A stretch of 64,000 nt of DNA from Zygnema cylindricum. Taxonomy: Eukaryota > Streptophyta > Zygnematophyceae > Zygnematales > Zygnemataceae. The stretch covers positions 62,001 to 126,000 of the forward strand of contig JBBHKE010001112.1 of the NCBI GenBank assembly GCA_037447655.1, in the 5' to 3' direction. Below the pieces are notes generated by a model. The model was given only the letters and a program-made list of their open reading frames with translations, was not told the origin of the DNA and did no database searches. Each line of letters starts with the position of its first letter. Positions within the stretch are counted from its first letter, which is position 1. A program made the translations under genes and the position numbers. Positions 1 through 64,000 of this stretch are shown here, piece after piece.

Positions 1-951
1 GCCGGACGAAATCCTTGTATTTCCTAAACTGAGCGGAACACACTTTATTTGGCACCTAACGGAGGCCAGACAACAAAGTTCTACTGTCTTAAAGATTGCA
101 ATTCTGTTACATGGGACCGATTTCAAACAGCCCCCGTGGGGGGGTAGATTGTGGATTGCCACGTAACTTTCCGGATTTGCATTTAGATTATGCTAGTAGC
201 CGTTAGTAGCAATTTATTTTAGTTTCAGTTGACTTTTGGTCCATTAATTAAGTTAGGTCAAAGTCAGGCAAGTTAGTGTCTTTTTCAGGACTTTGTCTTA
301 TAATAGTGGACCAAATAGTTACTTCTGGCCGCGGATCTAGATGCAGTCCGGAGCATAACTTTTTGCCCCAACTGTAGTACGGATTATTTTTTCTAATGTT
401 AGTTCCATTACATTTGCTTGCCGCTCATTGGTTAATAGCGTAGCTTTGACTTTTGGACCTGCAATTTGAAAAACTTCGATGTATAAGGCACTTGGGGTCG
501 AAGGAGACAGGTTGCTTTTTCACTACTGTCTCCTGTGAAAACCTTCAAAAATTCAAACAAACCTTCTTTTGGAGAATATTTGTGTTGTTTCAACTCTATT
601 GCCATCTTGGTTTTGGATCTGACTTTTGTGGAAATCAAAGTCCGGGCGGGTAGTTGGCATTATCTTCTTTTTGGGTGATTTTGGAATTTTTTTGCTGTTT
701 GGAACTAAGAAGAGTCTGGTCGGTTTTGAGCTGCGGACACCGAAGGTTGCTGGAGTACCATACCTTTTGACGATACTATCCGAAGAGGGGTCACCTTTTT
801 CTAATTGTCATCGTTGATTGCTGGGGTATGTTAAGCTTGCTTCGCTACATTTCACCTTTTCTATATTTTTTTCTCTTTTCTGGGGCAAGGTGATATTGTT
901 AAATCTGGAAAGCCAATCATATTTATTTATATATATCTATGTGGTAGTGCA
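1..951 (+). repeat. G1 5' LTR, left end cut by window
   Basis: It matches 23720-24665 with scattered substitutions. Position 1 corresponds to about 23722, so roughly 380 bp of the LTR lie outside. Both copies run through a conserved stretch ending in TAGTGCA and then diverge, which sets the right end. Divergence between the two LTRs is visible in most lines, so the insertion is old. I could not identify a convincing primer-binding site just downstream. Confidence 0.85.
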
Positions 952-1717
952 TTTGTGTCTTCGTCTAAAGTTCTCTTTACTTTGGAGTGACCACTCCGGA
1001 GTATATTAAAACCCCCAGGATCACGATAGTGGGTTTTGAAGGAACACGTGCGATAGACTTCTCGTAGACAGAGCGTAGTACTGAAAAAACCCCCTGTCTG
1101 CTTAGATTAGAGGGGATAGGAGCTTCAAATAAGGATGCTCTCTTTTTGGAAGTGAGCTTTAGTGACATTCAGTTTTCTTTCTCTCGTAACCTCTATCATC
1201 ATGGCGGGAGGAGGGACTCCAGATAACGGATCTCGAGAGCAGTGTCGGCAGGAGTAGCTTGTACAGAAGGGACAGTCTCAAAGGTCCAAGGAGTCTGACC
1301 CATGGAGATTGTCTTTTTTTATCTGGCTACCGAACCGGTTGGTGCTTCTTCTCCTCCTCCTCGTCCGCGTCTTACTCCCGAACATAACCCTTAGTTGTCG
1401 GAGGCCACTAGGGTCTATGCTGAGGAAAGGAAAGAAGCCTGGGCTGAGGCCCAGGAAAGGAACCGAGTGTCTCCCACGGCTCGGCCAAAGCATCAAGCAC
1501 AAGGGGAGCCCCATTTCGGTCCTTTTCCAAAGGTCAGGCTTCACACCATATCCAAAATTCCCCTGGCCTAGTTCTAGATAGGCCCCGCGGTTTTGACGGA
1601 TCCACGTCGCCCAGGTCGAAAGAAACTCCTTGCCCTTCACGACCTCCATGAGCTCAAGGTGAAGAAGGAGTTGGTACAAAGAGTGCCTCAGACAGATCGA
1701 GTCAAAGTGTAAAACCC
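952..1717 (+). other. G1 leader and decayed gag N-terminus
   Basis: This is unique sequence between LTR and the first long gag frame. Around 1330-1700 one frame reads a Pro/Arg-rich then Ala/Glu-rich stretch typical of a gag N-terminus, with several stops. The opposite-strand open frame at 1278-2027 is not recognisable and is taken as a shadow. I see no tRNA match starting TGG next to the LTR. Confidence 0.5.
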
Positions 1718-3151
1718 ATGGGAGGGGTGGTGGAGATTTTGAGCACTTCTTCGGAGAGCAGCTCTTCACACTCGGTGCAGGACCGGTCACGAAGAGCTCC
1801 CTATTCTCGCCCTCCCCAATTTTCCTCTCACAAAACCGCAGCCAGCAGACCCTCCCAAATGCGTACCTCTTTGTGGCCTCTTGGAGGAGAAGGGGGTATT
1901 GAGAGGGAAGCACGAGATCCATTGAGGGGAAAGAGGTTTGACCACCGTGACAGCAAGGGGAGGTTTGCACCTCTTCCGAAGGAGGAGACGTCCCCAACTC
2001 CTTTGTCAGCCTCAACCGAGAAACCAACTCCTATACCACCTCGTGACCGCCCTGCCAGAGGGCTCTGGCTATCTGAACCAACTAATCCAGAGGTTCAGGG
2101 TACGGGACCCGAGGATTTGTCCGAGGGATGGTGGCGGACTAGACCCAATGATCCCGAAATTTCGGGGATGGGGATAGCGGATCTCACCAAAGTTGTCGAA
2201 AAGGCCAAAGAACTAGTGGAGGATCTAAAATCCAAGGGACCGGCTACAGCGAGGGGCCGAACCTGTTGGGAGGCTTTGGAGGTAGAAAGGAGAAAGTTAC
2301 GGGAACAGGAGTTGATGCTTATTCGGGAAGCTCGGCGTAGGACAAGTGGGATTCTCTGTGGGTAGACCCCTCTTACATCGGAGACAGGGCCGCATGCCAA
2401 AGCACCGACTCTGGTAACTTCTCCTCTCGCTAGCACACAGCCCGACATTCTTTCCTCAAGGCCTAGCCAAGAGCCTCCCTTTCAACGAGAAAGGGTGGAA
2501 ACAACAGGACCTAACAGGAGGGGTTTGGGTGCAGATTTACCTACTAAGTCTAATGTTGTTCCCCGAGAAGAGCCAACCTTGGTCTCGGTGGAGGTGTCTT
2601 CGACAGTGGAGGCTTTGGTGGAGTTAGGACCGGACGTGAGGATTCACATTCCCTTGAGGCCGTGAACACCCCCTTCTCCACCTCTTAGAGAATTTCCAAA
2701 TCTCCCATCTTGTCCTCCTCTTCCTTCCTCTCACTCCCCGGGTCCTACTACAGAGCCCCGGGACTACCCTTCACCATCCTTTTCTCCCGCTGTAGCAGTC
2801 CGTGGGTCGGGAGCCGCTTGTTTTACCTTACAAGCACGTCCCCGCTTACTTACCTCCTCATAGACGCTCCCCATCCTCTAGCTCAAAAACTCCTCCTCCC
2901 GAGACCTCCCGAAGGCGACCATGGAGACAGACACCTTTCATGAGACAGACACCTTCTCCTTAGAGCCTCCAGTCATCCCCTTCTTCGCCACCAACCTTTC
3001 CCCAAGGACCCTGACCTCGCCTCCACTTCTCATCGGCGGATCAGGTTCTCCGGGGAGAAAAATACTCTCCTGAATATAGATGAGTAGTGGGGGATATCCT
3101 TCCTCCAACAATCCTTTCCGTTGCTGGTACTTCCTTTTTGCGAGGAGAATC
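1718..3151 (+). pseudogene. G1 gag, N-terminal Pro/Ser-rich part
   Basis: An open stretch to 2365 reads a low-complexity Pro, Ser, Arg and Glu-rich protein with a charged helical segment near its end (about residues 150-205). It continues in other frames through another Pro/Ser-rich stretch (2710-2943) until Copia A interrupts it at 3152. The composition resembles the Ser/Pro-rich gag region of G2 at 42100-42500. Several frameshifts and stops are present. It would form the structural capsid precursor. The capsid core itself lies beyond the insertion at 8613. Confidence 0.6.
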
Positions 3152-3839
3152 TGTTGAAGGTCATGGGCATTTAAACTCGGGTGTGATCCACTCCCACAAG
3201 GAGTCACACTTGCACCAGGTGGGATATTCGTCCTTGGAGGAGCAAATGGAGCACTAGGGCTAATAGGAGCACTTGCAGCAGGAACTGAGCCATTTTCAGA
3301 CATGTTAGCGGAAGCAAACCCAAAGAGGAATACCTATTAGACTAGATCAATACTGTAAGATATGTGACTACAAATGAAAAAGGTCTTTCAACCAAACAAA
3401 CATGTACTACAAGCAAATCAAAGACAATAGAGCATAAAACACCTTAAACTGCACTTAGTGCTCTCATTTCCTTAAACTCTATGTAGAATGTACATTGTGT
3501 ATCGAATTGATCAATCCTAATTGAAATAAATACTAAAAAGATCTAGAAAACATCTAAAACGTATGTACAGGGTTCACATGACAACGTATTGACAAAAATC
3601 TAAGCGTTTAGACCACAATTGTCCACTAACAATATATGTATCCTAAAAATCCGTCTGATTCTTATCACGTCCATATTCATTGGCGGCCTTGCACACTAAT
3701 TTACTTAAAGATAACTATTAGTGTAGATACTACAAAAATTCCGCACTAAATTTGGTCAATATTGAACAGTTGGTATTCCAAAAATATTCTAAGTCCTAGA
3801 CTCAAATTTCTAAGACTTACTAAAGCTTACTTTTCAATA
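3152..3839 (-). repeat. Copia A 3' LTR
   Basis: It is 688 bp, the same length as its partner at 7925-8612, with about 5-8 percent differences in the lines I compared by eye. It includes a copy of the gag start codon (minus-strand ATG at 3303-3301). The open frame here (2938-3303, minus) runs past the LTR edge at 3152 into flanking gypsy DNA, so the part beyond is an accident. Confidence 0.85.
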
Positions 3840-3849
3840 CTCCCTTTAA
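3840..3849 (-). other. Copia A polypurine tract
   Basis: On the minus strand a purine run (AAAGGGAG) ends exactly at the LTR start. This is where plus-strand DNA synthesis is primed in LTR elements. The position fixes the LTR start as TATTG. Confidence 0.7.
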
Positions 3850-3861
3850 GCTTTAGAAGAC

Positions 3862-4505
3862 TTACTCACTTAGACCACATTCTTTTCTGCAGTACTCCAA
3901 CCTAGGAGCAGGAAGGGCTTTTGTCAACATGTCCGCAACCATTTTCTCATCAAGCAAATAACAAAGTTTGACCACTTTTGCAAAAACTTTCTCTCGTACC
4001 AAATGTAGACGAATGTCCATATGTTTACTCTGAAAATGGTGACTTGTGTTTGTAGCCACAGAAATGGCTGCTTGATTGTTGCACCACATTATTTGTGTCC
4101 CGTGTTGTGTAAAACCCAATTCTTGAAGAAATGCCTTAATCCATAGCAGCTCTTTCAAGGCTGCACTCGCAGCCATGTATTCAGCTTCCATAGTCGATTA
4201 TGCCGTGACCTTTTGAAGTTTACTACTCCAACTACAAATTCCACTTCCAATTTGAATGACATACCCAGTTGTAGACTTCCTACTAGGCACATCACCATAG
4301 CTAGCATCACTCCAATTATTAGTGCCAAGCTTGTCCCCTCCCAAAGTAAGCCAAAGATTTCTAGTCCTAACAAAATATCTTAAGACCCTTTTTTTTGCTT
4401 CCCAATCTCTCTTTCGTGGATTTTGCAGACTTCTGCTCAACACACCAACAGCTGCAGCTATATCGGGACTAATACAATTCATGAGGTAAATCAAACTTCC
4501 CATTC
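3862..4505 (-). pseudogene. Copia A RNase H domain
   Basis: Two open pieces (4198-4503, then 3862-4191) give the copia RNase H: the MGSLIYLMN entry motif, WSDASYGD, the STMEAEYMA motif and DNQ-like NNQAAI. The pieces are split by one TAA exactly where the near-invariant Gln of the AQSTMEAEY motif belongs, which is a CAA to TAA transition. It ends with the family's CGLSE-type C-terminus just before the polypurine tract. It would degrade the RNA template during reverse transcription. Confidence 0.85.
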
Positions 4506-5245
4506 CTTTCTCTAGGGTTCTGCACTGAGTTCCTCATCCATTATGACTCCTAACTAATGCTCCATTCTTTCAAGTTTTTACTTATCCTCCATAGGAGTTT
4601 CACAACTTTTGGCATCAGCCAAGCCAATTTTTTCCAACATGTTTCCTATTGCTTCTTTTTGAGTTAGCCAAATTATTTTCTTTTCTCTATCTCTTTCAAC
4701 CTGTATGCCAAGAATGTATTTAGCCTCACCCAAATCATTCATTTCAAATTTTGAATTAAGAGCGTGTTTTACTCTATCAATTTCTTCTTTGTTCCTACTA
4801 ATTAGCAGCAAATCATCAACATACACAGTAATGAATATCACCTCATTAGGATTATCACCACACATCACGTATACTGAATGATTTGAACTAATTGTAGTAA
4901 ATCCTAATCCTGTCAAGAACTCATCTAACTTTTAGTGACATTGCCTAGGGGCCTGTTTTAGGCTATATAAAGATTTTAAAAGTCTGCACACAGGATTTTC
5001 TTTCCGTGCTTCCTCATAACCCTCTAGTTGCTTCATATAAATGACCTCATCTAAATCACCATGCAAAAATGTAGTTTTGACATCCATTTGGTGGATGTCA
5101 AAATCCTTTATGGCAGCTAATGTAAGTAAGATGTGGAAAGATGGAAACCTTACAACTGCTGAAAAAGTTTCTTCTGAACCTATCCCCTCGTTTTGATTAT
5201 ATCCTTTAGCAACCAAGCGAGCCTTACACTTGTCTATGGTATTAT
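4506..5245 (-). pseudogene. Copia A reverse transcriptase
   Basis: Open pieces at 4932-5216 and 4578-4916 carry the RT core: [33 protein letters not shown] and the catalytic TVYVDDLLLIS (YVDD intact). Stops separate the pieces. Downstream of YVDD at about 4500-4580 three stops fall in a row at codons that read Gln in an undamaged frame. A frameshift then leads to RNase H. The typical copia order integrase-RT-RNase H is kept. Confidence 0.88.
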
Positions 5246-5958
5246 CTGGGTTCTATTTTAATTTAAACACCCATTTACTTCTAATAGCTTTTCTTCTTGG
5301 ACGAAGTTCCACTAGATCCCATGTTTGGGCCTCCATGTTGGACTTCATTTCTTCATTTACTGCTTCCACCCAGTGTTCCCTTTCATTACTCGAAAAAGCT
5401 TCCGTCAACGTTAGAGTTTCTTCTGTTTGTGCTGAGTGAGCAAAGGCTGCACTTTCTCCCCTGAGACTTGCACTTCGCCTAACTCCACCTGGAAATTTTA
5501 TCGCTGGTATAGATGGTTAGGTCCTCCTCCTTGATACATGTGATTCTTCTTGTGATTCAGTTTCAGCTTGAGGTAGAGGAGAGTTTGCAACTTTTTCGGG
5601 CATAACACTTGTTGTTTTTGGTGGAGAAGATGATTGCAAGTCACTTTGAGTTGATGTAGATGCGTTTTCTATATTTTTCTTGAAAAACATAGGATTTTTC
5701 TCTAAAAAGATATAATCAACATTTCTATTTTTCTTTTCATTTGTACGCTGACTAAATACATCTACTCTTTTTCCCTCATCCTTGACTATGATGTTTGTGG
5801 CTACCACAACTCTATTTCTCTTAATGTCATATACTTTATAACCCTTGGCATGACCATCATACCCTAAAAATATCCCTAGTATGCCTTTTGGCTCTAATTT
5901 CCATTTTTGTGGATCATTATCTAGCATGAATATCTTACTTCCAAAAACTTTGAAGTGA
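5246..5958 (-). pseudogene. Copia A integrase C-terminal part and linker to RT
   Basis: The open frame 5517-5987 begins with the HKPDVSHFKVFGSK motif and GYDGHAKGYKVYD, the region C-terminal to the copia integrase core. It then runs into an acidic/Ser-rich linker. From 5516 to 5246 the frame toward RT is broken. The linker is variable among copies in this window. Confidence 0.75.
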
Positions 5959-6444
5959 CTTACATCTGGTTTGTGTCCTGTCCACATTTCATAAGGAGTT
6001 TATCCTTTACTACCCTTGTTTTTAGCCTGTTTCTCGCATAAGTTGCACAATGCATAGCCTCTGCCCAAAATTTTAAATCTATGCCCATATCAGCCATTAT
6101 TGTCCTACCACACTCTGATATGGTACTATTCATCCTCTCTGAAACACCATTTTGTTCCGGAGAATAAGGAACGGTTAGTTGACGTGAGATTTTATGAAAT
6201 TTTAGGAATTCTGCAAACTCATTAGAAATGTACTCCCCTCCATTTTCAGATTTGAATCCCGCTATCTTTCTCTCATGTAGATTCTCAACCCAAGCCTTAT
6301 ACTCCTTAAATTTTGAAAAGACTTCATCCTTACTTCTCAAAAAATAAACTGTAGTTAATCTGCTATAGTCATCAGTAAAGGTAAGCATAAACTTAGCACC
6401 TCCCACAGATGGATACCTAGATGGCCCCCATACATCTGAATAAA
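5959..6444 (-). pseudogene. Copia A integrase core
   Basis: The frame 5960-6406 shows the rve core. The first catalytic Asp lies just upstream in a shifted frame (YSDVWGP near 6430). The second catalytic position reads SENGGEY, Glu instead of the usual Asp (SDNGGEY). The third catalytic Glu is intact (PEQNGVSERMN). A frameshift and stop at about 6440 separate the first motif from the rest. Integrase would insert the cDNA into chromosomal DNA. Confidence 0.85.
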
Positions 6445-7251
6445 TTAGTTATACCCTGCTAATTCTATGATCAGTTTTGGAAGGGAATGCAACTTATGAA
6501 TTTTTCCCATTGCACAACCATCACATACATTCGAAGTTGGTTTTTGATTAATTTTTACACCTTCCACCATTTTTTGATTTACCATCTTTTCTAATCTATC
6601 ATAATTCACATGTCCTAAATGTTTATGCCATAAATCACAATCACTGATTACATTTGAGTACATAACATCATTGTCATTATCATTTGCAAGACTCAATCGA
6701 TACAAATTGTTTCCTCCAGCAAATCCCTCTACAGCTATTTTCCCATTCTTACTCATTGTTTTCTTTCCATTCTCATATATAGTTTTAAAACCTTTCTTTT
6801 CTACCACTAACGTAGAGAAAAAGTTTCTTTTAAAAGTTGAGACATGCAAAACATCTTCCAAGACCCTTTTCACAGGTTTTCCCTCTACGTTCAACATAAG
6901 TGACACCCTCCCCTTTGCTTTCGACTCAACAAAGGTATCATCACTAAAATATATTTTGATGGGTGAAATAGATTGAATACTCTGAAACAGATGGCAATTG
7001 CGGCACATGTGTGCAGATGCACCGGAGTCCATTACCCATTCGTCTTCCTCCACGCCTTCCGTTGCTTGTGCCATCACAAAGTATTTCTTTTTCGCTGTTG
7101 TCGCAAAAGTTGCACACGTCCCCCTTCGAAGTTTGTTGAAAAGAGCAGTTGGTCGACCACCTGATTGACAAGGAACCTGACGTTCATCCCATCCAGAGCG
7201 AAAATTTCTTCTGGCTTTCGCTCTCCTATATGCATTACACATTTTGAACAC
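6445..7251 (-). pseudogene. Copia A protease and GAG-pre-integrase region
   Basis: A 268-residue open frame. The N-terminal part holds a damaged zinc knuckle (Cys-x4-His-x4-Cys remains and the first Cys is missing). The aspartic protease motif WVMDSGASAHMC follows at about residues 75-90. The GAG-pre-integrase zinc region LWHKHLGHVNYDRL...CDGCAMGK follows. The protease would cut the polyprotein. The frame ends at a stop before the integrase core. Confidence 0.88.
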
Positions 7252-7914
7252 ATGCCTTTTTTCATCACAGTAATAGTAGGTTAAAGGTGACCTTCTATGA
7301 CCACCACCTCTACCACTGCCACTACTAATCTTAGAATCTGAAAACTAGTTAGCTAGTGCCTGAACAGACTTACTACTACCTCTTTGTGAAATCTGGATAG
7401 CTTTTTCACTCAAAATAAGTTGAATTGCTAATGCTATGTACTATTGAAGCTGTGGAAGAGCCCTAAGCCTATCCATGGCTCCCTTATACTCATTGGGTAA
7501 AGTTCTGATCAATAACATAGCCTGCTGAGGTGGTGAAAAGTGCCCACCTGCAATTGTACTTTGAGGGAACAACCTTTTCATAGCATGGCAATGATCTGAC
7601 ATACTACCTCCAGAATATCTAAATTCAAAGATTTATGTTGCTATATTAGTCTGAACAGTGACATCAAGCTAAACATACATAGCATGTACATTAAACCAGA
7701 TTTGAGAAGCCTTTTTCATATCAAGGTAAGACATTACCAACTCCTTTGTCATAGACTGATTTAAGACATTGAGGCAATGGAGATTCTTCTTTCTCGAATC
7801 CGGTGCAGTCTCATCCACAATGGATGACAAGTCTCTCTCTTCAAAATAGAAGCTCAGAATATCTTCCCAGTAAAAGTAGTCCTATCCTTCAAAGATAGGC
7901 AATTTGGACGGTAA
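7252..7914 (-). pseudogene. Copia A gag
   Basis: Read on the minus strand from the primer site, one frame gives a copia gag with about five in-frame stops. It includes YWEDILSFYFEERDLSS, a segment with SYLDMKKASQIWF, and LLIRTLPNEYKGAMD near the end. Each stop is TAG or TAA where a Gln codon would fit, again a C-to-T pattern. It would form the particle shell. Confidence 0.75.
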
Positions 7915-7924
7915 GCCCATAACC
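7915..7924 (-). other. Copia A primer-binding site (half initiator tRNA-Met type)
   Basis: Directly inside the 5' LTR the minus strand reads GGTTATGGGC. This is complementary to the anticodon loop of initiator tRNA-Met (GCCCAUAACC) and not to a tRNA 3' end. Drosophila copia is known to use the same kind of internal, cleaved tRNA primer. Copia B has a longer match at 19741-19755. Confidence 0.75.
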
Positions 7925-8612
7925 TGTTGAAGGTCATGGGCATTTAGACAAGGGTTGGATCCACTCCCACTACGAGTCACACTTGCACCAACTAGGATAT
8001 TCCTCCCTAGAGGAGCAGGTGGAGCACTTGGGCTAATAGGAGCACTTGCAGCAAGAGCTGAGCCATTATCAAACATGTTAGCGGAAGAAAACCCAAAGAG
8101 GAATACCTATTAAACTAGATCAACACTGTAAGATATGTAACTATAAATGAAATAGGTCTTTCAACCAAACAAACATGTACTACAAGCAAATCAAAGACAA
8201 TAGAGCACAAAACACCTTAAACTGTACTTTGTGCTCTCATTTCCTTAAACTCTATGTAGAATGTACATTCTGTATCGAATTGATCAATCCTAATTGAAAT
8301 AAATACTAAAAAGATGTAGAAAACATCTAAAACGTATGTACAGGGTTCACATGACAACGTATTGACAAAAATCTAAGCGTTTAGACCACAATTGTCCACT
8401 AACAATATATGTATCCTAAAAATCCGGCTGATTCTTATCACGTCCACATTCATTGGCGGCCTTGCACACTAATTTACTTAAAGATAATTATTCGTGTAGA
8501 TACTACAAAAATTCCACACTAAATTTGGTCAATATTGAAGAGTTGGTACTCCAAAAATATTCTAAGTCCTCGACTCAAATATCTTAGACTTACTAAAGCT
8601 TACTTTTCAATA
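7925..8612 (-). repeat. Copia A 5' LTR, contains the gag start codon
   Basis: It is 688 bp. The right edge (8612) is set by the target duplication, the left edge by CAACA next to the primer site. The minus-strand ATG at 8076-8074 opens a frame that runs through the LTR edge (about 51 codons, Ser/Ala/Pro-rich, ending NAHDLQQ) and in frame through the primer site into gag. The double hairpin seen in the other copia LTRs is not evident here. Confidence 0.85.
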
Positions 8613-9184
8613 GGATCCACACCTATTAGAGTAGCAACTGCTTCTGGAGGAGGACACGGTTCCGTTTCCGAGGAAAAGGATACAGAAGTCATCTCCTCGG
8701 CTCAGTTTTACAGTCCAACTAGGCCTTCCTCTTCACATTTCACCAATTTTGTAGAGGAAGAAAAGAAAATGGGGGACATCCGGATCTTTACCAGAGATAG
8801 CTCAGGGATCGCATTTTCAGACTTCGAGTTGTTGCGGAAATCTTTCACACAATCCGAAATTAATAAGTACAGGGGAGGAGCCATTTCGGATGACTTCGAG
8901 ACAACCCTCTTCCACATGATGGTCAAGTACTTTTCTGGAGGGGCATTGGCAGATTACAAGGAGCGTCAACCTCTTTTGATGGCTCCTAGCATTAAGGTAG
9001 CGGATCCATCCCTTGATGCGACAGTCGTGCAAGCGGAGGCTGACTTAGCGGCAGCGGCTACAACCTTTGTAACCGCTACCTTCACACAGAACATGAAACT
9101 GGAGGCACAAGGAAGTGCTTATGTTAACCAGCTGCAAGCCATTCACGGAGCTGAGGCAACAAATTGCATGGTTGCTAATCCAAA
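8613..9184 (+). pseudogene. G1 gag, capsid core part 1
   Basis: This is the continuation of G1 gag after Copia A. The open frame 8535-9236 begins in Copia A LTR and ends in the solo LTR, so only this part is real. Motifs such as FSGGALADYKERQPLL and ADLAAAATTF align with G2 (GGALSNYMERKTALTAP, ADLEATIRQ). This shows a shared gag family. It resumes at 10200 past the solo LTR. The opposite-strand frames 8708-9032 are shadows. Confidence 0.8.
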
Positions 9185-10199
9185 TGCAATTCTGTGTCCT
9201 CCATTTGACTACAGAATACAAGAAGCCTCTAGATAGTTGTTAACTAGCCCACTTTAACCCACAGCCACTGCTGCCCAAAAAGTCACACTGACAATTTGAC
9301 TACACCCCTGTGTAGCTTGGACTCCTGTGAGTCTGTAGCAAAAAAAAATCACTGAAGCCGATAAGTTATGAGGCAGTAAAAAATGCCAATTTGTACAAAC
9401 TCTCAAAAGGAGAGGTGACTGCATACCAAAATTTTATAAGTCTTGATTTCCTCTAATAACTTCTATCTACCGAATTACGGACCAATCAGATTAGTGTACC
9501 GTACCAAAAAGGTACTACTGCCGGTGTACCTTTTGTACGGCCTATGTATGACAGGACTATTAAGCGGACGCGTGTCTCCTTTTCACTCATCCGTACATTC
9601 CTCGGAATTCCTATGACCGAATGTCATCTCTCCACGTGGCTCCATGTCATGCCATATCACTAAACGCCAAAGTGACTACTCCGGGATATCGGCGATGATG
9701 TGCGCCGTTGGATTTGCAGCGAGACGCAATCTTGGCCGTAATAAATACTTGCGCGATATTTGTTTAGTTGTCGAAACAAAATGCGTGGTATCCGTTTTGA
9801 ATTTGTACATTTATAAAACTGTATCCATGTACGCTGTACACAGTTTTTGTTAAATGGATTTGCTCCTTCCTAAATATATATATATCTATCACATACAATA
9901 GCATTTAGCATTGGTCTTAGTCTAGAAGGATAAAGCTGACCACTATCGGCTAGCTTGACGAACTGCAGGTGCCGGGATCAAATCCCGAGTCCGTCAGGTA
10001 TATTTTTAGTAGCCTTAAAAATATCAACTTGTTGAACTAAGGCAGGCATAGATCAACCACTCTCTCTATCGTTCAGTGACTACAACAAGTATGGGGGCTA
10101 GAGAGAGGAGGTGTAGGTAGGCTGTCTGTCCTTTTTCTTTTTCTTTAATACTAACATTTAAAACCTAGAAAATACTCAAGAAATCTATTAATTTCAACA
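9185..10199 (-). repeat. Solo copia LTR inserted in G1 gag
   Basis: It is 1015 bp with perfect TSD CCAAA (9180-9184 and 10200-10204). The left end is TGCAATTC and the right end TTTCAACA, so it is minus oriented. It includes the gag-start codon near the left end, the paired hairpins with the CTACAC-AGGG-GTGTAG arm (about 9295-9340), and an antisense tRNA-like module at 9925-10002. It is closely related to the LTR at 45787-46824. It probably formed by LTR-LTR recombination that deleted the internal region. Confidence 0.93.
9925..10007 (+). other. tRNA-like module antisense to the LTR
   Basis: The T-arm-like hairpin CCGGG-ATCAAAT-CCCGA lies at about 9973-9990. It is enclosed by an outer stem TGACG/CGTCA and followed by TTTTT (10003-10007). 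GGATCAAATCC resembles a Pol III B box. Related modules occur in at least seven other LTRs in this window, always antisense to the element. Confidence 0.5.
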
Positions 10200-11279
10200 C
10201 CAAACCCTTGTACTACTCTACTGAACATCTGGAGAATCCTCTACACAGAGAGGAACGAGTCTGCAATCAAGGAATTCACAAATTTCCGATGCTTGAAGAA
10301 CGAGACTCCTTCGACTCTCTTCAACCGACTTTCAAGCCTTTGTCAAAAAACGAAATTGTCCACAACTCACCTTCCAGCAATGGCAACTAAATAATTTATC
10401 ACTGTCCGTAATTTATTCCGACCGACAGGGTAGACTGCTTTAGATAAGTGGATTGTCAGACAGGTGATTCAATACATTAATCCCTCCGCCAAGGACATTT
10501 CGCTGGTGGCAATGAAATTGTCTGATCAACTTCGTCCAAAGTGAGGCAAGGGAGAAGGCTGTGACCGGCAAGGCCTGCGTAAATTTTGCACGATTCGCCG
10601 GGGAGACATCCTTGAGCGAGGAGGAAAAGGCTGAACTTAAAAATTTGCGGAAGCTCAAAGGGAAGCAAGTGGCTGATAGCGGGTCATAACCGGCAATGGG
10701 AGCAGAGGATAGAGTTTTCCTTTACAATTGCCTAAATTGTCAGCAATCCGGTCATGGGTGAAAGCACTGCACAAGGAAACTTAAAGCGGAGCTGGCCTTG
10801 AAGCTAAAGGAATGGGAAAATGAACGTGCAAAAAGGACCTTGAAACAGAAATAAAATCTCAAGGGAGGGAAGGGAGAGGACACGTCCCTCGTAACCAAAG
10901 ATACATACCGTCCCACTTCACAGAGCGAAACCTCTAAGATGTCCCAAACTCAGTTGCCGCAAATCAAAATTCTAAAGTTTGACGACGCTCTAATCTACAA
11001 CGAGATCCGGAGTAAATATACCACCGAGGGTGCCAAGTGCGAAGCTTGTGGAATTATAGGGCACAAGGAAGGTCAATGTTTCCGAAAAAATGGAGTACCC
11101 AAGGAAATAATGCAATTTGCTTTGTTTACTGGTGAAGGAGAAACAACCGTTAACCCTCTCCCACTCACACTTCTTTACCCTTGGGGGCGCCAACTTATAT
11201 CCACGTCGGAGAGACATGAGCGAGCCCCGGATGCTCTGGCTAGGCTTACGCCGCAGATCATCATACAGCAACAGAGTTA
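10200..11279 (+). pseudogene. G1 gag C-terminal part with two CCHC zinc knuckles
   Basis: The frame resumes after the solo LTR with a segment (CTTLL.IW...YTERNES) that aligns to G2 at 43000-43060. Two knuckles follow: 10729-10770 (C-x2-C-x4-H-x4-C, one codon now TGA) and 11038-11079 (CEACGIIGHKEGQC, intact). The knuckles would bind element RNA during packaging. The open frame 10939-11280 covers the second knuckle. Having two separated knuckles is shared with G2. Confidence 0.85.
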
Positions 11280-12208
11280 GCAGCTGGCCAGAATGACTGC
11301 AGAGTTGGCTGCACTCCGCTTGGGATTTTCTTCTTGGCCTGTTCTTCTCACAACAGCAGAACGACTCCAAAAGAAAAAATAGGAGTTGTAACAGAAGATC
11401 GCGGAGCTTGAGCTTGAAGGCACAGCGGGTGCTAACGATGACAACTTATTGGGCTGTGATTTGGAACCCCCAAATGCCCATTATGCCCAAACCTCTTGTT
11501 TGGAGCTTGGAATGTTGGGGTGGGAGACAGCCGCTGCCAACTCCGCATTTCCACCTCGATGCAAAGATAAGACAGATAAAAAATGGGTCAGAGGGATCAC
11601 AACCGGAAAGCTATAGGGCCTTTGTCATTTACTCCCAGAGCACTAATGATGAACAAGGACATCGGCTTAGGAATCAAACCCAATCACCCACCATCTCTTT
11701 CTCCTAAACCTAAATTGCCTCCTGGTTTCAAAAATTACTAGAACGAGAAACAACAGTAAGAGAAGGAGTCACTAGAACGAGGGAAAAAGGACAATCAAGA
11801 CTGGTTTGAGAAATATATGGCAGTACGCCCGGAGAATGACACTCCCCAAACACCTCTAATCCCAGATTTCGGCTCCCGGAGTTAGAAAAAAGAACAACAT
11901 CAGGATCTGCATAAACCGAACTCAAAAACGGCTGTCATGCTAGTTCGACACCTCATGCAATATGCCCTCACACACGTGAAGACTCTAGCATTCTCCAACA
12001 ACTTGCTCAAAGAAATCCTCATTCATGCATTGGGAGAGGAGATCCACTCTGGAAAAGGAGGAGTCAACAGGACCACTCTGCCAACCACAGTCATTTTGTC
12101 CACCGATCCGAAAACCCGTAGAGTGGATAGGGACTACAAGGCCTTATCAGTGGCTATTATACAAAACCGAACTTCAAGCTCAACGGGTACGGGGGATACC
12201 ACGACCTT
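11280..12208 (+). pseudogene. G1 gag-pol junction, decayed
   Basis: Short frames here are Gln/Arg/Lys-rich, with a hint of a coiled region at 11280-11420. G2 has a similar charged stretch after its second knuckle (44030-44220). From about 11937 a frame leads toward the protease. The corresponding part of G2 also has DYSSLAVAYI-like residues before its protease, matching DYKALSVAII here. I see no other gene. Confidence 0.55.
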
Positions 12209-12742
12209 GTGGTTGACACCGGAGCGCTCCCCAACCTTATCACCACCTCCGCTTTGCAGAAAATGCTCGAGGAACTCTGGCCCGAAATTTTCCCAAGCAA
12301 TAGCTACGTAAGCATCGTAAGCAGCGGCTGCCAACAAGTCCATGGAATAATAAAAGCCATGAAAATCGAGTTTTCTAATGACGGAGGCCAACGGGTGAAA
12401 ATTGAGCCTCCCTTCTTTGTGGTGGAAGGGACTCAATTCAAAATTGTGTTGGGAATGGCCACTTGGACGCGGCTCAATATGAGTTTGAGCGTGTGGAACG
12501 AACAATGTACCATTCGAGACCGTGGAAATCCGGAAGGAACCAAAGTGGTGGTTTCTTTGGATTTATGGAACCGGGGGAAGGCAAATGATCAGTGTTTGGT
12601 TTACTTCCGGTGTACACTACATCATTCCGACATAACTGTTTGGCACTTCTACACATATCGCCAAAGAAATCTAGCAATTCCCAATTTCCAAGCGGTGGGA
12701 AGAGGAATATTAGAATAGATTATTGCAAGTAGCAAAACTACG
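12209..12742 (+). pseudogene. G1 retropepsin-like protease
   Basis: The 169-residue open frame starts at the active site VDTGALPNLITTSALQKM (Asp-Thr-Gly). It continues with a beta-rich stretch (FKIVLGMATWTRL), as in gypsy retropepsins. G2 has the matching MVDTGAIFNLISTSALEKL. The protease matures the Gag-Pol polyprotein. The frame is the same as the following methyltransferase, with a single stop (about 12716) between them. Confidence 0.85.
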
Positions 12743-13870
12743 GTGGGGGTGCATAAGGCATTTTTGGCTTTAACATCGAAGGAAGCTGTTTCTACACCAC
12801 TGTCTAATGCTTCCAAACCTAAGTCCGGTAACAAGGAGTTCAATCAACAAGTGGTCTCATTAGCAGTTCCTGATTCCGGATTGTGTATATTATCTCTATT
12901 TTCGAGAATTAGTTCCGATTTGGAAGCGGTTTTGAAGACAGGATACCTGGTGGAGTCATATGCAGCCGTGGAAATATCACCCGAGGCGTAGGCTGTCAGC
13001 GATAACCGCCTCCATCAACTTCATCACCTATATCCTCAACATTTTCTAGTGACAGCCTTTTTCAACGCTCACCGAAGTCTTCCCCAAAATGTAGAAAACA
13101 TCATTGCGCACTATCTAGCCAGTTTGAGAAGAGTTGATTTGGTGTTGGCAAGTTGGCCTTGTTAGGGATTCTTCCTAGCGGGACAAAGAAAAGGGCATAA
13201 AGATCGCAAAAGTGGAACATTTTACCGGATGATCGAATTAATTACGTGGCTTCAACAACTCCAAAACACACTGGTGGGGTACGTTCTAGAACATGTCAAC
13301 TCGGGAGATGATAAAAGGAAACAGGTTGCAGACAGTTGGAATCACGTAACCCGAATTTTAGGAGCTCCCTTGGTTTTCGACGCCGCACAGATGGGATACT
13401 GTGCACACAGAGTAAGGGCATATTGGACTAATATGATCGCGTTTCCAGTACTTCGACGACTGTTGGACAAGCAAATCCCCAACTTGCATAATTCAGTGCA
13501 AAAAATAATTGGGGAATGCAGGATGGCCACCCTTGTGACGCGACCAGACCGCTCTCTTTTCTTTCGGTGCAACAAACCGGGATTACCACGGAGAGCACTC
13601 CCGCCTTTGGTTTCTTCCCCTCACAGTCACGCTTATCGAAAAGGAGCAGTGGAAATGATTTTTGACAGTAAGTTGGGAATCTTGACAACACTGATGATTG
13701 CAAAACGAGAAGAAGCGATGGGATTTCATAAAGGCACCAAAATAACACCAGGTATTTCAGACCTTCAGTGGTGCAGCCTTATTGGGTAGAGTATGGATTT
13801 GAATTCGATCACATGGGTACTCAAGCATGCACTCGCCTTTTCCATTCTCAAGTCCACAGAATCCTGAGTT
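12743..13870 (+). pseudogene. G1 C5 cytosine-specific DNA methyltransferase domain in pol
   Basis: It would transfer methyl groups from S-adenosylmethionine to cytosine C5. One frame holds the motifs in canonical order. Motif I is LCILSLFSRISSDLEAV then AAVEIS (about 12881-12980). Motif IV is DLVLASWPC (about 13139-13162) with the catalytic Cys intact. Motif VI is YVLEHVN (about 13280). Motif VIII is CAHRVRAYWTN (about 13400-13435). Motif IX is REEAMGF (about 13708) and motif X is SLIG followed by SMDLNSI (about 13778). Canonical order resembles Dnmt3-type rather than the rearranged plant DRM order; this is inference. In-frame stops are TAG 12989, TAG 13163 (at the Gln of PCQ), TAG 13787 and TGA near 13865. 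It is preceded in frame by protease and followed in frame by RT. The region after motif VIII is probably the target-recognition part. Confidence 0.88.
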
Positions 13871-14723
13871 GTTTACCTTCAAGCTCCTCAGTTATTAGCG
13901 ATGCAAGCAACTTTGCAACTTGAGGGGGGGGGGAGAAAGGAGAAGAAAAATTCACATTTCACCACAGCAAGTTTTCCCAGTGGGTGGGGGGCGGCGGCTC
14001 AGATGGCGAAAACCTAGCAAAAGTTGTCAACAGTAGCATCCTAGCCGGAGGAGTAAAGGCGGATCCACTCGTAGGATTGGAATTTGACATTAACCTCTGG
14101 GGTAGACTGCCAGAGGCTTAGGCTGCTGTAGAGCTTTGGAAAATGGATTGGACACTTGGGGAGTAGTTGGATCCACAACAGAAGGCGCGGCTCTCTGAGC
14201 TATTTGTCGAAAAACAAGCAGGTGTTTACATGGTCAAACACATATATCAGTATTTACAAAGGAACACTTTTTCGAATCGATTTGATCGACGAGGCAGCTA
14301 CTGTTTGGTAGAAGCAGTATCCTCTCATTTTCAAGGAAAACGAATTCATCACAGCTAAAGTAGAGACTTTGGTGGAAGCCGGATTAGTTCATGAAAGTAT
14401 AAGACTTCATGGGTTCGCTTTCCCGAGAGTTCTCCCTCCCAAAAATGACTCGTCCGGGAAGACTGTAGATTACCAGATGTGTGGAGATTATTACATGCTG
14501 AACACGGCCACCATCTGTGACTGGTATCGGATGCCGACCATGGAAGAGACATTCGACTCTCTTGTTGGCGCCACTACCTACTCTACTCTGGACATGAAGA
14601 ATGGTTTCCACCAGATTGCTATAAAACCGAAACATAGAGAGAGAATTGCATTTTGGGCTGATTCCACACACTATGAATGGATATACATTCCCTTTAGACT
14701 TAAGAATGCACCGGCATAATTCC
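13871..14723 (+). pseudogene. G1 reverse transcriptase, N-terminal half
   Basis: After a G-rich stretch (13923-13932) the gypsy RT begins. It carries FRIDLIDEA around 14270, then in the frame 14369-14719 VEAGLVHESIR, the VDYQMCGDYYMLN motif, STLDMKNGFHQIAI with the first catalytic Asp, and YIPFRLKNAPA. Copia B cuts the gene after the NAPA motif. The TSD ATTCC duplicates 14719-14723. The frame agrees with protease and methyltransferase. Confidence 0.9.
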
Positions 14724-15781
14724 TATAACTCTGAGACCTCCATAAGTCCTTAGAGTGGACAGCTTCCAAGAAGCCTCTAGGATAACCGTGACCCCTTTGT
14801 GTTTCAGCAAAAATAACTGCCACCCTAACAGACAAAAACTCTGACGAACTTGATCCCTGTGAAGACAAGACTCCCCTGAGTCGATAGCAAAAAGAATCTC
14901 TGAATTTGCTCCCCTGAACAGTAAGTTATGGAGGGTCAAAGTTGACCTTTTGTACTGAAGCTCTCTGGGAGAGAGGGTCCTATCTTCTAATTTTTCTAAG
15001 TCCTATCTCTCTCACAGACTCTATCTACTGATGTACGGAGCTAATCAGATTTCAGTTTCGTACACAAAAATACAGCTGCCGATGTACTTTATGTACGGCC
15101 ATTGTATGACATGGCTTAAAAGTCGACATGTGGTATGTCCAGATTCGCTCCCTTAATCCTCGGAGATGCCGCGATCCAATGTCATTCCGCCACGTGTCAT
15201 TCGATGTGGCGATGACAAAAAACCGCCGAAATCCTCTTCCGGGATCTGGGCGTTAATTTTGGCCGTCCGATTAAATTCACATTTAATCGCAGCCGTAATA
15301 AATACATGCGCGGTATTCGTTTCACTAAAAAATTAAATGCGCATTATTGGTTTCTTATCCGTACCGGAATCCGTACTTTTACATTTACTGGATATATGTC
15401 TCTCGTAAGCAGTTACAGTTAAATGAACTATCCTACGTATAAATGTTTAAGTAATTATCAAACCATATATTACATAACACTACTCCTAGACTTAACGGCT
15501 AAGGCTACCGGCTACTTGCTGTCTGCTGGCCGGCAGGTACCAGGATCAAATCCTGTCGCCGGTAAATATCTTTTAGTAAAATAAACCCCTAACTAAAATA
15601 TATTTTCCCGTAAACCTCTGGATAGCCTAGGTAGCCATGGCTCTAGCTCCTTCTCCAATTTCTTAGTGACAGCGACAAGTTTGAGAAGTTCGAGTGAGAA
15701 GTTAGAGATAGACTGCCTTGGCTTCTTTCTTATTTCTATTCAGACCTAGAAAATACTTTAAAAAGACCATTAATTTCTACA
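14724..15781 (-). repeat. Copia B 3' LTR
   Basis: It is 1058 bp. Its minus-strand start TGTAGAAATT abuts the polypurine tract AAATAAGGGGAG (15782-15795). The far end has mutated from TTTCA to TTATA. It carries the AGGG hairpins (about 14860-14890; second stem damaged) and the antisense tRNA-like module (15490-15574). It differs from its partner mainly in the U5 end. Confidence 0.92.
15490..15574 (+). other. tRNA-like module antisense to Copia B 3' LTR
   Basis: It has a D-arm-like GGCTAAGG, a T-arm-like AGGATCAAATCCT (B box-like GGATCAAATCC at 15543-15553), an outer stem CCGGC/GCCGG and a TTTT run at 15571. The outer stem sequence differs from the 9925 copy but still pairs. The sister copy lies at 20523-20606. 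Confidence 0.5.
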
Positions 15782-15798
15782 CTCCCCTTATTTTCTAG

Positions 15799-16068
15799 TC
15801 AATCTTTAATTTCAGACCACACTTTTCCCTGCAGTACACTTTTCCTCATCGGAGCATCACCATAACTGGCATCACTCCAAGTAGTGATGTCAGTATTCTC
15901 CCCACCCAAATGCAACCATAGATCCCTAGTTCCTATCAAGTATCTAAGAACACTCTTAGCTGCCTCCCAATCCTTCTTAGTGGGAGCATTTAGACTTCTA
16001 CTCAGCAGTCCTACAGCTGCAGCTAAATCCGGCCGGGTACAATTCATAAAATAGATTAGACTTCCCAC
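15799..16068 (-). pseudogene. Copia B RNase H, internally deleted
   Basis: It starts with MGSLIYFMNCTRPDL and reaches WSDASYGDAPMRKS. It then jumps to the out-of-frame remains of the element's last codons (the nucleotides of the family's YCREKCGLK C-terminus read in another frame). Compared with Copia F about 110 codons are missing, including the AEYMA and DNQ catalytic parts. RNase H would be inactive. Confidence 0.85.
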
Positions 16069-17372
16069 TACTTGCCTGTGTAAGGAATAGTCTGCATGAA
16101 CTTATGTTCTTCAGGAGATAATTCCTCGTCTAAGACTATGACTCCTCCTTCCTCACTCCCCTCCCTTCCTTTCTTCAACTCCATTGGAGTTGTACAACTA
16201 TTAGCTTTATCCATTTGAAATTTTTCAAGCATGTTCCCTATTGCTTCCTTTTGAGTCAATCTTATAATTTTTCTTTTTCGGTCTCTCTCTACTTGAATTC
16301 CCAAAATATATTTTGCTTCCCCCATATCCTTCATTTGAAATCTCCCCTTAAGATCGGTTTTCAGTTTATTAATTTTTTCCATTGATTTACTTAAAACAAG
16401 CAAATCATCAACATAAATTGCAATAAATATAAAACCTTCCTCATCTTCGAAAACATAGATTGAGTGATATGAGCTGATCCGAATATATCCTAGACCGGTA
16501 AGAAACTCATCAAGCTTCTTATTCCACTGTCGCGCATGTTTCAAACCATAGAGAGATTTAATCAGCCGGCATACCTTACTCTCCTCTCCTTCCTCCACAA
16601 ACCCTCCGGGTTGTCGCATGAAGATCTCCTCTTCCAATTCTCCATGCAAAAAGGCTGTCTTGATGTCCATCTGGTGCACTTCCATGTCTTCCGCTGCTGC
16701 CAAGCTGAGAAGTATGCGGACGGAGGGAAATCTGACCACCGGGGCAAAGGTTTCCTCGTAGTCAATTCCCTCTTTTTGTGTAAATCCCTTTGCCACTAAT
16801 CGGGCTTTGTAGCACTCAATTGTGTTATCTGGGTTCAGTTTTAATTTAAAAACCCACTTACAACCGATTGGTTTTCGGTTAGGTGGACAATCCACTGGCT
16901 TCCAAGTATCAGCTGCCATAATTGAGGCCATCTCCTCATTGATGGTTGTCTTCCACCGGTTTCTTTCTGTACAAGTCATCGCCTCTCCATAAGTTTGAGG
17001 TTCATCTTGATGAGATAGTTTAGTTACCTTGTTATTAACCTGTTTTTCTTGTAGTCTTTTGCTACTTCTCCTTCCCCCCTCAAAATCTGAGGTCGGAATA
17101 GATGGTTCTCGTGGATTCTTTCGAACAAACTCGGCTTTTCCCCTATCCCTTAATTCCGAATCAATTTCCACCACGTCTTCCGCTTCCGGTAGAGTTGTCA
17201 CTGGAGTTTCCACAGCCGAGTCCTTTTCGGTCTGATTTGTACCTGCAAGAATGTCATCTTCTCTAAAACCCAGATAGTTAGGGAGCTCAAAGTCATCGGA
17301 ATTTTGTGACTCAAATCTGATTTTTACTGACTTTGTATATTTGAAGGGATCCACAGACTTTCCTTCATCCAT
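16068..17372 (-). pseudogene. Copia B reverse transcriptase with N-terminal linker
   Basis: This is the longest open frame in the window (434 residues). Residues 1-150 are an acidic linker continuing from the integrase C-terminus. From about residue 165 the RT core reads [69 protein letters not shown] and the catalytic IAIYVDDLLVLS, then KEAIGNMLEKF. A 2-bp insertion at about 16066 breaks the join to RNase H. The RT core itself looks intact. Confidence 0.92.
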
Positions 17373-18230
17373 AACTACTAGATGCTTTACTAAGATTATG
17401 TCTTCTCTTTTTAGATCATAAACTCTATATCTTTTAACATCCTTATCTTATCCTAATAAGTATCCCGGTTTTCCCTTAGGATCTAACTTCCAATTAGACC
17501 GATATGTATCTAGACTGAATACTTGACTGCCGAAAAACCTTTAAGTGAGATAAGTTTGGTCCTGGCCTTTCCATCTCTCATAAGGTGTTTGATCTTATAT
17601 AGCTGAAGTAAGAACTCAGTTTTTGAGGTAGTTAGCACAGTTCTTTGCTTCCGCCCAAAACCTTTTTCCTATCTTCTTATCCGACAACATACTTCTAGCA
17701 CTATCACTTAGTGTTCTATTTAACCTTTCAGCTACCCTATTCTGTTCCGGGTTTTCTAGAACTGTCTTTTGGTGTTGGACCCCATCTTCTCTCAAAAAAT
17801 CCTCAAACTGGTTAGAAGTATACTCTCCACCATTCTCACTCCTTATTCTCTTGATTGGAGTTTCATGAAGTTTTTCACTCAATGCTTTTTATTGTCTAAA
17901 ACAATCCTGAGCTTCGGACTTGCTTTTCAAAAAATACACTCGGTAATATCGAGACCAATCATCAGTGATAGTCATCATAAATCTCTTCCCCCCCGGTGAG
18001 GGCATTTTAGCTGGTCCCCAAATATCTGTGTGTACTAGATCTAGAATTTTTTCTCCCTTATAGGTGGCTGTTTTAGGAAAGGGTAATTTGTGAGTTTTAC
18101 CTTGAGCACATCCACTACAATCACTTATATTATCATTCTCACTAAACTTAATCCCTTCCACCACTCCCATCTTTTTCATCTTTCTTAACTTGTCTAGATT
18201 CACATGCCCAAGCCTCTTATGCCACATCAT
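17373..18230 (-). pseudogene. Copia B integrase
   Basis: Pieces in 17616-17882, in the N-terminal part of 17889-18497 and in broken sequence to 17373. The first catalytic Asp is present (DLVHTDIWGP). The second position reads SENGGEY, Glu for Asp. The third Glu is present (PEQNRVAERLN). One TAA near 17883 lies where a Tyr is expected. Further stops follow in the C-terminal KVFGS region. It would carry out strand transfer. Confidence 0.87.
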
Positions 18231-18640
18231 TATATCATGAACACCAGCATAATAAAGTTTCTTCTTTTCATTACTTAAAACCAGCCTAAACATCCCATGG
18301 CTACCTTTCTCAGCAATGAAATAGACATCCTCTTCAAAACTAGCAGTAAAGACTCCTTCATTAGTGCTTGTAAAAAAACCCTTATCATCTAATACGGATG
18401 TACAGATGAGGTTTTTGTTCAGCTCTGGAATAAACAATACATCGGAGAATGTTACTATGGATGTCTTTCCTTCTACTAACACTTTCAAATCTACCAATCC
18501 TACAAGAGTAGTGGTGACTATCCTTCCATCCCCGTACTCTAGCTCTACGGTGGGAATATTTCTTATCTAAGTGAACAAGTGCCTATCCTTACACATGTGC
18601 ATGGAGGCACCTGAATCTACAATCCAGCCCGCTTCACCTT
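18231..18640 (-). pseudogene. Copia B protease and GAG-pre-integrase region
   Basis: WIVDSGASMHMC (protease active site) lies near 18585-18625, one stop before the main frame. The frame 17889-18497 then gives the LVDLKVLVEGKTSIVTFSDVL stretch and the zinc region MWHKRLGHVNLDKL...CSGCAQGKTHKLPF. This matches Copia F 36409-36960 closely. The intact DSG triad contrasts with Copia F. Confidence 0.87.
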
Positions 18641-18770
18641 TCAATCCACCGTAAGCACATTTCTGCCTTCGTGGTATTTTGACCTCGTTTATCACCTCCA
18701 ACTCGTCATCGAAAAGGAGCTCATTGTCCTCGTCCTCTTATTCCGCCTCATGTACCTGTGTCACAAGGGC

Positions 18771-19755
18771 CTATTTCTTTCCTCTCGGGGTACCACCGGT
18801 CTGCCCCTCTTTTAACCGAAGCTTGGTTAGCTTAGTGCACTCTGCCATATAGTGCCCAGGTTTCTTACAAAAATGACATAAACCTTTGGGAGCCTTTGGT
18901 CCGAACTCGTCGGTCTGATTTTTCTGCTCCCTCCCCCCATAGTTTCCGACCGGTTTTCGAGAATCCTTGTTCCTCCAATCGGTCGCAGTTGCCAAGGCTT
19001 GGCCACTCTTTCCTCCTCTTCAGATCTCAATTGTATTCTCTCGAACGAGAATCATCCCTACCACTGAGTTCCATATCCACCTTGAGTCCAGCAAGTCCTG
19101 CACACGGTTGACTATGTTTTTGAACTCATCGGGTAACTTTATCAGTAAACAGTTAACCTTTTCTTTTTCACTAAAATATTTTTACGCACTCTCTAGCTCC
19201 ATGAAGAGTGTAGCAAGCTCATTGCAAAAATCCAACATCTTCCCCCCTTTGTATATATACTCCTTAACTTTCTTATCAGCCAACTGTTGTTGCTGAATCG
19301 TACCACTTCGGTACATCTCTATGAGAGCCATCGAAAGATCGGATGCCCTCTCTACCTGCAAATGAGGACATGCAAGTCCTTGAGTGAGATGGCGTAGGAT
19401 GAAGTGCTTTGGCGCCATATTGTTGAAGTCCCAGGTTTCAGTATCATTCTCATCGTTCCTCAGAATAGGTGATATAAATGCCGAACTAGTTGTTATTGGT
19501 GTGATCGCCTCCTTCTCCTTTCCTTTGTCCACCACCTCTCCTTCTTTTGTTTCCTCCGTTGAAGGTGGATCCTCTTTTCTGGTGAATCTGCTTCCTCCAA
19601 ACCCTGGAGGAATTCCAAGACTTGATGGATGCCCCAACCGTCCACTCACTATCCCCCAAAACCTTTTTTCGCATAGAGCTCCTATCATCATACTTTCCCA
19701 GTATATGAAGCTAGTTCCATTAAAGATTGGTACCCTAGAGGGTGGGCCCATAACC
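18771..19755 (-). pseudogene. Copia B gag with zinc knuckle
   Basis: The frame 19182-19775 carries the gag core: VPIFNGTSFIYWESMMIGAL, HFILRHLTQGLACPHLQ, YRSGTIQQQQLADKKV and GGKMLDFCNELATLF. A second frame (18771-18995) holds the knuckle CHFCKKPGHYMAEC. Between them the frame is broken. Gag forms the particle and the knuckle binds RNA. The reading frame starts 20 nt inside the 5' LTR (see 19756-19775). Confidence 0.88.
19741..19755 (-). other. Copia B primer-binding site matching the initiator tRNA-Met anticodon arm
   Basis: The minus strand reads GGTTATGGGCCCACC immediately inside the LTR. Its complement, GGTGGGCCCATAACC, equals the anticodon arm of plant initiator tRNA-Met as I remember it. 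All 15 nt fit. This implies priming by a cleaved 5' half of the tRNA, as in Drosophila copia. The usual plant site starts TGGTATCAGAG and is absent. Confidence 0.85.
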
Positions 19756-20813
19756 TGAAACTCTGAGACCTCCATAAGTCCTCAGAGTGGACAGCTTCCA
19801 AGAAGCCTCTAGGATAACCCTGACCCCTTTGTGTTTCAGCAAAAATAATTGCCACCCTGGCAGACAAAAACTCTGACCAACTTCACCCCTGTCAAGACAA
19901 GACTCCCTTGAGTCGATAGCAAAAAGAATCTCTGAATTTGCTCCCCTGAAAAGTAACTTATAGAGGGTCAAAGTTGACCTTTTGTATAGAATCTCTCTGG
20001 GAGAGAAGGTCCTATCTTCTAATTTTTCTAAGTTCTATCTCTCTCACAAACTCTATCTATTGATGTACGGAGCCAATCAGATTTCAGTTTTGTACACAAA
20101 AGTACAGCTGCCGGTGTATTTTATGTACGACCATTGTACGGCATGGCCTAAATGTCGACACGTGGTATGTCCGGATTCGCTCCCTTAATCCTCGGAGATG
20201 CCGCGATCCAATGTCATTCCGCCACCTGTCATTCGATGTGGCGATGACCACAAACCGCCGAAATCCTCTTCCGCGATCTCGGCGTTAATTTCGCCCATCC
20301 GATTAAATTCACATTTAATCGCAGCCGTAATAAATACATGCGCGGTATTCGTTTCACTAAAAAATTAAATGCGCATTATTGGTTTCTTATCCGTACTGGA
20401 ATCCGTACTTTTACATTTACTGGATATATGTCTCCCGTAAGCAGTTACAGTTAAATGAACTATCCTACGTATAAATGTTTAAGTAATTATCAAACCATAT
20501 AGTACATAACACTACTCCTATACTTATTGGCTAAGGCTACCGGCTACTGGCTGTCTGCCAGCCGGCAGGTACCAAAATCAAATCCTGTCGCCGGTACATA
20601 TCTTTTAGTAAATTAAACCCCTAACTAAAATATATTTTCCTGTAAACCTCTGGATAGCCTAGGTAGCCATGGCTCTAGCTCCTTCTCAAATTTCTCAGTG
20701 TCTGCGACAAGTTTGAAAAGTTGGAGAGAGAAGTTAGAGATAGACTGCCTCGGCTTCTTTCTTATTTCTAAATAGACCTAGAAAATACTTTAAAAAGACC
20801 ATTTATTCCTACA
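19756..20813 (-). repeat. Copia B 5' LTR with gag start codon
   Basis: It is 1058 bp. The minus-strand end ...TTTCA sits next to the primer site. The gag ATG is at 19775-19773, so the first seven residues (MEVSEFQ) are LTR-encoded and the frame continues into the primer site (VMGPP). AGGG hairpins are at about 19885-19920 and the antisense tRNA-like module at 20523-20606. A TATA-like site lies on the minus strand upstream of the hairpins. Confidence 0.92.
20523..20606 (+). other. tRNA-like module antisense to Copia B 5' LTR
   Basis: It has a GGCTAAGG D-arm-like part. An anticodon-arm-like hairpin CTGG-CTGTCTG-CCAG follows, with a 7-nt loop and T at the position of U33. A CCGGC/GCCGG stem and a TTTT run at 20603 follow. 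The B-box part is damaged here. Confidence 0.45.
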
Positions 20814-21828
20814 ATTCCAACGGGCAATGGATGAAGCGCTGCGAGGAATTGACTCTGCCTGGTGCTAAATTGATGATGTTATCATCTTCTCAAAGACTTT
20901 TGAGGAACATCTAGAGCATGTTCAAATCGTTCTCCGGGCACTCCAAGCCGCGGGCTTGAAATGTCACCCGTGCAAAGGTATTTTTGGAGTACAAAAATCA
21001 TTTACCTCGGACATTAGGTGACTCGCGGGATTGTGGGTCCCCACATGGTCAAGGTGGCAGCCCTTGCGCTCTTCCCCCACTGCAGGACATCTCAACCCTT
21101 TGCACATTTCTGGGTCTGGCGAACTACTATCGGCGGTTTATCTCGAGTTAAGTAGTAACAATCATCCCCTTAACCAACTATTGCAGAAGGACAAAGAGTG
21201 GCAGTGCGCCGAGTAACAACAGATATCCTTCCTGTTCTTCATGGATGCTCTAAAGCAGCACCTTTTGCTCCGGACGCCTGATCACCAAATGCCTTTCCTC
21301 CTTTTTAGCGATTGTTGCAAGTTTGGATTGGGAGCAGTTTTCGCTCAAGTCGATGACGTTGGAGCTGAATATGTGGTGGCCTACGCCAGCCGGAGCAACA
21401 ACAGAGCAGAGGGGAATTATAGCAATTACCACGGAGAGTTACTCGCAGCCGTTTTGGCCATCTAGCATTTCCAACCTTATTTGTACGGAGTCCATTTCAC
21501 CTTGATTATGGATCAAGAATCGTTGAAATGGATCATGGAAAATAGTAAGTTAACTGGCAAACTCGCCAGATGGGTTCTCATCCTGCAGGAATATGATTTC
21601 GACGGTGTTCATAAGGCAGGGGAAATCCATGGGAATGTCGACAGACTTACCCGGAATCCTGATCCCTCCACCATGGATTCTACCGGGGCTCGACATGATG
21701 AGGACCCTGAGATCAGTCTGGGGCTCATTCGAGCATCCTTTGCTTTCATCTGGCTTCCCCAATCAATGGGGGAACTGTCAACTTTCTTGGTCGACGTGGA
21801 GGGTCAGGCGCCCATAAGGGCGGGATAG
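20814..21828 (+). pseudogene. G1 reverse transcriptase C-terminal half and RNase H
   Basis: It resumes with FQRAMDEALRG. The catalytic motif reads IDDVIIFS, preceded by TAA where Tyr of YIDD is expected. Frames then shift several times. RNase H follows in 21241-21465 and 21481-21828: SDCCKFGLGAVFAQ, YASRSNNRAEGNYS, HGELLAAVLAI, MDQESLKWIMEN and GNVDRLTRNP. Acidic residues of the active site are mostly recognisable. This is a typical Ty3/gypsy arrangement. Confidence 0.88.
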
Positions 21829-22900
21829 AAAGACATCTAGAACGACCATGATGCTCTCCAATCTATTGAGCAGGGGTCGCCCTTTCCCCACTTAACTGGA
21901 ATTCAATTATCGTGAGTACAGACCTGAATGGCTGCGTATGATTGGGACAGACGCGTTCTCTTTCGAAAATGGGCAGACGACGAAGGAAAGTGGTTCCTCC
22001 CCCCTTTGACAAAGAAGCTCTAAACTTCAATCTCCATCGGCAATGTGGACAATTTGGGCAAAAGCGGACCACTTCCCTGGTTACGGGCTCTTAATGGTGG
22101 CATGGGTTGCAAACCCAAGTGAACCGAATTGTGCAGACTTGCTCCTCATGCAATCAACACAATGCAGCTATTGAGAAAAAGGGCAGGACTGAGCTTCATT
22201 CTCTTCCTATCCGGGGGATGTTTTATCAGTGGTCGTTCGATCTTTAGGGACCTCTTCCGACTAGCAGGCATGGGAACCGCTTTGTGCTGGTCATGATATA
22301 ACATTTTTCCAAGTGGATCGAGTTGGTGGTTTTGCCCCGGAACGAGTCTATGGCAATTACATATGCCTTTTTGCAGAGGGTTTTAGCCCAATTTGGGGTG
22401 CCAGTGGAAGTTCTAACCGACCAAGGCTCTGAATTTGCCAGAGAATTTTCCAACCTCTTCGAAAAATGCCTAGTCAACCATCGGCTAATCAGCCGTGACC
22501 ACCCTCGAGCTGACAGTTTGGTTGAAAGGTGCGTATAGACAGTGAAGCGATCACTACGAAAATATGCAGTTGAAGAAGATTTGGGGGAGTGGGATAGAAA
22601 AGTACCTTTGATTTCTATGGGTTAAAGATTCAGCAGGCAGGCTTCTCTTCGCACCTATAGCCGTTATTTAATTCTATATGGACGGCATCCCATCTTGCCT
22701 GTGGCTACATCGGCCGAAGCGGTTGTCCTCCCGGAGATGGATGCCAAGGGGATAGTCCAAAAACTGATTGCCGATAGAGCCAAGATATTCCACCGAAAGA
22801 TGCCTCTCGCCTTGGGAAATTTGCAAGCGGCTCAACATTGAGATCAGTTGTGGTATTCTCAATGCCAGAGCGAGATTATGTTCCCTAGCAGCTACGATTT
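21829..22900 (+). pseudogene. G1 integrase
   Basis: Broken frames. The zinc-binding region keeps the end of an HHCC finger (TCSSCNQHNA near 22138). The first catalytic Asp is in WSFDL near 22235, the second in VLTDQGSEF near 22425, and the third Glu in SLVERC near 22520. The segment FSKWIELVVLPRNESMAITYAFLQRVLAQFGVPVEV shows the fold. The C-terminal part (22650-22900) reads YGRHPILPVA, as in gypsy integrases. The open frame 22244-22477 on the minus strand is a shadow. Confidence 0.88.
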
Positions 22901-23056
22901 TTATCGAGGGACTGTGTATATCAGATGCAACATAAGAAGGACACGGTGGATATTTTTGGCGGGAGAGTAATTTTGAAAGTGGTTGAAGTTTCCAACAAAA
23001 GGGTTCTTACATTGGAGGGGAAGAATGGTTGACGAATTAAAGAGAATCAGATCAAT

Positions 23057-23317
23057 GTGGTCCCTTGCCATCTTCGGGGATTAGAAGACGAACCCACTTT
23101 CCACTTAACTTACTTTGCCGATCCTCCTTTCTTTTCATCAGCTTGCACTCAGTCCTCCCAGCTTCACAACATATTGGTGTGCAATCAGTGTGGTCAGTGT
23201 TGGCATTCAACCTGTCTCCCCTCTTTTTGGGAGCCACACCCTCTACCCTCCAGCACCTGGTTTTATGGGAACTGCGAACGGAGCGGGCAATTGTTTTTAT
23301 ATCTTAGTCACGGTTGA
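23057..23317 (+). pseudogene. PHD-finger-like domain at the C-terminus of G1 pol
   Basis: An 86-residue open frame. Around residues 41-75 it reads LVCNQCGQCWHSTCLP, then a Pro-rich spacer, then STWFYGNCE. This matches the second half of the PHD finger: Cys-x2-Cys-x4-His-x2-Cys, a spacer, Trp-x-Cys-x2-Cys. The seventh ligand is Tyr (TAT, one G-to-A step from TGT). The first ligand pair is incomplete (one Cys in SSACTQSS). PHD fingers usually read histone H3 tails. Many plant gypsy elements carry a chromodomain at this position instead. It sits after integrase and just before the polypurine tract. Confidence 0.65.
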
Positions 23318-23319
23318 CT

Positions 23320-23334
23320 AAGAGGGGGGGAAAT
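23320..23334 (+). other. G1 polypurine tract
   Basis: The run AAGAGGGGGGGAAA-like lies immediately before the inferred 3' LTR start. It follows the end of the pol frame. Confidence 0.7.
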
Positions 23335-23339
23335 TGGTA

Positions 23340-24665
23340 TGTCAGCCCTATTACCGAGACCCAAATCCCTTTCCCGGGCCAGGGGGGATCGGAAGGGGGA
23401 GGGGATAACTTTCGCCTTCCCCCAACGCTCATCCTTATTCCTTGTCCAAGCATCTCTCCGATTTTGCATGCATATCTATGGAAGGGATATGGGCAGCAGT
23501 GGGCATAATCATCATTTTGGGGAGCATTCGCATTCGAGATTTATTTGCAGAAATCCAATGCCGACAACTCTCGGCTAAGGGCCCTTCCCTCACGTTAATG
23601 AAGCACGCTCAACATCTGTCAAACGCATGTGTTTTTCAGGCATACCTTTATATCACCAAGAATTTCCGGGCCCTCTTTACCCTGTACGGTCTTCAAATAC
23701 GGAGAAGTGACAACACCAAGCAGGATGAGATCCTTGTATTTCCTAAACTGAGCCGAACGCACTTTATTTGGCGCCTAACGGAGGCCGGACGACAAATTTG
23801 TACCGTCTCAAATATTGCAATTTCGTTACATGGGACCTGTTTCCAACCGCCCCCGTGGGGGGTACATTGTGGATTGCCACGTAACTTCCCGGATTTGCAT
23901 TTAGATTATGCTGGTAGCCGTCAGTAGGAATTGAGTTCAATCTCAGCGAACTGTTGGTCCATTAATTACGTTAGGTCAAAGTCTGTCAAGTTAGTGTCCT
24001 TTTCAGGACTTTGTCTTATAATAGTGGACCAAATAATTACTTTTAGCCGCAGATCTAGCGGCAGTCGGGAGCATAACTTTTGCCTTGAGTGTAATACAAA
24101 TTATTTTGTCTCATGTAAGTTCCATTACACTTGCTTGCCGCTCATTGGTTAACACCGTAGCTTTGACTTTTGGACCTGCAATTTGACAAACTTTGATATA
24201 TAAGGCACTTGGGGTCGAAGGAGACATGTTGTTTTTTTGTACTGTCTCTTGTGAAAACCCTCAGAAATTCCAACAAACCTTCTTTTGGAGAATCTTTGTG
24301 TTGTTTAGACTCTATTGCCATCTTGGTTTTGGATTTGTCTTTTGTGGAAATCACAGTCCGAGCGGGTAGTTGGCACTATCTTCCTTTTGGGTGATTTTGG
24401 ACTTTTTGCTGTTTGGAACCGAGAAAAGTCTGGTAGGTTCTAAGCTGCGGACACCGAAGGTTGCAGGAGTACCATACCTTTTAACGATACTATCGGGAGA
24501 GGGTTCACCTTTTTCTAATTGTCATCGTTGATTGTTGGGGTATGTTAAGCTTGCTTTGCTATATTTCACATTTTCTATCTTTTATTCTCTTTTCAAGGGC
24601 AAGGAGATATTGTTAAATCTGGAAATCCAATCATATTTATTTATATATATGTACATGTTAGTGCA
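23340..24665 (+). repeat. G1 3' LTR
   Basis: About 1.33 kb. The start is placed at TGTCAGCC after the polypurine tract (TGGTATG at 23335 is the alternative). The end, TTAGTGCA, is set by divergence from the 5' LTR. Positions 23722-24665 match window positions 1-951. Open frames here (23442-23927, 24532-24963) run across unrelated strands and are not genes. Confidence 0.85.
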
Positions 24666-24674
24666 TTTTGTCAA

Positions 24675-25720
24675 GCTTGGACGCTTCACAAGCACCCTTT
24701 CATTTCTTCCAAGGATTTCCGGACCTTTTTCTTTTACCTTGTACAATCACCGGAGTACGGAGGAAAGGAGTGCTCTCAGCTGGACGAATCTTTATATTTA
24801 CCAAACTGAGCGGAACACACTTTACGTCACGCCTAACAGAGGCCGAACAACAAAGTTATTTCGTTTCAAAGATGACCAGTCTGTTTCCTGTGACTCGTTT
24901 TCACCTCCTGCGGTGGGGTGGTACATTGTGGAACGCCACGTAACTTTTTGGCTAGTCTTCTAGATTTTGCTATTAGTTGTCCGTAGGATGTCAGTTCAGG
25001 TCCACCAGACAGGCAAAGCATTTATTACTTAGAGTCAAAGATTAGGCGTTTCACGTCGATTCAGAACTTTGTTACTCCTAAGTGTCGGATAGAAGTACAT
25101 GTGGTTTCCTCTTGCAGAAAATGGAAACCTAAATTTTAGCTCTAAGTGTAGTACAGCCTGTTTTGTCTTAGGTCCGTACGATAAAAATTTCTGGCCGCTG
25201 ATTTGCTCTAGGTATTGCTTTGACTTTGGCACTTGTAGTAGGACAAATCTTGCTCGTATAAGGCACTTGGGGCCGAAGGAGACAGGTCGCTTTTTCAGTA
25301 CTGTCTCCTGAGAAAACCTCAGAAAATACAATCACTCTTTCTCTTGGAGAACTGTTGCATTGTGTCGTGAACTCTATTGCCATCTTTGTTTTGGATCGTC
25401 TTTTGTGGAAACCGTAGCTCGGTTCGGTGGTTGGCACTATCCTCTCTTTGGGCGGTTTGGATTTTCGATGTTTGAAACTTAGAAGAGTCAGTACTGATCC
25501 GTGCGGCGGAACCAAAGGTTGAGGGAGAATTATATCACTCTTCGGGGCAATTGGGAGAGGTTTCCCTTTCTAATTTGTCTCTTTGTTGCACTCCGGGGTA
25601 TGTGTGCTCGCTTTACCATTTTCATTGATTTATATATTTATTTCTCTTTTCTGGGGCAAGGTGATATTGTTGAATCTGAAAAAGCCAATATTTATTATTT
25701 CTGTATTTCTGCGTAGAAGT
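24675..25720 (+). repeat. Second, diverged gypsy LTR directly behind G1
   Basis: It repeats most of the 3' LTR in the same order (TTTCCGGACC..., GCCTAACAGAGGCCGAACAA..., GGGGCAAGGTGATATTGTTGAATCTG) but with far more differences. It is truncated at the left. It is therefore a relic LTR of a related element, or a product of tandem LTR recombination, and not part of G1. Confidence 0.75.
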
Positions 25721-25849
25721 CATTTGCACACTATTTGGGGTCGTTCTTGGTTTCTGTCCGGAGTTATTGCGGGTCAAATTGGAAGACTCGCATTCCCTTC
25801 CCATCCTTTAGGTAGTATTCAGGGGTGTAGCATTTAGTGGGCTTCCGGC

Positions 25850-26305
25850 GAATAAGCACAATTTAGGGAAGGGGGGTTTAGAGAGGGACTAGAACTTAGA
25901 ATATTTCTGATAGGTAGATGCCTCTCCCAGAGAGCACCTTGAATAAATGGCAAACTTTGGCCAGCCATAACAATCAACTCAGTTGACCAAATTCAGTGAT
26001 TCTTGTTGCTGCGGACTCAGGGGAGTCCAAGCTACACAGGGGTGTAGTCGGTCTGAGTCTTTGCCTGCCTTGGTGGCTGCATTTCTTAGGGAAAGTCAAA
26101 GTGGGTGAATGTGTCCAAATCTCATATTCTAACTTTGCATTCTGTGGTGGAACTGAGCACACAGAAAGTGTTATTTCACAAGGGTGAAGCTATATTGGGG
26201 TTCTGATTGTCAAGGGGTCAGTCATTTGGGTTTATATCAAGTTGGAGTCAGCACTATCTAGATTAGCTTCCTTTGGACCTGCGAATTCTGTGTGGCAATG
26301 GAGCC
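25850..26305 (+). repeat. Copia LTR fragment (3' part)
   Basis: It matches 53550-53985 closely, including TATA-like ATAAATGGCAAAC, the hairpins GGACTC-AGGG-GAGTCC and CTACAC-AGGG-GTGTAG (about 26022-26052), and the tail to TGTGGCAATGGAGCC. The U3 part and the exact end are missing. Confidence 0.85.
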
Positions 26306-27125
26306 CATAGAATTTCACTGTACATCCCGCCGCTCGTCGCTTGTTTGTTGCACTTTTTAGTTTTGCACTTTCGCTTCATTTGCGTGCGCGTATTTTTATG
26401 TGAGCGGCGAGCCGCAGAACTTATGGCGTCGAGAACTTATGGCGTCTCACACGCGTATATTCATCTGAGCAACCAAACGCGGAATTTATGACGTCTCGCT
26501 CGCGTAATTTATGTGAGCGGCGAGCGGCGGAATTTATGGCATCTCCAACGGTTGCTTCTTTGAGCCGTTTTGTGTCATTTGCGCGCGCGTATTTTCATCT
26601 GTCCTCCACTCCGTCTTTAGAAAGAAGCCGCCGTTGGAGACGCTGTAAATTCAAGCGTTAGCCGCGAGTTCGTTGCACTTTCCAGTTTTTAGGGTATTGA
26701 ATATTGATTTTTTTGGAAATTTGAAAGTCCAAAAAAAATACAAATTTTACCTACGAATTTTTCATGTTTGAAATTGTTTTATGCGCACTCTACGTAGTAT
26801 TCGTTAGTTTACTCCGTGCGTTTTATGTGCATAGGACATCTATGGTTCTATGGTTTCAACCATAGATGTCCTATGCGCATAAAAAAGTCGAAATACGTAC
26901 AAATTGGATAACTAGGGTTTTAACTTTCAAAGAGCCTCTTCTCTTTAAAAAGACTCGACGAAAATAGAAACGGGGAACGTAACTTGTGGACTTTCATATG
27001 GACTTCTACATATATAGCGTGACAGTGATACCGCCGTACAGTACAGTACATCGCGAATCGTAATTACTAAATAGAGTTAAGAAAAGCCTAGAGTACAAAA
27101 ATAAAAAAGAAAAATTAGAGTTATG
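26306..27125 (+). other. Anonymous DNA with short repeats and a hairpin
   Basis: It contains several variants of a GGCGGAATTTATGGCGTCTC-like unit at 26400-26545. It also has the perfect palindrome listed separately, and AT-rich sequence. No coding or RNA gene seen. Confidence 0.5.
26829..26876. repeat. Perfect 19-bp inverted repeat hairpin
   Basis: Arms 26829-26847 and 26858-26876 (GCATAGGACATCTATGGTT and its exact complement) are separated by a 10-nt loop that repeats part of the arm (CTATGG). It could be a MITE end, a folded small-RNA source or a recent snap-back. Confidence 0.8.
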
Positions 27126-27132
27126 AACGCTA

Positions 27133-27156
27133 CACCGCCAATCGCTATTAGCGTAG
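27133..27156 (+). repeat. Left arm of a 24-bp inverted repeat pair
   Basis: It has an exact 24-bp complement at 28695-28718. The core AATCGCTATTAGCG recurs near 61076. The solo LTR 27471-28492 lies between the arms, so without it the pair would bound roughly 560 bp, the size of a MITE. Confidence 0.65.
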
Positions 27157-27470
27157 AAGTTTCTTTAGCGTATATGAATAATTACCGTGGTTTTCGCTAA
27201 TTAAGAATTTGAATTTATAAAAAAAAACATACATTGTAATTGTTTAATAATTCTAATTTAGGTATTTGAAAAAATTTAATGTCGGTCGCAAACTTGCTTA
27301 CATTATAATAGGTATTTGTACAAAATGTAACAAATCGTACACAAATCGTACGCTCACACTGTCAAAACGTAGTTGTTGGACGAGTATGTGTGAACGTGAT
27401 ATTTGACAACCCGATTTGATCCCCTTTTTAGACCGCGCATTCTCATGCGTCCGCGGCTACTTAACATAAT

Positions 27471-28492
27471 TGTAGAAATTAATGGTTTTAAAGTATTTTC
27501 TAGGTCTGAATAGAAATAAAGAAGCCGAGGCATTCTACCTCTAACTTCTCTCTCCAAAACTCTCAAACTTGTCGCAGTCACTGAGAAATTGGAGAGAAAG
27601 CTAGAGCCATGGCTACCTAGGCTATCCTGAGGTTTACGGGAAATTTATGCTAGTTAGGGGATTATTTACTAAAAGGTATATGCCGGCCGACAGATAGCAG
27701 ATAGCCGGTAGCCTTAGCCGTTAAGTCTTCAAGTTGTGATTCGTACTATATAGTTTGATAACAATTTAAACATTAATACAAAGGATAAATCATTTAACTA
27801 TAATTGTTTACGGGATACATAGAACCGGTAGTGTAAAAGTACGAATTGCGGTACGGATAAGAAATCAATACCGCGCATTGATTTCGTAAGCAAAACAAAT
27901 ACCGCGCATGTATTTATTACGGCTACGATCAAATACGAGTTTAATCGGACGGCCGGAATTTGCGCCGAGATCGCGGAAGAAGAATTCGGCGGTTTGTGGG
28001 CATCGCCACATCGGATGACACGTGGCGATGATACATTGGAGCGCGGCATCTTCGAGGATTAAAGGAGCGAATCCGGACATACCACGTGTCGACATTTAGG
28101 CCATGTCGTACAGTGTCCGTACATAAAGTACACCGACAGCTGTACTTTTTTCCTACGGAACTGTAATCTGATTGGTTCCGTACATCAGTAGATAGAGTCT
28201 GTGAGAGAGATAGGACTTAGAAAAATTTAAAGATAGGACCCTCTCTCCCAGAGAGCTTCTGTACAAAAGGTCAACTTTGACCCTCCATAACTTACTGCTC
28301 AGGGGAGCAAATTCAGAGATTCTTTTTGCTATCGACTCAGGGGAGTCTTGTCTTCACAGGGGTGAAGTTGGTCAGAGTTTTTTTCTGTCATGGTGACAGT
28401 TATTTTTGCTGAAACACAAAGGGGTCAGGGTTATCCTAGAGGCTTCTTGGAAGCTGTCCACTCTGAGGACTTATGTAGGTCTCAGAGTTTCA
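27471..28492 (+). repeat. Solo copia LTR (Copia B family)
   Basis: It is 1022 bp with perfect TSD ATAAT (27466-27470 and 28493-28497). It starts TGTAGAAATTAATGG and ends CTCAGAGTTTCA. The plus-strand hairpins GACTC-AGGG-GAGTC and CTTCAC-AGGG-GTGAAG lie at 28337-28370. The antisense tRNA-like module (27670-27725) has lost its T-arm. The gag start ATG is absent or altered near the end (TATGTAGG). Confidence 0.94.
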
Positions 28493-28497
28493 ATAAT

Positions 28498-29570
28498 GAA
28501 TTGTACTTTTTCACTTAAAAAGGTACGATATCGTAGGGTATGACACTGACCGTACATCACACTATTTAAAGGTTTGTGTACTTCTGTTTTATAATGTACT
28601 GGGAAAATAGCCCTAAATGGGGTACAGAAAAAAAATAGAATAAGCTACGCTATTAGAGAATAAAGAAAAAAAAGCGGGACGGAATTAGTGTACACTACGC
28701 TAATAGCGATTGGCGGTGAAGTTTGTGTGATATAACTTTTTTACAGAGGTTAAGTACCCTATATTGGATTATTTCGGCAATAACTATCAAAGCAGTAATT
28801 ATAAAATGCTCTTGCAATGCGCCATAACAATATGCATCGGCAACGATTTGATGAGTGGAGCCGATATAAATCGAAACTTTAAAGTCGACAACCCGTAACC
28901 AAATAATTACAAAATTTATGGTACACCCGCTTTTGCAGAAAAACAGTTCGAGAAAGTACAGCGTGAATCGCTTATAGAGTTAAGGGACTTTTATGGATTT
29001 GGTTTAAGGGCATAATGCCAACGAAACATTAACTCTAATTTTTCCATCTAGGGGTGAACCTCCATCAAGCGAAAATGAGGTTGTATATTGGAAAAAGTGC
29101 ATTTTCATACAAAGGCATACTTTTTCTTTAAAACATGTTTACCGTCGATTTAATAGGATTATCCAAACTTTTGGGCAACAACATCTACCCTCGGATTAGG
29201 TTTTCTCGAAACAACGACTCATTCTATCCAGTGTTTGGCTAGTTTTCTCCTTTGTTTAGAAGGAACAGACCAGCCACACAGTGGAAGTTTAAAATTTGTA
29301 CATTTGGAAAAAAAATACAGGATCCACGGCGGACGAGCCATACAACCTAAAACTTAGCAAAGGCCATGTGCCTTTGTGCAAGGTGGATTCAAATCCACTG
29401 AAAAGCAACAATTTTTTTTTTGCTAAATGATATCATTTGACACTATTTTTGACATCAATTGACCGTCGAGGAAAGGACTTTAAGTTAAAAACATAATGGC
29501 GCTGTTGATTTTTGGAAAGCTTTAAGTCTCAATAAATTAGTGTGACGACAGAAAGACAAATCTACAAGGA
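28498..29570 (+). other. Anonymous DNA; right arm of inverted repeat and a tRNA-like relic
   Basis: 28695-28718 is the right arm of the 24-bp inverted repeat. At 29345-29402 there is a tRNA-like stretch: an AAAGG-CCATGTG-CCTTT hairpin, then GTGGATTCAAATCCAC with a B-box-like core, followed by T10 at about 29411. It is perhaps a SINE or tRNA relic. No coding sequence seen. Confidence 0.4.
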
Positions 29571-29655
29571 CACGCGTTGTCAATTAAAGCACATTACAGG
29601 TATAGTGGATTGGCACTTACATCCACATATACATGTCACAGATTGAGGGGAGACA

Positions 29656-29769
29656 ACGCAGCTGTGATGCAGCAACGCAATTGCGATGAAGCAACGCAGC
29701 TGCGATGCAGCAACGCAGCTGTGATGCAGCAACGCACCTGCGATGCAGCAACGCACCTGCGACGCAATC
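29656..29769. repeat. 19-bp minisatellite, six copies
   Basis: The unit ACGCAGCTGYGATGCAGCA is repeated six times with a few substitutions. Period 19 is not a multiple of three, so the long open frames across it (both strands) are by-products. Confidence 0.85.
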
Positions 29770-30670
29770 AGAACAAAGCAGCAACGACGAAGTTAAGAGA
29801 ACGCAACTGCAGTTATGTTTGATATGGTCCGTACAAACAACGCAACGTCCACTATTTTTAATGTGATTATGTACAGTACGGAGCAACAGTGGTAGATACG
29901 ATTCTAGTCAACTTAGTGGGTTGCTTAATGGTAGCTTAGTGGTAGCTCAGTGGTAGCTTGACATATTAGTGTTAGCTTGGTGGTTTGACGTACCTCTTAG
30001 GTACACTGGTATCGCCGGTACAACACAAGTATAAGACTTAGGACTCAGAACACATCATGTATCCATACTTTCAAGTAGTAAAACTGCAAATAGTTTTTGG
30101 GAAACTTTTGAGTATTATATCTTGAGTGTTGACGGGTCAATTATACTGAAACTTTTGAAGTTGTCAGTATTTATGTTGCTCTATACTTTGATAGAGCTTT
30201 GTGAAGTTTGGATGATTGTATAAGATTTCGTGTGCACTTGTAAACAGCTATTTGGTAAGATTTTTGATAGCTTTTGAGAGTGTATCATGTCTACTTCTAC
30301 TACTACTACTGCTCCTCTACGCGCACCGGTGGATGTAGAACAACAGGCGCAACTCCAACAGTGATAAAGTACACATAGACAGATCTATAAAAGTTAGTTC
30401 TTTTCTACAAATCTTAAATTGCGTCGGTCTGTACAAACACGACGTTCAGATTTGCTTATAAAATCTTTTATTATTCTCGTAGTTTGAACCAAACTCTACA
30501 TGGTTCTTATCAAAATAAAGCACGTAAGTGATATTTACCTTGTTGGCACAACTTGATGGAAAAGTGAACAAAATATTACTGCTAGTAAACATTTCTATAC
30601 GATTATTGTTGGCGCGTTATAGATAAGAGGATAAACAATAAAGACACTTTCCCATGTAACCGAAACTTAG
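29770..30670 (+). other. Anonymous DNA
   Basis: Apart from short GTGGTAGCT repeats at 29925-29990 I see nothing identifiable. Confidence 0.5.
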
Positions 30671-30676
30671 TCTTAT

Positions 30677-31160
30677 ACTTTGTTTTTAAGGGAAGATTTT
30701 CTGTACTAATTTTAAAGTGTTCTGTTATAACGCAATTGAATCGCTACTTTGAATTGTGACGGATGAAGACGCGGGTGTAGTTTGTGACGGTTGTAGATGA
30801 CTACAAAACTTGTAGTTGACGACCTTTGCAAAATAGCGACGGTTGTAGGCGTGTAGTTTTCTGTGACATTGTAGATGTTTAGGGTTTGTGACATTTTGAC
30901 GTCACGCTTAGTATGTTTTGTTTATAAGCGAAGATTTCCTGTACTAATTTTAAAGCGTTCCACTATAACGCAATTGAATCGCTACTTTGAATTGTCACGG
31001 ATGTACACTCGGGTGTATTTTGTGACGGTTGTAGATGACTACAAAACTTGCGTCAATTGATGACGTTTACAAAATAGCGACGATTGTAGGTGTGTAGTTT
31101 TTTGTGACATTGTAGATGTTTAGGGTTTATGACATTTTGACGTCACACTCAGTATGATAG
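30677..31160 (+). repeat. Tandem duplication of about 240 bp
   Basis: The first unit runs from about 30677 and the second from about 30916. Both contain ACGCAATTGAATCGCTACTT, TGTGACGGTTGTAGATGACTAC and GACATTTTGACGTCAC, with 10-15 percent differences. Each unit holds a small palindrome TTGTAGATGACTACAA. Not recognised as any known family. Confidence 0.8.
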
Positions 31161-32360
31161 CGTCGACGTCACTAATTCTAAATCTTTCTGCTATGGTTTC
31201 CCGATTTTGGTTTTTTGTACTTTCTTACTCTACTTGCCATCAAAACAAGCCCAAAGACATTTAAAAGTAATACTTTTTAGAGATTTTTCATTTGATACCA
31301 TTATTGCCTTTTTCCATTCGAAGGATTTTGAGATAGAGGCGATAGTGGGGGAGGGAGAGAGAAAGAGGTGCCCTCATAGACTTTGCTTTTGTAGAATGGC
31401 ATCCGTTGCTCGAGACTCATTCACGGCCCCTGCACGGAAAAGAATTCCGTACACGCTAAAAATGGAGAGTGGTTTTCTTTTTTTGGTACTGCAAACAAAA
31501 ATTAATAACCTTCGACGCGTGCGACAACGTCTTCCTATTCGTTCACATCACGAAACTTTGGTTAAAATCACCTCGCGAGGTGATTTGGTTAGAAGTTTGA
31601 ATATAAGCCAGAGGAACGCAAAAGTGGGTCAAAACTCCGTAAACGACGGATGGCAATACATTTGAAGTTTCAAGTTGACAAATCCCTAAACGACAGATGG
31701 CAATACATTTGAATTTTCAAGTTGACGCAAATTGTACTGTGGTAATTTCAATATTTTGGTACGGCTGCAGATTTTCTCGTTGCTATCATGCACGATTATA
31801 TTTATTGCCTATGGAGGATTTTCGACCATATTACTATTTCATTGGATGTGCCCTTTTGCCATCTTTGGATCATGTTGGAGTTGCCTTCCACTTAGTCAAT
31901 TTGTGTCTTGTTTGGAAACAATGATACTTGGGGCTTTGTGATTGCAATAGTCATTGGGATTTTAAAGGCGGGAGTTGGACGGATCCCTGATTTGGAGGGA
32001 TCCGCGGGGTTTCGGGACCTTTGGAGTCTAATCACAGGATTTTTTCTGTGGCCTCAGTTTGCTCCTCTGGGTGGGTCAAAACCCTAATTCAGTTAGCATT
32101 CGGGGACGCTTGAATGTTACTTATTTTGTGCTTAATTCTTTGTAATATGTTTATGTATTGTGGTGAATGGCTTCTGTTTGAGTACGGTAGGAGGCAATAT
32201 TGTTAAGTCTGCAAAGATCACTGTCATAAATATTGTGGCAGTCTAAATTATTTCCATTTTGATTTGATTTGTTAATTCCCAGGATTAGGGTTATGGTTGA
32301 CTCTCTTTTGTTAAAAGTTGTTAGCATAGCCCACTGAGCTTAATGATATTAAAGCTCGAG
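31161..32360 (+). other. Anonymous DNA
   Basis: The open frame 31207-31665 has no recognisable domain and mixed composition. A short duplicate of AACGACGGATGGCAATACATTTGAA lies at about 31642-31712. Near 32190 the sequence GGCAATATTGTTAAGTCTGCAAAG resembles the tail of the G1 LTR, so an old gypsy LTR relic is possible. Confidence 0.4.
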
Positions 32361-32429
32361 GTTGGTGTTATTTGTCGCCAAATTTATATATTATTATTTT
32401 TGTATGAAGCATCATTGCCATGGGCTCGA

Positions 32430-32880
32430 CATAGGGAAGAAGAAAAGAAGTGGGAGAATGGAAAAAAAAGACAAGAGGAGGAAAAAGGATAGGAGAGAAA
32501 GAAGGGAGGGGAAAGGTGATAGAAAGGGAGAACAAGCGGAGAGCAAATGGGAGAGGGAGAGAGGGAGGAGAGGGAGAGTGGGAAGGAAAGGGTGATCGAG
32601 AGGGCAAGGGAGAAAAAGAAAGAGGTTGAGTTATGGGGATTTGTATAGGGAGAGAGAGTGAACGTGAAAGACATAAAGAGAAAGAGAGATATATGTATGG
32701 TAGACAAGATTTTCCCATCTCTTTCTTTCTATTAGCAAAAAAGAGAAAAAACGTGTGGGAAAGAGTAAGAACTAGTTCTACCGATCGTCTTTTGTTTAAT
32801 ATTTTTTTAAGAAAACATGGGAAAGAGGGCATTTAAAGACCAGCTGTCATCCTCTTTCCCTCTCCCCCCCCCCCCCCTCC
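32430..32880 (+). repeat. Purine-rich low-complexity tract and C14 run
   Basis: 32445-32700 is nearly all A and G, with AGGGAGAG-type runs. A C14 homopolymer lies at 32864-32877. The long frames on either strand reflect composition bias only. Confidence 0.8.
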
Positions 32881-34200
32881 AATCCATAAAAGTAGAAGAA
32901 GTTGACACCATGAAAGACAACAGACAAAGAAAGCCAAAAGAAAGGAAAAGACCGAACGATTGACAAGAGGAAAGTAGAGAATCTATCTTAGTCCTTAGTG
33001 TTTCCATTACGTGAATGACGTAATACATACAAAGGTGAGCCCGTCACTTTAAGAACGAGAATCTAACGAATCATTTCTATGGGAATAAAGGAAACCGAAT
33101 CCAGAAACGCGCTAGCTAAAATCCAAATGAACAAGACATGAAAGCACATGAAATCTACGACTACACGGACGACACACAAGCACGATTTTGTATGAAATGT
33201 GAAGTATGATGTAAAAGACACAAATTATAGTGCATACCGCTAAGGTCAACACACTTCCTTAATCTAAGAGAACTTAATCTAGGAAATCAACAATCTGGTC
33301 GCTAGTAGGATTGAAGTTGAATTTGTAGACAAATGTGCTTAGTCTGGTGGTGATGTCATCAATTGTTCGTAAGAGCCAGAGCGTCCTGAGAGTAAGTGAT
33401 CAGCTGGATAGAGGAAGGAGGAGGGAGAGAAAATGAGTGAAAATGGAGCATGAAGGTATGGTAGGCGGCAATCCCACCCACCATTTGTATGTCTCCGGTA
33501 TAAATCAATAATGGCAATGCTATTATCAAGGGCAAGAACCCATTAAGTTATAAAAATCGGTAAGTTGCTACACTTTTCAAACCCACTGGTAGCGTTCAGT
33601 CGATTAAATTATAAGGAATGAGGAGTTCATCTCTCTCTTCAATCCCTGCACCGGTGTTAGCGATGTTAACTTCAACTTACATGATTGCTACTATAGTTTC
33701 GCCTTCTTTTCAATTGTTGAAAGATGAATAGAGTTTATAAAGCTAGCCTTGTGTGGAACTTCATATGTAGCGGTAATTTAAGTGAGAAGCGGTTGAACGT
33801 TTTTTGTTTCGGGATCGAGTAAACTTGAACCTATAGTTATTTAAATGACAGGTGCAGAGATACTTAATTGAGCCAACCTCTTGCAAAACTTTCCTAAACC
33901 TCGCTAATACATGTGAATGGAAAGTATTGAAAGAGTTTAAAAGACGTTACCAGTGTTAATCGAAAGTTTATTACCATTTCCCATTCATAAGTCTTCACGG
34001 TATTAGCTCACAAGACCTTTCCTATAACAATAAAAATTGATACATTGTTTACAGATGTAACGTGTTTTACCATATCTTCATGATTTTTTCCAAATATGTA
34101 GGAATGTATACTTCTTGTCCAACCTAAATCGCCAATCATAAGTTATAATTTACATTTACCAAGAAACACTGGGAGTAACTAGGAGGTAGCAAAATAAAGT
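32881..34200 (+). other. Anonymous DNA
   Basis: No coding, RNA or repeat signal could be recognised over this stretch. Confidence 0.5.
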
Positions 34201-34204
34201 TATT

Positions 34205-34510
34205 AGATATCCGATATGATTGACCACCTTGTGTCTGAAGTAAGTGAAATTATGTGGTCTCCATTAACCCACAGAATGAGCAGCCTATGTAAAGCCTCTA
34301 GGATAATATTTGACCCTTTCACTTTCCCACTGTATAAGTGCCTCCTAAGCACGAAAATATTTAGACCACCCTCACCCCTGTGAGGATAAGACTCCCCTGA
34401 GTTAAACGCAAAAAAAATCACTAAATTTGCTCCCCTGAGCAGTAAGTTATGGCTGGCCAAAGATGGCATATAAATACAAAAGGTCACTTGGAGAGAGGCG
34501 CCTCAAACAC
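34205..34510 (-). repeat. Copia LTR fragment, minus, facing Copia F
   Basis: It matches the 3' half of other copia LTRs on the minus strand (AGGCTTTACATAGG..., and hairpins AACTC-AGGG-GAGTC and CCTCAC-AGGG-GTGAGG at about 34372-34405). A TATA-like site lies at about 34470. It is head to head with the truncated Copia F LTR at 34708. Confidence 0.8.
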
Positions 34511-34707
34511 GCTAAGTGTTGTTTTTGAAAACTTAGTTTCGTGCGTACGGAGCGTTTCGTGCGTGCGCGTGTTCGCGTGGGTGCGCATTTACGCGATGTA
34601 GTGTGGAGGTTCGAATTGATTTGCGGATTGGGGGAGTAAATGTACGAAGAAAATTAAATGTACGTGAAGGACTAATTGAGTGGCGCGGAATGCGCAATGT
34701 AAATGGA

Positions 34708-35284
34708 CATTTGATTTGAACGGCTGGGAATTAAAGCTGACTTAGATCAGACGGCTCACATCATTGCTGAGATCATGGAATGACCGCTTTCGCGGTTTGC
34801 GGATGTAACATAACCTAGCGACATGTGGCAATATGTCATTGGGAAGCCGGAATTCCGGGGAGCGTGAGGACAAGTCCGGAGGAGACAGGCGTCCACTCCA
34901 TGGCCTTGTTGTACACAGGCCGTACAGAAAGTACATCGGTCATGGTACTTTTCTGTACTATACAGTCTTTTGATTGGTCCCGTACTTCAGTAGATAGGGG
35001 TTGTGAGAGGGTTTGGGACTTAGTGGATTGAGGAGGTAGCCGCCTCTCTCCCAACAAGCTTGTATAAATATTGGCATCTATGCCGCTTGATAATTAATCG
35101 CCTGGTAAGGCGTTTTCAGTGATTCTTTTTGCTGTGGACTCAGGGGAGTCTAGATTGCACAGGGGTGCAGTCAGGTTGTCTATTTATTTGCTAGGGTGGC
35201 AGTTGCTCTCGTTGAAAGTGGGTTAGTCAAAAATTATTTAGAGGCTTCCTCATTCTTGGTCCAAATGGAGGACATAGAATTGCA
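34708..35284 (+). repeat. Copia F 5' LTR, 5'-truncated
   Basis: It corresponds to 40061-40635. It contains the TATA-like TTGTATAAATATT (about 35063) and the hairpins GACTC-AGGG-GAGTC and TGCAC-AGGG-GTGCA (about 35138-35172). It ends at TTGCA. The gag ATG at 35265 lies in the LTR (MEDIELQ). Confidence 0.9.
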
Positions 35285-36348
35285 GGTTACCACCCTCTAG
35301 GGTACCCATATTGAACGGATCTAGATTCATTTACTGAGAAGCTATGATGACAAGGGCATTATGTGATAAACGATAGAGGGGTATTTTTAGTGGACAAGTG
35401 AAATGTCCACCTCAAGGAACTCCACCAAGGTTTGGAGGAGTGAGGTTTTCTGCAGCAGAATTTGCTCCAACGGAGGAGACAGATGATGGGGACAACAGTG
35501 TGTCCGAAAAAGGGAAAGGAAAGGAGACACCTCTCACTCCTATTTTCATGGCACCCGGAGCGGTGGCCGTGAAGACCGAGGAAAACGACATTCAGATGTG
35601 GGAGTACACCAACATGAATGCAAGGCACTTCATTTTGAGGCACCTCACTCAAGCGTTATCAACTTCTCACCTTCAAATATTTAAGGCTGAGGAGCTGTGG
35701 ATCACCTTAGTGGAGATCTATAGAGCTGGAACCATTCAAGAGCTTCAACTGGCTGAGCAAAGGCTGATCAGTTACACTTTCAAAGGAGGAAAGATGTTGG
35801 ACTATTGCACCGATCTCTCTTTTCTATACATGGAGATGGAGAGTGGCGGATGGACAGGCACTATGAAGATAAAAGTTTACACTCTCATCATGAAGTTGCC
35901 GGAGGAGTATGAAAATATTGTGTATCGAGTGCAACAAATGGATGATAGTGCTTGGAAGTGGAGCACCGTGGTTTGAATGATACTTGTACAGGAAGACACT
36001 ATTGAGATCTGAAGAGGAGGAAAGAGCGTGCAAGATATAGTTGTCGGAACTGACCGGTGGAGGAAGGATCCGAAGAAGCCGTACCACAGCTTTAAAGGGG
36101 AAAATGATCAACTAGGAGAACCGAGGACTCCAAAGGGCCTTTGTCATTTCTGCAAAAAGCAGGGGCACTTCATAGCTGATTGCATCAAGTTATCAGAGTT
36201 GAGGCTCCAAGAAAATCGTAGAAGTGGTTCTTCCGGAGGGAAGAAGAAAGTACTTGTGGTCACACGAGTGCAAGGAGAGATCGAGGAGGACGAGTCCTCC
36301 GAGGAGGAGGATGGGGAGCTTCTTCTTGACGAGAATCTAGAGGAATAG
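35265..36348 (+). pseudogene. Copia F gag with zinc knuckle
   Basis: The start codon is in the LTR. The frame crosses the junction into a decayed primer site (GGTTACCACC against GGTTATGGGC in Copia A). Open frames 35398-35976 and 36028-36348 give RHFILRHLTQALSTSHLQ, YRAGTIQELQLAEQRL, GGKMLDYCTDLSFLYME, MKLPEEYENIV and the knuckle CHFCKKQGHFIADC (about residue 33 of the second frame). An acidic tail (EEDESSEEEDGELLLDE) follows. Confidence 0.88.
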
Positions 36349-37490
36349 GAGATCCCTCAAAAACAGAAGTGTGCCCTTGGAGCCATTTGGGAAGCACCAG
36401 AGGAGGGATGGATCATCGACTTAGGTGCATCCATGCATATGTGTCGTGACAAGCACCTATTCACTGAGATAAGAAAGATCCCTACGGTTGAAATAGAGTA
36501 TGGGGATGGGAGAGTAGTTACCACAGATCTAGTGGGATCTGTAGATCTGAAAGTCTTAGTGGAGGATAAGACCTCTATTCTCACCTTCTCAAATGTGCTC
36601 TACATTCCTCATTTGAGTAAGAATCTTGTGTCTACTTCTGTATTAGATGACAAAGATTTTGATACCTTCACTAGAAATGGAGTCTTTACAGCTAAGTATG
36701 GAGATGAAGTCTACTTCAGAGCTGATAAGGGTAGCCAAGGAATGTTTAGGCTTAACTTGAGTAATGAAAAGAAGAGTGCTTACTATGGTGGTGTTCCGAG
36801 CTTGATGATCTCGCATATGCGTTTCGGACATGTGCATTTTGATAGACTGAGAGAAATGAAGAAGCTGGGTGTAGTTGAGGGCATTCAGTTTGGGGATAAT
36901 GAGATGATGGATGATTGTAGTGGTTGTGCCGAATGTAAGGCCCACAGACTTCCCTTTCCCAAAATTGCCACATATAGAGGTGAGAAAGTACTAGATCTAG
37001 TCCACACATATATCTGGGGACCAACAAGGGTGCCTTCGGTTGGAGGAAAGAGGTATGTGTTGACAAATACCGATGATTGGTCTAGATATTCCAGAGTCTA
37101 CTTCCTAAAAACAAAGTCTGAAACACCAAAATACTTTAAAGAACACAAAGCTTGGAGTGAGAAGTTGCACAGAACCACCATTAAGAGAATAAGGAGTGAT
37201 AATGGGGGAGAGTACACCTCTAACCAGTTTGAGGATTATTTGAGAGATGAGGGAGTTCAGCATCAGAAAACTGTACCAAATAATCCAGAACAAAATGGGG
37301 TAGCTGAGAGATTAAACTCAACTTTGGGAGATAGTGTGTGTTGCATGTTGGCAGATAAGAAAATAGGAATAAGATTTTGGGATGTGGCCATGAACTTTGC
37401 TAACTACATTAAAATAGAGTCCTCACCAGAGTTGTTTAAGGAATGACCCCTTATGAGAGATGGGTTTGAAAGAAACCGAATGTTTCCCAC
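36349..37490 (+). pseudogene. Copia F protease and integrase
   Basis: The protease motif reads WIIDLGASMHMCRDKHLF: the Ser of Asp-Ser-Gly is Leu (TCA to TTA). A 337-residue frame (36433-37446) continues with the GAG-pre-integrase zinc region MRFGHVHFDRL...CSGCAECKAHRL and the integrase core. The first catalytic Asp is replaced by Tyr (HTYIWGP). The second (IRSDNGGEY) and third (PEQNGVAERLN) are intact. A short deletion at about 37412 shifts the frame. Both enzymes are predicted inactive. Confidence 0.9.
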
Positions 37491-38102
37491 TTGAAAGTAT
37501 TCGGTAGGTCAGTTTACAGTCTTGACACAGATAAGAAAAACTGGAAACTAGATGCTAAAGGGAAACCGGGTTATTTTGTGGGATATGATGATGATGTCAA
37601 GGGTTATAGAGTCTATGACTTAGCTAAACAAGATATCATTCTGGTAAAGTATCTAGTTGTCATGGATGAATGGAAGTCTGTTGATCCCTTCAAATACACT
37701 AAGAAAATCAGCATCAACTTTGAGTCCGAGAGTGAAGGGGACTTAGATCTTCCCAAAAGGGACACTAGTGAAAACATGATTGCAGATCCAGGGGAGATAA
37801 AAGAAGGGGGAGATATACCAGAATCTCCTCATATTCCTACACCCTTTGAGGAGAGAGAGGAAGAGGAGTCAGAACTGTTTCCTATGGATAGGGGAGGTGA
37901 TGAGACAGTTCGGAGGAATCTAAGACTTCCCTCCATTCCAGCTTCGGACATTGAGGGAGGACGTAGGAGCAGCAAAAGACTTCAAGAAAAACAAGCTGCT
38001 TGCAAGGTAACAAAGCTTTCTCTTCAAGGTGAGCCTCGGTCATACTCGGAGGCAATGGGCAATCCGGAGAGAGAAAGGTGGGTCAGAGCCATAAATGATT
38101 AG
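37491..38102 (+). pseudogene. Copia F integrase C-terminus and linker
   Basis: It starts with MKVFGRSVYSLDTDKKNWKLDAKGKPGYFVGYDDDVKGYRVYD, then an acidic Glu/Asp/Pro-rich linker and RRSSKRLQEKQAACKVTKLS. It ends at a TAG just before the RT frame and in phase with it (38103 follows directly). The equivalent linker in Copia B is fused openly to RT. Confidence 0.85.
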
Positions 38103-39000
38103 ATGGCTTCAATCATGGAGGCAAATACTTGGGAGCTGGTGAACCGTCCACCAGATAGAAAACCCATTGGGTGTAAATGGGTATTTAAACTGAAACTGAA
38201 TCCAGATAACACCATTGAGAGATTTAAGGCTCGGCTGGAGGCAAAAGGGTTCACTCAAAAAGAGGGGATAGATTATGAGGAGACGTTTGCTCCGGTAGTG
38301 CAATTCCCATCTATAAGGACTCTTTTTAGTCTAGCAGCAGCGAAAGACATGGAAATTCACCAGATGGATATCAAAACCGCCTTCCTCAACAGTGAACTAG
38401 AGGAAAAAATCTTCATGCGGCAACCAGAAGGTTTTGTAGAGGAAGGAGAGGAAAGCAAAGTCTGCAGACTTATAAAGTCCTTATATGGACTAAAGCAGGC
38501 CCTTAGACAATGGAATAAGAAACTAGATGAGTTTCTTACCAGTCTAGGGTATATTCGGATCAGTTCTGACCATTCTATTTATATGTTTGAGGATGAGAAT
38601 GGTGTGATATTTATTCCAATTTATCTGGATGATTTGCTGGTATTGAGTAAGTCTATGGAGAAGATAAATAGGTTAAAGAAAGATCTGGGAAGTAGATTTG
38701 ACATGAAGGATTTAGGAGGGCTAAATATATTTTGGGAATTCAAATGGAAAGAAATAGGGCGAAGAGGATCATCAAACTTATACATAAAGGGGCTATAGGA
38801 AATATGTTGGAGAAATTCCTGATGGAGAATGCAAACACTTGTACCACTCCCATGGACTTGAAGAAAGTAAGTGATGGAAGTGTAGAAGGAGGAGTGATAA
38901 TGTTAGATGATCAGATGAGTCCTGAAGAGAGGCAGTTTATAAAGTCTATTCCCTACAGACAGGTTGTAGGAAGTTTGATTTACTTTATGAATTGTACTAG
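38103..39000 (+). pseudogene. Copia F reverse transcriptase
   Basis: [81 protein letters not shown] and the catalytic PIYLDDLLVLS (YLDD variant, both Asp present). A frameshift near 38720 moves the end into 38732-39085 (GAIGNMLEKF, then MSPEERQFIKSIPYRQVVGSLIYFMN). Confidence 0.92.
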
Positions 39001-39622
39001 GCCTGACATAGCTACAGTAGTTGGAGTCCTCAGTAGGAGTCTTAACAATCCTAGAAAGAGAGATGGGAGGCAGCCAAGAGAGTAATGAGATATCTGGTGG
39101 GAACTAGGGATCTATGGTTGCATTTGGGAGGGGAGCACACTGACATCACTACTTGGAGTGATGCTAGTTATGGTGATGCACCTATGAGAAGATGCACTTC
39201 TGGGTATGTATTGTATGTGGGGGAAAGTGCTTGTTGTTGGAGCAGTAAGCAACAAAAGGTTGTTGCACAGTCCACTATGGAGGCTGAGTACATGGCCTCT
39301 TGTTCTGTTGTGAAAGAGCTGATGTGGGTGAAGTCCTTGTTGCAAGAATTGGGGTACATGAAGGAGGGCGTACATGAATTGTTTTGTGACAATCAGGCTG
39401 CAATTGCAATTGCAGGCAATCCAAAACACCATTTCAAAAGCTAAGCATATGGATATAAGATTGAGCTTTGTGAGGACAAAAGTGGAAAATAAAATTGTGA
39501 ATTTGGTGTATAGGAGTGATGTGGAAATGGTGGCTGATATGATGACAAAGCCTGTGCCGTCTCCCAAGCTAAAGTATTGTAGAGAAAAATGTGGATTAAA
39601 AGAGAAATTAAAATTAGACTAG
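39001..39622 (+). pseudogene. Copia F RNase H
   Basis: The frame 39085-39444 carries WSDASYGDAPMRRCTSGYV, SSKQQKVVAQSTMEAEYMAS (Gln present as CAG here) and LFCDNQAAIAIAGNPKHHF. A one-base insertion in an A run at about 39438 shifts to 39374-39622 (KHMDIRLSFVRTKVENKIV, DMMTKPVPSPKLKYCREKCGLKEKLKLD). The C-terminal end is directly followed by the polypurine tract. Confidence 0.92.
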
Positions 39623-39635
39623 AAAATAAGGGGAG
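39623..39635 (+). other. Copia F polypurine tract
   Basis: AAAATAAGGGGAG lies directly before the LTR start TGTTGAAATC. The same tract occurs next to Copia B, C and D LTRs. Confidence 0.88.
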
Positions 39636-40635
39636 TGTTGAAATCACTGATTTAGGGGAGGTATTTCTTAGGTATCAATTAAACAAATAAGAAGGAAAAG
39701 AAAAGCAAAAGGCAGCTTGCCTCCACCTTCTCTTTCTGACCCCCATACTTGTTGTAGTCACTGAAAGAGAGAGAGGGCGGTGGAGCCATGGCTTCCTTAG
39801 CTCCATAGGCAGGGCTTAAGAGTGACCTAAGTCACTCTCAACCAAAAAGGTTGAGTCCGATAGGACTCAAACCTCCGACCGGTAGGGCGAGGCATAGCCG
39901 TCAACCCTTACCAGGCTGTCGTAGTAGTCAGTTAGGATACATAGGCTTCGATAATTATTTAAACAATAGATAGACGACTAATCCGATTAACGGAATTACA
40001 AATAGGATACATAGAAACTAGTTGGGAAATTAAGTGCGCACGAATCAAATGTACAGCACATTTGATTTGAACGGCTGGGAATTAAAGCTGACTTAGATCA
40101 GACGGCTCACATCATTGCCGAGATCATGGAATGACCGCTTTCGCGGTTTGCGGATGTAACATAACCTAGCGACATGTGGCAATATGTCATTGGGAAGCCG
40201 GAATTCCGGGGAGCGTGAGGACAAGTCCGGAGGAGACAGGCGTCCACTCCATGGCCTTGTTGTACACAGGCCGTACAGAAAGTACATCGGTCATGGTACT
40301 TTTCTGTACTATACAATCTTTTGATTGGTCCCGTACTTCAGTAGATAGGGGTTGTGAGAGGGTTTGGGACTTAGTGGATTGAGGAGGTAGCCGCCTCTCT
40401 CCCAACAAGCTTGTATAAATATTGGCATCTATGCTGCTTGATAATTAATCGCCTGGTAAGGCGTTTTCAGTGATTTTTTTTGCTGTGGACTTAGGGGAGT
40501 CTAGACTACATAGGGGTGCAGTCACGTTATCTATTTATCTGCTAGGGTAGCAGTTGCTCTCGTTGAAAGTGGGTTAGTCAAAAACTACCTAGAGGCTTCC
40601 TCATTCTTGGTCCAAATGGAGGACACAGAATTGCA
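39636..40635 (+). repeat. Copia F 3' LTR
   Basis: 1000 bp, TGTTGAAATC...GAATTGCA. It holds the antisense tRNA-like module (39843-39925), TATA-like site at about 40417, the hairpins (GACTT-AGGG-GAGTC at about 40486, second stem partly broken) and an ATG near the end. Open frames 40093-40408 are in LTR and are not genes. Confidence 0.93.
39843..39925 (-). other. tRNA-like module antisense to Copia F LTR
   Basis: On the minus strand: TGGTAAGG D-arm-like part, then GGTTTGAGTCC (39873-39863), one change from the B-box consensus GGTTCGANTCC, then TTTTT (39848-39844). Confidence 0.5.
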
Positions 40636-40800
40636 CATGACAATGTTGGGAGGAACGAGCTTAAGGCTTTGTATGGGAAACATTCACGTAATCACAGGGA
40701 TCCTTCCACCACAAGATTAACATGACACTGTTGGGAGGAACGAGCATAGGGCTTTGTATGGGAAAAATTCACGTAATCACAGGGATCTTAAAGATAGTAA
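40636..40800 (+). repeat. Tandem duplication of about 86 bp
   Basis: Two units start CATGACAATGTTGGGAGGAACGAGC-like at 40636 and 40722, with a few differences. Each ends in ACGTAATCACAGGGATC. This lies in the G2 leader. Confidence 0.8.
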
Positions 40801-40861
40801 TAGAGGAGCTAGGTCGAGAGCAGATGTATCAGAATCATGGAGGAGCTAAGGGAAGGAAAAA

Positions 40862-42726
40862 TTGAAGATGTCTCCGTTGCCACATTCTTATGTTTTGTCT
40901 CCCGTATCCGTTACTTTGGGGAGCGGTTATGGAAAACGAATCCCGATTGTTCTAACAGTTAGGAGGCCTATATTAGATCTTGGGGATCCCTCAACATTCA
41001 ATTTTCCCACATCTTCATCACCTTTTCCCAATTTTGGCAGGGTTTTGTCGAAAGAGGCGATAATTGCTAATAATCTCTCACCCACGGAGGAGGGGGAAAG
41101 TCAAGAGCAAGGAGGGGTAGTTTCGAAATTAGGTGTAGAAGATATACAACCTAATTTACCGGTCCAGATTTCAGAGTTACTCGAGGTAGAGGGAAAAATA
41201 GAAACACCTAGAGAACCACTTTTTAGGGAAGGAGAGGAAGGGGACCGAGAGGATGCACGCGTGGTTGCACAACGAGATTGGAGTCTTTTCTCCAACAAAT
41301 CTCCAAGTATTGGAGCTTAGTGGAGGAGGAGTTAGGCGTAGGTGGAACACGGCTAAGAGATGATTTAGTTCCAATTCCATCATTGGTAGTTACTCCGACC
41401 AACAATCCGAAATTAGACTCCATTCATTTTTGATACAGGCCTGCTAGAGCTCCGAAATTAGACTCCATTCATTTTTGATACAGGTCTGCTAGAGCTCTTG
41501 ATCTAGGGGAAGCACCTTCCACACCATTCATTTTTGATACTGGTCTGCTAGAGCTCGTGATTTAGGGGAAGCACCTTTGGAAGAGATCATTGACATAGAT
41601 AAGATTACAACACCTATTCCTTCTCGTTTCGAGCATCTTCTTCTAACTCCTCCTATTGATGTGCTTTTCCCTCCCACTATGCTTTTGGTGGGACATCAAC
41701 GATTTGACTTAACCGGGTTAAATATTTGCCATTCAGGCTAAATTGACCAATGGGGTAGAGAGGGATGTTCCAACGGAGTTAGGAAAGAGTAGGAAGGAAA
41801 AGGATGGGATTTGAGAGGTCAGGAAAATTAGAAGGGAAGTAGGGTAATCGTCAAGGCCAACAACTGATCCATTTGGGGTTGGACGATTTCCTAAGAACAG
41901 ACCACAAGGGATTATAGAGACTGATGATACTATTTATGGATCTGATCCATTGGTATAGGAAAGGACGGGGACGAAAGCAACACCCATTTGATCACCAAAT
42001 GGAACAGACAATCGGAGAGTTAGGCTTTGATTACATCCAAGGGTGATTTTCGATGAGAATTTTCAAAAAATACGAGAAAATTTAGAAATTAGGTTGCAGC
42101 AACTCTCACCCATACCTATAGCTATACCAATTATCACTCCTCAGACAAGAAAAAACCCTTCTCTTTCTCCTCTTTCTCCCTCTAGCTCCTCCACCTTGTC
42201 TTCTATACCATCTTCACCCTTTTCCCTTCTTCCTCCTTTAGGAGGTTTATCCCTCAACCCTACCTTTAACTCCTTTCATTTTCATCCTCCACCTAGTGAT
42301 GAAGAGGAACATTTACACCGACAGGTAGATGGAGGTAACATTATAGATAAATCAATTTCAACTCATTCCACTCCTTCATCACCATCCACCCCTTCTTCAC
42401 CTTCTTCTCTACAATCCTCGTCATTGATCCCTGATTTTTGTAGTTTTTCAGAGCCACCCGATCCTCCTTCACCGATTGGGAGTGTGCCGTCTTTGGGGAA
42501 CCCTATTTCTCATATTTTTGATACCACTAATTTGGAAAATAAAGGATTTCAATTGCCGTTTGAGGACGGTTTCCGCAACGAGATATCTCGAGGTTATTTA
42601 CAGGGGATGCATCAGACATTTATTTTTCTTTGTTTAAACTCTAATGGGAGTCTTTTTATGCCGTTGAAGTTAACAAGTACCGAGGAGGTGTTGTTCCGGC
42701 CGACTTATAGTGGATGTTATTTCTGA
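40862..42726 (+). pseudogene. G2 gag N-terminal region
   Basis: The frames 40862-41320 and 42043-42726 are rich in Pro, Ser and Glu, as in G1. At 41400-41580 a unit of about 50-60 bp (CATTCATTTTTGATACWGG...) is repeated three times. The segment 42540-42726 (RNEISRGY..., then EVLFRPTYSG) leads to the capsid core. The start codon is uncertain. Confidence 0.65.
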
Positions 42727-44220
42727 TGATGGTAGATTGATTCGCAGGAGGGGCTTTGTCAAATTATATGGAGAGAAAGACCGCCTTGACTGCTCCAGCT
42801 ATCATGATTTCGGATCCCACTTTGGATCGGGCCCATGTTACTGCGGTGGCTGATCTCGAGGCAACCATCCGTCAGCCTATTTCAGCCACGTACACGTTTG
42901 ATGATAAGTTACGTGATGAGACATTAGCTTACTGCTAGATGAAGAGATCGGAGTATGCCGCTATTGTTGCTACGAGGATGGAGGCGAATTCCCAACCTTG
43001 TACCACATTACTAGGTATATGGGAGATTGAGTATACAGAGCGAAATGAGGCTTCTATGAGAGAAATTCATGAATTTAAACGGAAGCTTGATGAAAATCTT
43101 CTCAATATGTACAACCGCCTTGCTAACCTTTGTGTTTGAACTCAACAAGATATTAAAAATACATTGATAATTGCTAAGTTTGAACACGGTTTGTCTAAAT
43201 CCATTGACCTGAAGACGACCGGAAATTTATAAATTTTGACAGCTCAAAAAACTCTTAATGGTCTTTCTATCAGTGCTTTTGATCTTGCTACCGTTGCTCA
43301 GAAATACCATGACCACTTTGCAGTTCCGAAGCTCAAGAGAGGATTATGACAGGGAAGGTTCGTAAAGAGGAAGCATTTTCTAGATCCAACACTCCTTTTG
43401 TCACCAATGTTGAATTGAATGCTCCCATATCACGAGCAACAAAAGGGAGAGGAGTAGCAGAGCCGAATCCGCAAGCTCATAGAGCGGTTAGATAGATCCT
43501 ATTCTCATGCAACAATTGTGGAGAGGTTGGACATAGTTGGCAAAAATGTCTGAGACCTTTATCAGTTAAGTTCGCAGCAAAAAGGGCAAAGATTGATGCC
43601 GAACGAGATGCTCGGAATATGGCACGTGGAGTTGGTGATCAAAGAAAGGGGAAAGATGGTGGAGGTCGGGACAAAAGGAAAAGAGGTGACACCTCAGATG
43701 CACAACATGTGGAATTTCAGAGAATTCGTCGAATTAGGCTTTCTCAGTTGGACCATCGAGGAAAAAATTCTATACTCCTAATATGACATGCCAGGCATGT
43801 GGATATTAGAGCCATATAGTGGCACAATGTTTTCGAAAACACGGAATTCCGAAAGAATTGTTTAAATATGTGAAGACTAATCCTGCTACCGAGAAAGCAT
43901 TTATGAGTATTCTCACATTTTCTTCGATTTATCTCCCTCGTGGGACATTTCAACCTGAGGGGGAGAGGAATGAGCTTGATCTGGTTTAGGGGGCGCAGTT
44001 CAAAAATCCAACACCCTTTGAGACGAAATTAGATAAAGTGTCGTTGAAAGTCAAAAACAAACTTGATTCATTGATGAGAGAGAACGCAAGCAAAGGTGCT
44101 TCTCTTTCAAAGTCGGCCAAGAAATTAGAGAAAGAGGCACGGTTGGCTTACCTAACTCAGCAAATGGCAGCTTTACAAACAAGAGATTCAAATTCAGAGG
44201 ATGATCTGGAAGGATAAGAT
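42727..44220 (+). pseudogene. G2 gag capsid core and two zinc knuckles
   Basis: 42756-43139 holds GGALSNYMERKTALTAP, DPTLDRAHVTAVADLEAT and CTTLLGIWEIEYTERNEASMREI, aligned with G1. The knuckles are 43508-43549 (CNNCGEVGHSWQKC) and 43789-43830 (C-x2-C-x4-H-x4-C with one stop codon TAG inside). A charged Lys/Gln-rich tail follows to 44220. Confidence 0.8.
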
Positions 44221-44870
44221 AGTTGAAACCACTCCCGGATGAGTGGATTGTTTGCAGGTGATCAAATTTTGTTTAATGTTGGCATTGGAGAGATTTGGAG
44301 GCAATTACGTAAAACCACTGAAGATTAATGGAAAGACAAGTTACAAGCAAGGACCAGTGATCATGAGAGGAAAGGGCAATCCGAAATTCTCTCTTTTACC
44401 CCTCGACAAGTCCTTTTGAAAACGAAAGTTGGTTTACGGGTTAATTCTGATTCTCCACCACCACCTCCACCAAAAGTAACCACTTCTAATGATCGAACCG
44501 CTGATTCCTCCTCTTTAAAGACCACTGAAGACAAACGAGACGACTCTTTCACTCCTCTCACCACTCAGGTGGATTCTCATCCTACTTCGAAATCAGATCC
44601 GCCTATCCCACCTTCTCGGCCTTCCGCCATGTTAGTGGATCTTCTCATCCCACACTCTATAGAGTTAGTTTGCACTTTGGCTTACTCCCACCAAATTTCG
44701 GATGAAGAACTCATTTCGGCATTAGGATCTAAGATCATTAGCAGGGTGACATCCACAGATGCTTTTGGAGCACCCATTTCATCTTCCGATTCCAGTTTTG
44801 GTAGCTCGGCGAAGGTTCCAATTGCGGATAGGGATTACTCTTCTTTGGCTGTTGCATATATTGGTAACTC
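44221..44870 (+). pseudogene. G2 gag-pol junction
   Basis: The open frame 44416-45018 begins Pro/Ser/Thr-rich. It then reads MLVDLLIPHSIELVCTLAYSHQISDEELISALG and RDYSSLAVAYI. The same order occurs upstream of the protease in G1 (MLVRHLMQYALTHVKTLAFS..., KEILIHALG). The function of this conserved segment is unknown. Confidence 0.65.
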
Positions 44871-45380
44871 TTGCGACACTTTAAGATTAATGGTTTCGGT
44901 GGTTTCCTCCAAACCATGGTGGATACTGGGGCCATTTTTAACCTTATCTCTACTAGTGCTTTGGAGAAATTGCCACCCAATTTTAGGCCGAAAGTATTTT
45001 CGAGTAAGGTGTGCCTAAGCACGGTTATCACTAGTAATCAACCTGTGTTTGGTATGGTGAAGGGTATGGATATCGAATTTGGAGATGATGTAGGTCAAAA
45101 GATTTCTATTCGTCTCCCCTTTTCTTGTGGTGGAGGGCAATCAGTTTGAAATTTTATTAGGAACCCATACATGGTCACGATTGGGAGCTATGGTAGATTT
45201 TTGGAGCGAGCAAATATGCATTCGGGATTTGTCAACTTCACTCGGTCGCCGCGTTTTTCTCCCTGTCACTTTTGTGGGGACTTTGTTATTCACAGGAAGC
45301 AGCGACAAGCTGCTACCCTGTCTACACTAGCAATGTTCCCTCAATTCATTCTTTTAAATTTTCCTTAGAATCAGAGGATG
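44871..45380 (+). pseudogene. G2 retropepsin-like protease
   Basis: MVDTGAIFNLISTSALEKLPPNFRPK carries the Asp-Thr-Gly site. A frameshift near 45130 leads to EGNQFEILLGTHTWSRLGAMVDFWSEQICIRDLS, matching G1's TQFKIVLGMATWTRL and WNEQCTIRD. Confidence 0.83.
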
Positions 45381-45454
45381 AATCCATCAACATTGCACCC
45401 CTTATATAGCAATTCTCGATCTTCGCTGAGTGGGAGGAATCCCACAAACAGAGA

Positions 45455-45786
45455 TTGGAGGTAGTAGCTTTTATGAGACTATGTCACAAAAAAGTGTTCA
45501 ATTTTTTGATAGATAAGAAGACATTAACTTGTACGACAAATGAATCTAAAAGAAGGATCAAATCTCGACATTTGGTTCCGTGGAAGATTTTGACGCCACT
45601 TCTTCGAGAGGTGGTTGATTTGACACCGGAGTCGACAGGGTTAACGGTAGTCTCATTATTTTTTGGCATTAGTACAGATTTGGAAGCTATAGTGATGAAC
45701 GGCCACGAGATTAAAAGTTATTGGGCCGTGGAAATTTCATCTTCAGCTCGGGCAACGAGTGAATTTTGACTGTTAAAGCTTCACCG
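45455..45786 (+). pseudogene. G2 methyltransferase N-terminal part (motif I region)
   Basis: A 104-residue open frame. Residues 64-100 read STGLTVVSLFFGISTDLEAIVMNGHEIKSYWAVEISSSARA, the SAM-binding motif I with its Gly kept (FFGIS; G1 has FSRIS). The acidic residue ending strand 2 (WAVEIS) is also present. It is preceded by a basic segment (TNESKRRIKSRHLVPW). A stop and the Copia C LTR remove everything after. Confidence 0.78.
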
Positions 45787-46824
45787 TGCAATTTTATGTT
45801 CTCCATTGGACTACAAAATTCAGGAAGCCTCTAGATAGTTTTTAACTAACCCACTTCAAGCCACAACCACTGCTGCCCAAGAAGGCAAATTGACAGTTTG
45901 ACTACACCCCAATATAGACTGGACTCCCCTAAGTCTGTAGCAAAAAAAATACCTAAAAACGGCCAACCAGCCGATAAGTTATCGGGTGGCAAAGATGACT
46001 ATTTTATACAAACCCTCAAAGAGAGAGGTGACTGTATCTAAAAAACACTAAGTCTTGATTCCCTCTAATAACTCCTATCTAATGAAATACGTACCAATTA
46101 TATTGTTGTACCGTACCAAAAAGTACTACTACCGGTATACCTTTTATACGACAAATGTACGACAAGGCTATTACGTGGACGCGTGCCCTCTTTTTACTCG
46201 TCCATAGGTTCTTCGAAATTCCCACGACCAAATGTGATCTCTCCATGTGGCGCTAGGTCATGCCATGTTAATAAAAGCCAAAGTTACCACTCCAGGATTT
46301 CGGCGATGATGTGCGCCGTTGGATATGAACCGAAATGCAATCTTAGCCGTTATAAATACTTGTGCAATATTCGTTTCGTTGTCAAAACAAAATGCGTGGT
46401 ATTCGTTTCGAAATAGTATTGTTCTTCCTACTTTACAAAACTGTATCTATGCATGCCGTATACAGTTTCAGTTAAATGATTTTGTTCACTCTTAAATAAA
46501 TACATATGTATCACACCCTATAGCATTTAGCATTGGTCCTAGTCTAATAAAATAAAGCTGACCGCTACCGGCCAACTTGACGAACAGCAAGTACCGCGAT
46601 CAAAACTTGGGTCCGTTAGGTATCTTTTTAGTAACTTACTAAAAATAACTGCTTGTTGACCTAAGGCATCCATGGTTCAACCACCCTCTGTATCCTTCAG
46701 TGACTACAACAAGTATGGGGGCTAGAGAGAGGAGGTGGAGGCAAGCTGTTCGTCCTTTTCTTTTTCCTTTTATAATAACATATTTATACCTTGAAAATAC
46801 TCTAGAAATCTATTAATTTTAACA
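45787..46824 (-). repeat. Copia C 3' LTR
   Basis: It is 1038 bp, TGCAATTTTA...TTTTAACA on the plus strand. It is closest to the solo LTR at 9185. Hairpins GACTT-AGGG-GAGTC and CTATAT-TGGG-GTGTAG lie at about 45905-45940. Antisense tRNA-like module at 46541-46629. The polypurine tract on the minus strand is GAAAATAACGGGAG. Confidence 0.9.
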
Positions 46825-46837
46825 CTCCCGTTATTTT

Positions 46838-48400
46838 CTAGTCTAATTTTAACTTCAATTTTAGTCCATATTTTTCTCTGCAATATTTCAATCTAGGAGA
46901 GGGCACTGGTTTTTTCATCATATCAGCCACCATTTCTTCATCAGATCTATATATATGATTCACAATCTTATTCTCAACTTTTTCCCTCACAAAAATCAAA
47001 CATCTTTCCATATGCTTAGCTTTGAAATGATGTTTTAGATTAGCTGCCATTGCAATGGCAGCTTAATTATCAAAAAATACTTCATGCACTCCCTCCTTTA
47101 TATACCCCAGTTCTTCCAACAAGGACTTGACCCACATCAATTCTTTCACTGTAGAACAAAAAGCCATGTACTCAGCCTCCATTGTAGACTAAGTCACCAC
47201 CTTTAGTTTCTTAATGCTCTAACTGTAAGCACCTTCCCCCACATACAACACATTCCCAGAAGTGCATCTTCTCATAGGTGCGTCCCCATAAATGGCATCA
47301 CTATAAGTAGTGATGTCAATGTGCTCCACTCCCAAATGCAACTATAACTCTGTGGTTCCCACCACATATCTCATGACTCTCTTGGCTGCCTCCTAGTCTC
47401 TCTTTCTACATTCATTAAGACTCGTACTAAGTACTCTAACTGTTGCCGCTATGTCCGGCTTGGTATAGTTCATAAAATAGATCAAACTTCCTACGACCTG
47501 TCTATAAGGGATAGACTTCGTAAACTCTCTCTCCTCTGGACTCATCTGATTGTCTAAGGTCATCACACCTGCTTCTACACTCCCATCACTTATTTTTTTC
47601 AAGTCCATGGGAGTGGTACAAATGTAAGCATTTTCCCTCTAGAATTTCTCAAGCATATTACCTATTGCTTCTTTTTGAGTAACTATGATAATCTTTTTCC
47701 CCCTATCTTTCTCTATTTGGATCCCCAAAGTGTATCTTGGCTCACCTAAATCCTTCATATCAAATCTGCTTCTAAGATCTTTCTTTAGCCTATTAATCTT
47801 TTCGAAAGATTTACTCAACATAAACAGATCATCCACATAAATTGCAATAAAAATGAGACTATTCTCATTTTTAAACATATAGATAGAATGGTCTGAGTTG
47901 ATCCGGATATATCCCAAACCGATGAGAAACTCATCTTGTTTCTTGTTCCACTGTCGGGGAGCCTACTTCAGTTTATATAAGGACTTTATGAGCCTGCAGA
48001 CTTTGCTCTCTTTTCCTTCTTCCACAAATCCCTCTGGTTGCCTCATGAAAATTTCTTCCTCTAAATCACCATTAAGAAATGCAGTCTTAATATCCATTTG
48101 GTGTATTTCCATGTCTTTTGCTGCAGCAAGACTAAGGAGAATCCTTAGTGATGGGAACTAAATAACTGGAGCAAAAGTCTCCTTATAGTGAATCCCCTCT
48201 TTTTGGGTGAACCCCTTTGCTACCAATCGAGCCTTATATCTCTCACTAGTATTATCTGGGTCAGTTTTAGTTTAAACACACATTTACAGCCAATCCGTTT
48301 TCAGTCCGGAGGAAAGTTTGCTAGTTCCCAAGTATTTACTTCTATGATAGAGGCCATCTCATCATGTAAGGGTCTAATTCATGTGCCTTTGTCAAGATTG
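46838..48400 (-). pseudogene. Copia C RNase H and reverse transcriptase
   Basis: RNase H pieces run from 46838-47050 (NLKHHFKAKHMERCL, MMKKPVPSPRLKYC) to 47393-47608 (SIPYRQVVGSLIYFMNYTKPDIAATV). TAA lies at the Gln of the DNQAAI motif, and TAG at the Gln of AQSTMEAEY. The RT end is in 47639-47917 with IAIYVDDLFMLS. The earlier RT motifs (MDIKTAFL and others) are in broken sequence to about 48290. Confidence 0.88.
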
Positions 48401-48401
48401 T

Positions 48402-49400
48402 TTACTGCCTCGAGTATGAGTGAGGCTCATCTAGGTGAGATGGCTTCGTTACCTTGTGAGCCGCCTGTTTTTCTTTGATCTTTTTGCTGCTCCTTTTCCC
48501 CCCCTCAAACTTTGAAGCTGAGATAGAGGAGAGTCTTTGATTTCTCCTTACTATCTCATCGGCTTCCCTATCCATGGAAGCCGGTTCTGGTCCCTCATCT
48601 TTTGTCTCCTTGAAGTGCATAGGAATATGTGAGGTTTTTGGTGGATTGCATGTGTTTTCGATCTCAGCTGAATCTGCAATCCTTTCTTCACTCATGTCCT
48701 TTTCGGGAAGGATGGAGTCCTCCTCACCTTCAGACTCAAAACTGATTTTTATCTTTTTGGTATAATTAAAAGGGTCAAATGACTTTCCTTCATCCATGAC
48801 AACTAGGTGTTTGACCAAAATGATATCCTTCTCTGCTAAGTCAAAGACTCTATACCCCTTAACATCCTCATCATATCCCACAAAGTATCTAGGTTTTCCC
48901 TTAGCATCTAGTTTCCAGTTTTTCCTATCCATGTGAAGACTGTAAACTTGGCTACCGAATACTTTAAGGTGAGAGATATCTCGTTTCTTTCCCACCCATC
49001 TCTCATAAGGTGTCATTCCTTTTATAGCTGAGGTAACGACTCTATTCTTAATGTAGTAGGCACAGTTCATGGCCTCTGCCCAAAATCTCTTTCCTATTTT
49101 CATCTCAGCCAACATACTACATGCATTATCTCTTTGTGTTCAATTGAACCTCTCAGCTTCCCCATTTTATTCCGAGTTATATGGTACTGTTTTCTGGTGC
49201 TGAGCTCCCTCATCTCTCAAGTATTCCTCAAACTGGTTAGAGGTATATTCCCCCCTATTATCACTCATTATCCTCTTAATGGGGGTTCCACGCAACTTCT
49301 AACTCCAAGCTTTATATTCTTTGAAGTAAGTTGATGTTTCAAACTTTGTTTTTAAGAAATAGACTCTCGAGTACCTAGACCAGTCATCGGTTATCGTCAA
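48402..49400 (-). pseudogene. Copia C integrase C-terminal half and linker
   Basis: The frame 48402-49115 reads KRFWAEAMNCAYYIKNRVVTSAIKGMTPYERW, HLKVFGSQVYSLHMDRKNWK and VMDEGKSFDPFNYTKKIKISF, then an acidic linker. Upstream, the core carries SDNRGEY (second Asp present) and a damaged PE-x-NG-x-AER motif with stops. Confidence 0.87.
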
Positions 49401-50913
49401 CATAAACCTCTTTCCTCCAACCGAAGGCATTTTTGAAGGTCCCCAGATATCTGTGTGGACTAGATCTAGTATTTTCTCACCTCTATATGTGGCGGCTTTG
49501 GGAAAGGGAAGTATATCAGCCTTACCTTGAGCACAGTCACTACAATCATTCATCATTTCATTATCCCCAAACTGAATGCCTTGTACTACCCCAATCTCTT
49601 TCATTTCCCCCAACCTATCAAAATGCACATGCCCCAATCGTTTATGCCAAATCATCAACTGAGGAACACCAACATATGAAACATTCTTCTTTTCATTACT
49701 CAGGTTAAGCCTAAACATTCCTTAGCTACCCTTAGTTGCCGGGAAGTAAACTTCATCCCCATACTTCGCTGTAAAGACTCCTTTTCTAGTAAAGGTATCA
49801 AACTCTTTGGTATCTAAGATAGAAGTAGAGACAAGATTTCTACTCATCTGAGGAATGTAGAGTACATTTGAGAATGTGAGTATAGAAGACTTACCTCCAC
49901 TAAGACTTTCTGATCTACTGACCCCACTAGATTTGTAGTAACCACTCTCCCATCCCTATACTCTATCTCTACAATAGGGATCTTTCTTATCTTAGTGAAG
50001 AGTTCCTTATCACGACACATATGCATGGATGCACTTGAGTCGATGATCCATCCTTTATGTGGAGCTTCCTGAATTGTTCCGAAGCACACTTCTATCTCCG
50101 AGGGATCTCCTTCTCCTCCAGACTCTCGTTAAGAAAAAGCTTCCCATCCTCCTCAAAAGACTCATCCTTGGTTTCTCCTGTCAATTTTGTGACCACAAGT
50201 GCCTTTTTCTTCCCACTGGAAGAACCCCCTCCACGGTTCTCTAAGAGCCTCAGCTCTGAAAGCTTGACAGAATCAACAATAAAGTGTCTTGGCTTTTAGC
50301 AAAAATGACAAAGGCCCTTAGAGGGCTTTGGTCCTCCAAACTGATCTCTTTCCCCTTTGTATGGTTTCTTCAGGTCCTTCCCCCATCGGTCCCCTCCTCC
50401 AACTAGAGCTTGAATGCTCTTTCCTCCTCTCCTAATCTCAATGGTGTTTTTTTGCACAAGTATCATCCGGACCACTGTATTCCGCTTCCATGCAGTATCA
50501 GTCATTTTTATACTCGGTTCACTATGTTCTCATACTTGTTTGGTAACTTCATGTTAAGAGTGTTAACTTCCATTTTCATTGTACCTGTCCATCTGACACT
50601 TTCTATCTCCATATACAAACAAGAAAGATCATTGCAGTAATCAAACATCTTTCCTCCTTTGTAAGTGTAACTCACTAGCTTTTGTTGAGCAAAGTGGAGC
50701 TCTTGAATAGTACCAGCTCTATAGATCTCCACCAAACTCACCCACAACTCCTCGGCCTTCTAAATGTGAAGGTGAGGTGTGGCTAAAGCTGAGTGAGGTG
50801 CCTTATAATGAAGTTATTGGCAGCCATGTTTACATCTTCCCACATTTGAGTATCGTTCTCCAACGTCTTCACGGCCGCCGTTCCCGATGACGTGGCAATA
50901 GGGGTAAGGGGTG
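49401..50913 (-). pseudogene. Copia C protease, GAG-pre-integrase and truncated gag
   Basis: 49299-49718: MIWHKRLGHVHFDRL, CSDCAQGKADILPF and DLVHTDIWGP (first catalytic Asp). 49844-50089: WIIDSSASMHMCRDK, protease with Asp-Ser-Ser in place of Asp-Ser-Gly. Near 50290 is a damaged knuckle. 50508-50747: gag YRAGTIQELHFAQQKLVSYTYKGGKMFDYCNDLSCLYME. The N-terminal gag is absent beyond 50913. Confidence 0.86.
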
Positions 50914-51906
50914 TGGAATTGTGTGTCCCCCATTGGATCACTAAATTCATTAATCCTCTAGATAGCTTTTGGCTAGCCCTCTTTCAATTTGGATCAATGG
51001 CACCCAAGCAGACAAATAGTTAATCCCACTACACCCCTTTGCAGTTTGGACTTTGCTGAGTCCTTATGAAAGAATCACTCAAAATGCCCAACCAGGCAAT
51101 TAGTGATCAAGGGGCAAAAATGCCAATATATATACAAGCTTGTTGAAAGAGAGACGGCTACCTCCTCAATCCTCTAAGTAATAAACCCTTCTAACAACCT
51201 GTATCTACTAATCTACGAACCAATCAGAAGACGGTACAGTACAGAAAGGTACTACAGCTGATGTAATTTTTTTACGGCCTGTGTACGACAAGGCCATAAA
51301 GTGGACGTCTGTCTTCTCCATACTTGTCCTCGCGCTCCTCGAGATTTCCGCTTCCCAATAATATCTTGCCACGTGTCGACAAGTCATGTCACGTCCGAAA
51401 ATGCCAAAGCGGCTATTTTGGGATCTCAGCGATGATGTGGACGTCAGATCTAAACCAGCTTTTAATGTTCGCCATCCAAAATAACAAATGTCTAGTACAT
51501 TTGTTTGGTAAGCACTAAAACTCAACTAGTTTCTATGTCCTTTATTATTTTGTTGGACGAATTAATGATCTTGGTAATGTTTAAATAGCTATCAAACACT
51601 ATGCATCCTATCGGACTACTATGACAGACCGGTAAGAGCTGACAGCTACGCCTCGCTCTGCCGGTCAGAGGTTCGAGTTCTGCTTGCCTGAACCTTTTTG
51701 TTGAGAGTGACTTAGGTCACTCTTTAGTCTTGCCTATGGAGTGGAGGCAGACATGGCTCCACCGCCCTCTCTCTCCTTCAGTGACTACAACAAGTATCGG
51801 GGCTAGAGAGAGAAGGTGGAGGCAGGCTGCCTGTGCTTTTTCTTTTAGTCAATTAACCTAATTAATACCTATAAAATACCTTCCCTAAATCTTTGATTTC
51901 AAAACA
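50914..51906 (-). repeat. Copia D 3' LTR (shared border with Copia C)
   Basis: 993 bp. The minus-strand start TGTTTTGAAATC abuts the polypurine tract AAAATAAGGGG (51907-51917). The end TTCCA abuts the Copia C gag. It belongs to the Copia F-like LTR subfamily and differs from the LTR at 45787. TATA-like ATATATATAC at about 51130. Confidence 0.87.
51613..51699 (+). other. tRNA-like module antisense to Copia D LTR (best B box)
   Basis: GACAGACCGGTAAGAGCTGA (D-arm-like) is followed by GGTTCGAGTTC (51670-51680), one base from the Pol III B-box consensus, and TTTTT at 51695-51699. The T-arm CAGAG/TTCTG can pair. Confidence 0.55.
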
Positions 51907-52647
51907 CCCCTTATTTTCTAGTCTAATTCCAATTTCTCTTTTAATCCACATTTTTCTCTACAGTATCTTAACTTGAAGATGGCACAGGTTTTGTCATCAT
52001 ATCAGCTACCATTTCCCCATCAACCCTATACACCAGATTCACAATTTTGTTTTAAACTTTTCCCCTCAGAAAACTCAATCTTATATCCATATGCTTAGCC
52101 TTGAAATGATGTTTTCCATTGGCTACAATTGCAATTGGAGCCTAATTATCTCAAAACACTTTATGCACTCCTTTTTTCATATACCGCAGTTCTTGCAATA
52201 AAAACTTGACCCACATCAGCTCTTTCTCAGCAAAACAAGAGGCCATATACTCAGCCTCCATAGTGGACTGAGCAACCACCTTTTTTTGCTTGCTACTGTA
52301 GTAGCTAGCACCTTCCTCCAAATAGAACACTTACCCAGAAGTGTATCTTCTCATAGGTGCATCCCCATAACGGGCATCACTCTAAGTAGTGATGTCACTG
52401 TGCTCCCCTTTAAAGTAGAACCATAAATCTTTAGTTCCCACCAAGTATCTCATGACTCTCTTAGCTCCCTCCCAGTCTCTCTTCTTAGGATCATTAAAAC
52501 TCCTAATGAGGACTCCAACTCCTACTGCTATACTCGTTCTATTACAATTCATAAAGTAAATCAAGCTTCCTACAACCTTTCTGTACGGAATAGACTTCAT
52601 AAACTATCTCTCTTATAGACTCATCTGATCATCTAGTATCATCACTC
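51907..52647 (-). pseudogene. Copia D RNase H and end of RT, truncated
   Basis: 52382-52600 reads MKSIPYRKVVGSLIYFMNCNRTSIAVGVG...DWEGAKRVMRYLVG. Further pieces to 51960 contain VVAQSTMEAEYMASC and HHFKAKHMDIRLSF. TAG lies at the Trp of TTWSDA, TGA at the Cys of FCDNQ and TAG at its Gln. The rest of D is missing: at 52648 a plus-strand LTR begins. Confidence 0.85.
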
Positions 52648-53995
52648 TGTTGATATTTGGGTATTTTCTAGGTCTTTACTAGATAGAAAAAGAGTAGAGG
52701 CAGTCTGCCTCTGACTCCCTTCTCCAAAGCCCCACACTTGTTGTAGTCACTAAAGGATGGAAAGGGAGCTAAAGCCATGGCTGCCTAAGCTCTCCGGAGA
52801 GACAGGTGTAGATAGATATAGATTTACTAAGAGGGATGTTGACGGACACAGGAATTGATCTTGGAACCTGCCGTCCGTCAACAGCCCGTAGCTGTTAGCT
52901 TTAACCGTTAAGTCTACGAGTAGTGTTAGAGCATATGTGGTTTGATAATTATATAAATAGTTACACGTAGACTAATTCGTTTAATGGGAAATAGATACTA
53001 AGTGCATAGATACAGTTTCGTTTAGTACGGAGTTTGGTAAGGGGATAGAACAGATACCGCGCATTTGTTTCGATAGCGAAACAAATACCGCGCACCAATT
53101 TTCAACGGCTACAATTGAATGCTGGTCTAGATCTGACGGCCGCGATAAACGCCGAGATGGCGGAGTATGTTTTTGGCGGTTTTTGGACTCCGCCACTCCG
53201 GATGACACGTGGCAACAACGTACGGGATTACGAATTTTCCGGAACGGCAGAAAACAAATCCAAAAGTGACAAATATCGCACTATGGCGACATCGTACAAT
53301 GAACGTACAGAAAGTACTCTGGCACTTGTACTTTCTTGTACGGTACCATTTTTCTAACGCGGCATGACCTGGCGCCACGTGGAGAGGTAAGATTTGGAGG
53401 AAAGAATTCCGGAGATTATAAGAGCGAATCTGGATAAAACAAGTGTTGAATTTTTAGCCGTGTCGTACGATGATCGTACAAAAGGTACACTGGCATCTAT
53501 ACCTTTATGTACTAAACAGTAATGCGATTGGTCCCTACCTCAGTACTAGAGGGTTTAGAGAGGGGTTTGGGACTTAGAATATTTCTGGTAGGTAGCTGCC
53601 TCTCCGAGACAGCACCTTTTATAAATGGCAAACTTTGGCCAGCCATAACAATCAACTCAGTTGACCAATTTCAATGATTCTTGTTGCTACAGACTCAGGG
53701 GAGTCTAGGCTACACAAGGGTGTAGTCGGTAAGAGTGTTTGCCTGCCAGGGTGGCTGCATTTCTAAGGGAAAGTCAAAGTGGGTGAATGTGTCCAAATCT
53801 CATATTCTAACTTTGCATTATGTGGTGGAACTGAGCACACAGAAAGTGTTATTTCACAAGGGTGAATTTATATTGGGGTTCTGACTGTTAAGGGGTCAGT
53901 CATTTGGGTTTATATCAACTTCGAGTCGGCTCAATCTAGATTAGCTTCTTTTGCATCTGCATACTCTGAGGGCCAATGGAGGTCTCAGAGTTTCA
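52648..53995 (+). repeat. Long copia LTR, plus strand, isolated
   Basis: About 1348 bp, TGTTGATATT...CAGAGTTTCA. It has TATA-like TTATAAATGGC (about 53629), hairpins GACTC-AGGG-GAGTC and CTACAC-AAGG-GTGTAG (about 53693-53725) and the gag ATG near the end. The flanks CACTC and ATACC do not match, so it is not a simple solo LTR. It holds an internal partial duplication: the GTACAATGAACGTACAGAAAG-type stretch occurs twice (about 53292 and 53465). Confidence 0.85.
52838..52912 (-). other. tRNA-like module antisense to the 52648 LTR
   Basis: On the minus strand: AACGGTTAAAGCT (D-arm-like). An anticodon-arm-like hairpin AACAG-CTACGGG-CTGTT follows, with 7-nt loop and T at the U33 position. A stem TTGACGGAC/GTCCGTCAA then encloses CAGGTTCC...CCTG. 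This is the clearest cloverleaf-like copy. Confidence 0.5.
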
Positions 53996-54049
53996 ATACC
54001 GCCGGTGCGTGCATGATAACGTGCGCGCGAGCAGCCGACACGATGCAGC

Positions 54050-55123
54050 ATGACAAGATCCCATGATCAATTCTTTACTTCTAGTAAAGATCTCATTGGG
54101 AGTGGCACTAGGATGGGCAATTTATATCTTTTAAACTTTTTTAATGATTTTGGGCATGCCTCTTTAGCTCATTCTCCATCTTCTTCCTCTTTTTTGACGT
54201 GGCATCTTCGATACGGTCATCTTAATGGTGCTAGTCTAGCTTCATTTAGAAAAGGGCTTGTAAATGACATCGATAATTTTAATGAAAACAAAATTGACTT
54301 TTGTCATGGTTGTATTCTTGTAAAAATTCCTCGCTTACTTTTTTTTTCTTCTTCTTCTCGCTCTTTGGTTCCTCTTGATCTCATTCATAGTGATGTATGC
54401 AGTCCCATTCTCATTCCTTGCCTTGGTGGTGCATCTTATTTTCTCACTTTAATAGACTTTTTCCCTCGCTTCACACATGTTTATTTTATGCGTCATAAAT
54501 CTGAGGTCTTTACACATTTTCAACATTTCAATGCACTTGTAAAAAATCACTTGTCCTCTCGCATCAAAACAATCCGCACGGATAATAGGGGGATATTTGT
54601 TTCAAATGAGTTTTTCGAGTTTTTAATCACACATGGAATTATTCATCACATAACTTCTCCTCACTCTCCGCAGCAAAATGGTGATGTCGAACGTCTTAAT
54701 TGCACTCTCATTGACATGTCTCGCTCTCTTTTTCATTTTTTCTCTTTACCTTTTCATTTTTGGACAGAAGCCTTACTCACTTCCTCTTTTATTCGTGATC
54801 GCTCTCCTACTTCTTCTCTCTTCAAAAAAACTCCTTTTGAAGCTTGGCATGGGACAAAACCCAACGTCTCTCATTTTTGCATCTGTGGATGCGAAGCATA
54901 CTTCAAAATCTTTCCCCCTTCCAATGGTAAATTAGGTCCTCGAGCTATGCGAGGAATTTTTGTGGGATACTCCCCGAATTCCAAAGCATATCGTATTTGG
55001 TGTCTGACTTCTCACCGCATTATCACCACTCGTGACGTTATTTTTCATGAGACTCCCTCTTATACGTACAATTGTACCCAATTTCCCCATCACTCCTCTA
55101 TCCAGTTTATTCCCTCCTTATGA
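54050..55123 (+). pseudogene. Copia E GAG-pre-integrase and integrase
   Basis: A 357-residue open frame. WHLRYGHLNGASL...CHGC is the zinc region. The catalytic Asp is in DLIHSDVCSP, the second in IRTDNRGIF (Gly changed to Arg next to it) and Glu in PQQNGDVERLN. The C-terminal part has CEAYFKIFPPSNGKLGPRAMRGIFVGYSPNSKAYRIW. This is the most intact integrase in the window. Linker frames 55032-55621 follow. They are Thr/Pro-rich and out of phase with each other. Confidence 0.92.
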
Positions 55124-55619
55124 AAATCTCACCTCTAATTCTAATACCACCTTGCTCACACCCCTTTTAACCCCATATCAAAACACGCCCCCTTTACACC
55201 CTCACATTTCTCCTATTTCTACAGATCTTACTCTTTCCACAGATTTTGTCTTTTCGTCAAATTCCGACGATGAATTTTCCAAGTGCGCCCCATGATTTCT
55301 GGTACTGTACAATCTGTCTCTGAAGACGCGACACACTTGTACGCGACAAATTCTCCTACTGCTGTACAACCTGTAATTGGTGACGCGACGGTCTTAGACG
55401 CGATATATTTTTATGTTCGACCTTTCGCTGGTGACGCTTCGGTCCTTCCATCGACAAATTTTTTTCCATGTTCTTTGGAGGGTACTTCGCCGGCACGTGT
55501 TACTCGCAATTCAGTCATCATTACGCCACTTACGCCACCTGCTCAACAACTTGCCGTACGCCAAAGTACGCACCTCTCACAACCGACGTGGAAAATTCAC
55601 AAAAAATCTTGCTCACGTT

Positions 55620-56700
55620 AACCTTGCCAACGTCAAAGATCCTCCTACATTAAATGCCGCGTTGAAACGACGTGATGCTGACATGTTGCGACTTGCGGCT
55701 ATACAAGAATATGACGCATTAATGACAAACAATACCTAGACGCTTTGTACTCTTCCACCAAATTGTCATGCGATTGGTTCAAAATGGGTCTTCAAAATTA
55801 AACGACTGGCAGATGGTACTATCGATTGTTACATGGCACGGTTTGTCCCCAAAAGGTGCTTAAAGACCCAAGGCGTTGACAACAACAAAACGTTTGCCCT
55901 TGTTGTAAATTTTGACTCTATCCGTACTATTTTGACCCTTGCAACTCTTCATGATTGGGAATTACAACAACTCGACGTCAAAATTGCTTTTCTTCATGGT
56001 AGTCTTGCAGAAGATATTTTTATGGAACAGCCACTTGGTTACGCTGTTCTTGGTACAAAAACTCTTGTTTGTCATTTACGAAAATCTATTTATGGTCTTA
56101 AACAAGCACTTAGAGTTTGGCATCAAACCCTTGTCGCAGCATTAATTAAAGAAGGTTTTAAAGAAATCAGTGCTCATCCTGGGATTTATATTATAGGTAC
56201 AGGAGACTAGTTAATTATTATTATTATTTACGTAGATTATTTAATTCTCGCAGGTCCTAGTAAGTCCTCTATTAATCAATTAAAACACATTCTCTCATCC
56301 TATTGGCCTAAAACTGATTTAGGCGATCTTGACTACTGTTTAGGCATCACTATTTTACGTCAAAGGTTTGCACGCATTTTCCAAATGAGTCAAGAGCACT
56401 ACATTCTTGATTTTCTTCAGCATTTTGCAATGTCCGATTGCAATTCGGTGCCTACCCCTCTTGATCCAAATACCACTCTCACCAAAGTGTCCTCCGATGG
56501 GAATGCCCAAAGAGATATAAACTCACTCTATCGGTCGATTGTTAGAAAATTGATGTATGCTATGCTTGGAACACGACCGGATATATGTATTGCCGTTTGT
56601 CTTTTGTCTCAATTCTCGCATTGTGCCACTCAAACTCATCTCCAAGCCGCCAAACGTGTCCTTCAATACCTCTAAGGAACGAAGCATCTTCACCTCACCT
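55620..56700 (+). pseudogene. Copia E reverse transcriptase
   Basis: 55833-56210: MARFVPKRCLKTQGVDNNKTFALVVNF, QQLDVKIAFLHGSLAEDIFM and IYGLKQALRVWHQ. After a TAG the catalytic motif reads IYVDYLILAG, the second Asp of YVDD replaced by Tyr. 56385-56675: QEHYILDFLQHF, SVPTPLDPNT and YRSIVRKLMYAMLGTRPDI. Dead by stop and active-site loss. Confidence 0.9.
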
Positions 56701-57240
56701 TTTCCCATACTTCTCCTCCCTGGCACTCCTCCCTTTTTTTCTCTCCAAACACTTCTATTATTGGATTATGCGATGCGGATTGGGGAAATCAACTCGACGA
56801 TCGTCGTTCCATTTCCGATGTATGTTTTTCTCTAGGTGGTGGTCTCGTCTCTTGGTCATCCCGCAAACAAAACACGGTTGCTCTTTCCTCAACGGAGGCG
56901 GAATATATGGCCGGCACTACCGCCACGAAATCAGCTATTTGGTTCCGACGCCTTCTTTCCGATCTCTCTTTTCCTCCGTCTTCTCCCACCCCCATTTTTT
57001 GTGACTCTCAAGGGGCATTGGCTCTTATGAAAAATCCTATCCATCATACACGCACGAAACATATTGATATACAATTTCATTTTACGCGTGATAAAATTCT
57101 TGATGGCATCGTTTCCTTCTCTCATTGTGCATCCGGATCTCAACTTGCTGATTTTCTTACCAAACGTCTCCCTCGTCCCTTATTTCACCATCACATTTAT
57201 TTTGCCGGTCTTCGTGACAAACCATGCTTTAATCGAGGGG
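56701..57240 (+). pseudogene. Copia E RNase H
   Basis: Pieces read LCDADWGNQLDDRRS, SWSSRKQNTVALSSTEAEYMAGTTATKSAIW, then PTPIFCDSQGALALMKNPIHHTRTKHIDIQFHFTRDKI and QLADFLTKRLPRPLFHHH (frame 56907-57260). Catalytic Asp and Glu are recognisable. It ends at the polypurine tract. Confidence 0.9.
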
Positions 57241-57243
57241 GGG

Positions 57244-57674
57244 TGTTGAAATACAATTAAAGCATTCTACACTACTTGTTGTTTCCTACACTATTTTTAG
57301 AGTTGTATTTGCTACGCTATAAGTCTTGTACTTCGGATTAGCATTCTGTACTTTAATTAGTGGAATGTACATACCTTGATTAGAATTGATGACTCTTACG
57401 TAGGAATCTCTTTAGTCTTAGATTCCTTTTACCATAACTAGATGTACCTTCCTAAGTTACGCTCTAGGCTAGATGTACCTTTTAGAGCCTTTTTGCGGCT
57501 ACCCCTTACCTCGTCTTCCTATAAGACTCTCTTGTGTCCTTGTAAATTATTATCAAAAATCAAGACACTTGAACGACAAACCTCTCACTTGTTTCCTTGT
57601 TTGTCGTTACTTTCTTCCTTGTCTCATTTATCTCAGTGTTTTTCTTTGTTTTGGCTTTTCTTGATATTTCGACA
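57244..57674 (+). repeat. Copia E 3' LTR
   Basis: 431 bp, TGTTGAAATAC...ATATTTCGACA with imperfect inverted ends, preceded by GAGGGGGGG. The right end is inferred from CA and the end symmetry. No partner LTR in the window. Confidence 0.75.
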
Positions 57675-59100
57675 TATTAATCTTTTTAACCTTTTATGGC
57701 ATCACATTCAATACTATACATATCATATTATAGCAGGTTTAGTCTAACTGTTATGTTATTAGAGTTATAACTAGTTATATATTACATATAGTCTAACTAT
57801 TATATTGTGGTGATTTTTATAGTGAGAATTAGCTTTTACATTATAATATATTTGAACATTTATATCTAACTGTTATAATGTGCTAATTATTAGTGTTAAC
57901 TAAATATCGCATTGTATTTTTTTTATAACAGTTAACATTATATTTATCTTGACAATTAACATTAACTGTTATATTATATATATTAGAACAGTTAATTAAA
58001 ACACATATTAGAACAGTTAATTATAACAATTGTATCTAACTGCTATATTATGTTAATTATTACAAGTATAATACACTTTTACTTTATAGTAATTATAACA
58101 GTTGAAACTAACTGTCATATTACATATATTATGACAATTATATCTAACCGTTGCGTTATGTTTATTATAATTATTATTAGTATACATTACAACTATAACA
58201 GTAAATGTAACAGTAGTTTCATATATTATACTTAAAACTACTATTATATGCATTATTTATATTATAACTCTTACTTCAAACATATTACAAATATAATAAC
58301 GTGCACTATTATATATATTACAAATATTACTTATGCTAAAGATGTATTATACATATATCATATATATTATAACGTTTTATACTATATCAGTTACATGAAT
58401 TAGAAACATTATTCGATATGTTATATATATTGTGATTGTCATTTTATATACGATAATTATTAATAATTCATATATTTTATATATTATAACTATTGTTATT
58501 ACATAAATTATATATATTAAATATATTACATCTATTGCAATGTATATATAACTTTTATTATGATATATATTACAAATATTAAAACTAAATTGTTTTATAT
58601 ATATTTAATATATTTTACTACTGAACTGTTGTTACATATATTACATATATTATTGTTCTTACTATATATAATATATATATAATAAAGCCATTAGTGTTAT
58701 ATATATATATTATATACATTGTACCTTTTATTCTTTTATTATTTTATATTTTATATACCTTTCTATATTGTAAATGTTATTATAGGTATTGTAGATACTA
58801 TAACTAAACTATCTATATTTATATTATGCATGTGATAAATCCTTTTATTAGATCTATGATATATCTTGAGCAAATATTATATACATTATAATAATAACTA
58901 TTTTTTTATTGTTGTTGTTATTCTTATTATTAGATATGTTAGTATCACTATTATTATTAAAGTTTAAAATCTTCCCAAACCACCTTTTTTAATCTAAACT
59001 ATAAAACTCTAATAATTATATACAATAAAAGATTACAACAAAAATAGAAATTAATACAATATAAAAAATCGAAAACAAAAACTAAAAAGTAACAAAAAAC
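57675..59100. repeat. AT-rich low-complexity region
   Basis: Long run of TATATATTA and TAACAGTTA-like words; the motif AACAGTTAA or AACTGTTAT recurs many times at 57740-58160. No coding or RNA gene seen. It may be a matrix-attachment or decayed satellite region, which the sequence cannot decide. Confidence 0.7.
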
Positions 59101-59305
59101 ATGAGAAGGGGGGAGAATGAGAGAGGGGAGGAAGAGGAAGAGGGAGAGGGAGAGGAGGGGGAGAGAGAGAGACTTGCGATGTAAAAGAACAAAATCACAC
59201 AAAAGAGGGGAGACACAATGTGGGGATGAAAGAAACACCCACCGAGAGGGAATACTTCGAGCAACCACAAATAGGAAAAAGCCGAGAAAGAAAGTGCGCT
59301 TAGTG
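59100..59305 (+). repeat. Purine-rich tract before an LTR-like repeat
   Basis: GAGGAAGAGGAAGAGGG-type sequence, almost all purine from 59105 to 59172. It could include a polypurine tract of a lost element; otherwise low complexity. Confidence 0.5.
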
Positions 59306-59970
59306 TTGGAATACACTTTTAGTTGTGTGATTAGCGAAACGTACTGTTTCATGTGTACTTTAGTTTTGTATAGCGTTATCAATACGATACATTTGTTTCG
59401 CGTCTCTATATGTGTTTGTAGAAATTATTAGTGTAATGCATTTTAGTACTATTTGTTCACACTTTGTAATTCATTAGATGAGTTTGTCGCAAGTTAATGA
59501 ACCTGCCGCTTCATCCGGCTCTTAGTCGTTTCATGAACTACAAACGACGAAGTGTACATTCACCACTTTTACTGTGTATTGAATGATTCTTTCGTGTAAG
59601 ATTCCGTGTACGAAATATTCTTTTTAATCATAACTTTGCCGTCCACCGACTTTGTCATTGGCCGTCAATAGTTGTACCTTTTTGTCTTTTGTGGCTTCGA
59701 TTATTTTGTGGACGTCGTGTAACTAGTCCACTCTAAATCTAGAGTTAGGTTCAGTACTTAGTTTGTTCATTTTGTGTACTCAATTCACCGATCGTAATGA
59801 GAAGACATTCTCTCGCTTGTGCTTATCTTTTTTGTGTGCTTATCTTTTTTGTCTTCTATCTTTTGCTTTCATATTCTTTTTGCCATGATTCTATTATATT
59901 TCATCTTTGATGTCTTTCTCCGATTTCTCTCTCTTTCGCCCACCATGACCTTACATTCTACACCTAAGGA
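59306..59970 (+). repeat. LTR-like repeat, copy 1
   Basis: It starts TGTTGGAATACAC, like the Copia E LTR start. It shares with 60223-60890 a CCACCGACTTTGTCATT segment, a TCCACTCTAAAT-TAGAGTTA segment, CTTGTTCATT and TCTCTCTTTCGCCC. Probably a relic LTR. Confidence 0.65.
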
Positions 59971-60222
59971 ATCTACAACAAATGAGAGACATAGATAAAA
60001 AAAATAGATTTTAGGGTTAAAACAACAGACATTATTGTTAGTTCAAATGTAAAAGTTTAATACGCATTCATTCAATATAATGCTTCTTCACGTTCCAATA
60101 GATATTTTTGTTGTTGGATAAACTAATATTTATAGAGGGAGGAGGGTAAGGGGAAGTGAGAAACAAAAAAGGAAAAAAGAGAAAAAATGAGTTAAAAATG
60201 TACTTACAATCTAAGAAAGGGC

Positions 60223-60890
60223 TGTTGAAGTACAATTTCACTTGAGTATTTAGTGATATGTACTTCTCTTAGTTGTACTTTAGTGTGCATGGTATTTCTA
60301 TGCGAACCGTTGTTCACGCCGTGTAATGTTGATTCATGTTAATGTGTTTTCGTATGGATACCCTTATTACTATCCCACAACGTATCATTGTACTTATTTT
60401 GTCTCGTAGTTTAGTGGACATTATATTCGACGATTTACATCGTGTACCTTTTCACGCTTACGTTGTACTTCTCACGATATTCATTGAGATTAGTGATTCT
60501 TTCATTATAGATTTCAGACGAAATATTCTTTTCGTTCTAATTTGCGTCCACCGACTTTGTCATTACGCCACCGAATATGCGTCCTGCGTTTGATTCTTTT
60601 GTGACGCCGTAGCGCCTCGTCCACTCTAAATGTAGAGTTATACTTAGTACTTAACTTGTTCATTCTGTACATTCAAATCTAACCGATTATAATGAGAAAA
60701 CTTTTTCTCCCTTGTGCTTCTCCTTTTGCATTCTTTTTGTCTCCTTTTGTCTTATCTTTTGCTTCCTTATTCTTCTTTGCCATGGTTCCTCTCTCTTTCA
60801 TCTTCGATATCTTTCTTCAATATCTCTCTCTTTCGCCCGCCATGCCCTTACCTTCTACGGGGGGCGTCTCCACCAAGAAGAAGGGAGAAG
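60223..60890 (+). repeat. LTR-like repeat, copy 2
   Basis: It starts TGTTGAAGTACAA and follows copy 1 with a spacer of about 250 bp. The open frame 60692-60973 in and past it is Phe/Leu/Ser-rich then Lys/Glu-rich, and I do not recognise it. The spacer is too short to hold genes. Confidence 0.65.
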
Positions 60891-61976
60891 CGAATGGTAA
60901 AAAGGGACCGGAACACGAAACCAAAGCGGGGAAAGAAAAGGAAGAGGAGAAAAAAAATGGGCAGGTGAGATGAAGAAGCAAACGGGAGGACATGGATAAA
61001 AAAACCGTTGCATCAAAAAACGTTTTTTCAATTGTTGAAACAATGTTTTCGATGTTGAAACGAACTACACCGTGAATCGCTATTAGCGTGTTGAGGTACC
61101 CTGTTTTTTTGGGCAAATTCTCAAATAGAATTAGACATTCTAAATGTTCCTACACGTTATTTGAGGTGTTCCATAAACTTAGACATGGTCCATACTTATT
61201 TTGGTCCACACTAATTACGAGGGGAGTGTACGCATTTCCTCCTGCCCACGTGTTTCTCAGCATTCATCGTGTGGGTTTGTTATTTGTTAATGTTTCAAAT
61301 ATAAGCTGAATACGGTTTTACGGTGCCAATTATACCCAATGCGTATTTGCCAATAAAATGAATACGGCCATGTCTAATAGGCACTTAGACCAAATTCCAA
61401 TGCTTCATCAAAATAAAAACCTACTACACCCCGAATCGTTATTAGTGTTAAAGTTTAAATAGCTTAAAAAAAAAAAATAGTGTTATTGATTCTAATTTAG
61501 TGCGAGCGACGTGGCAAATTATGGTCCACGTCCTTAAATAGCGTTATTAATTCTATTTCGGGAAAAAAATCAAAATTTTACGAACCCAAATTAGTGACTT
61601 TGACCCTAATAACGATTCGCGGGTATCCATTTTGGAAAAAGTGTGTTCTTACGATATTATTGGTCTATGTATTATGATCCTACAAAAGAAATTTTTTTTG
61701 AAGTGGTTACATTCTTTTTGTGCACTTTGCCTTTTCTAGTGGGCATTCTGATTATGTAAATTGGTGCAAGTCATCATTCGAGAAACTGCATTTCATTCAC
61801 AAGCTTGTTCAGTACATTCTTTCTTTCTGGTAAAGAACAAGTCATTTTACAAGTCATTCTACCTTGGAAGTTGCTCCTCCAAGTATTCTATTTCGTATCT
61901 TTTTCAATACTGGCTTTTGAACATTTTGTATTTTTTAAATGACTCATTTTTTAAACATTGTTATTGACTTCTTACA
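60891..61976 (+). other. Anonymous DNA with relic inverted-repeat motifs
   Basis: AATCGCTATTAGCG at about 61074 and AATCGTTATTAGTG at about 61431 match the core of the 27133/28695 inverted repeat. The open frame 61088-61309 is unrecognised. Nothing else seen. Confidence 0.5.
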
Positions 61977-61977
61977 G

Positions 61978-62208
61978 GAGGCCGACATCCTCCAGGCGTT
62001 GGGAAACACCCTCCGGGTGTCGGAAAACATCCTCCCAGAGTTGGAAAACATCCTCCAGGAGTTGGAAAACATCCTCCCGGAGTTGGAAAACATCCTCCCG
62101 GAGTTGGAAAACATCCTCCAGGAGTTGGAAAACATCTTCCCGGAGTTGGAAAACATCCTCCTGGAGTTGGAAAACATCCTCCTGGAGTTGGAAAGCATTC
62201 TCGCGGTC
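61978..62208. repeat. 21-bp minisatellite, about 11 units
   Basis: The unit GAGTTGGAAAACATCCTCCCG repeats from about 61978, first units more diverged. Because 21 is a multiple of three, frames stay open on both strands. The plus-strand frame 61939-62322 reads a seven-residue ELENILP heptad repeat that could form a coiled coil. No evidence that it is expressed. Confidence 0.88.
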
Positions 62209-64000
62209 AATAGGAGAATACCTCAAAACATCGGTAAAAATATTTTGTTTGCTCTTGAAATGAATGTTTTTTGGTTGAGATGGGCTAGCCACCAACCTCT
62301 TGGAATTGTGCTTTTGCGTTAATAACACTAATCTCGTCCTAGTTTGTTTTGCACCTTTGAAGACAAAATAACATTACTAATACTTTTTGTGTTTATTTAA
62401 TGCTATTACTTTTTGTCAACACAATGGTTCACAATTCTCCATGCTATTTGGATCGAAAAGATAATTATCAACACTAAGACACTCGTACTAATTAATTTTT
62501 GCGGACCATAGCATTTCACGGTGAAGTGAAAAGCTCATGAGTTGGAAGGGAATGTGTGGTAAAATGGGGTTCAGCATGTTTATAAGATATATACGTTAAT
62601 AGAATCATTTTGAGTTTGGACTAATATAAGACTATTACTCTCGAAATTTGTAATTTTGAAACCTTTGATGGACTTAGGTCTCGGTAGAATCAACCATATT
62701 ATGTCCATAAATAATACTCGAAAGAAAGTGAACAAATGAGACAGTTGTTATCGTGTGAGATTTTGTTATAAGATGATAGACATATCATAAGTGATGGTTC
62801 TAATGTTGATGGGGATTAGAATTTTAAATTTCCTATGTGTCTATGCATGTTTCCCCGATCTCTTCTTTCCAAATGTCTTTTAAGCTCATTTCTAAGCGTA
62901 TCATTACTGTAAAATGTGCTCTAGCCATTACAAATGATCAAAGCATTCACGACATGGGATCAACAAAAAAATGGCACAATAGGACAAAAAAGGTTCTCTA
63001 GACAATAATCTCTTTTTGTGGAGACGAAGAACTCAAAGACAACTTTTGTCTTTTTGGGTCTTGTATAAATAGATTTTTGTACAAGCTATTTTGACAAATG
63101 TTAGAAGACTAAAACTTGCGTGTTGTTGTTTCGGCATCACTTGGGATATGGTACTAATAGGGGTGCTTCTACAACACCCAAAGATAAGTGTCCCCCTCTC
63201 GAGCTACCTAATAATCTCCCACTTTTCCTTTTCCAATGGTTAGAGTTGATTTCGACTACACCACCGTCCCATCTTGAGGAGAAGTTGGTTTGATTCCTCT
63301 TTCTTCTATGATTGGTCCAAGTCGCATTTGGCCCTTGTTAGGGAAACCCTCTTGGCGAACCTTTATTAGCCCTTTCTCATTATTGCGCCCTCTTGTCTTC
63401 CACTTCCACTTCCCCTTCTTGCCTCTTCCCTTCTTGGTGAACAACACACACACACCATTGGCTCTATAGACCAAGTTGTTCTTGCCTTATTTCCCCACCC
63501 GCATTTCTTTACTTCCTCTCCCAAACCTTCTTCCCTACTCTTGTTTCACGTTTTTGCCTTTGATGGTCGCCTCATGGCCATCCTCCACACTTTATAGTGT
63601 CATGGGCTTTGGATCGGGGTTTTGGCTTTACAACTCGCATTCAGTTATCCCTTCCCGACTCCGGGGGCATTATGGTTTAGTATCTACGGCTCACGTGGCA
63701 CCAACTTAGTGAGTTGTTGCCATATTGGCTGAACACTTGTCACTCGCTTTTTGGTTGGGGATACTTTTGTTCTGGCTACTATCATGCTTTTGGGAGGTGT
63801 TTTCTCCTTCTAGTATCTGCCGTATTCCTCCCCTTGCTTTGAGTGATATGACGGTTTTTCCACACTTATTAGGAAGCTAGTTACTCATGTCGAAAATTTT
63901 AAATCTGATTGTCTCCACGATTCTATCTTGGCTTCTCAAGGCTCCTCCCATTGATATTTCCTGTAACCATTTTCAATCCCGTGGAGCCTTTTGGAGCTTG
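62209..64000 (+). other. Anonymous DNA at the right end
   Basis: AT-rich to about 63100, then more GC-rich and pyrimidine-rich (63230-64000). The small frames 63256-63474 (minus, Lys/Arg-rich) and 63476-63709 (plus) match nothing I recognise. The right part could be the decayed 5' end of an element continuing outside the window. Confidence 0.4.

Follow-up and report, generated by a model that had tools for sequence, protein, structure and literature searches.

Why would a retrotransposon encode a cytosine DNA methyltransferase (MT), and is the MT found in the Gypsy-type pol region described here a regular part of its element? Transposon silencing by hosts proceeds through cytosine methylation, and this lineage nonetheless keeps an MT that shows signs of selection and is in many cases accompanied by a PHD finger; it appears that a genome parasite possesses the type of tool used by hosts to silence it. 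The window, i.e., the whole analyzed stretch of 64,000 nucleotides of Zygnema cylindricum DNA, is a part of contig C831 of the host genome (352.8 Mb).

The MT of the window, a C5 cytosine DNA methyltransferase predicted to be DNMT3-like, was delimited to positions 12872..13813 of the plus strand by protein alignment, Pfam and motif analysis. The C5-methyltransferase motifs claimed in a preliminary description of the locus (I, IV, VI, VIII and IX/X, in the usual numbering) were found in plus-strand frame 2, in the order I-IV-VI-VIII-IX/X and without rearrangement; in motif VI, Glu-Asn has become Glu-His, and the reading frame contains three in-frame stops. A search with the translation of 12740-13870 (stops as X; database of ~5.8 billion proteins, E up to 10, 2957 candidates scored) returned a sole match, the PF00145 protein P0001 (E 4.4e-60, 40% identity), whose alignment covers 12872-13813; the absence of a significant match, named beforehand as a reason to abandon the identification, therefore did not hold. 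The Pfam check with masked stops indicated relatedness to PF00145 (E 6e-4), but the score of 19.7 bits lies below the cut-off of 22, and the open 207-aa piece at 13166-13786, searched alone, gave no Pfam match. The MT of a related genome copy (L011), 61% identical to that of the window, reaches 48.9 bits. With the protein match and the genome copies described below, the proposed identity (a Gypsy pol with a captured C5 methyltransferase) is supported, and 12872-13813 is confirmed as a decayed C5 cytosine methyltransferase in a Gypsy-type pol, between protease (PR) and reverse transcriptase (RT).

The element, far longer than the stretch first described, lies on the plus strand between two direct repeats, A1 (1..959, possibly beginning before the window) and A2 (23720..24672), which were recognized by self-comparison of the window and are 88.6% identical, so the insertion is old. 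Its gag region is composed of two parts, 8679..9185 and 10200..11692, with 71 and 67% DNA identity to L011 1483-1989 and 1984-3451, respectively; in L011 this region is a 716-aa ORF located 5' of PR, without a Pfam match and named gag from its position. The aspartic protease (retropepsin) region (12131..12715) gave a weak Asp_protease_2 match (E 0.19) and is 72% identical over 137 residues to the L011 protease, which itself scores under the cut-off (E 2.1e-4, 22.3 of 24.3 bits). Downstream of the MT are RT part 1 (14360..14723; RVT_1, E 5.1e-5 and 1.7e-4) and RT part 2 with the IDD box region (20814..20976; RVT_1 profile 130-188, E 2.5e-5), both of them fragments under the cut-off bits, followed by RNase H (21280..21594; PF17917, E 2.1e-29, and PF17919, E 2.6e-23), an integrase composed of an H2C2 zinc-binding domain and the rve core (22029..22502; PF17921, E 1.9e-8, and PF00665, E 3.1e-11) and, at the C-terminus of pol, a PHD-finger relic mapped from the aligned DNA of L011 (approximately 23142..23275).

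Foreign DNA separates these modules. The gag parts are split by a Copia LTR (9185..10200, minus strand), homologous to other Copia LTRs of the window, and the RT by a 6.1-kb Copia retrotransposon (14724..20813, minus strand; RVT_2), whose LTRs (14724-15781 and 19749-20813) are 93.3% identical and which is flanked by the target site duplication (TSD) ATTCC (14719-14723 and 20814-20818). Genome copies L011, L012, L022 and L024 are uninterrupted across the first site, and L011, L012, L022 and L023 across the second; because L011, L012 and L022 span both points, the empty sites prove that the Copias are insertions. A further Copia-like insertion occupies about 3148-8612 (LTRs 93.9% identical). The stretches at 9201-10200 and 14.8-15.8 kb were rejected as LTRs of the element itself, since self-comparison identified them as Copia LTRs on the opposite strand, and a short RT-like match at 28.6 kb was discounted, as it overlaps a Copia LTR copy. 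The shared frame noted earlier applies to the PR core, MT and RT; the PR tail, which contains the UAG at 12672, sits in another frame, so that the copy is frame-shifted here. One readable polyprotein is not supported for the window copy. With three stops in the MT, frame shifts and nested Copia insertions, the copy is dead.

A second, C-type copy is represented on the plus strand by a PR region in two frames (44877..45255; 45-46% identical to the PR of the first copy), a UAG CAA UUC site identified by motif alignment (45407..45424) and the N-terminal part of an MT with motif I (45632..45784), cut by a Copia repeat from about 45787. An extra A-type repeat (24709-25860), ~70% like A1, was observed right after the 3' end of the first element; it shows 80% similarity to sequence lying upstream of L011 (L029) and is possibly the start of a head-to-tail second element.

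A PF00145 search of the genome yielded 782 candidates; the 123 that were scored lay above the cut-off without exception, a set that may include host methyltransferase genes. Twenty of these matches, picked mainly for long open frames, were fetched with 10 kb around, and in 20/20 copies, drawn as they were from methylase matches, PR lies directly 5' and/or RT directly 3' of the MT. By identity to the window MT, the copies form subfamilies A (58-61%), B (33-35%) and C (44-47%). The MT has conserved catalytic residues. In motif IV, the usual Pro before the catalytic Cys is replaced by Glu in many open copies (GWECQ in L009, L010, L013-L019 and L026-L028, GSECQ in L005/L021), and the Glu form also occurs in part of the relatives from other sources; in subfamily B this residue may alter activity.

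The domain order proposed for the locus exists in intact form in L009 (subfamily B), a single 2395-aa frame with the order PR-MT-RT-RNase H-integrase-PHD. Its Pfam matches include a zinc knuckle (E 0.009, weak), PR (E 0.012, weak), DNA_methylase (2e-11), RVT_1, RNase H, H2C2, rve and, at the C-terminus, PHD (1.5e-9). The order PR-RT-RNase H-integrase with an rve integrase is that of Gypsy (Ty3) elements, as are the TG...CA ends (TGTC...GACA) and the 4-bp TSD (TTGG) on both sides, but the two equal long terminal repeats that are the Gypsy norm are replaced by a split layout, A ... B-A-B. Repeat A1 (85514-86444) is 100% identical to A2 (94981-95911) over 931 bp, B1 (94737-94978) is 99.6% identical to B2 (95912-96154), and two bases, GC, join B1 to A2. 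Given the identical 931-bp repeats and the target duplication, this copy is young. Short target duplications are of the type made by DDE integrases, and we infer that the B-A joint is a trace of circular or end-joined cDNA. The B1-A2 order recurs in L010, and B1 in L019 (91%); in the window element A1 and A2 are clear and B1/B2 match over just 36 bp (78%), while no A1/A2 pair was found within the fetched stretch of L011. Direct repeats between the ends of the fetched 10 kb were also observed around L015, L016, L026 and L027 (99.7, 100, 92.7 and 96.4% identity, respectively), which are probably more young copies.

The MT of open-frame copies evolves under purifying selection, with dN/dS of 0.12-0.36 in 10 of 21 pairs (11 were saturated), values obtained from pairs chosen for open frames, which favors low ratios, and including two pairs with very few changes. 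Between L009 and L019 dN/dS is 0.16 for MT vs. 0.02 for RT, and in the saturated B pairs dN is 0.11-0.17 for MT vs. 0.037-0.050 for RT; the MT is under weaker constraint than the RT.

Subfamilies A and C share a conserved UAG CAA UUC CC, identified by motif alignment and a genome pattern search and located in the window at 12672..12689 of the plus strand (= G000:C831:74672-74689), which we propose as a readthrough site. The PR frame ends there with UAG, followed by CAA UUC, and the MT frame resumes in the same register, so that PR-MT-RT is not one plain open frame in these subfamilies. Among 27 distinct genome places (18 aligned of 19 fetched, plus 9 earlier), all from methylase matches, the UAG is kept in 26 and replaced by UAA in one, and UAG CAA is kept in 25; UAG CAA UUC is preserved in both window copies. 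A genome-wide search for TAGCAATTCCCNATNTCC gave 229 matches (93 + 136), vs. one for a reversed control. As for the concern that family members might lack the MT, it lies immediately downstream in all 16 sites sampled as spaced picks from roughly 100 listed of the 229 (in one of them with its first 78 residues only), but the motif itself adjoins the MT. No UAG between PR and MT is present in L009 of subfamily B, and the stop is thus a subfamily trait. A stop at 12716 was rejected as the conserved UAG, which is the one at 12672. The leaky stop context of tobamoviruses is UAG CAR YYA, which the UAG CAA UUC site resembles except for the final base. A hairpin 3' of the UAG gave z -4.7 in one C-type copy and z -1.05 and -1.25 in two A-type copies; column-shuffle z values were -1.8 for A and -2.2 for C, and hardly any covariation was seen in A.

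Relatives were found beyond Zygnema. With P0001 as the query, 77 proteins were retrieved (itself included), among them MT-only entries of Calypogeia fissa (P0009) and Chlamydomonas eustigma (P0067), and an entry of Sphagnum jensenii (P0071) with a protease-like region and part of an MT; P0071 gave no Pfam protease match, its PR resting on similarity to the genome copies. The L011 MT matched 43 longer proteins, including those of Marchantia polymorpha (P0080, P0082, P0090 and P0094), Closterium (P0101 and P0117) and Klebsormidium nitens (P0112). In the Marchantia and Sphagnum entries a protease-like region adjoins the MT. Local BLAST distinguished two architectures among the 43: class I (PR-MT and/or MT-RT; 19 proteins) and class II (RNase H-MT and/or MT-integrase; 22), the other two carrying the MT only. 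Since class I relatives are annotated in M. polymorpha, the question of why a transposon would methylate DNA becomes testable in a model plant.

In both an MT tree (29 rows) and an RT tree (28 rows), the two classes are parted by one branch (99/99 and 97/92, respectively), and in a 99-row MT tree built with a quick method, a single split separates the class I rows (36) from those of class II (25; SH-aLRT 98), 38 rows there having no class label and several long branches being flagged. Near-identical rows were dropped (one before the smaller trees, five before the larger one), and rows with long branches or odd composition were kept. The trees were built without outside RT sequences, and a single gain of the MT does not follow from them. 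P0112 of K. nitens and the window copy fall in class I in the MT and RT trees and in the larger tree, where bryophyte rows also group with class I and C. eustigma, whose branch is long, is placed within class II. The named streptophytes with a known order are class I and the sole named chlorophyte groups with class II, in a sample of few named species, so that the classes may also have spread by transfer between lineages. Separately, P0005, a protein named as that of a Candidatus Obscuribacterales MAG, was placed among class I rows, and contamination is therefore likely; a scan of genome contigs with P0005 found no relatives. P0001 gave no match in viral contigs, and 19 viral loci from alignment A2 (29-52% identity over short stretches) were read as ordinary methylases and rejected as family members.

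The PHD relic of the window copy is recognized through its relatives, since its C-terminus gave no Pfam PHD match of its own; the C-terminus of L011 matches PF00628 under the cut-off (E 0.0044, 17.5 of 24 bits). PF00628 was detected in 23 of the 43 relatives: all but one of the 22 class II proteins, and P0086 and P0119 of class I. The latter two are the only ones to have it among the six class I proteins reaching the integrase, and it is absent from the Klebsormidium and Closterium entries. The finger is nearest in sequence to PHF12 and other chromatin PHD proteins. Chromoviruses are Gypsy elements with a chromodomain after the integrase, and they likewise place a chromatin-reading type of domain C-terminal to the integrase; in L009 and L011 the PHD finger replaces the chromodomain, none having been found there by Pfam at E up to 0.1. 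One class II protein, P0110, combines a chromodomain (PF00385) with a PHD finger.

By sequence profile and predicted fold the MT appears DNMT3-like, nearest DNMT3 rather than DNMT2. Among the rows listed by VIA-align, DNMT3 chains come first, followed by 4dkj, HhaI and HaeIII, and no DNMT1 or chromomethylase chains are among the fold and profile rows listed. The MT shares its catalytic fold and motif order with DNMT3A and DNMT3B, but is just 21-28% identical to them and encoded by a retroelement, and no ADD or PWWP domain was listed by Pfam for L009 or L011. The circular permutation of DRM, the rearranged plant DNMT3, was not found, the motif order being canonical; of P0001, DRM2 chains cover no more than residues 12-139, and they do so with their C-terminal end.

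The closest known system is KnitGypsy-Dnmt3 of K. nitens. Its 2018 description reports an unrearranged DNMT3-type MT in the Gypsy Pol frame, purifying selection and DIRS-like split direct repeats (de Mendoza et al., 2018; PMC5890265), which bears out the capture by retrotransposons mentioned in the preliminary description. These features, as well as de novo CG methylation by retrotransposon DNMTs, were already known from that paper. The family described here has in common with it the DNMT inside Gypsy Pol and the layout A-coding-B-A-B, complete in one copy (L009 with its flanks), and differs in that many members have a PHD finger following the integrase, in the UAG of subfamilies A and C, in its more than 200 junction copies, in the bryophyte and Closterium relatives, and in the TSD and ends established for one copy; the main text of PMC5890265 does not once contain PHD, Marchantia or protease as words. 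SymbioDIRS-Dnmt3 of Symbiodinium, described in the same paper, also has its DNMT3 within the Pol frame and direct repeats that are split, but integrates through a tyrosine recombinase, whereas the L009 and L011 frames contain none (Pfam, E up to 0.1) and carry H2C2 and rve instead, with a 4-bp TSD in L009. The acquisitions of DNMT3 by retrotransposons were judged independent in that paper (PMC5890265), and a 2025 paper restates the embedding and names Copia and DIRS families (PMC12344493). A 2019 paper, citing others, reports Gypsy and DIRS elements that encode a methylase from green algae and other groups, so wide spread as such is not new; it also states that land plants such as tracheophytes have no transposons of this type (PMC6338049). 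MT relatives do occur in bryophytes, to which the present comparison is confined, as the entries of Marchantia, Calypogeia and Sphagnum show. What the searched open-access literature did not yield, and what is new relative to it, is the PHD reader beside the MT writer, the UAG CAA UUC site, relatives from Marchantia, Calypogeia, Sphagnum, Closterium and C. eustigma, and the architecture of class II, in which the MT is flanked by RNase H and integrase.

Taken together, we consider it likely that these elements form an old Gypsy-order lineage that has a DNMT3-type MT in pol, many of its members having a PHD finger as well, and in which UAG readthrough would set the enzyme dose, the MT would act on element DNA and the PHD finger would steer the integrase. 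In subfamilies A and C, Gag-PR would be made in bulk, as most ribosomes would halt at the UAG that closes the PR frame, and the few that read through it would produce MT-RT-RNase H-integrase-PHD. Packed in the particle alongside the RT, the MT could methylate the cDNA, as proposed in 2018 (PMC5890265), or the freshly inserted DNA; each new copy would then enter methylated and resemble methylated host chromatin. The PHD finger would bind histone H3 tails and steer the integrase, like the chromodomain of chromoviruses. A broader historical reading, which we find plausible but slightly short of probable, is that the lineage has carried an MT writer and a histone reader since before the streptophyte/chlorophyte split, with class I in streptophytes and class II in chlorophytes, a DDE integrase, split repeats with a circle-like B-A junction and, in part, UAG readthrough. 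If so, each new insertion site would receive an epigenetic state carried in by the element itself.

The main rival to this mechanism, unlikely but deserving serious attention, assigns the opposite benefit to the same anatomy: the MT would methylate the element's own DNA to invite host silencing, limiting copy number so that the host survives. This possibility is named by de Mendoza et al. (2018), according to whom silent KnitGypsy-Dnmt3 copies bear CHH/CHG methylation (PMC5890265), and it agrees with the transition excess of the window copy against L011, where C>T and G>A account for 119 of 345 changes in the MT (68 the other way) and for 242 of 645 in the RT-RNase H-integrase region (146 the other way). 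However, methylation by the host of whatever element is silent could produce such an excess, and no CpG depletion is seen (observed/expected, window vs. L011, 0.84 vs. 0.70 in the MT and 0.67 vs. 0.63 downstream); nor do the more than 200 junction copies and one very recent insertion suggest strong restraint. Action of the MT on RNA or RNA:DNA hybrids, or as a structural particle component, rather than on integrated DNA, is more doubtful still. The DNMT superfamily includes tRNA enzymes, motif IV is odd (WECQ) in subfamily B and part of the relatives, and RNA was suggested as a substrate of the SymbioLINE enzymes in PMC5890265, but profile and fold point to DNMT3 rather than DNMT2, and the same paper reports that retrotransposon DNMTs perform de novo CG methylation. 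That the window copy alone received a DNMT3 gene or pseudogene of the host by accident would fit only the broken state of that copy, and can practically be dismissed in view of the same MT slot in all 20 fetched copies, the MT beside retroelement domains in Marchantia, Closterium and Klebsormidium proteins, and the main split that the MT and RT trees have in common.

Several other features were recorded in the window: a Copia element at 34696-40635, with the most alike LTR pair seen there (96.8% identical), two overlapping tandem duplications at 41406-41577 (units of 45 and 59 bp), an AT-rich region at 58001-60000 (GC 27%, other 2-kb steps 36-47%) with several AT-rich tandem arrays, and a minisatellite at 61985-62206 (unit 21 bp, 10.6 copies).
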